DNA of 64,000 bases from Sipunculus nudus (lineage: Eukaryota; Annelida; Sipuncula; Golfingiida; Sipunculidae). Numbering within the stretch: the stretch's first letter is position 1; each line of letters starts with the position of its first letter. The notes under the pieces are model-generated. The model searched no databases, had not been told where the DNA came from, and saw only the letters and a program-made list of their open reading frames with translations. The translations under genes and the position numbers were made by a program. Positions 1 to 64,000 of this stretch are shown one piece after another. The stretch lies in contig CM049309.1 in NCBI GenBank assembly GCA_026874595.1, positions 678,501 through 742,500 of the forward strand. The letters run 5' to 3'.

Positions 1-194
1 CAGAGAGCCTTTCTCCTCTCTCTCTCTTTCCCTTTCTCTCTTTCTCTGGCAGTCTAGCTCTCCTCTCTCTCTTTCTCTCTCTCACCCCTATGCCTCCCTT
101 CCTCCCTCCACCCCATTCTGTTGACAGGTACTATAAACCTGATTTATTTGATATATATGTTGATGCAATTAAGAAATGTGAATCAACTGAAATA

Positions 195-255
<61 letters not shown>

Positions 256-1600
256 CTCTAAATGTATAGTTAAATTTTCAAACCTGGAAAAAAAAATGGA
301 GTTATAAAAAAGGAATTTATGTAAAAATTGTTCATAATTTCCTGGCTCAGAAGAAACGGAATAAAAATGATTTGCTTTGTTTCTCTAGCTTTCTGCCTGT
401 TTTAAATATTTAATAATTATGAATAATTTTTTATTTTCCTGTAAGCACTGACTAATTAAATTTCATATCCTGTACGTATATGCCAGGGTATTTCAACTCC
501 CACAATCCCCTTCCCCCACCCCACTAAGTCTTTGCTCCTTGGCACTGAGAACAATAGTTCTATGGCTATAGAATAAAATTTAATAATTTGAAGAAAATAT
601 ATCCAGAGAGATAGAGGCATTGTAACTCCCATCCTACCCCCCCCCCCCCACCCCCCATCAAGTCCTTCCGCCTGTGGAGTGGGGACTTTATAGCAACTGT
701 ATACATATCATAAAATAGAAAAAAAGTTTATTAAAAAAAATTGGATCTCATTAGACAAATGTGTAAAATGTTGAACTGTCAACAGCCTGTCAGAAAGATA
801 TCCAATGGAAACCCATGGTCAGATCTTAAAATATTATTTGCAACAATTTCTTTAATCATATCAACCAACCATGGCCTAGGTCACCTTTTTCTCTCAGACT
901 TTATCTACATTTCATAATGTTTTAGATTTTAACCTTCCAGGTGTTTAAGTACTGTTGAATGCTCCGTCCCTTTCTCTCCATCTCCTTTTCTCTCTACAAC
1001 CAACCCTCCTTGCTGCCCACACTGTTTCCTTCTCCGAACCCCATCCCAATGTCAGCCTCAGTAAACGAGAACAAGATGAATCAGATATATTCATATTTTT
1101 ATATATTGTATAACTGTTTGTTACCTATGTACATGTCAGAAATTATGTCAATATTGTGTAATATGTAGACGTGGCGGGCATCAATATAATGTACCTTGTC
1201 AAGACCTAAGAGATATCATGTCATACAGTCACAATTTATAAATCCCCTCTTCAGCATAGTTAATCATAAGATTATATCTGTCAAATTGAAATCTTGCGGA
1301 CTTCCATACACTATAGATCCTTCAACAAATAGCCTTATCATCATTCTACCACTGCTTAGTGTACTGTCATTGCATTCATATTTGCTCAAATATATCCCTA
1401 TTTTCAACAGCTCTCAAATAAATGAAAAATAAACCACTATATTTACTCCATAGTAATCCATCAGTCAGGTTATTTCATACATCATTTTCTTACATATTAC
1501 ATTATATTCCTTTATTATAGCCTAACATGTCCATGATATTCATAAGGTTTGTTGACTAATTATGGTATCACAATGGTGATACATTTAAAGTCCAATCATG
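1..1600. other. Non-coding, simple-repeat-rich left edge
   Basis: No supportable gene. A CT-rich microsatellite covers about 1-113 and is cut by the window edge. An (AT)n run covers about 199-251, and C-rich stretches sit near 505-525 and 636-655. The short open frames at 959-1168 and 1196-1432 have no recognisable domain or splice context and look like chance frames. Confidence 0.6.
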
Positions 1601-1604
1601 ATCA

Positions 1605-2690
1605 GCTGAGCGCCGTGACCCATGGGTCCCTTGTTTTTGTAAGTAAACAGGATGCTCTCATTTACTTAACCTTTGCTGACAGTCCGCATATCTCCGTATA
1701 GTCTTGTCAATCATAGTAAATGATACAATCAATGCATGATACCACGCAAGGAAATATTTCTATATTGAGTTAAGAATTGTTGTAAAATGATATTGTAAGT
1801 GATAATGTTTAATGAAAGTGCATATATTGTTGCTGATGTCCAGCAGTACAAATGTTTTTTTTTTTTTTGCTTCCACTGCGCACCTATCCCGTTGGCTACG
1901 GTTCACCACAATGTTAAGGTCTTTGAAGGACTCAGAAGGACGTGGCCTTTCCCCATAGTACACAGTAGGACAACGTGTATTAACGTGGGAGGTCGTAAGT
2001 TGTCAACGTTCTCTCTCTTTGGAATGTTCAAAACGAACGGGACAGAACGGAGCACCTGACATTGAGATATACACTCCTGGCAGCGGGGTCACGGGAAATC
2101 CTCTTGTTAACACAGAACGTGGCCTATTGCCGTAGGCACACGTGGCTGAACGTGGTTACCATGACGCTGCCGTGCCACTGCCGTAGGTGAATGTTAATAA
2201 CCGTGGCAGTACCGTGGCGAGAATTTGGCGAGAACTTGATTGCACGTGGAAAAAGGGGTCTGTCTATAGTAAACAAAGTTTGTTCGTGAGAGAAAGTGGC
2301 AATAACCGTAGGAATACCGTAGGAGTACCGTAGATGAAAGTGAAATACCGTGAGAAGACCGCCCCCCAGAATGTCACGAAAAAGCGATTATCAGTTTCAC
2401 AACCATTCACGGCAATGACCCCTTGGTCACCATGGCGGAACCGTGAGACGCTGTAGAAGACCGTGCTGAGTGAGACCTAGGCTTTACTTTTTATTCTCAA
2501 TAAGATAAGGGGACATGAATATCAGTCATTTCAAAGTATTGTTTCACTAATTATATATTCTGCCTTAGACTATAAAGTTATGTGTTTTATATCTCTTTCC
2601 CTCCTGCAAATTTTCAACAAAATTGAACATAAAGTTTTGTATGTCATGCAGGTCATCTGAGCGTCATGACCCATTGGTCACTTGTTTGCA
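1605..2690. repeat. CCGTRG / ACGTGG motif cluster between two direct copies of a dispersed-element end
   Basis: Between about 1890 and 2470 the motifs CCGTAGG, CCGTGGC, ACGTGG and ACCGTG recur many times without fixed spacing, for example 'accgtaggaataccgtagg' near 2300. The block is bounded by two same-orientation copies of the motif GCGYCRTGACCCATKGGTC (about 1610 and 2662). A motif of that kind also begins the element at 5545 in inverted orientation. No coding frame explains the base bias. It may be a decayed tandem repeat or the body of an unnamed dispersed element. Confidence 0.45.
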
Positions 2691-2699
2691 TAACTGCTT

Positions 2700-5180
2700 T
2701 ACAGAAGAATTATAGACGGGTGGTTCATTCAGTTATGACTGCTGTCTCATTTTTATTAGCAGGGTTGATATGAGGAGGGGAACATAAAGCCCTCAGGGCT
2801 GTATTCAATGGGATATGGATTAAAAAAAATATATAGATACAGCTCTAAAGGGAACGGCATCCTATCTACCTCAGACAATACAGTTGTAACAGTGCCTGAT
2901 TCAAATATATCCCGGTCATCTTAACTAATTTGACAAAAAACGGCGAAACAAGATCTTCAAATTGTCACCAACAGCCGTGAAATTTTACTTCCGGTTCATA
3001 TTAATCGATCAAGTAGATAAAAGATCTAATATCATATACTAATTTTTATCTTAATAAATCACATCAGGTATATATATATACATATTTATATACACAAAAT
3101 ATAGAACCAAAAGACGCGGCAGGTACACAAAATATACAACCAAAACACGGACATACACGCTTACTTATGCATTCGGCAGTTACACAAAATACACAAACAA
3201 AACACAGATATACAGACTCACTTATGCACACTACAGGTATACAAGATTCATGGCCAAAAAATATAAACGACCGGTTTAGCATACTATAGGTATATATAAG
3301 ATATAAATCTAACAAGCCCGTCGAGACGACATTTTATTTCATCAAGGTTCACCGGGAATATACGTACAGTGTACAAATACATTAACATCACATGCAGCTT
3401 TCATGGTCAAATCATTCTTATTCATTAAACAATAACTCTTACTGTCAAAATATAACATAAACTCTATATAGGTTCTGCAGGCCAGGAATACTTGCACCGA
3501 GTGGTTATAGAAACATTATCCTTCAGGCCTTTGAGGCTTTCATAAAAGTTTATCCATGGTTCCAAGCGAAATCATTAGTTAAATCAATAAATACAAAGTG
3601 TAAAGGAATGGTCCGTATATATTTGACTGGTCCTAAGCAAATCTTGCCACCTTCATAGCATGTACCGACCCCATGATTCGTTAGTAACTTTATGGTCTGC
3701 CAGTTATCATGACCACAAGGTTCACGTCAAGCTTGCACACGGGATATATCCCATCATCCAATGTTGCACTAGACGGTGCCAACTTGCACTAGACCAGTAC
3801 CAATTTTCACCAGACCAGTACCAATTTACTCTAGGCTGGTACAAATTGATGTCCTTATCAAGTCATATACACTGGCAAATAACCATATGTAACATTATTA
3901 GCGGTTGCAGCTCTTTGCCTTCCTATCCTAAAGAATACATGTGGTTCCCCTCTTACGTAAAATCATACCCCCAATTTGCTTTGTTGTCGTTGATTTGTTT
4001 CGATTTGGACAGAAACAGCACTGACAATTTGCTAGAGGAAATGAAAAGGTTTAATAAGTATATAAGCTAGCATGAGAAAAAGAACCACTCCGAAAATACA
4101 CAAGTTGCAACTGACAATAATTTTAATAGTAATTATAATTTTATAATTTTGTTCACCAGTCTGAAGGATGGGCTAATATAACCGGGGCCGGTATACCAAT
4201 AGAGCAAAATCTGATAAACATGCGTATATTCAATTTATTGTTTTACTTGAATTGTAACCAATTATGATTTTTTTTAATCTGGTTAGTTGAAAAAAGAAGT
4301 TCAGGCTGTACCACAATGGCTTGTCTGAGGGTTTGTTTGGTGTAGAAATGACTATGGAGCAATGGGTTGCCATTGACCACGATACTGACGGTGTAGGGAC
4401 TTCTTTTCTGCCATTTTACTGTTTTGTATTTGATATAAGAATGTTTATGACCAGCTCCAGGTGGGACATTGAACATGTCTGGACCATAACTAATGGAAGT
4501 AAATTGGCAGACATATAGATATGAGATCTATGGTTTAATGTGACACAATTGTCATAAAAATTGCATAATCGTCGATTATAATTTTACTAACACCACGGGC
4601 TCGTACACAGATTTATTTGATGGTACATTCCATATACATGGGGTTTGGCAGCGTGTAAGCTTAGGAGCCTCTGAGATCTGAAATCTACCATATCTTGACG
4701 TCCCTGATACCAATTTGCATTTGGGTTTGTGCACTATGCCCTCAAAATAAGGACATTCTCCGACAATTTCACAGTTTTATAATCGGAACAAAGGAGTTAA
4801 ATCATATTTTACGCTGATTCGTTAACATAGTATATTTACACACAACTATACCCGCCTTTTATTTGCAGAGAGAAATGTTTTAGCATACACGTTTATATAT
4901 GCAGTAAATAATTCTCGCCAAGTTTGTTTTATATATCAAGTAGGATTGTAACATCAGTTTCTATAGATACATATATTATCATGACAAATAATACATAACA
5001 TATTCATTCTTCATCCTCATGAACTCTTCCATATTTGTTAACATATTTGACTACATTTCAACCAATATGTATCAGGCGATAAAAAAGTGTCCATGAAAAT
5101 TTTATATTTTGATCCTCTGAATCTGGAAGGTTCACACGTATAACAAAACTGATAGAATCCATCATCCTAGCTGAACATGC
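2700..5180. other. Non-coding stretch with minor repeats
   Basis: No gene can be supported. Three diverged copies of a ~60-bp unit containing 'acacaaaatatacaaccaaa' lie at about 3115-3260. A short repeat based on 'accagtaccaatt' lies near 3775-3850. Two opposite open frames of 65-77 codons overlap around 4243-4518, but neither has splice sites or a recognisable domain. Confidence 0.5.
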
Positions 5181-5183
5181 ACG

Positions 5184-5352
5184 GTATATGCTGGAGCTAA
5201 AACGTGACTTGATATGCAAGGTATATGCTGGAGCTAAAACCTAACTCAATATGCAACGTATATGCTGGAGCTAAAACGTAATTCATTATGCAAGGTATAT
5301 GCTTGAGCTAAAACGTAACTCAGTATGCAAGGTATATGCTGGAGCTAAAACT
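5184..5352 (+). repeat. 37-bp tandem repeat, about 4.5 copies
   Basis: The unit starts 'gtatatgctggagctaaaac' and recurs at 5184, 5221 and 5258, a 37-base period, with further copies to about 5352. Copies differ by a few substitutions. Confidence 0.85.
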
Positions 5353-5544
5353 TAACCCCCCGTTCCACTGTACCCCTTCTCAACATTCCTTTGGTAAAAC
5401 GTTCAATATGAAATTAGAGGTGGACTAACTTCTGTCCCTAAGGCAGATGTAGAAAAAGTAATTCTATTGGCTGAGAATTAAAGCATTATGCATATCCAGT
5501 TTCTGTTTCTGCATGTAGCGTCATTTAAGGCTGGTATATTCTTT

Positions 5545-7790
5545 AAACAAGTGACCCATGGGTCATGACGCTCAGCTGACTGGGAAGAGATTTTATCATC
5601 TGAATGGTAGTATATACCCATTCAACTGAAGCATCAAACAGATTAACCAACAGGCCAAGATTGTGTCTGTATTTATATATCTCAAAAATAGAGAAAAATT
5701 GCGTAAACTTAAAAAAAATACAGGTGGCTCAACCAGTCTGCAGAAACTAATAAAAACACTTAATGGTCAATATCCATGCAAAGAATCATGGTGATCTCTG
5801 CGTTAGTTGTTCAGATACTTCAGCTTTTGTATCAAATTGTCCATTTTCTGAGAGATACTTCGGAGTCCTATGGCTTGAAGGATATGGGTAACAGAGACCT
5901 AATTTCAGGTTTCCACAGACACTTTTCATGGGCCCCCTTGCATTACAAGAATGAAGAATCTAGGTCCAGTTGTTACGATTTGTACCCTGTTGACAGATAA
6001 CAACATCTTTAAAAATCTCAAAAAAAAAGAGAAAAAAATCGTAAATATGAAAAAAATAGAGGTGGCGCACACAGTCTGCAGAAACTGATGGAACACCTCA
6101 TGATCAATATGTATGCCAAAAATCATGAACATCAGTGTTGTAGTTATTGAGATACAGCAGTTTTTGTATCAAATTTTTCATTATTCTAGGGGGTATTTTG
6201 GAGCCATACAGCTTAAAGGATATGAGTAACAGAGACCTAATTTCAGATTTTCATGGAGACTTTTTCATGGGTCTCCCTGTGTGTCAAGGATGAAGATTCT
6301 TGGTCCAGTTGTTATGATTTGTGCCCTGTTAACAGATGTTCATATCTTTAAAGGTCTCAAAAATTGAGAAAAAAAAATCGTTAAAACACCCGAACAAATA
6401 CAGATGGTGCCACCAGTCTGCAGAAACTGATGAAACACTCAATGATTAATATCCATGCAAACAATTATGGTGATCTCTGAATTAGTTGTTCAGATACTTT
6501 TGAATCAAATTTTCTATTATCCTGAGCTGTATTTTGGAGTGCCATAGCTCAAAGGATAAGGGTAACAGAGACCTAATTTCAGGTTTCCAAGGAGACTTTT
6601 CATGGGTCTCCCTGTGTGTCAAGAATGAAGATTCTAGGTCCAGTCGTTACGATTTGTACCCTGTTGACAGATAACTACATCCTTAAAGGTCTCAAAAATA
6701 GAGAAAAAAAATGGTAAAAATTTGTAAAATACAGGTGGCGCAACCAGTCTGCAGAAACTGATGGAACGCCTATGATCAATATGTATGCCAAAAATCATGA
6801 CAATCAGTGTTGTAGTTATTGAGATGTTGCAGTTTTTTTTATCAAATTTTCCATTATTCTGGGGGGGGGGGGGGGTAATTGGGAACCCCAGAGCTCAAAG
6901 GATATGGATAACAGAGACCTTATTTCTGGTTTCCATGGAGACTTTTCATAGGTCTCAGACTGTGTCAAGAATGGAGATACTCGGTCCAGTCTTTACGATA
7001 TGTGCTCTGTTAACGGATGTTCATATTTTTAAAGGTCTCAAAAATTGAGAAAAAAATTCGTAAAAAAATCGAAAAATACCACCAGTCTGCAGAAACTGAT
7101 GAAACATCTCATGATCAATATGTATGCCAAAAATCATGACAATCAGTGTTGTAGTTATTGAGATGTTGCAGTTTTTTTTATCAAATTTTCCATTATTCTG
7201 GGGGGGGGGGGGGGTAATTGGGAACCCCAGAGCATAAAGGATATGGGTAACAGAGACCTAATTTCTTGTTTCCATGGAGACTTTTCATAGGTCTCTCAGT
7301 GTGTCAAGAATGAAGATTCTAGGTCCAGTCTTAACGATTTGTGCCCTGTCAACAGATGTTCACATTTTTAAAGGTTTAAAAATAGAGAAAAAATTCGTAA
7401 AAAATAAAAAAAATACAAGTGGCGCCACCAGTCTGCAGGAACTGATGGAACATTTCATGATCAATATGTATGCCAAAAATCATGACCATCAGTGATGTAG
7501 TTAATGAGATTTTGAAGTTTTTGTATGAAATTTTTGACTATTCTGGGAGGGTACTTTGGGGCCCCATAGCTTGAAGGATATAGGTAACAGAGACCTAATT
7601 TCTGGTTTCCAAGGAGATTTTTCATGGACCTCTCAGAATGTCAAGTTACAAGTTTCTAGGTCCAGCGGTTATGATTTGTGCCAGGTTAACGGACGGACGG
7701 ACGGACGGACGGACGGACAGACAGACAGACGGACAGACGGACAAAGGGTGACCGCTATAGCTCAGATGACTTGCAGTCAGCTGAGCTAAA
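5545..7790. mobile_element. Pearl/HINE-like non-autonomous element with six tandem cores and an ACGG microsatellite
   Basis: A left end with 'gctcagctgactg' (5570-5582) is matched in inverted orientation by 'cagtcagctgagc' (7774-7786). Between them lie about six tandem cores of 330-350 bp, starting near 5723, 6059, 6403, 6733, 7077 and 7428. Each has the elements '(r)ggtggcgc..cc', 'ccagtctgcagaaactgat', 'taacagagacctaattt' and 'ggtccag..gttacgattt'. A (GGAC)n tract at about 7690-7740 precedes the right end. Tandem core plus ACGG-type microsatellite is the described architecture of bivalve pearl elements and Helitron-associated elements. There is no transposase frame, so the element is non-autonomous. 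Homogeneous G runs occur in the cores at 6861 and 7201. Confidence 0.7.
7690..7742 (+). repeat. (GGAC)n microsatellite
   Basis: An uninterrupted GGAC tetranucleotide run shifts to (AGAC)n/(GGAC)n. It sits at the right end of the pearl-like element. Confidence 0.9.
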
Positions 7791-8090
7791 AATCAATTCA
7801 TTTTGTGTGTATTGATTCTGTTTTCCCAACGAAATTAATTCGAATATCGTAATAAAGCAGGTGGGCACCGAAGGCACATCAATGTCAATAAAGATTTCTA
7901 CAGTTTATTCTACACAAGGCTGCAACTTTAAATTTGGCAGTTATATTTAACAAAACGGCACTAAACATGTAAGATTTGATGAAGGAACGGTGGGGAAGCC
8001 TATAAAAAATTTGAAACAAACCAAGAGATACCTCTTAAACTATTTGGGAATGCAATAACGCGTCAATCTGAGAAAACAAGCTAATGTTAC

Positions 8091-8096
8091 TTTATT
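8091..8096 (-). promoter_or_regulatory. Candidate polyadenylation signal of TGF-beta ligand gene A
   Basis: TTTATT on the plus strand reads AATAAA on the minus strand, about 266 bases past the gene A stop codon. Position and sequence fit, but in AT-rich DNA the hexamer is common, so this is only a candidate. Confidence 0.3.
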
Positions 8097-8361
8097 TCCA
8101 TTCCGCTCATCACGGTCACATGTTATTGGTTACATGCAAAATAATGAATCTGGAGACCACTTGTTGGTAACTGGTCGCAATGAATATTCTAGAAATCTTA
8201 CTATCAAAGAGCCATTGACAACCTTTGTGAAGAAGAACGGCACTTAGCAAGACTATATGTATTTGCACTCCCTGACACTGCAGGTACAATTAAGGTCTGT
8301 TTTCTGTCGGGTCAAGACTTCGTATGGGGACAGCTACCTTCATAACAGCGAGCAGGTTTCC

Positions 8362-8540
8362 TCAAGCACAACCACACTTCTCAACTATCATACCCTGAAG
8401 ATGTACGACTTTGTAAGAGCCGCCCTTGTGGTACAGCATGGACATGGAGCCTAGGGACTTGGGAGCGCAGCAGGGTGAGACACTGGGATTGTCCAGCAGT
8501 TGGAGGACCGTGGTGTGGTTGTAAGTAGGATTGACCAGAC
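8362..8540 (-). CDS. TGF-beta ligand A, exon 3 (C-terminal half of cystine knot)
   Basis: A 'ttaccacag' acceptor gives G|GT and encodes LVNPTYNHTTVLQLL, SPCCAPKSLGSMSMLYH and MIVEKCGCA, then TGA (8362-8364). The ending and the PCCAP..L..MS.LY motif identify the second finger of a TGF-beta ligand. It is 179 bp, the same as the paralogous exon at 25117-25295. An adjacent (AT)n tract at about 8592-8632 lies in the intron. Confidence 0.92.
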
Positions 8541-8589
8541 CTGTGGTAATAAAATATATACATGTTAAAAGTTTCAAAATCAAAGTGCT

Positions 8590-8634
<45 letters not shown>

Positions 8635-11600
8635 TAATGTATGTGTAATATGACCCTTTAACTGCGTGTCCAATTGACAACTGAAGAACGCACGATATCA
8701 CAAGACACGCTCTATTACTTAAATACATGGCCAGTAATAATAAATATAAATAAATATAAATGTATTTATTGGCATCTGTCATACCTTAGAAGACTATCAA
8801 GGTTTCACTTCTGTATGTTATGAATGCAAATGTATTTACTATCATTAATATACACACATATATGAGATGCCAATATCTTAAATGCAGAAACTTTAATATC
8901 ATTGAAATGATATGGCAGCAGTACCAGGACATTTCGGGACTATGTGATGAGATAAAAGCATACACATCTCTGCGTGGCCTTATTTTAAATTACTTCAAAT
9001 CTAGTTTAGAAATCAGAATTAATAAGGCCGTGTGCTACTTCAATTTGTCAACTATGATTAGAGAACAAAAAAGGAAACCGTCGTTCAAATTAATGTCGGC
9101 CAAACCTCCATGTACAAGTTTATAACAAAAATGAAAGAAGGAATCAAATATAAAACTAAATAAAAAATTTATCTAAAGTAAACTGCTAAATTTAAAAAAG
9201 AAACAAAGGGGTCCATTAATGTGGACGGAAGGAGTGCTATGGACTTCGTCAAAGCCTTCTCCTTTTGAGTGCAGTAGAAGCATATATAGGGCGACGTGGC
9301 TGTGCTTGTGCCTAAATAATTTTAGTACATAATAATAAAGTACATACAAATAATATAGTATATTAGTGTTCTGTTCACTCTGGCACTCAGAATGCATGCT
9401 CCATGATTGTCACTGGGCGAAATCAACATTTCTAGGCGCCCAGTTGATCACAATTGATGATAAATTCTCATTGAAATTTGGCGATTACTCTCTGAAACTT
9501 ATCACACAGTTTAGCACTAACGACACCAATGTACTAAAGACTGGGTTTGAGATACCAAGAACATTTATATTTTACAATTTTTGGATTCTTTGGTCTTGTA
9601 GCCAGATGACTAGATGTATCACGACTTTTCATTAAAACTTTCATAGCTTTTTTTCAGAATATACATGGCATCAGAGAGAGCAGGTTTTGTATGTACGTTT
9701 GTGGATATAATGTCAGAATATACTTAATCTTTTGAGATATTTATTACATTCCTTTTTTGATAACAGTTTGCCAGTGCGTTTTTTTTTCATTCTACAGTTT
9801 ACTTACTGCTTGGAACGATCATGTCAATTTTCCAGATTTCAATGGGCGTCCATTTTTAGCATAGTAACGCAGTCAAACAATATTATATTATCTGCTCTGG
9901 CACAACCACTTGATCATGATGCGCCATGACCAGTGATAATACTAACTGGAGAGAAAGCTGCTTGGTCTACATAATAGTCACAGTAGGCTATAACTGTAGT
10001 GACTGATATATAAGGCCTTTTCTCCTTTCAGAAATTCCCATTTCAGTGCTGCTTGAACTATAGGTTCTTCTGATAATATATTTATGGTGTTGATGTTACT
10101 TTAAAAGAAAAGACATAAAGGCATGAGCAGTGCTTAGTTATAAGCTACGTTATAGAAATGGAAACGTGCATTTATTGATCAAGACTGTGAATTCTTACAT
10201 CTTCGTTCACCGCTAAAAATACAGTCTTCATGGCTTTAGGGTGTTTATAGTATTTTGTTAATAAATGTGTATAGGTAACGAAATAGTTCATCCCATTCGT
10301 GACCGAACACATTTATTAACAAAGTACAATATACAGTATGACCATATCACTTGGAAATTTAAGTTCCATATATTACAGAGGATGTAATAGAACTAATTGA
10401 TTTTTATTGCCTTGTATATTTTAACGAGCAGTTGACCCCTATTTGTGCAGATTTAAATGGTAAATGTGCAGATGTTATTCTGGATTTGTGTAGTTCAAAC
10501 GTTAAATGTTCTGTTCAAGTCACGAAAATAAAAACTTTTAAGCCACGCGTAATTTATTGTTTTTTTCTGTACCAATCCAAATCCCTTGGTCTTAACCGTT
10601 TTACAGTTGACCTAATAAAACATAATTTTAATGCTGACTGGGGAATCGTATATACATGTTGTGCAGTTTATAATTTCCTAAGAAAATATCCTTGTGAGTG
10701 CCCTATTACCTAAATGTTATAAAACTCTGATCAAATATTGGTTTACCTCTGCAGGATCCACGGCAGTAGTAGCCTTTGTAATCGAGAGGAGCCGCCACCC
10801 AGGTCCATCCGATTTCAGCAAACGAAAAGCGGAGTTTGTCTCGGCAGCAGACTTTGGTATTGGAGCCACAGTCCAGATCAACGAAACGTTTGTGTCGCTT
10901 GACTGGACGGCCCATGTGTAGAACCAGGAACGGAGCAAATGATCCACCAATGGCGATTGGTGCAGAACCGTTGCATGTTGTGCAAGTTACTCTCAGTCCA
11001 TGTTTTTTATGTGAGCTTTTCATCCAGTGTTTCACCATGTGATGTAGTGGCACCTGTACCCATCCGGCGCGCGCAGTTGCCCTGACTTCCGGTTCCCTTT
11101 GTGATGGGCACCTGGTTCTTGGTCCGTTGTTTGTGCATGAGAGGGTAGTGAACGTCCACTTCGTATAATAATCATTTAAAATATATATCCAAAGGACAGC
11201 CGAACTTATAGAAACATTTTCTTCGACTGAGCTCATATTAAAACGAAGGCACTCGCTGGCTGGTGTAGAAGTACATGATCGATCTGTAGAAAAAAAAAAA
11301 ACACGTTCATTTGGAATGTTTATAAATATGGTACTTTTTGGTCTTCTGGTTAGTATATGTATATTCATATTTAAGCCAAAAATATTACAGATATACAGAT
11401 CTATTAACCAATGTCAGACGCTCATAGACCGCAGTACCAGGGGAACACAAAAGCCCTCTGCGTGCACTGTGTCTCCAGGTAACAGGACATCTACCCCCAT
11501 ATATTATAACCCCCTCCCCACGACAATTATCCCTCGACATTTACCCTCCGGACAATTACTCCGCAGAAAACTACCCCCAGGACGACTAACCCCCGAGACA

Positions 11601-14600
11601 ATTTCCCCCCAGTCAATTAACCCCCCCCCCCATACATTTAACAAAGAGTTCCATTTGTAATGTACAAAATTTTAGGATTATATATCACAGAGGTGCTCTT
11701 TCTTTTGTACTAGTACACAACTTATAGTTTTGTTCAGAATTGGTTGAATTCACTCCAAATCTAAATAAATATCATTTAGATATTCCATAACAAAAATGTG
11801 GAAAGCCATAGCAGTCAGACAGGTTTTACTTGTTTTGTTGGGCAATTATTATTTCAGATCAGGTAAACTTCCCAAATTCGGATAAAGGTATATCTTGATT
11901 TCAAATGAGAAATTAATAAGACATTAAAGGGCCTATTCATATAACAGGCATGTAAAATATACTTTAAATATGGGGTTTTCTCCTTACAAGTTATAAGAGG
12001 ATGGAATGTGCCAATATTTCATTCTTAACAGTTTGTGTAATCCTATACACAAGTGGGGATAAGCTTCTTGTTTGTGAATTGTTGCCACAGCGCAATATCA
12101 GACCTTTGGTCATGTCTTCTTGTTATGGTAAACATACACACTGTTTACTTACATACTGTCCCATAACAATGTATAAAATTTGAATTGGAGATAATAAGTT
12201 CATGTACAAAGATCGTTTAGATGGGCAACTAAGATTTTTGCCCTACATCCCATAGGGGGTGGGTGGTGGAGGGTCTCTGTTTTATCCCCTAACAATAGCA
12301 AGGTGAACAAATTTGATGCTTGAATGAGCACTCTTGTGATATATAATTTTACTAATATTATCCAACAAGACCAGTAGTGGATGTACTTTGCTTTCTCATA
12401 GCTGTAGCTTGTTCTGGCCAGTTAAGCGTCCCAGGTAATCAGAACCACTGGTTACCACATAGATTACAGCTGGTCCAAGCACACCAGGCCAGCAGAGCAG
12501 CTCCAACAATACTGGATACTATAACAATAGGCATATCTTAGAAAGTCACTGGACCAGAACAGGTTAGCTCAGTATCATCTGATCACATGCTTTAAGGCAA
12601 GCAGGAAATGGGAAGTAATAGAAGGTAATACATATTACTCTTATTCTATTATCATTTCCATTAGCTCCGATTTTATATCGATTATATTACTAATACTTTG
12701 AAAATCTGAAAATTTCTTTTACTACATATCATATTATCATCCCATCTCTGATGTGCTAAATTTGTAAATACAAACAATTCAGGAATAGTGATTAGGAAGC
12801 ATTAAAGTTGTTATCATACTTCTTGTGTCACCAATGAGAGGCATTTGTGTTTGATTTTAACCAAATACTGCATGGCTGATCTTCATATTGACCTTGAGCA
12901 ACTTCCAATGAGGGACACTTAAGAAAATATGAAATCCGAATTTTAGTTCATCGGTTCAGATGAAGTAAGTGTCAATTCCAATTCAATTCCATTTCATTCA
13001 TTTTTCCCTTCAATTACCATTCAATTCCAACTGAATTCAGAATTGACCCACAGGTCTAATTGTGATGATGCTTATATATAAAAAGACTTTACAGCGAGTC
13101 TTATCGGTGTCAGATAATATAAGATACACAGATAAAGGCTGCCTTCAGTGCACTGGACCTTACAGTATATTTGATTATAATACTGGATTTGTATAGGACT
13201 TTTTTGTTATACACCTGTCTATAAATATGATTATTTTAAAATCGATTTGATACTACATGTACTTTTTTTTCTAACAAATAGTTTACATGTTTTTGATAAG
13301 TCAAGGTTGAAATACACATTGGAAATAACATATATAAATATCGGCCATCATATTATTCTCAAATTCAAATACTACCTCAAAATATATGTTCTATACAAGT
13401 GGGGTAATTGTCCGGCGGTAATTGTCCGCGGGGTTATTGTCGGGTGGGGGGGGGGGGGAGCTAATTTACCAGGGGGTAATTGACCGGGGGTTAATTATCC
13501 GGGGGTAGTTGTCCGAGGTTATACTTGTCTCGGGGGTAGTTTTCTAAGGGGTAATTGTCCTAGAGTGTATCCATATGCGGTGGTCTCTCCCTTTTATATC
13601 TTCAGATAACATTCAAGGTTATTGGGCAATGTACTTGAGGTGTACATGATAGTATGGTATGTGAAAGGTTAATAACTCCAACAAACAACCATACTATCTT
13701 TCTTTAAACGAGATATACAAATAAATGTACAACGACACTTCCAGTTATACAAGTGACCCAGAGGTCACGACGCTCAGTTGTCTAGAAAGACATTCACAAA
13801 AGGAATTTTATCATCTGAATGCCAAATTTTTTAGATGGTATCCAACATTCGACTGAAGCATAACTCAAAAGGGTATGGGTAACAGCGACCTAAGTTCAGG
13901 TTTCCAATGAGATTTTTCATGGACCTTCCTGGATATCAAGTTAGAAGATTCTAGGTGCAATGGTTACGATTTGTGCCCGCTTAACGGACGACTGCATCTT
14001 TGAAGGTCTCAAAAATAGAAAAATAAATGCGTACAAATTTGAAAAAATATAGGTGGCGCGACATGTCTCTCGGAACTGATGAAACACTCCATGGTGAATA
14101 TGCATTAGGGCCCTGCGCGGGCTGAAAAATTGAACCCGCACCCGCCCCGCATCATGCCCTGTCAGCCCACAGCCCGCCCCGCAATCAAAGAAATAAATTC
14201 AGCCCGCCCCGCACCGTAGTTACTATAATTCTTTCAGCCCGCATCCGCCCCGCAAAATTGTCTTTCAGCCCGCACCCGCCCCGCCCCGCATTTTTCAAGT
14301 TTCTGGCCCGCAGTCCAGCCCGCAAAATAATTAAAAATAGTTTTCGGATCCAAAGGTTTATATATCAAGATATTTAAAAACACATATATCAGACATGCTT
14401 ATTATTAATATATATATGAAATGTTTGATGATTGGAATAAAAAATTAATTTGAATACATTTTTGCAATAATTCAAACCATAATTAATGAAATATTTTTCA
14501 AGACATGTCTGATTTGTTAGATGGATTTAATATATAAATAATAATTTAACACGCCTTAAATATGTTTTCATATTTTACAGCGGAAATAAACTAAGCTTTG

Positions 14601-17600
14601 GTTTATTGTGTCTGTTTCTATTTAAATATATAAAAACTAAAGAAAAAATTAGACTCCTTCAAAGTATGCGTACCCAAAGTTACCCTTTAGAATAGAATTG
14701 GCTAATCACAAGCCATCAGACTACTGAGATGTGTTGCTGGTTAAATTTTTTCAGTCATAATCTGCTAATCAGCTGAAACTGAGACTACTCAGGTCAAGGA
14801 AGTTAAGGGGTAATCTGACCGATGTGGCTTTAGGTTCAGGATGTTCATTGAGATCTAGACATGGCCAGAGCCTTGTTTCTTATAGCAATCATCAACACAT
14901 TATGCTGGGACCAAACAGGGATTTGACCAGCCAGTGGTCAATGTCAGTTACAATTAGACAGCACATGGAGTTACAATTAGATAAGCAGTCCACCTTAGGC
15001 TTTGTGCAGATTCAGGTTAATTGAGTAACCTACAGAGCCAGCTGTAGTCACACACTGTCTATTACAAGATCAAAGGTAATCAAACCCTAGCTTCACTCCC
15101 AGCCATATTATATAATATGTGAGACATGACACAAGTACAGGGTTACAGGCCATGTACAACATCAGGCCAGGTTTTTATACAAAGTTATGACCAGCTCCCT
15201 ATGCAAGGACAATTGTTTAAAGTCTAGATATAGACCTAGAAAAGACACATTTGCATAGTGTTTTTACAACTGTCAGTCAGTGTAAGGAGTTAACAGGAAT
15301 AAATTATTTTTTTTTCAAATTTATCTTTTCATATTACTATTTTTTCAATACCTGCAAACATTTTATAAAAAAATATCAATTTCTTCAAATGATAGTTTTT
15401 TTAAAGTATAATTTTATATTCAAGTTTACTGAATTGCAAGATCATCAACCCGCAGACCGCCCCGCGCCGCACAGACTTCATTTCGGCCCGCCCCGCATTT
15501 TCTTAGATGTAGCCCGCCTCGCCCCGCAAATATTCCTATGCGGGGGCCCGCGGGCTGAAGGTCAAAACCCGCCCCGCGCAGGGCCCTAATATGCATGCGA
15601 AGAATCATGGTGATCAATGCCTTCGTTGTTCAGATACTCGAGCTTTTGTATAAAATTTTTAATTATTCGGAAAGGGGGGGGGGGGGGTACTTCTGAGCCT
15701 CATAGCTCTTAGCATATGGGTAGCAGAGACTAATTTCAGGTGTCCAAGGAGAATTTTCATGGACCTCCGTGGATGATAAGTTAGAAGATTCCTGGTCCAG
15801 CGGTTACGATTTATGCCTGGCTAACCGACAGACGGACAGACAGACGGAGGGACGATGGACAAAGACCGATCACTATAACTCAGATGATTTTTTTGTCAGC
15901 TGAGCTAAGAACTGGCAGGACGTCGATTATAACTTAATGGTTCCCATAGTTCTAATATATAAGTGAGTTAAGGGAGCCCTGGATCTACTGATCATGGTTA
16001 TGCCTCACGTGTCAGTAAAAGAGGGGTATCGTACTCGGAGGGTGGCCTTAAATGGAGTTTTCCTACCGTTTCCTCAGCTGATCAGGGAATATTGTTTTGA
16101 AAGAAAAGGAAGACGAGGTAGGTCTGACTTTAAATCAGGGAAGTTGTAACTGTGAATATGCTGCGACTTCACAGGTCATGGTTCTGTTAGGCTAGAATGC
16201 AAAAACTACAGTTCAAATGTCAGTATATTGGGCGTTATACACAGAAGCCTTGGCAATGTGACATTTAGGCCTTTTTAAAATGATAGGGGCCTGCGAGTCA
16301 TGATACAAGTCAAATTAAAACATCCATTCCAAGGATCAAAATATTTGCTATGTTGTAGTATATTTAACATCAGAGGCTTATATGGTCATGTTTTATTTGC
16401 TAAATAATGAAGAAACAAACGTTGTTGCACAACATTTGTGGTGGTTACCCTGGCAGCAAGAACTGTAGTTTGATACATTTTCGGGTACAGCAGTTACCGT
16501 TGCCAAGCCGTCATGACAAATTTTCCGAGTAAAACCAGCCTCATGATTAATAACTGCTGCATGAATACACGTAAGACAACCGTAAATATAATATTCATTA
16601 TTTTCCTCCAACAGAATAACGTCACCATTGGTCTCTCCTCCTGGAAATTAGAGTTCGACAAGCAGATGAAAATAAAAAAGTACTGTGAGAAATGGCGTAT
16701 ACATCTACTTATACTAGAATTGATCAGAACCCTTTAGCTTGTACTGCCACCTCAACGTCCTCAGTTAATTAAAGATAAGTCAAGTTTAAACCAATATGTC
16801 AATCCAAGCTGGAGTTATCATCCAGAAACAATTATGCTGACAAACTGTCCTGTGACCTTGACCTTTGACGTTGTAACCCGAAAATCAATCAGGTTCTTTT
16901 AATGATTAAAAAAAAAAGAAAAACAGATTGCGCCACGAGCCTTCAGGAACTGAAAAAAACCCAGTCATAATCAATAAACACACCAGGTTTCGGGACACAA
17001 AAAGAAACCAAAATTTGAGAAAGTGACATAGTTGCTGTCATTTGACAGTCTCAAAAACAGAAAAAAATCGCAAAAATAGGAAAAATACAGATGGTGCCTA
17101 CAAACAGCCTTAGTCATGGTCATTATTCAAGGCAAGATTCAGACCAATAAATGCATTAATTATCAAGATACTTGAGGTTTTGTATAAAATTTTAAATTAT
17201 TCTGGGGGGGGGGGGGGAGGGGGGTTTACTAACAAGCCCCATAGCTCGGAGGATAAAGATCACAGTGACCTAATTTCATGTTTCTATGGAGTTTTTTTAT
17301 TGATCTCCCTGGATTCTGGTACAGGTTACTAGGCCAGTGGTTACGATTTGTGCCCTGCTAACGGACGGCGGACAAAGCGAAAATCCTATCGACTTTTGGC
17401 TGGCAGGCTGCCGCTATATATACAGCCCAGGAAATCACGGGTTTTTCTTTGTGTTTATATCTATCGATATTTGGCTTCACCTTACGTTTTAACATTAATA
17501 AATTTGATTTTTCATTTTTTTAGATTTCAAATGTGAATTAAATCAAGATGCTATTTCAAGAACAAGGGCATATTTTTATATCAACCCTCATGTTTTATTA

Positions 17601-20286
17601 GAATAAGAAGTATTAGAATACCATACGTATCAGTAGTATCAGAATACGACACCTAAAGGAAGGATTAGAATACGATACACGTAGAATACACGTAGTATTA
17701 TATAATTCGATACGTACACGTAATATTACATAATTCGATACGTACACGTAGTATTATAAAATTCGATACGTACAAGAATTATTATAATACGATATATACT
17801 ATTAGTATTATAATACGATATAATCAATTAGTGTTAAGCCCAATTTTATGCCGTCATCTCCACACTTCAGGATAATACATAATTAGACAGGCCTTTCATT
17901 TAGTCTGATCGGCAGTTAGCCAATCAAATGCCGATTAACTTATTTCTGGCCATGAATGTTTGGGCTTACACGATCCCGGCCGAATACCACACGCAGGGTG
18001 ACGGTAATTCAATGCCGGACTTCCTGTTGCATCGGTGAATTGTTACAGGTTAAAATGCACGCTTCTTCTCATTTGACGGTTGGTCTGGTAGTAGAATTAA
18101 ACAAGCTGCTTATGCGTGTACTGATATTTTGTGGTAACATTGACAATGGTGTAAGGTGGTTGTTGACAGTCGGGTAAACATATGGTCCCGAGGTCTGAGA
18201 TTCTTTAGTCACGGTCTTGCATGGTCTCGTATTGAATGTGAAATATGTATCTGGCACATAAAGTTTAGAATTGTCTTAGTGCCCTTACAGACAGAAGGGG
18301 ACATTGTTAGAGCTGGAAGTGTGATTCCTCACCGATCTCCGAAATATGGAATACCCGCCCGCCCTTCCTTTTGTCGAGGCCATATGTATAATTATAGCTC
18401 ATTGTAAGTGAAACTCACGTTTCCAACCCCAGAGTCCGCACACAAGTCCATATGTATAATTTTTAGCTCATTCAAAGTGAACCCACATGTGTCACACCCC
18501 AGAGTCCGCATACATGTCCATATGTATAATTTGTAGCTCATTCAAAGTGAACCCATATGTGTCACACCCCAGAGTCCGCATACATGTCCATATGTATAAT
18601 CTGTAGCTCATTCAAAGTGAACCCACGTGTCTAACCCCAGAGTCCGCACACAAGTCCATATATATAATTTGTAGCTTATTCAAAGTGAAACAACATGTGT
18701 CACACCCCAGAGTCCGCACACATGTCCATATGTATAATTTGTAGCTCATTCAAAATGACCCACATGTGTCACACCCCAGAGTCCGCACACGTGTCCATAT
18801 GTATAATTTGTAGCTCATTCAAAATGAACCCACATGTGTCACACCCCAGAGTCCGCACACATGTCCATGTGTATAATCTGTAGCTTATTCAAAGTGAACC
18901 CACATGTGTCTAACCCCAGAGTCCGCACACAAGTCCATAAATATAATTTGTAGCTTATTCAAAGTGAACCAACATGTGTCACATCCCAGAGTCCGCACAC
19001 ATGTCAATATGTATAATCTGTAGCTCATTCAAAGTGAACCCACATGTGTCTAACCCCAGAGTCCGCACACAAGTCCATATGTATAATTTGTAGCTCATTC
19101 AAAATGAATCCACATGTGTCACACCCCAGAGTCCGCACACATGTCCATGTGTATAATCTCTAGCTCATTCAAAGTGAACCCACATGTGTCTAACCCCAGA
19201 GTCTGCACACAAGTCCATATTTATAATTTGTAGCTCATTCAAAGTGAACCCACATGTGTCTCACCCCAGAGTCCGCACACATGTCCATATGTATAATATA
19301 TAGCTCATTAGAAGGGAACCCACATGTGTCTAACCCCAGAGTCCGCACACATGTCCATATGTTTAATTTGTAGCTCATTCAAAGTGAACCCATATGTGTC
19401 TAACCCCAGAGTCCGCACATATGTCCATATGTATAATATGTAGCTCATTAGAAGGGAAAGCCGCGCGTCCATTCCCAGATTCCGAATCTAGTTAAACAGG
19501 TGCTGACAAAATCCGAACTCTTTGTTCTTATTTGAATAGGTCGAGACTACATCGGATTTTTCATCCAAGGATATATTTAATCCCTGTTTATAATGGATTT
19601 TTACATGTCAGCTCCAGTAAAAAAATAATGATATGATACTATATAGGCTGTAACAGAGGGGATATCTAAGGAACGCGTTATATTCATTGGCTTTATACAT
19701 ATAAAGAAAGCCTCTGAAAGCGTAACCTTCATTGCATTTATGGAAGGAAGATTTACAGAGTTACAACAAAAGCAATAAGACGGTTATGTACTCATATTAG
19801 ACAATTCCCTCAGCTGCATTCCTGAAGGCCAACGACTCTTATACGGAGACATAAAATACACGAAAACCAGTCCACTTCAAATTCTAATGTATCATCCACT
19901 GTCAGAGACACCCTTCCTGCACACCCGTGTATACAGATCCCGCAGCATGTTATGATTCTGCCTGATTAATTATGACACCCTTATCCCTCTGCTGCGTCGG
20001 TACATGGCCGCCTGTTTTTCTCATATGTTTTAATAACAAGCCCCCGACCACATGTGTGTCCCCGAGTGCTAACTGATATGGCAATGAAACGGAAAAACGC
20101 CCTGCCCACATCTGTAATATTAAGTAAGACATAATGTAAGAGTTTCAGGCTTTATTGCTGGAAATTCAGCTGAAAGAGAAAAGTGAAGGAATTCTCATGG
20201 AATTTGTGGTTTCAGTGTGATTTTAAAAGTAAATAAATAATGTTTACGAATTACTCTCACTCTCTCCCTCTCCGTCCCTCTCAAAT

Positions 20287-20381
<95 letters not shown>

Positions 20382-20757
20382 ATAATAATAGTGCATCCTT
20401 ACCAATCTGAGCTAGTACAGCAATATCTGTTGTGGATGCGAATTCTCCCAGCTCTATTTCCTCTTCGTGTTGCTCTTGTGCGCGGAAATGTTCCAGGAAA
20501 GGTCCGGGCAGCTTGCCGGGTGCTGGAGCAGTACTGTTTGGAGCAGCGGACATCCTCAGTTTCTGAAGAATCTGGTATTTAATAAATTCAATCCGCAGCT
20601 CTCGCAGTTTATTTGGTGGTAGCGTGTTTTCTTGGCACCCGGAGCAGCCTGACCAAGAATAACGGTCTTTGAGTGAACAGCACACCGGCACCAAGAAAAA
20701 CATACACATCAAATAAAGCATGTACCAGCCGTGGTCCGCCACAACCCACCCTGCCAT
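8362..20757 (-). CDS. TGF-beta superfamily ligand A (activin/inhibin-beta/GDF8-like), three exons
   Basis: Secreted growth-factor precursor, read as exons 20403-20757, 10747-11283 and 8362-8540; both introns are phase 1. The chosen ATG (20755-20757) has A at -3 and G at +4 and is followed by a hydrophobic signal segment (LYLMCMFFLVPVCC). An in-frame ATG at 20904 would add 49 basic residues. The prodomain has CSGC, then LRIEFIKYQILQKLRM, the conserved latency-type helix, then 'SSAVLWIYIL' and WVQVPLHHMVKHW. A furin site RHKR precedes the mature chain. The mature domain has nine cysteines (C, CC, YYCRGSC, PCC, CGC), giving the extra N-terminal pair typical of activin, GDF8 and TGF-beta and not of BMPs. 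The stretch from GSC to PCC is short, nearer GDF8/TGF-beta than vertebrate activin, so the subfamily is uncertain. Such ligands act as disulfide-linked dimers on type I/II serine-threonine kinase receptors. Gene B is its upstream paralog. Confidence 0.88.
8541..10746 (-). other. Intron 2 of ligand A
   Basis: About 2.2 kb of AT-rich sequence between a GTAAAC donor (10746) and a TTACCACAG acceptor (8541). It contains an (AT)n microsatellite near 8592-8632. The open frames inside it (8820-9125 and 10432-10713 among them) show no domain or conserved splice context. Confidence 0.8.
10747..11283 (-). CDS. TGF-beta ligand A, exon 2 (prodomain end, furin site, first finger)
   Basis: A 'tttttctacag' acceptor after a long pyrimidine run opens a 537-bp phase 1-1 exon. 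It encodes the C-terminal prodomain (AVLWIYIL; WVQVPLHHMVKHW; GLRVTCTTC), a furin-type site (RHKR), then DLDCGSN..VCCRDKLRF, EIGWTWVAAP and YKGYYCRGSC. It ends TGCAGAG|GTAAAC. The upstream part of this long open frame, before 11283, is intron. Confidence 0.92.
11475..13570. mobile_element. Candidate element with long degenerate inverted ends built from (GGGGTAATTGTCC)n
   Basis: 11475-11640 carries repeats such as 'ggacaattactccgcag' and 'ccccc..gacaatt'. 13398-13565 carries the inverse orientation, 'ggggtaattgtccggcgg' and variants. The two ~160-bp ends are inverted with about 1.75 kb of AT-rich, non-coding sequence between. This fits a non-autonomous DNA element with tandem-repeat terminal inverted repeats. 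No clear target-site duplication was identified, so the exact ends are approximate. Confidence 0.5.
13748..15908. mobile_element. Pearl/HINE-like element, single core, split by a hAT insertion
   Basis: The left end 'acaagtgaccc..gctcag' (13750-13777) resembles 5548-5575. The right end 'gtcagctgagc' (15895-15905) follows a degenerate ACGG microsatellite (about 15825-15860). The single core matches those at 5.7-7.8 kb ('aacagcgacctaa', 'gttacgatttgtgcc', 'ggtggcgcgacatgtct'). It is interrupted at 14106-15588, and the core continues after the insertion ('gcgaagaatcatggtgatc'). Confidence 0.7.
14106..15588. mobile_element. Non-autonomous hAT-type element, perfect 8-bp target duplication
   Basis: The ends are TAGGGCCCTGCGCGGGC (left) and its inverse, CCGCGCAGGGCCCTA (right), followed inward by GC-rich CCCGCCCCGC repeats on both sides. 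The flanking target duplication is ATATGCAT at 14098-14105 and 15589-15596. Removing the element and one copy restores the interrupted pearl-like core. Eight-base duplications and YAGGG ends are the signature of the hAT superfamily. The 1483-bp body has an AT-rich interior and no transposase frame, so mobilisation would need a transposase supplied in trans. Confidence 0.88.
16900..17385 (+). mobile_element. Diverged pearl/HINE-like element copy
   Basis: Core landmarks are recognisable: 'gattgcgccacgagccttc', 'cacagtgacctaatttcatg', 'ccagtggttacgatttgtgc' and 'aacggacggcggac' near 17360. A G-run lies at about 17203. Ends are not preserved well enough to place exactly. Confidence 0.55.
17610..17830 (+). 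repeat. ~35-bp tandem repeat (cgatacgtacacgtagtatta)
   Basis: Units based on 'attcgatacgtacacgtagt' recur between 17640 and 17790 and are progressively degenerate at the edges. Each unit contains the palindrome-like TACGTA/ACGT core. Confidence 0.75.
18370..19455 (+). repeat. 70-bp tandem repeat, about 15-16 copies
   Basis: The unit contains 'aaccccagagtccgcacaca', 'gtccatatgtataat' and 'tagctcattcaaagtgaacc'. Successive copies are 70 bases apart (for example 18841, 18911, 18981). Copies alternate between 'tctaacccc' and 'tcacacccc' variants, suggesting a higher-order dimer in part of the array. The 62-codon open frame inside it is a repeat artefact. Confidence 0.92.
20289..20374 (+). repeat. 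(CT)n followed by (AT)n microsatellite
   Basis: A CT dinucleotide run to about 20328 passes directly into an AT run to about 20374. It lies 28 bases inside intron 1 of ligand A, next to the exon 1 donor. On the minus (transcribed) strand this is AT then AG. Confidence 0.95.
20403..20757 (-). CDS. TGF-beta ligand A, exon 1 (signal peptide and start of prodomain)
   Basis: ATG at 20755-20757 lies in a strong initiation context (CACAATGG). It encodes a signal segment, a Cys-x-x-Cys (GCSGC), then LRELRIEFIKYQILQKL, which matches the conserved helix near the start of TGF-beta/activin/GDF8 prodomains. It ends at GATTG|GTAAGG. The open frame extends upstream to another ATG at 20902-20904, whose context is weaker. 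Confidence 0.85.
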
Positions 20758-20973
20758 TGTGCGTGAGACGTTATAGATGACACCTTCACTTTCCTCAGAC
20801 AGTCGGTCGCTTGCTGATGATGGAGCACTGAGAACGGACGACCTGCAGCGGCGCCGGCTGCCTAAACCCAGGAAATGTTGTGTAATGTTCCAGGCGGCAA
20901 ACATACCAGTAGCCTGAAACGCTACAGCTTTTGGGGACTAGCTTATTACAGGGTGCTCTGAACAGCTGATTGG

Positions 20974-20981
20974 TTATATAG
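20974..20981 (-). promoter_or_regulatory. Candidate TATA box of ligand A
   Basis: The minus strand reads CTATATAA here, about 70 bases upstream of the first in-frame ATG (20904). Transcription would start near 20945-20950. A CCAATCAG sequence follows directly on the same strand, an unusual order for a CCAAT box. Confidence 0.35.
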
Positions 20982-22479
20982 TGTTATCAACTACCACTTG
21001 TTTGACGCTTGTCAGTCTGTCGGTAAACTCGCTTGCCCGCCTCTGTTTCAAATTTCATGATAACCACGTGACCTGGGAATCGCATTAAACCTCCAAGGCC
21101 CCTACCACAGCAGAGGGTAACAGTGAAACAGTCCCAGGGCCTCGATCAGCTGTTCCGTGCACTTAACCATGTTTTCGCGTTAAACAGATGTCAAATAGTA
21201 CTGACAATATAGCTCTGTACTAATCTGTGCAAATGTTCAAAAGCGAAGTTTAAATCTTCAATCGATAATTTCACTGGCATAATCAAATGTGAAGCGCATG
21301 TATACGTATTTATATAATATATATATATATACATGTTTATATATTAGTTTTTATCTTAATACTTTAGCCCTCCGAACTTCTATAGTACACATTTATTATT
21401 AAAAAACAGTATTTAATCAAATTTTTATTAGATTATTTAAAGCTTAAGATATTTCCCTCAGAAACCAGTTCTGAGTATCTATGCCATACAGCATGAAGTA
21501 TACTAGTTTGAGACGAAAAACATTACAAATCTGGGTTTTTATAATAAGTAGAAATAATTGGTTGTAAAAAATAATAAATTCATTTTTGTTTATTGCACCA
21601 ATACTGATTATAATAAAAGCGGTTTATAATGACACCATCAGATTGCCTTTACATGACCTGAATAGCAACAAGTTAAGGGCAGTCTTTACGGGCATTAACG
21701 TTATCCTAGACGAGTCGTATCGCAGGGGGGTTTTCTTTGATCATTTTAGTTTTCTAAGTTCGTTGTCAAAATTAATTCCCTATTGCCATGTCTACAGTAA
21801 ACCTCAGTCGGAAGATGAGGGTTTTTTTTCAACTTAGTTGTGATTCCACGCTGTACTTCGGCCAGGCTGAAGTACTAAACTTAAAGACTGTTTCAAAAAC
21901 TAATAAACGTAAATCTTGCTAACAGCTGCTATCGAAATTTTACTTTATTCATTTATGGAACTGACACAGCTAGAAGACACCCAATTACAATATATATAAC
22001 TAATTACAGAGTGAGGAATGACGACAGGAAACTGGTGTCTCATATTTCGTGCAGGGGCAGTTAAATCATTATTTTTTAAAGTGACATTTTTTATTTGGCT
22101 CGAACATTTCCCTAGCAAATGGTTGTCTCCGAGCGAATATAGTGCACGTGAACTCTACAACCAGTCTGAAATTCATACACTAATAGCAAAGTGTCCCCCT
22201 TTAGCACTAACTTTTTTTTTACATTTCGTATGTACATGACACGTGTAAATATAAGTGAAACTGCATGCACTCTGAGGTCTGGAACAAATTACAATGTATG
22301 AAATTTATTGAATTATGTACATATTTTACATATTCTTATTTTCAATAATAATAATATGAAGAAGAAGACAGCAGACATCCTTTCACCAAGGTCGTTTCTA
22401 TTCAAACCTCTACCTGAAGGCACTGTGAGACGGCCGGAACTTTACAATCAAAATTTGTTAGATATCAAGGAAACACTTC

Positions 22480-22700
22480 AGTTTACATTTAACACGCGCA
22501 TGATTTGCATAATATTACAAAGTCCTTAACATAATAACACCCATGTTTATGTAATTTGCCTCAAACCAATTCTTATTCAACGTACGCGAACGGACTACAT
22601 CAATCTCTTCACTACATTTAAACCTATATACGCCGTGTATATTTGTAAAACCGTGTATTTGTGAGTTCTCTTGTGATTCAAGTTCTGCGCAGTGTGGACA
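22480..22700 (+). repeat. Diverged dispersed repeat, copy 1
   Basis: It matches 26955-27180 in order and orientation: 'aagtccttaacataataaca', 'aattcttattcaac', 'ccgtgtat', then a 'ctgcgcagtg' block. Similarity is visible by eye with many substitutions. It is an old dispersed repeat or a trace of segmental duplication. Confidence 0.5.
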
Positions 22701-24297
22701 GTATATAGGGTCAGTAACTCTAACAAGACTTGCACAGGCATATAGACCGTGCGGTCAGCTAAATGGACACCACATATACAAGACATGCATGTATATTTAA
22801 ACGAATCAGGCACTCCGGTTATAAAGTCAAGGTAATAAACCCTTGTGGAGGATTTTAGTAAAATAATTTTCATAATATGATAACACAACATCCTGTTTTT
22901 AAATATATGAATTGACGTCATAGAGTTAAGGGGATTGCTCGTTAAGAATAAAAAATCAGTTTTAATCGATGTTCACTTCTGAGTCCAAGGAATGTCTAAT
23001 AAATTGACAAAATAGTTGGAAGACCATACTCGGGCAATCCCTATATGAACGGATCATCACAGAATGAACACACCATGCACCAAGTTGAGTAAGCTGTTTA
23101 CCAGCATAGAGTTACAGGGTTTGTTTGTGAATAAGCTGCTGACTGATATATTCATAAAACAGTAACAAGAAGGACCTTGGAAATGATACTTAGCAGGGAC
23201 TAATTTGAACTGGCATATTCTACCAAGTGCGAGGTAAAATGTGCGATCTAAACCACCAAACTAATAAGTGAGTTGTTAAAAGACATCATATATATTTTGC
23301 AATAATAATTGGCTCTTGAAAAGGGGAACGACTTTCAACGAAGGTCAAATGCAAGTGCAATGAATTTTGTTCTCAAGGTCAGTTTTTATATGTACAATTT
23401 ACAAACTTCTCTCCAAAACATAACAAATGGTCTGTTTTGAAGTGTTCTTCATCAGACTCACACAGAGAATGTTAAATTAGCGTGTTTTTACAAAAGAATG
23501 TACCATCAATGCTTGAATGCACCATCTAGTGTGCATGAGTGTTTGGAATGGATGATCCAGTAACAATACTGAATTTCGGGCTGTTGTCAATAAATTGTTA
23601 ACAACAGTTCCTTTCGAGTGAAAAAATATTACAATACTCTGGCTATAAATCACGTTATTCCCTGTATTATTTTTTTCATGGGCGGGACGACCGTTATTAT
23701 ATTTCTTCGGAAAAAAACCTAGGCACCTATGGGTCTCGCCGCTCAGTTGAATTTATCTACAAGGATGTTTTATGAGTTTTTTTTCAAAATGTTGGTCCGG
23801 GGACCTTGACGCTTGACCTTGTGACCTAAACCAATGTTCTTGACCTGATAATAGGAGCGCCATAAGTGAAGGATGGAAGCTTGAGATGAAAAATTTGGCT
23901 TTCAGTTACGACAGAAGAGCCTTAAGGCTATGACCTTCACCTTCAACCTTGTGAACCAAAACTTCAGTTTGGGATGAAAATGTTGGCATTAAATGTATGA
24001 AAATCTGTCTAAATAAGTAAACAATGTAACCTCGAGTTTTGGCCTTTAATCAGAAGTGTTTGAAGGATTGGAAGGTATGGCATTAAACGTTGACCAGTTC
24101 TTCAAAACATGTATATATATATATTTATATATATATTTACTAGAGGTGTAGTAGTGCTGAACGAATCAAACAGTGCTCTATTAGCCTAATGCTAAGAGCT
24201 GATACACAGAATATATTACAAAAAATGGTCAGCCAAAATGGTCAGTTACACATTTGAATTATATTGTGTATATTCTTTACGGCCTTACTCGAATATA

Positions 24298-24357
24298 CAG
24301 ATAGCTAGATAGATAGCTAGGTAGATACCTTGATAGATACCTAGATAGAGAGATAAT

Positions 24358-24390
<33 letters not shown>

Positions 24391-24470
24391 AATAGCATGG
24401 TAGATAGCTAGATAGATATAAATAGATAGATAGAAAGATAGCTAGGTGGATAGATAGATAACACCACAGC
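24298..24470 (+). repeat. (GATA)n-rich microsatellite
   Basis: Degenerate runs of GATA/TAGA with interspersed 'gctaggtagatacc' variants. The most uniform part is at about 24360-24390. Confidence 0.9.
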
Positions 24471-25116
24471 CTAAATATGGAGAAATTACACGAGAAAAAT
24501 CCAATATTGTGGCCTGAACAGCAATCACTTTACAACCGTCGGTCACAGAGAAACGAAATTTCCCACCATATATAGAAAGAGGGGAAGCAAAATGAGGATG
24601 AAGCAAGTCTATTGGAAGTATTTTATTAGTCACTGATAAACCAGAAATGTCCATATAATTAATATCGCCGGGTAGCAGTCCAGGCCAGTGGTGGATACAG
24701 GAATTTAGAATAGGGGGAGCCCACATTGCTAGGCCGCGAACCGCCCGAGGGGGGATGAGGGATATAATGCATTATAAAGCAAGACGTACATTGTAACCGT
24801 TCAATACACTTGGTCTTAAATTTTCGTTATGTGTACTATGCGCCCCCTAACCCCCCCCCCCCCCCCCCCAATATCCGCCCCTGCAGCCAGTTTCTGGTAT
24901 GTTGATAAACAGACCATCTACGAGAAGTGTAAATTAATAAAAAAATATATGATGGGTACACACTGTAGGGCGTCTTCTGACTTCTTTTACTTTCGCGTAT
25001 ATTATCCTAGTATATGACTATCGTATGACATACACAATGATGTTCAGCGTCTATATATAAGAGACTGCGTCTTTTTACAGTACTATTCTGGAAAATGAAA
25101 CAAATCTGCTGCAACT

Positions 25117-25295
25117 TCAAGCGCAACCACAGGCGTCCACAGACATGTCGGCCAAGTGAACTCTCTTGTAGCTCCCGTCTAGATGGTAAAAGATGGACAT
25201 ACCAAGCAGTCTTTTCGGAGCGCAACATGGTTCTAGGCCTTTTCGTTTCAGTAACTGCATTACGAGCGTGTGGTTATACATGGGATTCAGCAAAC
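25117..25295 (-). CDS. TGF-beta ligand B, exon 3 (C-terminal half of cystine knot, no ATG)
   Basis: A 'tatttgcag' acceptor opens G|GT TTG CTG and encodes LLNPMYNHTLVMQLL, EPCCAPKRLLGMSIFYH, DGSYKRVHL and DACGCA, then TGA (25117-25119). It aligns residue for residue with the gene A last exon (NP.YNHT.V.QLL; PCCAPK.L; MS..YH..GSYK.VHL; CGCA) and has the same 179-bp length. It is easily missed because it has no internal start codon in this frame. Confidence 0.93.
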
Positions 25296-28200
25296 CTGCA
25301 AATAAAAATATTCATATTTTATTATTATGCTCTTCTTCTGAAGAGTGCCACACACTCTGAGCATGTGGTTCGCAACTAATTAGTAATAAAATGCCTGATA
25401 AATACTTAATTTAGTTCATTCTACATGTTCATATTACATCATATATACTCCGTATATATTCATAAATGCGAGTTAAAGATTTTAAAATTAATAAAATGAA
25501 CGTAAAAAGGAAATAATTACAAGCGCGATTGAATTATCAGTTAATGAATAACTTCAGTAAATGCATCCATCATTCGATATTATGTTACAGCACTATATTT
25601 GCAACGCTGACGAAAATACTGCAGCCCAAAAGACAGTCCATAGAAAACGCGATGACAAAATCACAGACGCTAGTTTGGCCGCGTAATTCAGGGAAAGATC
25701 CCAATGAATGACAATGTTACTTAAAACACCCTCAGTTTAGCTGGGCGGTGTCTGTTAAACAGACGGCACTGACTACCCGCCTCAGATAAACTCTCTTAGT
25801 CGGTAATGATGGTACGACGAATGTAAATTATTCATACATTTTGCCACCAGATGGCAGAACCTGCAAGTCTAATAAGCTGTTAGCAGACCGACTGGGTCAG
25901 TCTATCTGTGAATTTAATATAGCTGGCAAAATAGTACGGCATATACCCACTCTAGGTGTGAATAGCTGGCAAAATAGTACCGCATTTACTTAGTCTTGAC
26001 GTGAGTACCTGGCAAAATAATAACGCATATACCAACTCCAGCGGTAAACAGCTGGCAAAATAGTACGGCATATACCAACTCTAGCTGAGAATAGTTGGAA
26101 AATAGTACCGCATATACCCAGAGCCGTGAGTAGCTGGCAAAATAATACGATGAACATATAGCTTGTGTCGCTTTTCACCTGATAAAGTGCTTGGTTCGCT
26201 GACCCTAACATGGAGGCTTTTAGCCTTAGCCTTTAGAGTTTTTAAAATCATCTGATTTTTTTTATTATCTTACAATTTCATTTATTATCGGCAATGCCAA
26301 TATTTGCCTTGATGAATAGAGGGATGCGACATCTCAATAAATGATTGTTGTATTTTCCGTGATTTATACACATACTAGCATTTAGTTATTCTTGGGTGCA
26401 AGAACAGGCCCCATGATTTGGAGAATATAGGTAACAGTGACCTAATTTCAGTTGTCCAGGGAGATTTTCTATGGACCTTCGTAGGTGTTTAGTTAGAAGA
26501 TTCCAGGTCCAGCGGTAACAGTTTGTGCCCTGTTAACAGCCGGACGGACAGACAGTAGGACTGACGGACGACGTACAAAGACTGATCGTTAAAGCTAAGT
26601 TAAAACAAACCTAAAAAAAAAACCGGGGCGGAGTATCGATTCCATGTTCTTCATTCACAGATGGATAAATGTCAGACCGGACCCCAAGCGACCTGCTGTA
26701 AAAGCTTTCCATTTACAACCTATCAACGGCGTGGCACTAAATTATTTTTTGCATGCATATAAAATTGAACCAAATGGTTCCGCCTGACACAAAACTAACT
26801 CGCGTTACGGTTCCTAGCCGCATATTATAAGCTGTTTAATCAAGCTCAGCGGACACTGTTTAGTGGTCTTCCTCTCCATCACAGTCCACGTTTGTTATAT
26901 TGCAAGAGAACACCTTTTGTTTACATTTCTCATACACATGCTTAAAAATATTTCTAATTCCGTAAAGTCCTTACCACAAAAAAACCCATGTTATTGTTAT
27001 TTGTCTTGAAACAATTCTTATCCAACACACTTGAACTGGCTACCTTGTCCGCCTCACTAGATGTTTAACTTATGCCGCTGATGTATTTAGAAGCCCCGGT
27101 GCATTGTTGGTTTCAGATTTTGACTCCAACAATCCCCAAACAGCAGTCATACTCTTGTGAGTCCGAGTCTGCGCGGTATGCGAGACTGCTCAAGGCATCC
27201 TGGCGGGACGGTACCTAGAGTCGTCATCACTATTAATCGAGCCTTTTAAATCAGTTGAAAACAAACGCCCTTGTTTTGACATGGCCGAACTGATTGTAAA
27301 AGGCTGATGCGTCGTAAATGCTCGAGATAAGTAAATTTTTTTTAACTAATGTGGTAATCATGGGCATTGGTGAAGGCGTAATGGAGGCTAAATCCATTCG
27401 AATAGTACAGAAAAAAGGGGTTAGGGTCGTTCAGAGAAGCGCGATGAAAGAAAAAACATACAGATATCTAGAATTATATTAGCGAAAAGGACAAACAAAC
27501 AGACATCCAGAATTTTATTATAGAAAAGGACGGATAGACGGACATCCTGAATTATATTTTAGAAAAGGACAAATAGACAGACATCCAGAATTATATTAAA
27601 ATAAAGGACAAATAGACAGACATCAAGAATTATATTATAGATTTACTTTATTCACATGCTAAGTTAATTTGAGGTCGACTTTTCGTCGATTTCGACTTGT
27701 GACTTTAGCTCGTATTGTTCATGTCACCGAATATTCATGATTTTTAAAAGAAACCGCTACTTGGTTATATGGGGAATACCAATAATAATGTTTGTTTTAC
27801 ATTACCTGATTCCCATTACGGAAAGTAAATATTCCCACGATATTCCACTGCCTTTTAACTGCCGCACGAGCTGAAGTCTATAAGCTGATATTTAACACAT
27901 CTGAAAATCATTTTAATGTGGTTTCCCAATAATCTTCTCAACTAAAACAAGGCTTACAGGCCTAATGCAAACCTGTGCAAAGTTTGGGAGTATGAAACGA
28001 GGTTTATTTTTAAAATTTAATATTGATCCTCTTATGTTCTGCATATCTTCCTTAGTCATTATGATTTCAGCAAAATGGACGTTTCGGACCTGCAAGTTTC
28101 GGACTAGGACATTTTAAAACTGGGATGTATCAGTCAGGATATTTCGGATATGTTCTTTTGCCAGGATGATTATTAGGACAGATGAACGGACAATTTGGCA

Positions 28201-31200
28201 GCATGGTTTCATAGAAGAACATTTTTTAATGTTTTTTAGCTTCTTCCCTATAAAATATAAGAAAATGCAGTTAGCCAAGAAATAAGCAAAATCCAATAGA
28301 ATTTTTTAGCTATGACGCACGACGGAAAACGGACGACGTCCTACCATTGCATAAGCTCACTGATTCACTAACAATGCAAACCAAGTTTTTTCAAACAGTT
28401 GAAAGATATACTTCCAATAGTTCTAATCTGGGCATTCTGCATCTAGACGATGTGTCTAGACGCCTAGACACATTGTCTAGACACCAGACACAGCCAGGTC
28501 AGTTGCCATGGTGATGTCTGGACCCAACCTGGTTGTACTGAGTGACCTCTTGACTTGGCTGCTGAAACTCAGCATGTTGCAAAATCTGTTTTCAAACACA
28601 GAAAGCCTTTTTCAATTGGCTACACTGCTTTTTCTAAGCTGCATTTACCCTATCTATTCTTATAAAATCAACAGAACCCTACCATAGAATAATTCTTGTA
28701 AAGTTTAAACCAATCAGCTTAACTGTTTCATCATAAAACAGTGTATAAGCTAGAAGAGTCTAAAATTTCATTTTCGCTTGTAAAAAACAGATCAATGTAG
28801 GTGGTACCCCAAATACCTTAATTTCATATGTGACATATGTGAAAAAAATTTGGTGATGCTAGCTTCAGCCATTTCTGAGATTTTAATTTTAGTGCGCTTT
28901 TTTGGACAGATGACTACGTTCAACCTACTGTAACTCGGCCAAAAATCTCCGAACTGGAATCATACGACTAAACTTGAGAAAGATTGTTCCAGGGATAATT
29001 TCTGTGAAATATTGGACAATTTGGCTGGACAGTTTCGGAGAAGAAGATTTTTAAAGGTTTTTTAGTTTTTTTCCCTATAAAATCGAAGTTAATACAGATA
29101 CCCAAAAATAAGCTCAATCAGATGAAGTTTGACATATAACTAATTCTTACATGCAATTGGGAGGTGCTAGCTCTGACGGTTTCTGAGATAGCAGTGGTTA
29201 ACGTACGGACGACGGTGGACGGCGGACGGACGACGCTGCACCATCGCATAAGCTCACATGTTCGCTAAGAAGGTGAGATGGAGCCTGCAAGGTTGATGTT
29301 AAAACTGCATTCTGTACACAAATTGTATTCTGTCCTAATTTATCTTTGCTTAACGCCCGTTTCAAACGTCCCTGCAAACAATGCATATTTGTTGAAATCA
29401 GCATGTTTGCAACAGCTTTGCAGCATGTTAATTCACTAGTTGTCAGACAATTTCTAGTCTGACATCGTTTGGAAAAGCCGGCCCCACAAATGAAGATCGT
29501 AGCTCTTCGTGATTAAAGATCCTTAGATTACATATATCTGAGTGATAACAGGTGGCATTTTACTAAATCAGGTTACCCCCCTCTGCTATGAAACCCTAAA
29601 GAGGTTAGTGAAGGTACGTGGATAAATTGCCTTAGTGAAAATTTAAGCAAGAAGCCTTCACATACGTAAATTTTCTGAATTTCAATAGTTTTCAATATAC
29701 TTCCACTGTATACATTAATAAACTCCTATTCAATAATATGTCATATTCTAATCCCACCTAAAAATGGCAGAGTGGAGGTGACGTACAGCATATTGTTTAA
29801 TAATTGTCCTGTACCATGACTGCATGAGACGAGCTCCGACTTAAGGATGTAACTTGTGTAAGGAATGTCAACTCGTGACATGACCACAACAAGTAATATA
29901 AGAGCATCCTTTACTGATATATTGTCTAGCGTTGATTAACAAATCCTCACCTGATCCTGGGCCTTTGCATGACCCCCTGCAGTAGTAGTCGTCGTAACGC
30001 TTGGGATATAGGACCCAGTCCCACTCGATTTCTCTGAAATTGAAGCTGATGTGGTCCCGACAGCAAGTCGTGATCCCCGCGGCACAGTCCTGGTCTGCCG
30101 AACGTTTATTACGGAAATGGTCCAGTCGGAAGTGAACCGCTAGGAACGGCCGGAACGCACCTTTAACAGATATAGGTAATGTTTCAAAACCCTTTCCTGA
30201 GCATGTATTACATTTTATGATGATTCCATACTTGGTCGCCGGCGCCACTGTCCAGTTTTGTATGTATCTTCCGATTTCAAACTTCATCCAGTTTCCGTGA
30301 TGTGTTGGTTGCCCTTCACCGATTGCAACAGTGTTATTTTGTCCGGGAAACCAACGTGCGATGAGAAAGTCACTGTCTGGTTGACTTTCATCAAAATCAG
30401 TTTTTTGTACCCATAATGCCGCTGAACTGATCACGTGACCAAACGACAGAGCCGTGGATTTGAACAGAAAACAAGCAGCCGGTTTGTCAGCGTAACAGGA
30501 AGCGGAACCTGTGAAGGGAGTATAATATTTACTAAGTCCTATAATAGGATAAAATTATTCATCGAATGAACTTCAGTTTTCACCATGTATAAATGTACAT
30601 ATTATTATCAATGTTTAACTAGATTAGTGCATTACTTGAATTTGCTTTCCTTAGCTAAACTTTTCCTTATGTGTTTTGTATGGAAATCAGTTATACTTAT
30701 ATTCAGTAGTTGTATCACTCGCTCCAGTGACTTGAAAACTTTAGGCAACTTACAACTTACAACTTACTTAGTCTCACCATGATATAAAAACTCTGCAAGT
30801 CAGCACTTAAACATGGCAGAAGTTTTAATAGCTGATGATAAAATTATTGCTGGCACTTGTGGGAACCCCACAGATACTGCCTGACATTCGTATTTAATGG
30901 ATAGTTGCAGGAATAGCGCGTGTTAAGCCGCATTTTATGTGTGTTACAAAGTGCATTTTATTTTAGCAGTGCGTTAGAGTTGTGTTTCTGATATGAATAC
31001 CGTCTTAAACTAACAGGTTATTTAGGCTTTCGATAGGATTCCAATTTATTTACTTTGCAAGCTGAAATGATATGAAAGAATAATGTCATATTTCGGTTTC
31101 CTGGATATTAGGTTTCCTCTACAGACTCTCTTAATTTTTTCATACACAATCCAGGAAAGATAAGAGAATATGTTCATATTGTGGCATTACTTCTCATGGA

Positions 31201-31757
31201 CTTTGACGAAATTTCAACCGGAACCATTTTTCTCACATCGTAAAATTCTGAGAAACGTCTTTTCACTTTTAGTAAATTTGTAAACATCAGAAATGCATAC
31301 ATATAACGAATTAGAACACATGCATGTAAGTCACACAGAAAATATAATTATACCTATGTTAAGTCATACTGAAAATATAATTAGACTTACGGTGTTCAGG
31401 CAGAAGCACGACATCTGTGGTTTTTCCGAATCTTTCGGCCGGCTCCGAAAGCTCCTCTGGAACTTTATGGCGTTCGTGCAACTGCTGAAAGAAAGTATCC
31501 GGCATTTTAGGGTGTGCCCCGTTCATTACTGGAGGGGCAGACAATCTCAGTTTCTGTAAGATCTTGGCTTTAACAAGTTCGATTCGCAATTTTCGCAGTT
31601 TTTCTTCAGGAATGTTAGAGGCGGCACATCTTGGACACATCCCCACTGAAGTAACATCACGGCGTCTTTCAGCATCAATCGATATGACGATATAGCATAC
31701 CCACAAATAGAAAAGTATTGTTTCAGCACTATAGGTCGAAAATATGTGACGCGTCAT
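25117..31757 (-). CDS. TGF-beta superfamily ligand B (activin/inhibin-beta/GDF8-like), three exons
   Basis: Paralog of ligand A, read as exons 31391-31757, 29951-30508 and 25117-25295 with phase-1 introns at equivalent positions. The start chosen (31755-31757) precedes a signal segment (ETILFYLWVCYIVISIDA); an ATG ten codons earlier has poor context. The prodomain has CPRC and LRIELVKAKILQKLRLSAPP, the conserved family helix, then AALWVQ and NWTVAPATKYGIIIKC. A furin site RNKR precedes SADQDC. The mature chain has nine cysteines (C, TCC, YYCRGSC, PCC, CGC), with EIEWDWVLYP in place of the usual EIGWDWI.AP. Seven exon 2 residues (ALWVQKT region onward) diverge strongly from gene A, so the copies are old. 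The product would be secreted, cleaved and dimerised, signalling through Smad-coupled receptors. Confidence 0.88.
25918..26150 (+). repeat. ~47-bp degenerate tandem repeat, five copies
   Basis: The unit is 'agctggcaaaatagtacggc' followed by 'atataccaactctag'. Five copies occur with substitutions and short indels. Confidence 0.8.
26395..26610 (+). mobile_element. Pearl/HINE-like element fragment (3' part)
   Basis: It has 'aacagtgacctaatttcag', 'aggtccagcggtaacagttt', 'gccggacggacagacag' and 'caaagactgatcgttaaagc', matching the 3' part of the elements at 5.5 and 13.7 kb. Confidence 0.6.
26955..27180 (+). repeat. Diverged dispersed repeat, copy 2
   Basis: Partner of 22480-22700, sharing 'gtaaagtccttacc', 'caattcttatccaac' and 'gtctgcgcggtatg'. 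It lies inside intron 2 of ligand B, while copy 1 is intergenic, so the two do not mark strictly equivalent positions in a simple gene duplication. Confidence 0.5.
27435..27645 (+). repeat. ~50-bp tandem repeat, about four copies
   Basis: Units contain 'aaaggacaaatagacagaca' and 'tccagaattatatt'. The last copy reads 'catcaagaattatattatag'. Confidence 0.8.
28060..29270 (+). repeat. Two diverged copies of a dispersed repeat ending in an ACGG-rich tail
   Basis: 28200-28350 and 29030-29260 share 'ccctataaaat', 'ccaagaaataagc'/'ccaaaaataagctc' and a tail 'acggacgacg' followed by 'accatygcataagctcac'. Both run in the same orientation. The block between contains similar text at 28950-29040 ('ggacaatttggc'), suggesting tandem or nested copies. 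Confidence 0.55.
28450..28473. repeat. Perfect 10-bp inverted repeat with 4-nt loop
   Basis: ATGTGTCTAG - ACGC - CTAGACACAT. The motif TGTCTAGACA-like repeats again just downstream (28474-28490). It could form a hairpin in DNA or in the gene B pre-mRNA; no function is implied by the sequence. Confidence 0.7.
29951..30508 (-). CDS. TGF-beta ligand B, exon 2 (prodomain end, furin site, first finger)
   Basis: A 'cccttcacag' acceptor (30509-30510) opens the exon; C from exon 1 plus GT gives Arg. It encodes SASCYADKPAACFLF, VISSAALWVQ, WMKFEIGRYIQNW, YGIIIKCNTC, FLAVHF, the RNKR cleavage site, DQDCAAG.TTCCRDHISFNF, EIEWDWVLYPKRY and DDYYCRGSCKG. It ends GGATCAG|GTGAGG. The 5' portion before the first ATG (30434) is coding by splice phase and conservation of position. 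Confidence 0.9.
30509..31390 (-). other. Intron 1 of ligand B (0.88 kb)
   Basis: The donor is CACC|GTAAGT (31390), a full consensus; the acceptor is CTTCACAG (30509). It is AT-rich and nothing else was recognised. It is ten times shorter than the equivalent intron of ligand A, which has been expanded by transposable and tandem repeats. Confidence 0.85.
31391..31757 (-). CDS. TGF-beta ligand B, exon 1 (signal peptide and start of prodomain)
   Basis: It encodes MTRHIFSTYSAETILFYLWV, a signal segment ending near DA, then GMCPRCAA, KLRKLRIELVKAKILQKL, and an acidic tail ending TTDVVLLPEH before the CACC|GTAAGT donor. The equivalent tail in gene A is TTDIAVLAQI, so the exon boundary is conserved. 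An upstream in-frame ATG lies at 31785-31787. Confidence 0.85.
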
Positions 31758-31789
31758 GTTAGTAATTTTAGTAAACTCTTGCAACATGT

Positions 31790-33870
31790 ACTAACGAAAG
31801 GAACACAATTATTTGCAGCTGTTTGAATGGTAAATTCAAGAGTAAAGATAATTTCCTTGTCTTCAGATAAAGACGTAGTAAGTTTCTGCGGTCCAAGCAC
31901 GCCTCTCAGCTGTTTTACCGACTCTTATTTTGCCGGTAACCGCAGGCACAGCTGATCGGACTATTACTGAAGCTATGTTGCCAGACGCAGCATTCCACAT
32001 GATACATGATGTATGTCAGTCAACGACCACTCGGTATAAGATGTGCAAAAAGTAATGTTCTCTGGATGGATGAATGAATATATATATACACACACAAGAA
32101 TCAAGTTTCATCCATTGTTCCCACTAAGACCTTGATATGAGACATTCCCCAATATGTTTAGGAACACACATTTCTTAAAGAATCAGATTTAGATTTATGT
32201 TCAGTTTGCCTCTTTCACTCCCAATAAAGTCAATGCCAAGAATGCCAATTTTTATATGTGCGAAATACTATAGGCCTAGTATCATTAAGATACAAAACCT
32301 ACAATACGACCAAACGGAGCAGACGACCGACACCCCGGAACACATGCTCGTGGACAAGATCTATCACCCTTTTATTGATAGGTCCTCATCTTCTAATGTT
32401 ATTTAGTGTTTGCTTGTATCATGTATCCATTTCAAGGCACATTTCATCCAATCATGTATTAAACCACTAGACATGCAAGAACAAACAACCAGTAAATTGC
32501 GTCTGATAAATAAGAACTTTTCTAATATTAGTGGCCTTGCAAGTCTGAATCTGGCATTAAAATTCCTTTTTATTGCTACATAATTTACTTTAGCAGATAC
32601 AAAGTATCAGTTAGCTTGTGTCGTACAAAACCTGGAAGAAAGCTTACACTTTATGTATTTATGAATTCTTAGCAATTCGAAACCTGCTCCGTATGGCGAC
32701 GTAGTTAGCTAGTCTTACAGATCCTTATCTGGTGAGGAAAACCATAAGAGGTTCTCTGATGTCAAGGTCCCACAAGAGCTGCAAAAAGTTCAAGATTGCA
32801 GGAACATCTACCCGCGGGGCATTACATTCGCAATTTGTATGGTAGGCCAATGCCAAGCTTTTCTTCTAAATTTAACAGGACTCATTAGGAGATACAAAGA
32901 TACAATTGCCTGCTGACATGCTGACATACTGATCTACTCTTGGCTGTAAGTGATATGACAGCAGTTACATCATAACTATATGATCACAGTACAAACTGCG
33001 TTTTACTGCAGCCAGTGGCACCGTACCATCAAAGAAGCATTTGTAGGGTAACCATACAATATCCAGCTAGCCCTCACATACAAACATCAAATTGACCGGC
33101 GTATATGTTATGCTCATATCCCCTCCATTCCTAATGTTATTTCTTATTAATTTTGATAAATGGATATAAATCGAGGGGTGGGGGGAGGAGGGATGCAGGC
33201 GGGGAAATAATCGAGCTGATAATCGAACAAAATTACAGCGGTTTTCACTTATATCCTTTAGGCCTTGGGAAACTATGATGAAAACGCGTTAAGAATATCA
33301 AGACAATACCGATTGGGAAACATCCCCGCTCCGCAGAATATTTTTAATGTGTTCGCACTTGTTATTTTATCTTATAAATGTCTCCCCCCCCCCCTTCTTA
33401 CTCACACACACACGCACACAATAGTGTGTGTCTTGCTTCATGTGAAGGTTTTACTTAATTCCTTCGCCTGAGATATGATGTTTCATAAGATTCAAAAGCT
33501 TAAAATATATAAGATGATAAAAAGCCAAACAGGAGAACGAGCCAGGAATTTTGGAACACTTTCCTCACTATATTCCGCATTTCAGAGATAAATGTCATGC
33601 CTTCATCACGCCTGATAAAGTAATGTGCTGAAAGCTCTACGGCAAAATTATTGGAGTCAGCTGAGCTCCTGTCCCCGTAGACAGGTTCGAGTGCTGTTTG
33701 TGAAGTACGTTCACTGTGGCACTTGCCTCAGCTGAAATATACCACTTGCAGCTGTCGGAGGAAGCACCTTCCTTAAATACCTGAATTTGTATATTAGAGG
33801 CTTCTTTTTAAATTATATTTGGTTTAGGTGCCAGCAACATGTTTTGTTAAAATAAAGATAATAAAAGTTG
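31790..33870. other. Upstream flank of ligand B, no gene recognised
   Basis: AT-rich, with CA/TA-rich simple sequence near 32083-32095, a G-rich patch at about 33174-33204 and a CACA run near 33402-33420. Plus-strand open frames at 32197-32470 have no domain. No TATA box was convincingly placed for gene B. Confidence 0.45.
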
Positions 33871-33875
33871 CTTAC

Positions 33876-34055
33876 AGTGGTGGACAATGTATAGATAGCT
33901 GGCCCCTATATTCGAGCCTATCCCTTCCACTGTCATTTTGTATTTAGAAACCCATCCTAGACCTTTATACTGCCACGCATGAACAGGACTGCTGCATCTG
34001 AGAGACACAAAACTATGGATCTCTTCCTTACACCTAGATGGTCCACATGGGGAGC
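33876..34055 (-). CDS. Candidate symmetric phase 1-1 exon, unassigned cysteine-containing domain
   Basis: An exactly 180-bp open stretch lies between a 'gttcttgcag' acceptor and a CACT|GTAAGC donor, with phase 1 on both sides. The 60 residues include SPCGPSRCKEE, FVSLRCSSPV, AWQYKGLGWVSKY and a final HHC. Phase 1-1 exons of about 60 residues are typical of shuffled extracellular modules, but the cysteine pattern does not match sushi, EGF or thrombospondin modules. A degenerate Ig-like strand pattern (LRC...W) is possible. No partner exon was found nearby, so it may be a lone exon, part of a gene with distant exons, or chance. The plus-strand frame over the same bases is probably a shadow. Confidence 0.3.
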
Positions 34056-34158
34056 CTGCAAGAACAGCACCGCTACACCTCCTAACCAAAGCACAGCTCG
34101 GTCAAAACCAGGAATCAATATTCCTCCTCCACCGTACTATTACACTCATGAACCAATT

Positions 34159-34161
<3 letters not shown>

Positions 34162-34191
<30 letters not shown>
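34162..34191 (+). repeat. (AG)n microsatellite
   Basis: About 15 uninterrupted AG units. Confidence 0.95.
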
Positions 34192-34195
<4 letters not shown>

Positions 34196-34224
34196 CATAA
34201 AATAATGTATATAACTTAACTCCT

Positions 34225-34720
34225 TTTTCATTTGGAAATTCATTCGATTTATTTTCTTATATTTCAAAGATTTGGGTATTCCCCGCCAGTGCCGATTCCA
34301 AAATTTCTCTAGGTCTCACTTATTTTTGAGCAATATTTCAGGTATAACCATATACAAAAATTGTATGCATATTCAAACTTCATTTTATCTTATGTGTTTT
34401 CATAAAGATGCTAAAATTGTCTTTCCTTTAATTCTATATTCCCAACTATTTACAAGTTGAATGCATTTAAAAGCATTGTACAAAAAGGCAAATATTAAGA
34501 CCAGAAGATTAATTTACAAATTTATGTGAAAGATGATATGAAGATGCAAAAATGACACTGCAAGTTCACTCTCACCATAAAACCTGCCACTCATCCCAGC
34601 GGGATTCAAATCTGGACGTCCTTGGTCGTATTAGTTCACAGGAAAAAAAAACATGCAATTGGGTCAACGGGTGAAATAGATGTACTCTCTTACATTCAGT
34701 TCGTCTTGAAAAACCTTCAA
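34225..34720 (+). repeat. Diverged dispersed repeat, copy 1 (partner at 36360-36775)
   Basis: It shares ordered blocks with the second copy: 'tttgggtattccccgccagt' / 'tttgggtgttccccgttcaa', 'ttcacaggaaaaaa', 'gggtcaacgggtgaaa' / 'ggctcaacggtgaaac' and 'cagttcgtcttgaaaa' / 'cagttcttcttgaaaa'. Same orientation, about 2.1 kb apart. Confidence 0.65.
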
Positions 34721-34729
34721 GGCCACCCC

Positions 34730-36350
34730 TTGTATTGTAAGAGCGGAGTTATTTATTAATGGCCGGGGTTATTATACACGTTGGCAGCTGCCATGGTTAA
34801 CATACTCTAGCTGTGTGTTGGCTTTAGTGGATGCTTTATGGTTTTCTATGAAAGGAAAGTGTAAATGTGAGGGCCACTTAACGAACAGCTGTTGGCTTGA
34901 CTTGAGGGGGTAATTTGTTGGATTATGAAGATATGGGATGTTATATATGTTTCCTGCATGGTAGCAAGGTCCTGGCAATAACCGGGACGCAGAGCATTTA
35001 AAAGAGATACATTATCATAAATGTGCTAAGAAATAGCAGGAAAAACTAATGTTTATGATTAATGTATATATCAAATTTAAACAGTTGAAACCTCTCTAAC
35101 GCATTTAATTTTCCAAATTAAAATCAAACACTTCCTGTATCTCATATAAATAACTTTACTACGTTTGCTGTTTTACCGAAATCTTCCATCTCGTCTACGT
35201 AAAAATAAAGAATTTTATCGATTTTGAGGTCACAAGGTCAAAGGTCATGCAAGGCCGTGGACCTATTTTAAGCCAAAGTGTTTGACCTTAACCTTCTTTC
35301 GTTCACATAGGACTCACCTACTAATGAAGGAAGTATCCTCTAAAATGTGAGGTCACAGATAAAAGGTCACAAGGACCACCTTCTTTAAAAAATCTTGTTG
35401 ATGTATTTAAGCCAAGGTTTTCATCCAAAACTTAAGATCTTTATAATTTTGCTCACCTACCACAAAGGGAAGCACCCTATTCATTTTGAGGTCACAAAGC
35501 CACAGGACCGTCTATTGACTTTCACAGTGACCAAGCTTACAGTTGGATTAAACCAGTCTAATAATGCTCTGTGCGAAGGGTTGCTCCGCTTTGCGATGCC
35601 CTTTATGGTTATAAAAGCGTCTCTTCCTGAAGATCTCTTGAACTACATGTGAATTACTGCGAAGCCCTGGAAGACATACGTGCCGAGGACTCCCACCCTG
35701 GTAGCCCTGTTTGCTTCAACTCATAATGTGTGTCTTTATACAGACCCCGGTCCAGGGAGGAGTTGCAGGAATTGCAATCATCTCCGGTCGCAAACCTTGG
35801 AAATATACTAAAAAAGCTAAAAAAAATCACCAATAAAAGTGAATATATTCATCTCAGCTATACCATAATATTAGAAGTTATCTGCGACGGTCTGGTTTTA
35901 CACATTATGTTTTCGTGTTAAAAAAACATGTTTTTGGTTCACGTTTATAATGGATCAGTCCCTCCTCCGCTTTATAGAAATCCTTAATCCGGTCATATTT
36001 TTAAAATGAAATATTTGGCCTACAACACAGATTAAATAAGTTGTTATTAACTTTATAGTGTTTTCATATAATAATTTATAGAATACTTCAATGCGGGAAC
36101 GTCGCTTGTTGCTGGTTTGTTGTCATATCCTATAGTCACAGAGGAATTTTGGTTTAATATTTTACTTTTAACAAATTAAACCGAACATTTCGAACGCCTC
36201 TGGTGTAGGATCCGGTTCTGAATCCCTATACGGATGGTCAACCGGGTGAGAAAAGTCACGCTTAGTTTAATAAAACACAGCTGGTTATCATATACAAGTA
36301 TATGATAAAATTACGTATTTTATGAAATTTAAATTTAATATTTAAATACA
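34730..36350. other. Non-coding stretch with AGGTCA-rich dispersed repeat
   Basis: No gene supported. A block at about 35220-35540 repeats AGGTCACA/AGGTCA motifs and 'ttgaccttaacctt', resembling the text at 23.8 kb in reverse orientation. A 68-codon minus frame at 34772-34978 lacks usable splice sites. Confidence 0.45.
35227..35247 (+). promoter_or_regulatory. Three direct AGGTCA half-sites (DR2 then DR1 spacing)
   Basis: AGGTCA occurs at 35227-35232, 35235-35240 and 35242-35247. Nuclear receptors bind AGGTCA direct repeats with such spacings. The motif sits in a dispersed repeat rather than next to a promoter, so binding is possible but a regulatory role is only inference. Confidence 0.35.
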
Positions 36351-36359
36351 GAAATAATT

Positions 36360-36775
36360 GAGCATTGTTTTTTTCTGAAATTCAAATATTTGGGTGTTCC
36401 CCGTTCAATTCCGTTGCAGATAATGGTCTCTATGGCTCACAAAAATGTTTGGTCAATATGTTAAATGTAAGATAATTTGCATAAATTATATATGTATCCA
36501 TATTTTTTTATAATGAGGGTGCCAACACTGCCGCTTGAAATTGCACATTTTTCACTTATTTCAAATTCACATTTAAATAAGGTGTAATCAAAGGAAATAA
36601 TTGAGACAAACATTTACATTTTTCGAATTATTTTTGAAAAAAAATACCTGAAATTGCTAAGTTAAATTACCGTCTGTTAATTGACTCGCACGTCTCTTCG
36701 TATAAGTTCACAGGAAAAAAGAAGCCTTGGGCTCAACGGTGAAACAGAAGCACTCTCTTCATCCAGTTCTTCTTG
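36360..36775 (+). repeat. Diverged dispersed repeat, copy 2
   Basis: Partner of 34225-34720. Its right end runs directly into the 105-bp tandem array. Confidence 0.65.
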
Positions 36776-36787
36776 AAAATGAGGATG

Positions 36788-37425
36788 AAGCGAAAGATGA
36801 AGGAATTTAAAAGGCAAGATTTATTATAACGAAGTATTGAGTGAAGACAAAATTAATGAAACAAGAGCTGAAAGCAATGAGAGGAACCGGGGAAGCGAAA
36901 GATGAAGGAATTTAAAAGGCAAGATTTATTATAACGAAGTATTGAGTGAAGACAAAATTAATGAAACAAGAACTGAAGCAATGAGGGGAACCGGGGAAGC
37001 GAAAGATGAAGGAATTAAAAAGGCAAGATTTATTATAACGAAGTATTGAGTGAAGACAAAATTAATGAAACAAGAGCTGAAAGCAATGAGAGGAACCGGG
37101 GAAGCGAAAGATGAAGGAATTTAAAAGGCAAGATTTATTATAACGAAGTATTGAGTGAAGACAAAATAAATGAAACAAGAGCTGAAAGCAATGAGAGGAA
37201 CCGGGGAATCGAAAGATGAAGGAATTTAAAAGGCAAGATTTATTATAACGAAGTATTGAGTGAAGACAAAATTAATGAAACAAGAGCTGAAAGCAATGAG
37301 AGGAACCGGGGAAGCGAAAGATGAAGGAATTTAAAAGGCAATATCTATTATAACGAAGTATTGAGTGAAGACAAAATTAATGAAACAAGAACTGAAAGCA
37401 ATGAGAGGAACCGGGGAAGGAAAGC
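36788..37425 (+). repeat. 105-bp tandem repeat, about six copies
   Basis: The unit is 'gcgaaagatgaaggaattta', 'aaggcaagatttattataac', 'gaagtattgagtgaagacaa' and 'aattaatgaaacaagagctg', ending 'aggaaccgggga'. Copies are nearly identical, with single changes (for example 'ggggaatcg' near 37206), so the amplification is recent. Confidence 0.93.
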
Positions 37426-37439
37426 AACAAGGAATAAGG

Positions 37440-39725
37440 AGAAGTGGTAATGATACACGCATCTAAACAGAAGGGGAAATCGAGTATTAACACACGTAAG
37501 GTGAGAAAGAGAAAAAGGAGGAATAAATGATCAAGGCAAGGCAAATGAAAAGAAAACGAACATGAGAAAGAACGAGTCTAGCAGAATAATTAAGGCAAAT
37601 GAAAGAAAAACACAGAGAAACTTAAAAATGAATCAGGTCTCAGAATGAGAAAGAACTCATAGAACTGGGCACGGAAGAACAACAAAAAGAATACAGGGCA
37701 AAAAAAAAAGAAAAAAGTATCGTGAAGGAATTCAAGCAAAATAAAACAAGTTGGAAGTAAAGGCATGGAGGGAAGAAGGCAAGAAGACAAATGGGATGGG
37801 GAACAAGAAGGCAAGGAGATAGAAAACAAAAAGACAAAGAGGGTAAAAAGCGAAATGCAAAGAGGGATGAAAACAAGAAGACAAAGATGGAGGAAAGATA
37901 GAGGACAAAGAGGATAGAAAACAAACAGGCAAGGATGGAAGAAAACAAGTTGACAAAGAGGTTGGGAAGCCAGAAGGTAAGGAGAGAGGAAAGCAAGCAG
38001 ACAAAGGATGAGAAGCAAGAACACAAAGAGGGTAAGAAGCAAGAAGACAAAGAGGGTAAGGAGCAAGAAGACAAAGAGGGTAAGGAGCAAGAAGACAAAT
38101 AGGGCAAGGAGCAAGAAGACAAAGAGGGTAAGGAGCAAGAAGACAAAGAGGGTAAGGAGCAAGAAGACAAAGAGGGTAAGGAGCAAGAAGACAAAGACGC
38201 TGAGGAGCAAGAAGACAAAGACGCTGAGGAGCAAGAAGGCACAGACGGAGGAAAGATAGAAAAAAAGAGGATGGACAGGAAAAAGGACAATGAGGGTGAG
38301 AAGCAAGAAGACAAAGTGATGTAAAGCAAGGAAACAAGGTCGGAGAAAGCAGGAAGGCAAAGAGGGAGGAAATCGATAAGACAAAGAGGTGGGAAGCTAG
38401 CAGGCAAAGAGCCGGGTAAGCAAGAAGACAAATAGGATAAGAAGCAAGGAGGCAAAGAGGGATGAAAGCAAGAAGACAAGATGGTGGACGGCAAGAAGAC
38501 AAAACAAGAGGACAGCAGATAGAATAAAAGGGGTAAACGCAAAAAGGGAAAGAAGGAAGAAAACAGGAAAGACATAGAAGATAATGCAAAGAGGGAGGAA
38601 AGCAAGAGGACAATGAAGATGACAAGAAGAAGTCATAAAGGGAGGAAGGGCAGAAAATAAAAGAGGACTTGAAGCAATGGGAAATCAAAAAGACAAAGAG
38701 GATGAGAACAAGAAGGTAAAGAGGGTAGAAAGGTAGAAGGCAAAGGGGGGGGGGAGGAGGGAGGAAAGCAAGAAGGCTAGAAGGAGGAAAGCAAGAAGAC
38801 AAAGAGGAAAGCAAGGGAATGAGAATGAGAAGCTACAAGGTAAAGAGGGTGCGATTAGATTGCAAAGAGGATGGAAAGCAAGAAGACAAAGAAGGAGGAC
38901 ACTTAGAAGACAAGGTGTATGGAAATCAAGAAGGCAGGAGGAAGAAAAACAGGCAAGATATAGAATCTCAGAAGCAATAATGCAAAGAGGAAGGAAAGCA
39001 AGAAGACAATGAGGATGAAAAGTTGAAGTCATAAAGAGAGGAAAGGCAGGAAATAAAAGAGGACGAGAAGCAAGAAGGCAAGAATGTAGAAAAGCAAGAA
39101 GAGCAAGAAGGTGTGAAGCAAGGAAGCAAAGAGGGAGGAAAGCAAGAAGACAATGAGGATGACAAGAAGAAGTCAAAAAGGAAGGCATGGGAGGAAGAAA
39201 TCAAAAAGACAAAGAGGATGAGAAGCTAGAAGGCAAAGAGGATGTAAATCAAGAGGGCAAGGAGGGAAGGAGGGAGGGAAGCAAGAAGGCAAGAAGGAAG
39301 GATAGCTAGGACGCAAAGAGGGAGGAAAGCAAGTAGACAAGGTCGGAAGAATCAAGAAGGCAAAGAGGGTGAGACGCGAGAAGGTAAAGAGGAAGGAAAG
39401 CAAGAAGACAAAGAGGATCGACGGCAAGCAGACAAAAAGAGAGGAAAGCAAATAGACAAAGAGGGCTGGAAGCAAGAAGACAAGGAAGGGGAAACAAGAA
39501 AACAAGAAGGTGGGAAGCAATAATGCAGAGAGTGAGGAAAGCAAGAAGACAATGAGGATGACTAGAAGAAGTCAAATAGGGAGGAAAGGCAGAAATTAAA
39601 AGGAAGCAAGAAGACAAAGAGGATGGGAAATTACGTAGGCGAGGAGGGGGGATATCAAGAACATAGAAAAGGTAGGAAGCAAAAAGATAAGGAGGGAGGA
39701 ACGAAGAAGACAACGTTCTGGGTCT
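37440..39725 (+). repeat. 2.3 kb purine-strand (GA-rich) degenerate tandem repeat
   Basis: The plus strand is overwhelmingly A and G. Units of roughly 24-30 bases are based on 'gcaagaagacaaagagggta'. The most regular portion is at about 38008-38230, where a 24-base unit repeats about eight times. All long minus-strand open frames here (up to 360 codons, rich in F, L, S, P, C) come from pyrimidine-only codons lacking stops and are not genes. Confidence 0.9.
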
Positions 39726-39729
39726 TACG

Positions 39730-40190
39730 GTCATGGATCGGGTCTTGTTAATGATAGCCTTTCCTCTATAATTCAGAAATATAGGTCACAGGGATCTACT
39801 TTTAATTTTCAAGAAAGGACCTAAATTTGCCTGATGTCTTATCCTTCCTGGACGTTGCGATGACAAATTGAGTCTTGTTTATGACAGACGATTGCTGTTG
39901 GAGTTTTCACGCAATATCCTGGTTCGTACTGGTCACAGCGACCCACTTTTCCTTTTTCACTGAGGACCTGTCAGAGTTGGACAGCAGGTAAAGTTTGAGG
40001 TTCCTGTGTTTTTTTTTTTGTTACGGCTTGTGCCTTGACTGGTGGATCGATTCTTAAGCTTTCCCTTTTATGATTAGATTTGTGCTTTGTTAACGGAAGA
40101 CCCAACAAAGGGGGGCGCAGAAACGGACTATGGACAAGGAGTGAGTGCTATAGATCCGATAACTTTCAGTCAGCTGAGACAAAAAGGAAG
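39730..40190 (+). mobile_element. Diverged pearl/HINE-like element fragment
   Basis: Landmarks 'taggtcacagggatctact', 'gttacggcttgtgcc', 'gtgctttgttaacgg', 'ggacaaggagtgagtgctat' and 'tttcagtcagctgag' match the right half of the 5.5 kb element. Confidence 0.55.
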
Positions 40191-40354
40191 AAGAATAAAT
40201 ATGGATTAATTCGTTAAAATAAGGTAAGAAACTCACAAATATTAACCAAAATGGATCCAGTCAGAGATAAAAAGAACCTGGGAAGCAATGATTCAAAGAC
40301 ATGTTAAGAATGCACAGCTCGAATAAACAAGATTATGATTATCGAGGGGTACTA

Positions 40355-40813
40355 TCAAGCAAATATGTCGGAAATCAAATAATATTTTTTTTTTAACTTG
40401 AGGATAAACTCGCTTCTATTTAATTGAATCAATGCCGTATTATACCGTAAATGATGCAAAGGTTCATTGTTCACTGAAAAACCAAGGTCTAAATCAATTT
40501 GTCGAGCGGTAGAATCCTTGGTCGTGAGGTGATGCATGATAAAATATTGATAGTAATGGCTCTCGCAGATATTTTGAATTTCCCTTTCATTTATGTCTTT
40601 CGCATCAAAGATATGTGAGAAATATAACAATGCTTCAAAAATCATCTGTTTAGAATACTCTAATACTCGCTTTTTTATATATTCAAGCACATGTAAACAA
40701 AGATATAACATTTTTGGCAACAGTTTATGCCGTAAGTGAGCTTGTTTTAATTCTGACTGCGTTGATACTGGTGTGAAAGGCTTCTCTGTACATTTTGAAC
40801 TCTTTGTTAACAA
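40355..40813 (-). CDS. Unassigned 152-codon open frame
   Basis: A long open frame for AT-rich DNA. The first in-frame ATG is at the Met of PKMLYLCLHVLEYI. The predicted chain is helical and mixed in charge (YIKKRVLEYSKQMIFEALLY; DINEREIQNICESHYYQYF; ARQIDLDLGFSV), with normal amino-acid complexity, unlike the neighbouring repeat frames. No domain is recognised and no clear splice pairing was found. It could be a lone exon, a transposon-derived remnant or chance. Confidence 0.3.
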   Translation of the reverse strand: MLTKSSKCTEKPFTPVSTQSELKQAHLRHKLLPKMLYLCLHVLEYIKKRVLEYSKQMIFEALLYFSHIFDAKDINEREIQNICESHYYQYFIMHHLTTKDSTARQIDLDLGFSVNNEPLHHLRYNTALIQLNRSEFILKLKKKYYLISDIFA

Positions 40814-41224
40814 TTACAAATATTTAACACATTATTTGAGCAGGACTAATTATCAATAAATTCATAATCTGTCTGAGACCTTGGCCTGTATAAATATAAC
40901 AAATGTCATATTACAAATTCATGTGGTGTTGTAGATGAAAAAGATATAAGCAGTAATGCGCTTCTTGGGTCTCTCATTGTATGTAACCTTGAACTAAACT
41001 GTATGTGGATCTATAAATAATTAGGTGTACAGATACAGCATATCGGAGTTTTGTAGTGTGTTACATGCAGTCAACACCGGGGTAAATGTGGATAAACTGT
41101 TATTTTCTTTTATCTATTTTGTAAAAACAGCATGAATAGTAATCGGAAATTATAATATTATCGAATCTGTGTATAAGAAAGTTCGGCGCTTTCTGAACTT
41201 TGTCATATTTTACATGAATCCCGT

Positions 41225-41523
41225 ACTGAGTGGCGAAAGAAAAGAAAGAAAAATCAAAGGACAAACGAAAGTACGAAATGAAGGAACAAAAATAAACATA
41301 TGAAAGAAAGAACAAGCAAAACAAGAATGAACGAACGAAAGAAAGAAAGACTGGAAGAAAGGGTGAACAAAATAATGAGAAACGAAAGTATGGACAGAAA
41401 AAAAGGAAGAAGACATAAAAGAACGAATAGGCAAACGAATAGAGACAGGATAGAATGAGAGAATTAGCAAATGAAAAGATCAGTAAATGAAGGAAGATGT
41501 AATGAAACAAATAGACGAGCAAC

Positions 41524-41555
<32 letters not shown>
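41225..41555 (+). repeat. GAAA-rich tract and (AAT)n microsatellite
   Basis: GAAAGAAA/GAACGAA repeats run at about 41236-41480, then (AAT)n at about 41526-41553. The serine/phenylalanine-rich minus frames over this block are low-complexity artefacts. Confidence 0.85.
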
Positions 41556-41710
41556 GATCGAAAGGGATGATCAATCGAACGAACAGACAATCGAAGTCAT
41601 CGTATCTGTCCAAATAACACCATGATGACTGACAAGACCACGCCGATGTATCTCGTATTTATTATATAAATGTGGGGAAAATTTTTGAAGAGATCATGAT
41701 TATATCTAAT

Positions 41711-42198
41711 CAGTGATGTAAGCCTCAAGTCCGGACTTGGATTCGAGAACCGACCCTTGTCCATTTTTTTATGAACTCGGACCCGAGCATCATGGACTCG
41801 ACTTTGAGGTAAGGACTCGAGAAATCAGGCCGAATCCAATAGAAATAATCATTTATTATTAAGATGTATGCACATGTGCGAACTTCTAACAAAATATTAC
41901 AAAATAATAATATTATATATGCCAAGCTTTGATCAGCATCGGAAGCCATAAATGTAATTACCCATTACAATAAAAACGTGTGAATAACTTAAAATGTTCA
42001 TGATAATCTAACATTTCCGTTTTAATTGCCTTCTATGGATACTTTGTGTTGGACTCGGCCTCTAGTTACAAATGACTTGGACACGAAGAAGGTGGACTTG
42101 GACTCGATCCTCAAGGAGTCGGACTTGGACTGGACTCGGGTAGTCTGGACCCGGACTTGCACTTTGACTGGGAAGGTGTGGACTCGACTACATCACTT
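41711..42198. mobile_element. hAT-type MITE with internal GGACTTGGACTCGA repeats
   Basis: Ends CAGTGATGTA (left) and TACATCACTT (right) are inverted with one mismatch. Flanking TATCTAAT (41703-41710) and TATTTAAT (42199-42206) form an imperfect 8-bp duplication (7/8). The interior has many 'ggacttggactcgag'-like repeats in both orientations at both ends, with AT-rich sequence between. It is 488 bp with no transposase frame. Confidence 0.65.
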
Positions 42199-42903
42199 TA
42201 TTTAATATACTTAATGGGTTCTCTGGGTGCTTTATATTCCGACTCTAGCTATACGTCAGGCAAACATGTTCCCACGTAGGTTTATGATGTGAAAGTTTGG
42301 CGCGTCGCACAGTGACGGACAGTATATGAAAAAAAACTTTAATCTAACAACACACATCGATTATATTATTAATGATATCTAGAACCTGTGTCGGCACATG
42401 GCTCCTTTCTTATGCAGACCTCACAGCAGTTTTGACGGTGCCAACAGAAGTGCAGACAGCCTTTTACAAGTCGCACAGTCTCATGTTTTTGTGTACAAAA
42501 AAATGAAAAGAAATAAATTCATGTTTTTTTTAAATCATAAATGGGATCATTTACGCAAAATCTTTATCGAGATCTTTATAGTAAAATGTACAACAGGTCA
42601 ATATAATATTATTTAGAACACAATTGCTTGACCTGATTTAAAATATTCAACACAACTGGTCCATTTACGTTACCATTTATCGTTTATAGATGGCAGCACA
42701 TACTGGTGGAAATGCGCAGCAAAACCCTAAGTCAGCGCCTCCAATCGTGCATTACATGTACTAAGGCGTACAGAGATGGCCAACGGATTCAACGGATTCG
42801 GCCGAGATGTTCCGAGTGTTCCCGCCCATCGACTTGATCGCCACCTCTCGGGAGTCTCGATAAAACCCAATTCTATTTATATCATCAAAGGTAGTCCCTC
42901 AAA
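42199..42903. other. 5' flank and candidate promoter of the Ldh_2-family gene
   Basis: Rises from AT-rich sequence to a more GC-balanced block at about 42690-42870 directly before the ATG. A TATTTATAT at about 42874-42882 is only 20 bases from the ATG, so it is unlikely to be the core promoter for this start. Plus frame 42398-42616 has no domain. Confidence 0.4.
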
Positions 42904-43156
42904 ATGGCATCCCTTGTGAGAAGCTTTCGGCACCTCCCACTTTTAAAACCACGAAAGTTTGGTGCTGCGGTGACGTCAAACTTCAGCACAGACCCAAAGC
43001 AGCCCAGCACACTGGTAGGTTTTGATGAAATAAAAAGTTTCATCGAAAGATGTATGGTTGCTGTCGGAACAACTCCGAGCCATGCTGCCGCCCTTGCCGA
43101 CAATCTCCGAGCAGCCGACTACAGGGGACACTTCAGTCACGGTCTGAACAGGCTAG
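42904..43156 (+). CDS. Ldh_2-family gene, exon 1
   Basis: ATG in AAAATGG context. It encodes the leader, [20 protein letters not shown] and [16 protein letters not shown], and ends CTAG|GTGAGA in phase 1. The open frame continues 13 codons into the intron before a stop, which would be the fate of an unspliced message. Confidence 0.93.
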
Positions 43157-46100
43157 GTGAGATAGTGACCATGTTAGCAAGTAACTTTAATTGTTGAAAA
43201 CTGTTGCCTTTTCTTTATTCTCTCTGTTAAGCATAGATTCAAAATTCTTAAAAGTAAAAAAAAAAGAAGTTTTTTTTTTACAGTTTTTTCATGTTTTTTG
43301 CCATTTTGTTTACAATTATTTTTAATTCTAGTCTCATTTATAGGCTTAATTTTATCTAATCAGTATAACGACAATTAGACAAAAAACAGTAGGAACAGAC
43401 AACCCTCTCAATTCATTTATGAAAAAAAAAAAATGCAATTATGTTTGCTCTTCATTTTAGGATTTTTAATATGCTGTTTTAAATTAAATGTAATAATGAT
43501 TAAATCATTTACTGTAAACTACTGAAATAAATTTTTGTGGGTTTTTTTACTTGTTGATGTTGTATTCAGGCTTAGAGTAATCTGGAAATTTATATAATAT
43601 TTAAAAAATAATAATAATAATATATGTATATATATATATGTCACAAACATAAAATTGTTTCAATTAACCTTCGGCTCAGTCTGGATCAAATTGACAATTT
43701 GAGCTGGATTTATTTTTCAGACATGTATGTAGCAGACTTCAAAACTGTATCAACAATTTGAGCTGGATTTATTTTTCAGACATGTATGTAGCAGACTTCA
43801 AAACTGTATCAACAATTTGAGCTGGATTTATTTTTCAGACATGTATGTAGCAGACTTCAAAACTGTATCAACAATTTGAGCTGGATTTATTTTTCAGACA
43901 TGTATGTAGCAGACTTCAAAACTGTATCAACAATTTGAGCTGGATTTATTTTTCAGACATGTATGTAGCAGACTTCAAAACTGTATCAACAATTTGAGCT
44001 GGATTTATTTTTCAGACATGTATGTAGCAGACTTCAAAACTGTATCAACAATTTGAGCTTGATTTATTTTTCAGACATGTATGTAGCAGACATCAAAACT
44101 GTATCAACAATTTGAGCTGGATTTATTTTTCAGACATGTATGTAGCAGACTTCAAAACTGTATCAACAATTTGAGCTGGATTTATTTTTCAGACATGTAT
44201 GTAGCAGACTTCAAAACTGTATCAACAATTTGAGCTTGATTTATTTTTCAGACATGTATGTAGCAGACTTCAAAACTGTATCAACAATTTGAGCTTGATT
44301 TATTTTTCAGACATGTATGTAGCAGACATCAAAACTGTATCAACAATTTGAGCTGGATTTATTTTTCAGACATGTATGTAGCAGACTTCAAAACTGTATC
44401 AACAATTTGAGCTGGATTTATTTTTCAGACATGTATGTAGCAGACATCAAAACTGTATCAACAATTTGAGCTGGATTTATTTTTCAGACATGTATGTAGC
44501 AGACTTCAAAACTGTATCAACAATTTGAGCTGGATTTATTTTTCAGACATGTATGTAGCAGACATCAAAACTGTATCAACAATTTGAGCTGGATTTATTT
44601 TTCAGACATGTATGTAGCAGACTTCAAAACTGTATCAACAATTTGAGCTGGATTTATTTTTCAGACATGTATGTAGCAGACATCAAAACTGTATCAACAA
44701 TTTGAGCTGGATTTATTTTTCAGACATGTATGTAGCAGACTTCAAAACTGTATCAACAATTTGAGCTGGATTTATTTTTCAGACGTGTATGTAGCAGACA
44801 TCAAAACTGTATCAACAATTTGAGCTGGATTTATTTTTCAGACATGTATGTAGCAGACTTCAAAACTGTATCAACAATTTGAGCTGGATTTATTTTTCAG
44901 ACATGTATGTAGCAGACTTCAAAACTGTATCAACAATTTGAGCTGGATTTATTTTTCAGACATGTATGTAGCAGACATCAAAACTGTATCAACAATTTGA
45001 GCTGGATTTATTTTTCAGACATGTATGTAGCAGACATCAAAACTGTATCAACAATTTGAGCTGGATTTATTTTTCAGACATGTATGTAGCAGACTTCAAA
45101 ACTGTATCAACAATTTGAGCTGGATTTATTTTTCAGACATGTATGTAGCAGACTTCAAAACTGTATCAACAATTTGAGCTGGATTTATTTTTCAGACATG
45201 TATGTAGCAGACTTCAAAACTGTATCAACAATTTGAGCTGGATTTATTTTTCAGACATGTATGTAGCAGACTTCAAAACTGTATCAACAATTTGAGCTGG
45301 ATTTATTTTTCAGACATGTATGTAGCAGACTTCAAAACTGTATCAACAATTTGAGCTGGATTTATTTTTCAGACATGTATGTAGCAGACTTCAAAACTGT
45401 ATCAACAATTTGAGCTGGATTTATTTTTCAGACATGTATGTAGCAGACTTCAAAACTGTATCAACAATTTGAGCTGGATTTATTTTTCAGACATGTATGT
45501 AGCAGACTTCAAAACTGTATCAACAATTTGAGCTGGATTTATTTTTCAGACATGTATGTAGCAGACTTCAAAACTGTATCAACAATTTGAGCTGGATTTA
45601 TTTTTCAGACATGTATGTAGCAGACTTCAAAACTGTATCAACAATTTGAGCTGGATTTATTTTTCAGACATGTATGTAGCAGACTTCAAAACTGTATCAA
45701 CAATTTGAGCTGGATTTATTTTTCAGACATGTATGTAGCAGACTTCAAAACTGTATCAACAATTTGAGCTGGATTTATTTTTCAGACATGTATGTAGCAG
45801 ACTTCAAAACTGTATCAACAATTTGAGCTGGATTTATTTTTCAGACATGTATGTAGCAGACTTCAAAACTGTATCAACAATTTGAGCTGGATTTATTTTT
45901 CAGACATGTATGTAGCAGACTTCAAAACTGTATCAACAATTTGAGCTGGATTTATTTTTCAGACATGTATGTAGCAGACTTCAAAACTGTATCAACAATT
46001 TGAGCTGGATTTATTTTTCAGACATGTATGTAGCAGACTTCAAAACTGTATCAACAATTTGAGCTGGATTTATTTTTCAGACATGTATGTAGCAGACTTC

Positions 46101-49100
46101 AAAACTGTATCAACAATTTGAGCTGGATTTATTTTTCAGACATGTATGTAGCAGACTTCAAAACTGTATCAACAATTTGAGCTGGATTTATTTTTCAGAC
46201 ATGTATGTAGCAGACTTCAAAACTGTATCAACAATTTGAGCTGGATTTATTTTTCAGACATGTATGTAGCAGACTTCAAAACTGTATCAACAATTTGAGC
46301 TGGATTTATTTTTCAGACATGTATGTAGCAGACTTCAAAACTGTATCAACAATTTGAGCTGGATTTATTTTTCAGACATGTATGTAGCAGACTTCAAAAC
46401 TGTATCAACAATTTGAGCTGGATTTATTTTTCAGACATGTATGTAGCAGACTTCAAAACTGTATCAACAATTTGAGCTGGATTTATTTTTCAGACATGTA
46501 TGTAGCAGACTTCAAAACTGTATCAACAATTTGAGCTGGATTTATTTTTCAGACATGTATGTAGCAGACTTCAAAACTGTATCAACAATTTGAGCTGGAT
46601 TTATTTTTCAGACATGTATGTAGCAGACTTCAAAACTGTATCAACAATTTGAGCTGGATTTATTTTTCAGACATGTATGTAGCAGACTTCAAAACTGTAT
46701 CAACAATTTGAGCTGGATTTATTTTTCAGACATGTATGTAGCAGACTTCAAAACTGTATCAACAATTTGAGCTGGATTTATTTTTCAGACATGTATGTAG
46801 CAGACTTCAAAACTGTATCAACAATTTGAGCTGGATTTATTTTTCAGACATGTATGTAGCAGACTACAAAACTGTATCAACAATTTGAGCTTGATTTATT
46901 TTTCAGACATGTATGTAGCAGACTTCAAAACTGTATCAACAATTTGAGCTGGATTTATTTTTCAGACATGTATGTAGCAGACTTCAAAACTGTATCAACA
47001 ATTTGAGCTTGATTTATTTTTCAGACATGTATGTAGCAGACTACAAAACTGTATCAACAATTTGAGCTTGATTTATTTTTCAGACATGTATGTAGCAGAC
47101 TTCAAAACTGTATCAACAATTTGAGCTTGATTTATTTTTCAAACATGTATGTAGCAGACTTCAAAACTGTATCAACAATTTGAGCTTGATTTATTTTTCA
47201 AACATGTATGTAGCAGACTTCAAAACTGTATCAACAATTTGAGCTTGATTTATTTTTCAAACATGTATGTAGCAGACTTCAAAACTGTATCAACAATTTG
47301 AGCTTGATTTATTTTCCAGACATGTATGTAGCAGACTTCAAAACTGTATCAACAATTTGAGCTTGATTTATTTTTCAAACATGTATGTAGCAGACTTCAA
47401 AACTGTATCAACAATTTGAGCTTGATTTATTTTCCAGACATGTATGTAGCAGACTTCAAAACTGTATCAACAATTTGAGCTTGATTTATTTTCCAGACAT
47501 GTATGTAGCAGACTTCAAAACTGTATCAACAATTTGAGCTGGATTTATTTTTCAGACATGTATGTAGCAGACTTCAAAACTGTATCTACAATTTGAGCTG
47601 GATTTATTTTCCAGACATGTATGTAGCAGACTTCAAAACTGTATCAACAATTTGAGCTTGATTTATTTTCCAGACATGTATGTAGCAGACTTCAAAACTG
47701 TATCAACAATTTGAGCTGGATTTATTTTTCAGACATGTATGTAGCAGACTTCAAAACTGTATCAACAATTTGAGCTTGATTTATTTTTCAGACATGTATG
47801 TAGCAGACTTCAAAACTGTATCAACAATTTGAGCTTGATTTATTTTCCAGACATGTATGTAGCAGACTTCAAAACTGTATCAACAATTTGAGCTGGATTT
47901 ATTTTTCAGACATGTATGTAGCAGAGGTAATTTTTTTCAAACATGTAGGTGGCAGACATTGTATCAACAATTTGAGCTGGATTTATTTTTCAGACATGTA
48001 TGTAGCAGACTTCAAAACTGTATCAACCATTTGAGCTGGATTTATTTTTCAGACATGTATGTAGCAGACTTCAAAACTGTATCAACAATTTGAGCTTGAT
48101 TTATTTTCCAGACATGTATGTAGCAGACTTCAAAACTGTATCAACAATTTGAGCTGGATTTATTTTTCAGACATGTATGTAGCAGAGGTAATTTTTTTCA
48201 AACATGTAGGTGGCAGACATTGTATCAACAATTTGAGCTGGATTTATTTTTCAGACATGTATGTAGCAGACTTCAAAACTGTATCAACAATTTGAGCTTG
48301 ATTTATTTTTCAGACATGTATGTAGCAGACTTCAAAACTGTATCAACAATTTGAGCTTGATTTATTTTCCAGACATGTATGTAGCAGACTTCAAAACTGT
48401 ATCAACAATTTGAGCTGGATTTATTTTTCAGACATGTATGTAGCAGAGGTAATTGTTTTCAAACATGTAGGTGGCAGACATTGTATCAACAATTTGAGCT
48501 GGATTTATTTTTCAGACATGTATGTAGCAGACTTCAAAACTGTATCAACCATTTGAGCTGGATTTATTTTTCAGACATGTATGTAGCAGACTTCAAAACT
48601 GTATCAACAATTTGAGCTGGATTTATTTTTCAGACATGTATGTAGCAGACATTGTATCATTAATTTGAGCTTGATTTATTTTCCAGACATGTATGTAGCA
48701 GACATTGTATCAACAATTTGAGCTGGATTTATTTTTCAGACATGTATGTAGCAGACTTCAAAACTGTATCAACAATTTGAGCTGGATTTATTTTCCAGAC
48801 ATGTATGTAGCAGACTTCAAAACTGTATCAACAATTTGAGCTGGATTTATTTTTCAGACATGTATGTAGCAGACTTCAAAACTGTATCAACAATTTGAGC
48901 TGGATTTATTTTTCAGACATGTATGTAGCAGACTTCAAAACTGTATCAACAATTTGAGCTGGATTTATTTTTCAGACATGTATGTAGCAGACTTCAAAAC
49001 TGTATCAACAATTTGAGCTGGATTTATTTTTCAGACATGTATGTAGCAGACTTCAAAACTGTATCAACAATTTGAGCTTGATTTATTTTTCAGACATGTA

Positions 49101-52100
49101 TGTAGCAGACTTCAAAACTGTATCAACAATTTGAGCTGGATTTATTTTTCAGACATGTATGTAGCAGACTTCAAAACTGTATCAACAATTTGAGCTTGAT
49201 TTATTTTTCAGACATGTATGTAGCAGACTTCAAAACTGTATCAACAATTTGAGCTGGATTTATTTTTCAGACATGTATGTAGCAGACTTCAAAACTGTAT
49301 CAACAATTTGAGCTGGATTTATTTTTCAGACATGTATGTAGCAGACTTCAAAACTGTATCAACAATTTGAGCTTGATTTATTTTTCAGACATGTATGTAG
49401 CAGACTTCAAAACTGTATCAACAATTTGAGCTGGATTTATTTTTCAGACATGTATGTAGCAGACTTCAAAACTGTATCAACCATTTGAGCTTGATTTATT
49501 TTTCAGACATGTATGTAGCAGACTTCAAAACTGTATCAACCATTTGAGCTTGATTTATTTTTCAGACATGTATGTAGCAGACTTCAAAACTGTATCAACC
49601 ATTTGAGCTGGATTTATTTTTCAGACATGTATGTAGCAGACTTCAAAACTGTATCAACAATTTGACCTATATTTATTTTTCAAACATGTATGTAGCAGAG
49701 GTAATTTTTTTCAAACATGTAGGTGGCAGACATTGTATCATCAATTTGAGCTTGATTTATTTTTCAGACATGTATGTAGCAGACTACAAAACTGTATCAA
49801 CAATTTGAACTGGATTAATTTTTTATAGACATGTATGTAGCAGACTTCAAAACTGTATCAACAATTTGAGCTGGATTTATTTTTCAGACGTATGTAGCAG
49901 ACGTAATTTTTTTTAGACATATATGTAGCAGACATTGTATCAACAATTTGAGCTGGATTTATTTTTCAGACATGTATGTAGCAGACATAAAAAAAAACTG
50001 TATTAACAGTCTGAGCTGGATTTATTTTTCAGCCATGTATGTAGCAGACATCAAAACTGTATCAACAATTTGAGCTGGATTTATTTTTCAGACATGTATG
50101 TAGCAGACTACAAAACTGTATCAACAATTTGAGCTGGATTTATTTTTCAGACATGTATGTAGCAGACATAAAAAAAACTGTATTAACAGTCTGAGCTGGA
50201 TTTATTTTTCAGCCATGTATGTAGCAGACATCAAAACTGTATCAACAATTTGAGCTGGATTTATTTTTCAGACATGTATGTAGCAGACTACAAAACTGTA
50301 TCAACAATTTGAACTGGATTTATTTTTTTCAGACGTGTGTATCAGACATCAAAACTGTATCAACAATTTGAGCTGGATTTATTTTTCAGTCATGTATGTA
50401 GCAGACGTAATTTTTTTCAGACATGTATGTAGCAGACATTGTATCAACAGTTTGAGCTGGATTTATTTTTTTCAGACATGTATGTAGCAGACATCAAAAC
50501 TGTATCAACAATTTGAGCTGGATTTATTTTTTCAGACTTGTATGTATCAGACATCAAAACTGTATCAACAGTTTGAGCTGGATTTATTTTTTCAGACATG
50601 TATGTATCAGACATAATTTTTTTCAGACATGTATGTATCAGACATTAAAAGTGGGATCACAGCAAAAGATGGTGAGCCTGAGGTGATACATGAGACTTCC
50701 GCCACAGCCTGTATTGATGGGCGTAACCTGCTGGGTCCAGTAGTAGGCAACAAGGCCATGCAGATGGCAATACAGAAGGCTCAAGAAACAGGGGTCGGAT
50801 GGACTGTAGCTAAGGGTAGGTCCTCCCTCTACCCATCCTTGAAAAGTTTATGATCTGATATTCAGAAAAAGTTTTAGTAAATTGATGGATGAATTTGATT
50901 GCCACCTCCATTTTATGCAGATCCTTTTCTCTTGTGAATGAGTACAAAGTCTTCAGTTATTTTGTGAATGAGTATGTCCTCACTCCTCAGTTATTTTGTG
51001 AATTAGTACCTCCACTTATTTTGTGAGTGAGTACAACATCCTCAGTTATTTTTTGAACAAGTACGTCCTCAGTTATTTTGTGAGTACAACTTCTGCAGTT
51101 ATTTTGTGAACGAGTATATCCTCAGTTATTTTGTGAACGAGTACATCCTCAGTTATTTTGTGAACAAGTACGTCCTCAGTAATTTTGTGAGTACGTCTGC
51201 AGTTATTTTGTGAACAAGTATGTCCTCAGTTATTTTGTGAACAAGCATGTCCTCAGTTATTTTGTGAACGAGCATATCCTGTTATTTTGTGAACAAGCAT
51301 GTCCTCAGTTATTTTGTGAACGAGCATGTCCTCAGTTATTGTGTGAACAAGTACGTCCTCGATTATTTTGTGAGTACAATGTCTGCAGTTATTTTGTGAA
51401 TGAGTATGTCCTCAGTTATTTTATGAACAAGCATGTCCTCAGTTATTTTGTGAACGAGCATATCCTGTTATTTTGTGAACAAGCATGTCCTCAGTTATTT
51501 TGTGAACGAGCATGTCCTCAGTTATTGTGTGAACAAGTACGTCCTCGATTATTTTGTGAGTACAATGTCTGCAGTTATTTTGTGAATGAGTATGTCCTCA
51601 GTTATTTTATGAACGAGCATGTGTTCAGTTATTTTGTGAACGAGCATGTGTTCAGTTATTTTGTGAACAAGCATGTCCTCAGTTATTTTGTGAACAAGCA
51701 TGTCCTCAGTTATTTTGTGAACAATCATGTCCTCAGTTATTTTGTGAACGAGCATGTCCTCAGTTATTTTGTGAACGATCATTTCCTCAGTTATTTTGTG
51801 AACGAGTATGTCCTCAGTTATTTTGTGAACGAGCATGTCCTCAGTTATTTTGTGAATGAGCATGTCCTCAGTTATTTTGTGAACGATCATTTCCTCAGTT
51901 ATTTTGTGAACGAATATGTCCTCAGTTATTTTGTGAACGAGTATGTCCTCAGTTATTTTGTGAACGAGCATGTCCTCAGTTATTTTGTGAACGATCATTT
52001 CCTCAGTTATTTTGTGAACAAGTATGTCCTCAGTTATTTTGTGAACGAGTATGTCCTCAGTTATTTTGTTAACGAGCGTGTCCTCAGTTATTTTGTGAAC

Positions 52101-55100
52101 GATCATGTCCTCAGTTATTTTGTGAATGAGCATGTCCTCAGTTATTTTGTGAAACATCATGTCCTCAGTTATTTTGTGAACGAGCATGTCCTCAGTTATT
52201 TTGTGAACGATCATTTCCTCTGTTATTTTGTGAACGAGTATGTCCTCAGTTATTTTGTGAACGAGCATGTCCTCTGTTATTTTGTGAACGATCATTTCCT
52301 CTGTTATTTTGTGAACGAGTATGTCCTCAGTTATTTTGTGAACGAGCGTGTCCTCAGTTATTTTGTGAATGAGCATGTCCTCAGTTATTTTGTGAACGAG
52401 CATGTCCTCAGTTATTTTGTGAACGAGCATGTCCTCAGTTATTTTGTGAATGAGCATGTCCTCAGTTATTTTGTGAACGAACATGTCCTTAGTTATTTTG
52501 TGAATGAGCATGTCCTCAGTTATTTTGTGAATGAGCAAGTTCTCAGTTATTTTGTGAACGAGCATGTTCTCAGTTGTTTTGTGAACGAGCATGTTCTCAG
52601 TTATTTTGTGAACGAGTAGTCCTCAGCTATTTTGTGAACAAGCATGTCCTCAGTTATTTTGTGAACGAGCATGTCCTCAGTTATTTTGTGAACGAGTATG
52701 TCCTCAGTCATTTTGTGAACGAGTATGTCCTCAGCTAAGTATGTCCTAAGTTATTTTGTGAACAAGTATGTCCTAAGTTATTTTGCGAATGAGTATGTCC
52801 TCAGTTTTTTTTTTGAACGAGTTATTTTGTGAACTGGTGCTCTTGCTTTAATCCCTTCAAAGTATTCATGAATGTGTCATGGAAAATGGACTGAACTTAG
52901 TGTTGTTTCTAGCCACCATTTAAAGAAATGAAGCACTAGGGCTAAAGTTTTGTGTTGTTTCTTCTCACCATTTACAGAACTATAAGTCATCAGAGCTCTA
53001 GTTATGATCCATTGTCTAATGTCCACCTAGTCGTTAGACTGGCACATTTTTAAACTGTTAGATGTACAGATCCAAAATTAGACATACAATTGTGGAAATA
53101 TGCCATTTTTAAAGAATTCAATTTTCTTTAAAATATTTTTAACAAATTAATGATTGAAATAATTTCATCAATTCAATGATTCAAAATGTAATTATATCCA
53201 GCAGGTTGCGCTACCTACCAAAAAAATCCAGAAAGCCGTCCAAGTTGTATACATATGCAAAATTTAAGGCAGATAAGTCAAACCACTACATGTATATGAG
53301 TGATTTTTGCCCTTGGCAGACAAACAGATGGACGCTGTGCAAAAAAGGGTTTCAGGTGGTGCCACCAGTTTAGAGTATGATAAAGAGCTATGTGAGAACT
53401 ATACACATGCAAAACTTTGCCCCAATCGGTCAAACGGTTCCCAAGATATGAGCTTGGATATCTGCTGCATAAACTAGAATGCAGGTGGCGCCACCTGTCA
53501 TAAAATCAAGAGAGCTGTCGGGGATGTATAAACTTGCCAAATTTTAGGCAGATATGTCAAACCACTGCCGAGATATGAGTGATTTTATCCCATGGCAGAC
53601 AAACAGACGGGAGCTGTGCAAACATGGCTGCAGGTGGCGCCACCAGTTTTGCGTATGATGAAGAGCTATGTGAGATTTATACACATGCAAAATTTTGGCC
53701 CAATCAGTCAAACGGTTCCCTAGATATGAGCTTGGATGTCTGCAGCATAAACTTGATTGTAGGTGGCGCCACCTGTCATAAAATCAGAAAAGCTATCCAG
53801 GATGTATAAGCATGCCGAATTTCAGGTGAATTAGTCAAACCACTGCAGAGATATGAGTGATTTTAACCCAAGGCAGACGAACAGATGGACACTGTGCAAA
53901 CATGGTTGCAGATGGCGCCACCATTTTTTGTGTATGTTATAAAGCTCTCCAAGGGCTACATTTGTGCAAAAAAATTTTCCTGATCGGTCAAACGGTTCCT
54001 GAGATATGAGCTTGGATGTCTGCAGCGTAAACATGAATGAAGGTGGCGCCACCTGTCATAAAATCAGAAAAGCTATCCAGGATGTATACGCATGCCAAAT
54101 TTCAGGTGAATTAGTCAAGTCACTGCAGAGATATGAGTGATTTTAACCAAAGGCAGACAAACAGATGGACACTGTGCAAACATGGTTGCAGGTAGCGCCA
54201 CCATTTTTGGTGTATGTTATAAAGCTCTCCAAGGGCTTCATTTGTGCAAAAGAATTTTCCTGATCGGTCAAACGGTTCCCGAGATATGAGCTTGGATGTC
54301 TGCAGCGTAAACGTGAATGTAGGTGGCGCCACCTGTCATAAAATCAGAAAAGCTATCCAGGATGTATACCCATGCCAAATTTCAGGTGAATTAGTCAAGT
54401 CACTGCAGAGATATGAGTGATTTTAACCCAAGGCAGACGAACAGATGGACACTGTGCAAACATGGTTGCAGGTGGCGCCACCATTTTTGGTGTATGTTAT
54501 AAAGCTCTCCGAGGGCTACATTTGTGCAAAAGAATTTTCCTGATCGGTCAAACGGTACCTGAGATATGAGCTTGGATGTCTGCAGCGTAAACGTGAATGT
54601 AGGTGGCGCCACCTGTCATAAAATCAGAAAAGCTATCCAGGATGTTTACGCATGCGGAATTTCAGGTGAATTAGTCAAGTCACTGCAGAGATATGAGTGA
54701 TTTTAACCCAAGGCAGACGAACAGATGGACACTGTGCAAACATGGTTGTAGGTGGCGCCACCATTTTTGGTGTATGTTATAAAGCTCTCCGAGGGCTACA
54801 TTTGTGCAAAAAAATTTTCCTGATCGGTCAAACGGTTCCCGAGATATGTGGGTTTATGTGTGGAAACAGACACACAAACGGACGCAGAGCGCAGAGGAAA
54901 GGTCAGAGGTCAAAACAAAATCGGGGCGCAGCAGTTCACATGTGACCCGAACATAATCCCAGGTTTCGGAAAATTCCGCCCAGCGGTTACGGAGGAGTTC
55001 TCCGGACACTTATGCGGCGGCGGCGGCGGCGGCGTGCAGCTGAAAACATAGTATCCGCAAAACTCTGTTTTGGCGAATACAATTAAGTGATCAGCTTTAT

Positions 55101-57708
55101 TTGTCCATCTATATATTTTTAAACATTTAACAATTATGAATCATTTTTTTCTGCAGGCACTGTTGAATGAAATATAATATCCTTTATATATATGCAAAGG
55201 TGTTTTAACTCCCGCTGTTCTTTACCTCATCAATTACAACTGAGCACCCTGACCTATTGGTCCTTTGTTTTGTTGTTTTTATGCACAATTTAAAGATCTG
55301 AAGCACTATGGACTTGATTTGTGTGTTGTTCAATGCATCATTTAAAGAACTGATGCAAATTCTCTTCCCAGAACATTTCTACTTACTTTTTCTTGACTAG
55401 TAATTAATTTTTGTGTGGGGTTTAAATTATATATAAATATAAAATGTAGGATATTTGTCCATGTGTTGACTATATGAATCAGAGTAGGAGCAGGAAATAT
55501 ATCCAATAATTAAGTAACGTGACAGTAAGGTAACTGGAAATTAGTGTTCAGATCAATGGGGTCTACTTTTCATTTTTGCAATAATGATAAATATATATAA
55601 ATATATAAAAAATGACTGTTGCCAGTCTCCCATCAAACAACTCCAATTTAAAATTTTGGATTTGGTGTTTGGGGAAAAAAAACAACTATTATTTGTCACT
55701 TCATATCCATCTTTTGTAGGTTCCAACCATTATGGCATTGCAGGGTGGTATGCAATGCAAGCCTTGGAAAAAGGAATAATGGTAACATAAAACCTCAATA
55801 CAATTTTGCATTTTAATAACCCTTGACTCTAACTTCTCACTTATGTGATTGTATATAATTATATTTTGTTGAATATTGAGAAAGATTTTTCTAAAATGAA
55901 TATTTTTATTTCAATTCAAGGATTGTATTTTGGATTAGCAGTGATAGCAATATTATTGAGTTTCAGTGTGTCTTTCTGTTAAAGGTTTTATTTATATAAA
56001 CACTTAAAAAGTATACTAATGACTTTTTGACTGCAGAATGTTTTGCATAGCTTATCTGTGGATAAAGTATGTATAATATTTAATTTTATCCTTTAAAGTT
56101 TATTAATTTTATTTACTTTCAGGGTATGTCTTTCACAAACACCTCACCACTTCAGGTACCAACACGAGCCAGACAGGTAAGTAAAAATGGAAAAAAAAGT
56201 CACTCAAGCACACATACATTGAGAGAATGAAAAAGAGTGAGAGATTTAGAGCAAGGGAGAGAGAGAGATTTGTATCAGGTTACAGATTCTTTATGGGTTC
56301 AGAGTTATTACATGATGCAGTCTAAGCAGAAAGCACCAAGAATTTTGTTAATATACAGCTACGTTTCCCATGATATTTTGGAAATGGGTTAAAATCGTAA
56401 TGTTTTTGGCAACAATACTTGACATGTTGATTGGAGGTGTGGACCAGACACCCAATTGAGCCTGGACCTGTCTGGTTCACAATTTTGGTTGGACCAGACC
56501 AGACTGCTAACACAAAATATCAGATCACTTTCGAAACTGGTTTGGACCACCCCATCTTAATTAATTTAATTGCTTGTGTTATAGATGAATTTGTTTCATT
56601 TCTTAAGGTTCAACCAACAATCATACCCTTATTATGGACAATGTGTTTGTTAAGCAACAATAGGACTAGACCACTCTGATGATGGACTGGAACAACAGGA
56701 GATGGTGTGATCTCGTCTGCACCTCTAATGTTGATAAGAGGTTCTGGTCTGAAACTGATTGGCTGAGAACTGATGGTTGCCTGAAATAAAGTTGATACCA
56801 CAGGGGCTGTCATAAACTGATATAAGTTAGAATACTCTGGTTGGCTTTATGCATGTTGGGGATTCTACTTCACAATATCTACAGAATTATGAATAAACAT
56901 GAATAAGATGTCCAATCAACACAGGTGAAAACTACTTTATACAATGGCCTCACTAGCATCTCATTCTTAATTCATGTATGTAGCCTTTACAGTCAAATAT
57001 ACAGTATATCAAAGATAGTGTTACAAATAACATAAAATACACCTTCCTCGTTATTTCTTAAACATACTTTGGAGATATTCTGACAAATGGGCAAACATGG
57101 TTGAACATATACCCTCAGCCACATTGTGTGACACACAGGTAGCTATGGGTGAACACATAATCTCAGCCATATTGTATGACAGACAAACAACATGGGTGAA
57201 CACATAACCTCAGCCATATTATGTGACAAACAGACAGACACGTGTGAACACATAACCTCAGCCATATTGTGTTGCAGACAGAAAAAAAACGTAGCGACAC
57301 ATAATGTCAGCCAGCTTGACTGACAGCTTGCAAGATACCTCAAGCACTGTCTCTTGCTTTGCAGGCAACCTTAGGAACTAACCCAATTGCTGTGGCAGCA
57401 CCAGGTAAAGAGGGAGACAGTTTTGTTCTTGACATGGCTACCTCTACCTGTGCCCTTGGAAAGGTGAGATGATATAACAATGTTTACATAGTGTAACTAA
57501 GTGCAACTTTACACTTACATGGTTGTAAGGTATATACATTCAAACTAACATGTAATGAAATACACCACTGCAGAATGTTTTAGTGAACTTTTGATGGGGA
57601 AAAGGTAAAAAGAGTCATCAGGAGTAAGTTAATGTAGGCTCAAAAAATTCACAGGTCCAAACACAGAGTAACAACTTACTTCTTTTCATTAGTGAGATGA
57701 GAATTGTA

Positions 57709-57758
<50 letters not shown>

Positions 57759-60700
57759 TTATCTACACATTATCACTGTAGGTTGAGCTACATAATGTCA
57801 AGGGTATTCCTATACCTAGAGGCTGGGGAGCAGACTCAAAGGGCAGGGTAAGTAAAAAAATTACTATTATATTTTTTGCCCCAGAAAATACACTGGACTG
57901 ACATTTTGTGGGCAGGTAATGCAAACTTTATGTGTGATGAACTCTCTTGTGGAGACTTTCATGCAAGCATGAGATTTTCAGTGCTACTTGGCTTGCTGTG
58001 TGTTTTCTGTGTTGCATTCCGCTGGTAAAAATACAACTAATAAAATATTAGCCATGCTCCATATCCATGCATGCGATTTGCAGCACAGCAAAAACATGCA
58101 TAAGTTTTGGAATCCAGCAGTCCTAGATTTGTGAGGCAACGGCATGGGAATTCTGCCTAAATGACCTACCATATTTTGTTTCACCACCTGATTTATGAGG
58201 CATCGTCATGGGAGTTCTGCCTAAATGACCTACCATATTTTGTTTCACCACCTGATTTATGAGGCATCGTCATGGGAATTCTGCCTAAATGACCTACCAT
58301 ATTTTGTTTCACCACCTGATTTATGAGGCATCGTCATGGGAATTCTGCCTAAATGACCTACCATATTTTGTTTTACCACCTGATTTATGAGGCATTGTCA
58401 TGGGAGTTCTGCCTAAATGACCTACCATATTTTGTTTCACCACCTGATTTATGAAGCATCGGCATGGGAATTCTGCCTAAATGACCTACCATATTTTGTT
58501 TCACCACCTGATTTATGAGGCATCGGCATGGGAATTCTGCCTAAATGACCTACCATATTTTGTTTCACCACCTGATTTATGAGGCATCGTCATGGGAATT
58601 CTGCCTAAATGACCTACAATATTTTGTTTCACCACCTGATTTATGAGGCATCGTCATGGGAATTCTGCCTAAATGACCTACCATATTTTGTTTCACCACC
58701 TGATTTATGAGGCATCGTCATGGGAATTCTGCCTAAATGACCTACCATATTTTGTTTCACCACCTGATTTATGAGGCATAGTCATGGGAATTCTGCCTAA
58801 ATGACCTACCATATTTTGTTTCACCACCTGATTTATGAGGCATCGTCATGGGAATTCTGCTTAAATGACCTACCATATTTTGTTTCACCACCTGATTTAT
58901 GAGGTATCGTCATGGGAATTCTGCCTAAATGACCTACCATATTTTGTTTCACCACCTGATTTATGAGGCATCGTCATGGGAATTCTGCCTAAATGACCTA
59001 CCATATTTTGTTTCACCACCTGATTTATGAGGCATCGTCATGGGAATTCTGCCTAAATGACCTACCATATTTTGTTTCACCACCTGATTTATGAGGCATC
59101 GTCATGGGAATTCTGCCTTAATGACCTACCATATTTTGTTTCACCACCTGATTTATGAGGCATCGTCATGGGAATTCTGCCTAAATGACCTACCATATTT
59201 TGTTTCACCACCTGATTTATGAGGCATCGTCATGGGAATTCTGCCTAAATGACCTACCATATTTTGTTTCACCACCTGATTTATGAGGCATCGTCATGGG
59301 AATTCTGCCTAAATGACCTACCATATTTTGTTTCACCACCTGATTTATGAGGCATCTTCATGGGAATTCTGCCAAAATGACCTGCCATATTTTGTTTCAC
59401 CACCTGATTTATGAGGCATCGTCATGGGAATTCTGCCTAAATGACCTACCATATTTTGTTTCACCACCTGATTTATGAGGCATCGTCATGGGAATTCTGC
59501 CTAAATGACCTACCATATTTTGTTTCACCACCTGATTTATGAGGCATCGTCATGGGAATTCTGCCTAAATGACCTACCATATTTTGTTTCACCACCTGAT
59601 TTATGAGGCATCGTCATGGGAATTCTGCCTAAATGACTTACCATATTTTGTATCACCACCTGAATTATGAGGCATTGTCATGGGAATTCTGCCTAAATGA
59701 CTTACCATATTTTGTATCACCACCTGAATTATGAGGCATCGTCATGGGAATTCTGCTTAAATGACCTACCATATTTTGTATCACCTCCTGAATTATGAGG
59801 CATCGTCATGGGAATTCTGCCTAAATGACCTACCATATTTTGTTTCACCACCTGAATTATGAGGCATCGTCATGGGAATTCTGCTTAAATGACCTACCAT
59901 ATTTTGTTTCACCACCTGATTTATGAGGCATCGTCATGGGAATTCTGCCTGAATGATCACCATATTTTGTATCACCACCTGATTTATGAGGCATCGTCAT
60001 GGGAATTCTGCCTAAATGACCTACCATATTTTGTATCACCACCTGATTTATGTGGCATCGTCATGGGAATTCTACCTAAATGACCTACCATATTTTGTTT
60101 CACCACCTGATTTATGAGGCATCGTCATGGGAATTCTGCCTCAATGACCTACCATATTTTGTATCACCACCTGATTTATGAGGCATCGTCATGGGAATTC
60201 AGCCTAAATGACCTACCATATTTTGTTTCACCACCTGATTTATGAGGCATCGTCATGGGAATTCAGCCTAAATGACCTACCATATTTTGTTTCACCACCT
60301 GATTTATGAGGCATTGTCATGGGAATTCTGCCTAAATGACCTACCATATTTTGTATCACCACCTGATTTATGAGGCATCGTCATGGGAATTCTGCCTAAA
60401 TGACCTACCATATTTTGTTTCACCACCTGATTTATGAGGCATCGTCATGGGAATTCTGCCTAAATGACCTACCATATTTTGTTTCACCACCTGATTTATG
60501 AGGCATCGTCATGGGAATTCTGCCTAAATGACCTACCATATTTTGTTTCACCACCTGATTTATGAGGCATCGTCATGGGAATTCAGCCTAAATGACCTAC
60601 CATATTTTGTTTCACCACCTGATTTATGAGGCATCGTCATGGGAATTCTGCCTAAATGACCTACCATATTTTGTTTCACCACCTGATTTATGAGGCATCG

Positions 60701-63700
60701 TCATGGGAATTCAGCCTAAATGACCTACCATATTTTGTTTCACCACCTGATTTATGAGGCATCGTCATGGGAATTCTGCCTAAATGACCTACCATATTTT
60801 GTTTCACCACCTGATTTATGAGGCATCGTCATGGGAATTCTGCCTAAATGACCTACCATATTATGTTTCACCACCTGATTTATGAGGCATCGTCATGGGA
60901 ATTCTGCCTAAATGACCTACCATATTTTGTTTCACCACCTGATTTATGAGGCATCTTCATGGGAGTTCTGCCTAAATGACCTACCATATTTTGTTTCACC
61001 ACCTGATTTATGAGGCATCGTCATGGGAGTTCTGCCTAAATGACCTACCATATTTTGTTTCACCACCTGATTTATGAGGCATCGTCATGGGAGTTCTGCC
61101 TAAATGACCTACCATATTTTGTTTCACCACCTGATTTATGAGGCATCGTCATGGGAGTTCTGCCTAAATGACCTACCATATTTTGTTTCACCACCTGATT
61201 TATGAGGCATCGTCATGGGAGTTCTGCCTAAATGACCTACCATATTTTGTTTCACCACCTGATTTATGAGGCATCCTCATGGGAGTTCTGCCTAAATGAC
61301 TTACCATATTTTGTTTCACCACCTGATTTATGAGGCATCGTCATGGGAGTTCTGCCTAAATGACCTACAATATTTTGTTTCACCACCTGATTTATGAGGC
61401 ATCGTCATGGGAATTCTGCCTAAATGACCTACCATATTTTGTTTCACCACCTGATTTATGAGGCATCCTCATGGGAATTCTGCCTTAATGACCTACCATA
61501 ATTTGTTTCACCACCTGATTTATGAGGCATCGTCATGGGAATTCTGCCTAAATGACCTTCCATATTTTGTTTCACCAACTGTAATTGTCAGGAAAGTTTG
61601 CATTTCCCACGTGGCACACACATACAAAATGCTTGCATGGGAAAAGAATGACCACACAGGACTTGCATGCATTTGCTGTATGGCAGATATTGTACTCATG
61701 AAAAGTAATATTAACAATGATATCCTCAGACTGAGAGGTTGTGGATCCTATGGTGTTTGCACTGTGACTGCCATAATCAAATCTTGTACACATGATAACT
61801 ATAAAAATTGTTCACTGATCTCTTTCAAATTTTACATGTGCATAGATATTTTAATTGTTAGTACTACATACCTTGTAAGCAGCATTTAGATATAAGTAAT
61901 GACTATAGGAACATTTTTAAAAGCAATATTACAAGTGTAACATTTCCCTAAACAGAGGATTTCTTTGCAGGAAACCTTTGACCCAAAGGAGATGTTAGAT
62001 GGTGGTGGGCTGCTCCCATTGGGTGGATCTGAACAAAGTAGTAAGTCATGTGGCCTTGAACTGTTTGGAGTGCTCTGGGACTTATAAAAGTAGAGTATAA
62101 ATAAGGGCCATTTAGGGGGTCCTCTGTTTGAGATTTGTATTATAATGTAAGCAGTTGCTTGCTGCTGCTAATGCAAAGTTACTCTTCAAGTTATATATGA
62201 ATTCATTGCAATGAATATAATAATAAGTGTGTAATGAAGTGGTCACAGTCAGGCAAACATATTAGCGCAGAGAAGGTGCCTAGCAGGTAATGACATGGCT
62301 GCCTGCTGGGTTTCCAGCGGTGTTTGAGATCATGTTAAATCTGAAAAATTAGCTTACCTTTTTCAGCCAGGGAAAGGCTTGCCATTGTAGAAAAATGGTC
62401 AAAATCAGGGGAATGGCAAGGAATTTGATTGGCTAAAAGAGAAAATGTTCAGTCTATAATATTGTAACATGTACCTCATGCAAAAATAGCATATCCACTC
62501 AAAGATATGTACAGTACATAATAAGGATTCGGACATGTACAGTAAATAATAGTGATTTAGATATGTACAGTACAATAGTGATTTCGATTTGTACAGTACG
62601 TAATAGTGATTTAGTTTCTCCCTGCAACCACTCTGTACAGCAGCAACATGTCCAACAGGAAATGGCTGATATGATTATCTTTGAAATATGAAAAATTGGG
62701 GGTAAAACTCGGGAAGCTTAATTGTTATATGTGCTGGGAATCGTGTGTAAGTGTAAAGCAGTATAAAAATATAAAAAAATAACAGAAAGATTTTGTAATA
62801 CCATCAAGTAATTGATACCAAATTACTGTATGACTGCCATGACACACCATGTGACACTCCAGTGAGTTTTATGCATATGTTTTGTCTAATTCTCACTAGG
62901 TGGCTACAAGGGTTATGGCCTTGCGATGTTAGTCGAGGTGTTATGCGGAATACTCTCTGGAGCTGAATGGGGACCAAACATCCGAGTATGGCGCAACACT
63001 GACAGGGTCGCTAATCTTGTTAGTATTTTATGTCATTTCACAATTTTTAGATATTATAGTATACACAATGCTAGGAGACCTGTTGGGTCAACATATGAAG
63101 GAAAATGTTTCTAAAATAAAAATATTGAAATGAATAATATGTAATTATTAAGTCTTGATTCCAGGTTTTTATGAACGAGTTTAGGAATGATGTAATTTAT
63201 AAATTGTAACTTGGATTTTCTCAGGGCCAATGCTTCATAGCCGTTGATCCGGCTGCGTTCGGTGTCGGTTTTACAGACAGGATGCAGGCCCTCATGGACA
63301 CCTGTAGGGGACTGGAGCCGGTCAGTACTAGCTTTCTACATTTATCAGCATTTTCATTTTGATACCATCATTACATGCTTAACATTACCTTCTTATTTCC
63401 TCTGCCTGTCTGGCAGTTTAAAAATTGACTGACTGTAATTGTTGTAAATAGTTCTTGAACTGTTTCATGTGATTTTGTAATTTGATTTAGTCTCAGTTAT
63501 GATAAAAGCTCATGTGACAGAGTAAATTTATTTTCAAAGAATCATAGGTAAGCATTTTTAAATTTAGTTTATATGTCATAGTTTTTATATCATTCTCTAA
63601 AATATATTCATATAGATATATTATATAAATTTTTATATCGTCAAGACCTGAGTGCACATATAAGTTGTGATGAATGAGAGGTGACCAGCCCAGGGCTTAT

Positions 63701-63866
63701 TCCTTTACTGAAATGTTCTACAGCTCAGGAGTTAGATATGTTATTATAAAATCAGGCTGAAGGAGAGACAGAGGTGCTGGTGCCCGGTGACCCAGAGAGG
63801 AAGCACATGGCAAAGTGTGATGCACAGGGGGGAATTCAGTACCATCCCAACCAGATCAGCCAACTG
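42904..63866 (+). CDS. Malate/L-lactate dehydrogenase-like oxidoreductase (Ldh_2 family), 3' end outside window
   Basis: Ten exons joined in frame give 1119 bases (373 codons) without a stop. The first ~30 residues ([20 protein letters not shown]) are basic, without acidic residues, and look like a mitochondrial leader. Family landmarks follow in order: [20 protein letters not shown] (the SHG..RL substrate/catalytic region), [45 protein letters not shown] (conserved His), [75 protein letters not shown] and [10 protein letters not shown]. These enzymes reduce or oxidise 2-oxo/2-hydroxy acids or related substrates with NAD(P); substrate cannot be told from sequence. Only the last 10-30 residues of the usual family length should be missing. 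Introns 1, 2, 6 and 10 hold tandem arrays. Confidence 0.93.
43691..50626 (+). repeat. 59-bp satellite filling intron 1; each unit carries a 3' splice site plus the start of exon 2
   Basis: About 117 copies of a 59-base unit. One phase reads 'acatgtatgtagcagacttc', 'aaaactgtatcaacaatttg', 'agctggatttatttttcag'. The last 22 or so bases are the intron's own 3' end (TATTTTTCAG) and the first ~30 match the start of exon 2 (ACATGTATGTATCAGACATT). Units at about 45.0-46.8 kb are virtually identical; those beyond 49.6 kb, next to exon 2, are most diverged. Sub-families include alternating GACTTC/GACATC dimers at about 44.3-44.8 kb and a 261-bp higher-order repeat at 47.9-48.45 kb. It occupies about 93% of the 7.47 kb intron. 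Confidence 0.97.
50627..50815 (+). CDS. Ldh_2-family gene, exon 2
   Basis: The acceptor 'tttttttcag' (50625-50626) is the final member of the acceptor array; the preceding AG is only 31 bases upstream. The exon starts AC ATG TAT (giving GAC with exon 1) and encodes [35 protein letters not shown] and GVGWTVAK. It ends AAGG|GTAGGT, phase 1. Choosing the upstream AG would shift the frame and stop within 18 codons. Confidence 0.92.
50946..52835 (+). repeat. 27-bp tandem repeat in intron 2, about 65-70 copies
   Basis: Unit 'tcctcagttattttgtgaac' + 'gagcatg'. Irregular at the 5' edge, then regular 27-base spacing from about 51200. Because 27 is divisible by three and the unit lacks stops in two frames, it creates a 469-codon plus frame and a 347-codon minus frame with the same nine-residue repeat ([18 protein letters not shown]). 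These are artefacts. The unit carries CTCAG, a weak 3' splice-site-like motif. Confidence 0.95.
53190..54905 (+). mobile_element. Pearl/HINE-like array: ~280-bp units with GGTGGCGCCACC palindromes
   Basis: About six units of 280 bp (for example boundaries 54052, 54332, 54612). Each is made of two ~140-bp half-units with 'gagatatgag', 'ggtcaaacggttccc' and a central AGGTGGCGCCACCT palindrome, which recurs about ten times (53486, 53633, 53761, and so on). The same GGTGGCGC..CC core and the terminal 'acaaacggacgcag' link it to the cores of the 5.5 kb element. The 70-codon minus frames repeating every 280 bases are artefacts of the array. Confidence 0.75.
55013..55035 (+). repeat. (GGC)n microsatellite
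   Basis: About seven uninterrupted GGC/GCG triplets inside intron 2, in an otherwise AT-rich intron. Confidence 0.95.
55720..55781 (+). CDS. Ldh_2-family gene, exon 3
   Basis: A 'catcttttgtag' acceptor; GGT TCC AAC CAT TAT encodes [20 protein letters not shown] and ends ATAATG|GTAACA, phase 0. SNHYG carries a family-conserved histidine near the active site. Confidence 0.93.
56123..56176 (+). CDS. Ldh_2-family gene, exon 4
   Basis: A 54-bp exon, 'tttactttcag' acceptor to CAG|GTAAGT donor, phase 0-0. It encodes [18 protein letters not shown]. The family motif FTNTSPL..PTR is intact. Confidence 0.93.
57090..57310 (+). repeat. ~47-bp tandem repeat, about five copies (intron 4)
   Basis: The unit is 'gtgaacacataacctcagcc' followed by 'atattgtgtgacagacag'. 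Copies begin near 57101, 57149, 57196 and 57244. Confidence 0.8.
57365..57463 (+). CDS. Ldh_2-family gene, exon 5
   Basis: A 99-bp exon, 'gctttgcag' acceptor to AAG|GTGAGA, phase 0-0. It encodes [18 protein letters not shown] and [14 protein letters not shown], the LGTNP and LDMATS family motifs. Confidence 0.94.
57712..57751 (+). repeat. (AT)n microsatellite in intron 5
   Basis: An uninterrupted AT run ending about 30 bases before the exon 6 acceptor, in the usual branch-point/pyrimidine zone. Confidence 0.95.
57782..57847 (+). CDS. Ldh_2-family gene, exon 6
   Basis: A 66-bp exon, 'cactgtag' acceptor to AGG|GTAAGT, phase 0-0. It encodes [22 protein letters not shown], matching the P.P.GW segment of the family. 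Confidence 0.9.
58120..61580 (+). repeat. 64-bp satellite in intron 6, about 54 copies
   Basis: Unit 'caccacctgatttatgaggc', 'atcgtcatgggaattctgcc', 'taaatgacctaccatatttt', 'gttt'. Very homogeneous, with blocks of shared variants (GAGTTC at 60.96-61.4 kb; GTATCACC at 59.65-60.36 kb; AATTCAGCC at 60.2-60.7 kb). It is not visibly derived from exon 6 or 7. Short frames inside it are artefacts. Confidence 0.97.
61971..62040 (+). CDS. Ldh_2-family gene, exon 7
   Basis: A 70-bp exon, 'atttctttgcag' acceptor to AAAGTA|GTAAGT, phase 0-1. It encodes [23 protein letters not shown], the GG.LLPLGG family motif. Confidence 0.93.
62497..62620 (+). repeat. ~36-bp tandem repeat, four copies (intron 7)
   Basis: The unit contains 'atgtacagtacataatagtg' and 'atttagat', with small indels between copies. 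Confidence 0.75.
62900..63018 (+). CDS. Ldh_2-family gene, exon 8
   Basis: A 'ttctcactag' acceptor to CTT|GTTAGT (slightly non-consensus donor), phase 1-0. It encodes [25 protein letters not shown] and [11 protein letters not shown]. Confidence 0.92.
63225..63320 (+). CDS. Ldh_2-family gene, exon 9
   Basis: A 'ggattttctcag' acceptor to CCG|GTCAGT, phase 0-0. It encodes [20 protein letters not shown] and [16 protein letters not shown] is a family signature. Confidence 0.92.
63756..63866 (+). CDS. Ldh_2-family gene, exon 10 (last exon in window)
   Basis: A 'ataaaatcag' acceptor to CTG|GTGAGT, phase 0-0. It encodes [20 protein letters not shown] and [19 protein letters not shown] is a family motif. 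The C-terminal residues lie in an exon beyond 64000. Its last 29 bases are part of the 61-bp repeat that follows. Confidence 0.92.
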
Positions 63867-64000
63867 GTGAGTATCTAAACCAGGTCAGACACACTGTAAG
63901 TACCATCCCAACCAAATCAGCCAACTGGTGAGTATCTAAACCAAGTCAGACACACTGTAAGTACCATCCCAACCAGATCAGCCAACTGGTGAGTATCTAA
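63838..64000 (+). repeat. 61-bp tandem repeat spanning the exon 10 / intron 10 donor, runs off the window
   Basis: 'agtaccatcccaaccagatc' 'agccaactg|gtgagtatct' recurs with the CCATCCC block at 63842, 63903 and 63964, exactly 61 bases apart. Each unit therefore holds the final exon bases, the GTGAGT donor and 30 or so intron bases, plus a second donor-like ACT|GTAAGT. At least two decoy donors (after 63927 and 63988) follow the true one (after 63866). Array length beyond the window is unknown. Confidence 0.95.

Follow-up and report, generated by a model that had tools for sequence, protein, structure and literature searches.

Tandem arrays of splice boundaries in introns 1 and 10 of an Ldh_2 gene of Sipunculus nudus

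The Ldh_2 gene and its two amplified junctions

The stretch of DNA analyzed here, referred to as the window, comprises 64,000 nucleotides (C4:678501-742500) of the 1.43 Gb genome of Sipunculus nudus. It carries on its plus strand a gene of 11 exons that starts at 42904 and has its final exon just beyond the window end. The gene model was assembled by eye, with open frames and splice signals as guides, and was then frame-checked; each of the ten introns is of the GT-AG type, and the frame stays open through the 11 exons, giving a 384-residue product with no stop. This product matches the Ldh_2 profile (PF02615) with 386.5 bits against a curated cut-off of 38.8 (E 1.3e-115, profile positions 3-332 of 333), and it matches 13 distinct solved sequences at E <= 0.001, the best being the malate dehydrogenase 1v9n. 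Judged from these matches, the host gene encodes an enzyme of the malate/lactate dehydrogenase type.

Exon 1 (42904..43156) ends in CTAG followed by gtgaga, while exon 2 (50627..50815) begins ACATG after the acceptor TTTTTTTCAG, a start that is set by the reading frame and by protein alignment. The frame-checked model then places exon 3 at 55720..55781, exon 4 at 56123..56176, exon 5 at 57365..57463, exon 6 at 57782..57847, exon 7 at 61971..62040, exon 8 at 62900..63006 and exon 9 at 63225..63320. Exon 10 (63756..63866) ends in CAACTG with the donor gtgagt, and exon 11 lies outside the window at 65804-65851, in window numbering continued. We infer splicing at 50627 and at 63866, the two junctions at which tandem arrays are found.

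Intron 1 is 7470 bp long and consists of nearly nothing but tandem array (43691..50626, plus strand). Each unit joins the 3' end of the intron and its CAG to the start of exon 2; the commonest unit aligns to exon 2 for ~36 nt beyond the junction and the remaining ~23 nt are intron end. TRF gives a period of 59 and 113.7 copies at 43694-50406, with smaller rows continuing to 50645. A direct count of copies of the exon 2 start, in which matches with at most 3 edits were kept (11 looser ones were dropped in the window copy of the locus and 34 in the second copy described below), gives 121 upstream of the true acceptor at 50627. The spacing to the next copy is 59 bp in 99 of these 121 decoys, 53 in 7, 31 in 6 and 29-63 bp in the other 9. 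The three bases that precede them are CAG in 110, CAA in 9 and TAG in 2, so that AG is kept in 112. The motif TATCAAC falls within the part of the unit that aligns with exon 2; we take it to be branch-like, a likeness uncalibrated for this animal. It is situated 15-45 nt upstream in 109/121 decoys. AG, a T-run and TATCAAC occur together in 104/121, with the branch-like A 26-28 nt from the junction.

None of the 121 decoys reads through exon 2. An early stop is reached after 13-14 codons in 104 of them (103 at 13 and 1 at 14), in every case TGA, and after 2 to 51 codons in the other 17, where some of the stops are TAG or TAA. The last decoy, a 31-bp copy that abuts the true acceptor (50596..50626), would shift the frame if used and lead to a stop after 17 codons. 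A preliminary description of this DNA had proposed an amplified acceptor array of about 117 copies, each sharing ~30 bases with the exon. The TRF period and the copy count confirm the array itself, the number of copies becomes 121 and the shared stretch ~36 nt. That each unit carries TATCAAC, a pyrimidine tract and CAG, and that every decoy reads to an in-frame TGA 13-14 codons on, proved right for 104 decoys in each case and wrong for the other 17, while the statement that only the last copy leads into an open frame was borne out.

The array in intron 10 begins within exon 10, occupies 63838..64000 (plus strand) of the window and extends past it to ~C4:744010, upstream of exon 11. What is repeated is the terminal part of exon 10 together with the donor (GTGAGTATC), and the 61-bp unit is made of two halves of ~30 bp. 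The true donor lies in the first repeat with further donors downstream of it, and reading on through the true donor would give VSI and then a stop. We found 26 extra donor copies with blastn-short at E <= 0.01. A looser scan (at most 5 edits in 18 nt, with half-units and the true donor counted and with no shuffled control) gives 56 positions per locus copy, of which 30 have GT and 24 have GTRAGT. Neither this array, which is of equal size in both locus copies, nor the second copy of the locus figured in the preliminary description.

All 20 junctions of the gene were used as 40-nt queries. A chance origin of the copies is excluded, because the exon 2 acceptor gives 120 extra copies and the exon 10 donor 26, while the other 18 junctions give none at E <= 0.01 with blastn-short. 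The two amplified junctions are an acceptor and a donor, and the true site adjoins the exon in each of the two arrays.

A second assembled copy of the locus

A second acceptor array lies at C4:1387238-1394439, in a copy of the locus that is 665 kb away. It contains 135 decoys, of which 94 have AG and 41 have CAA, and in 60 of the 135 the motif, T-run and AG occur together. The final 11 units of the two arrays are identical, whereas the order of units in the interior differs; a single unit sequence accounts for 101 of the 256 units across both. The second copy has amplified a 143-bp block in which two of three acceptors are CAA, and 18 such pairs follow one another at 143-bp steps.

The two regions match across most of the ~90 kb compared. 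The match stops at 748575, the base before a gap of 500 N, and no collinear match was found beyond this gap in the stretches compared. Exons 2-11 are identical between the copies, and there are 4 differences in the 253 bases of exon 1. To the left of the array, at 38.5-43.5 kb, substitutions amount to 1.8-4.6% per 500 bp; to the right, at 53-58 kb, they are at most 0.4% in non-array windows, with higher values in the repeats at 52-53 kb, and the intron pieces right of the array together with the 3' flank have 8 differences in ~9400 bases. Still further left (20-34 kb) the two copies are again close to each other. A step in divergence such as that across the array is what a past exchange within it would produce, and it may have arisen so here, in a single case that could also have other causes. 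The two copies are probably two haplotypes assembled in series, although they may be a true duplication.

It is very unlikely that the array, or its length, is an artefact of assembly. The duplicated stretch does end exactly at the gap, a sign that scaffolding is imperfect here, but two separately placed copies share the exon-proximal end and differ in the order of the interior, and the 500-N gap, which is the sole run of N in the stretches examined, lies outside both arrays.

Descent of the arrays and choice of the splice site

The start of exon 2 aligns without gaps over the exon 1/2 junction to Ldh_2 proteins in the three alignments shown, and the Y and G of a 10-residue stretch at the exon start are common to all three. 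This gap-free alignment across the junction argues that the exon is old. In a search of the genome that skips very common words, the acceptor satellite was found at two places among the matches listed, both of them copies of this Ldh_2 gene, and the donor array likewise at this gene only. By sequence comparison the acceptor array derives from the exon and not the reverse, because the alignment of the exon with Ldh_2 proteins continues over the junction and because the array is found at this gene alone. This agrees with the descent proposed in the preliminary description, and the contrary case that it had named, a satellite elsewhere in the genome without exon 2, did not appear among the matches listed.

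The window is rich in tandem arrays, with 62 TRF rows, and a dispersed satellite might therefore have been captured as the acceptor of exon 2, leaving an exon start that is itself derived from a repeat. The confinement of the satellite to this gene among the matches listed, and the gap-free alignment of the exon start with Ldh_2 proteins of known structure, make such a capture extremely improbable. A dispersed satellite or transposon-derived repeat was considered as a class and set aside, since it would have copies at many loci and two places were found among the matches listed. Within the array, no rise in identity to exon 2 towards the exon is seen when the array is divided into tenths. The exon-type base of TATCAG is present in none of the 179 units of 59 bp, and three copies with exon-type TATCAG sit among the last ~five before exon 2.

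At the true acceptor of exon 2, TATCAAC is absent from the range 15-45 nt upstream; the closest instance begins 64 nt upstream, with a decoy AG between. The pyrimidine fraction of the last 20 nt is 0.60 at the true acceptor against a decoy mean of 0.56, the T-run is 7 against 5 in the commonest unit, and the stretch free of AG measures 14 nt, as compared with 15 in most copies. In its local features the true acceptor does not stand out clearly. There are 2, 6, 9 and 18 decoys within 150, 300, 500 and 1000 nt of it, respectively. Under a simple first-AG rule the choice would fall on the decoy that precedes the true acceptor by 31 nt.

The G of the decoy AG is changed in 27 of the 179 units of 59 bp, while other columns are changed in ~2 on average and one other column in 25. 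This change is carried by 8 of the 23 distinct 59-bp sequences. The loss of AG represents few events multiplied through amplification, and its frequency is weak evidence on selection. The variability of the AG favors tolerance of the decoys over their upkeep, and the decoys do not look conserved.

In our view the two arrays are most probably a tolerated and self-expanding pair of splice-boundary minisatellites, of the kind termed “mirages”, in one Ldh_2 gene, with the acceptor type in intron 1 and the donor type in intron 10. In both arrays every unit consists of exon sequence fused to the intronic flank of a splice junction, and the origin of the arrays may have been a tandem duplication across the junction, with one copy staying the working boundary and the other becoming intron. 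The intron-side copies would then have been enlarged through unequal exchange or slippage and homogenized, while the copies adjoining the exon would escape turnover. Every duplicate would lie between two true junctions and would be removed with the intron. The exon-proximal acceptor is presumably picked mainly by exon definition, because all but the nearest 9 of the 121 decoys would give an internal exon of more than ~690 nt. Leakage to a decoy would lead to an early stop and presumably to mRNA decay, in which case the array would be tolerated rather than used.

In favor of this mirage reading we count the exon origin, the locus specificity, the donor array of the same make, the open frame and the identity of exons 2-11 in both copies. 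We also count the 135 versus 121 decoys with their reordered interior and identical last 11 units, the small number of decoys near the true site, the variable G of the AG, and the published mirages together with factor VII. Against it we count that we infer splicing at the true sites, that identity does not rise towards the exon and that the true acceptor is not distinguished by its local context.

If the decoys were used, they would compete for exon 1 and yield transcripts with early stops, and output would fall with copy number, making the array an acceptor sponge or poison-splice regulator. TATCAAC, T-run and AG in 104/121 decoys, a stop that precedes readthrough of exon 2 in 121/121, and numbers of intact acceptors that differ between the locus copies (112/121 and 94/135) are what this would predict. 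Nevertheless AG is often lost, the second copy has amplified a block in which two of three acceptors are CAA, the motif, T-run and AG coincide in just 60/135 of its decoys, and published mirages are described, in the available parts of the papers, as leaving splicing undisturbed (PMC3087553, PMC3902484). We consider a sponge unlikely, and doubt that the spliceosome sees the decoys and uses them measurably, with array length setting gene output through early-stop transcripts. If decoy use were true, the amplified AG-less block of the second copy would be a relief from that load.

ACAT followed by GTATGT is present in 114/121 decoys and in 109/135 of the second copy, and units of CAG, ACAT and GTATGT could in principle serve as steps of recursive splicing that remove the long intron. 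In a recursive site the AG is directly followed by a GT donor, whereas in these units the AG and GT are 4 nt apart and not joined, so that ACAT would remain in the mRNA after each step; moreover, the GTATGT motif belongs to the copied exon and the true exon has it too. Recursive splicing is therefore hardly credible as an explanation.

Boundary repeats in the literature and in the same genome

Mirage minisatellites have been described in amphioxus Adh3, BflGb6 and BflGb9 (PMC3087553). According to the available part of that paper they are, like the arrays here, tandem repeats spanning an intron-exon boundary, of acceptor type in BflGb6 and of donor type in BflGb9, with AG/GT in many but not all units and with a homogenized interior from which boundary units are excluded. 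Their haplotypes differ in length, and splicing is reported to be undisturbed; the two assembled copies here, with 121 and 135 decoys, are probably haplotypes but may instead be a duplication. In BflGb6 the two haplotypes contain 6 and 3 units of 150-160 bp, so the acceptor array described here, with units mostly of 59 bp, is far larger than these lancelet globin arrays; also unlike BflGb6 and BflGb9, acceptor and donor arrays here share one gene. Boundary repeats are further reported for lancelet PGBD5 and troponin C, with tandem repeats of 60 and 108 bp at the 5' and 3' splice sites of one gene, as here, and they are said not to disturb splicing; in contrast to the arrays here they are imperfect, and the 108-bp one has three copies (PMC3902484, available part).

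Human coagulation factor VII has in intron 7 a variable number of highly similar 37-bp repeats, the first of which contains the true donor, and normally just the most upstream donor is used (PMC6627357, available part). The donor array in intron 10 shares this layout, while factor VII differs from the present gene in having a donor array only. The oriented scanning proposed for factor VII would not on its own account for why the last acceptor is chosen in intron 1.

In both arrays of the Ldh_2 gene the unit spans the exon-intron boundary with the exon part included, many but not all copies keep the splice dinucleotide (AG in 112/121 and 94/135, GT in 30 of the 56 loose donor positions); the interior of the acceptor array is homogenized with the boundary units left out. 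The arrays most probably belong to the described, rare mirage kind. The earlier view that no system of this sort had been described is thus overturned by the amphioxus mirages and factor VII intron 7 (PMC3087553, PMC3902484, PMC6627357, as far as their available parts go). The available parts of PMC2812944 and PMC6905558 deal with tandem repeats of other kinds and that of PMC3778950 holds nothing relevant to boundary repeats; in the partial library searched there was no mollusc case of a boundary minisatellite.

What is new here is the scale, together with decoys carrying a branch-like motif that the true acceptor is without. Boundary minisatellites are thereby extended well beyond the small lancelet globin arrays, and 121 and 135 copies of one acceptor plus a donor array in the same gene offer a natural experiment in how splice sites are chosen. 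Clean splicing of exon 2, if it occurs, would mean that the strength of the local site cannot by itself account for the choice, which must then depend on where a site lies with respect to the exon. The two copies, with their different numbers of intact acceptors, make allele-specific RNA counts possible, and so extreme a case could help to test how cells choose the right splice site.

Of the 75 listed myosin-domain matches in the same genome, 16 were surveyed, and these showed no array of at least 3 copies within 60 nt and one 2.0-copy repeat, a sample too small for a rate. The 16 matches without an array count against the mirage reading, and they cannot show that this genome makes such arrays frequently. 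The preliminary description had spoken of related bivalves, a placement that a muscle-myosin fragment does not confirm: its best match is 3i5f (squid) at 297.9 bits, followed by Myosin-6 at 295.6, with 1dfk and similar entries (scallop) at 284.6, an order that settles neither way.

The Ldh_2 search of the genome, in which the best 22 candidates were scored, gave 17 matches, 8 of them in the two copies of this gene. An animal paralogue with a single-copy boundary, sought as an outgroup, was not among these 17. The remaining 9 are uninterrupted genes on contigs C61-C89 and look bacterial. One of them, compared with named prokaryote genomes, has one relative there, at 29% identity.

Repeat arrays in the Ldh_2 gene

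Besides the acceptor array of intron 1, the Ldh_2 gene carries a second splice-boundary array, at 63838-64000 and on past the window end to about C4:744010 (C4 being contig CM049309.1), in which a 61-bp unit comprising the end of exon 10 and its donor is tandemly repeated. Tandem Repeats Finder (TRF) also located two large arrays in introns of the gene, one of 27-bp units (51039-52734) and one of 64-bp units (58126-61581), and neither contains copies of the exon junctions when searched with 40-nt junction queries (blastn-short, E <= 0.01).

The two copies of the locus

At C4:1391066-1393550, within the acceptor array of the second locus copy, a 143-bp block equal to three unit copies has been amplified, and 18 of the resulting blocks have two of their acceptors turned to CAA. 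Comparison of the two locus copies over 34000-51000 gave a divergence of 1.8-4.6% to the left of the acceptor array and about 0.1% to the right, a drop of the kind that an exchange within the array would produce. The similarity of the copies stops exactly at a 500-N gap (C4:748576-749075), which suggests, from the assembled sequence, that they are two haplotypes placed in series.

Other Ldh_2 genes in the assembly

Among the best 22 candidates scored, nine are uninterrupted Ldh_2 genes, found on contigs C61, C62, C72, C74, C75, C77, C82, C83 and C89. These contigs, of which C61 and C72 measure 2.1-2.2 Mb, look bacterial, and we read them as symbionts or contaminants. When one of the nine genes was searched in named prokaryote genomes, the closest named relative was only 29% identical.
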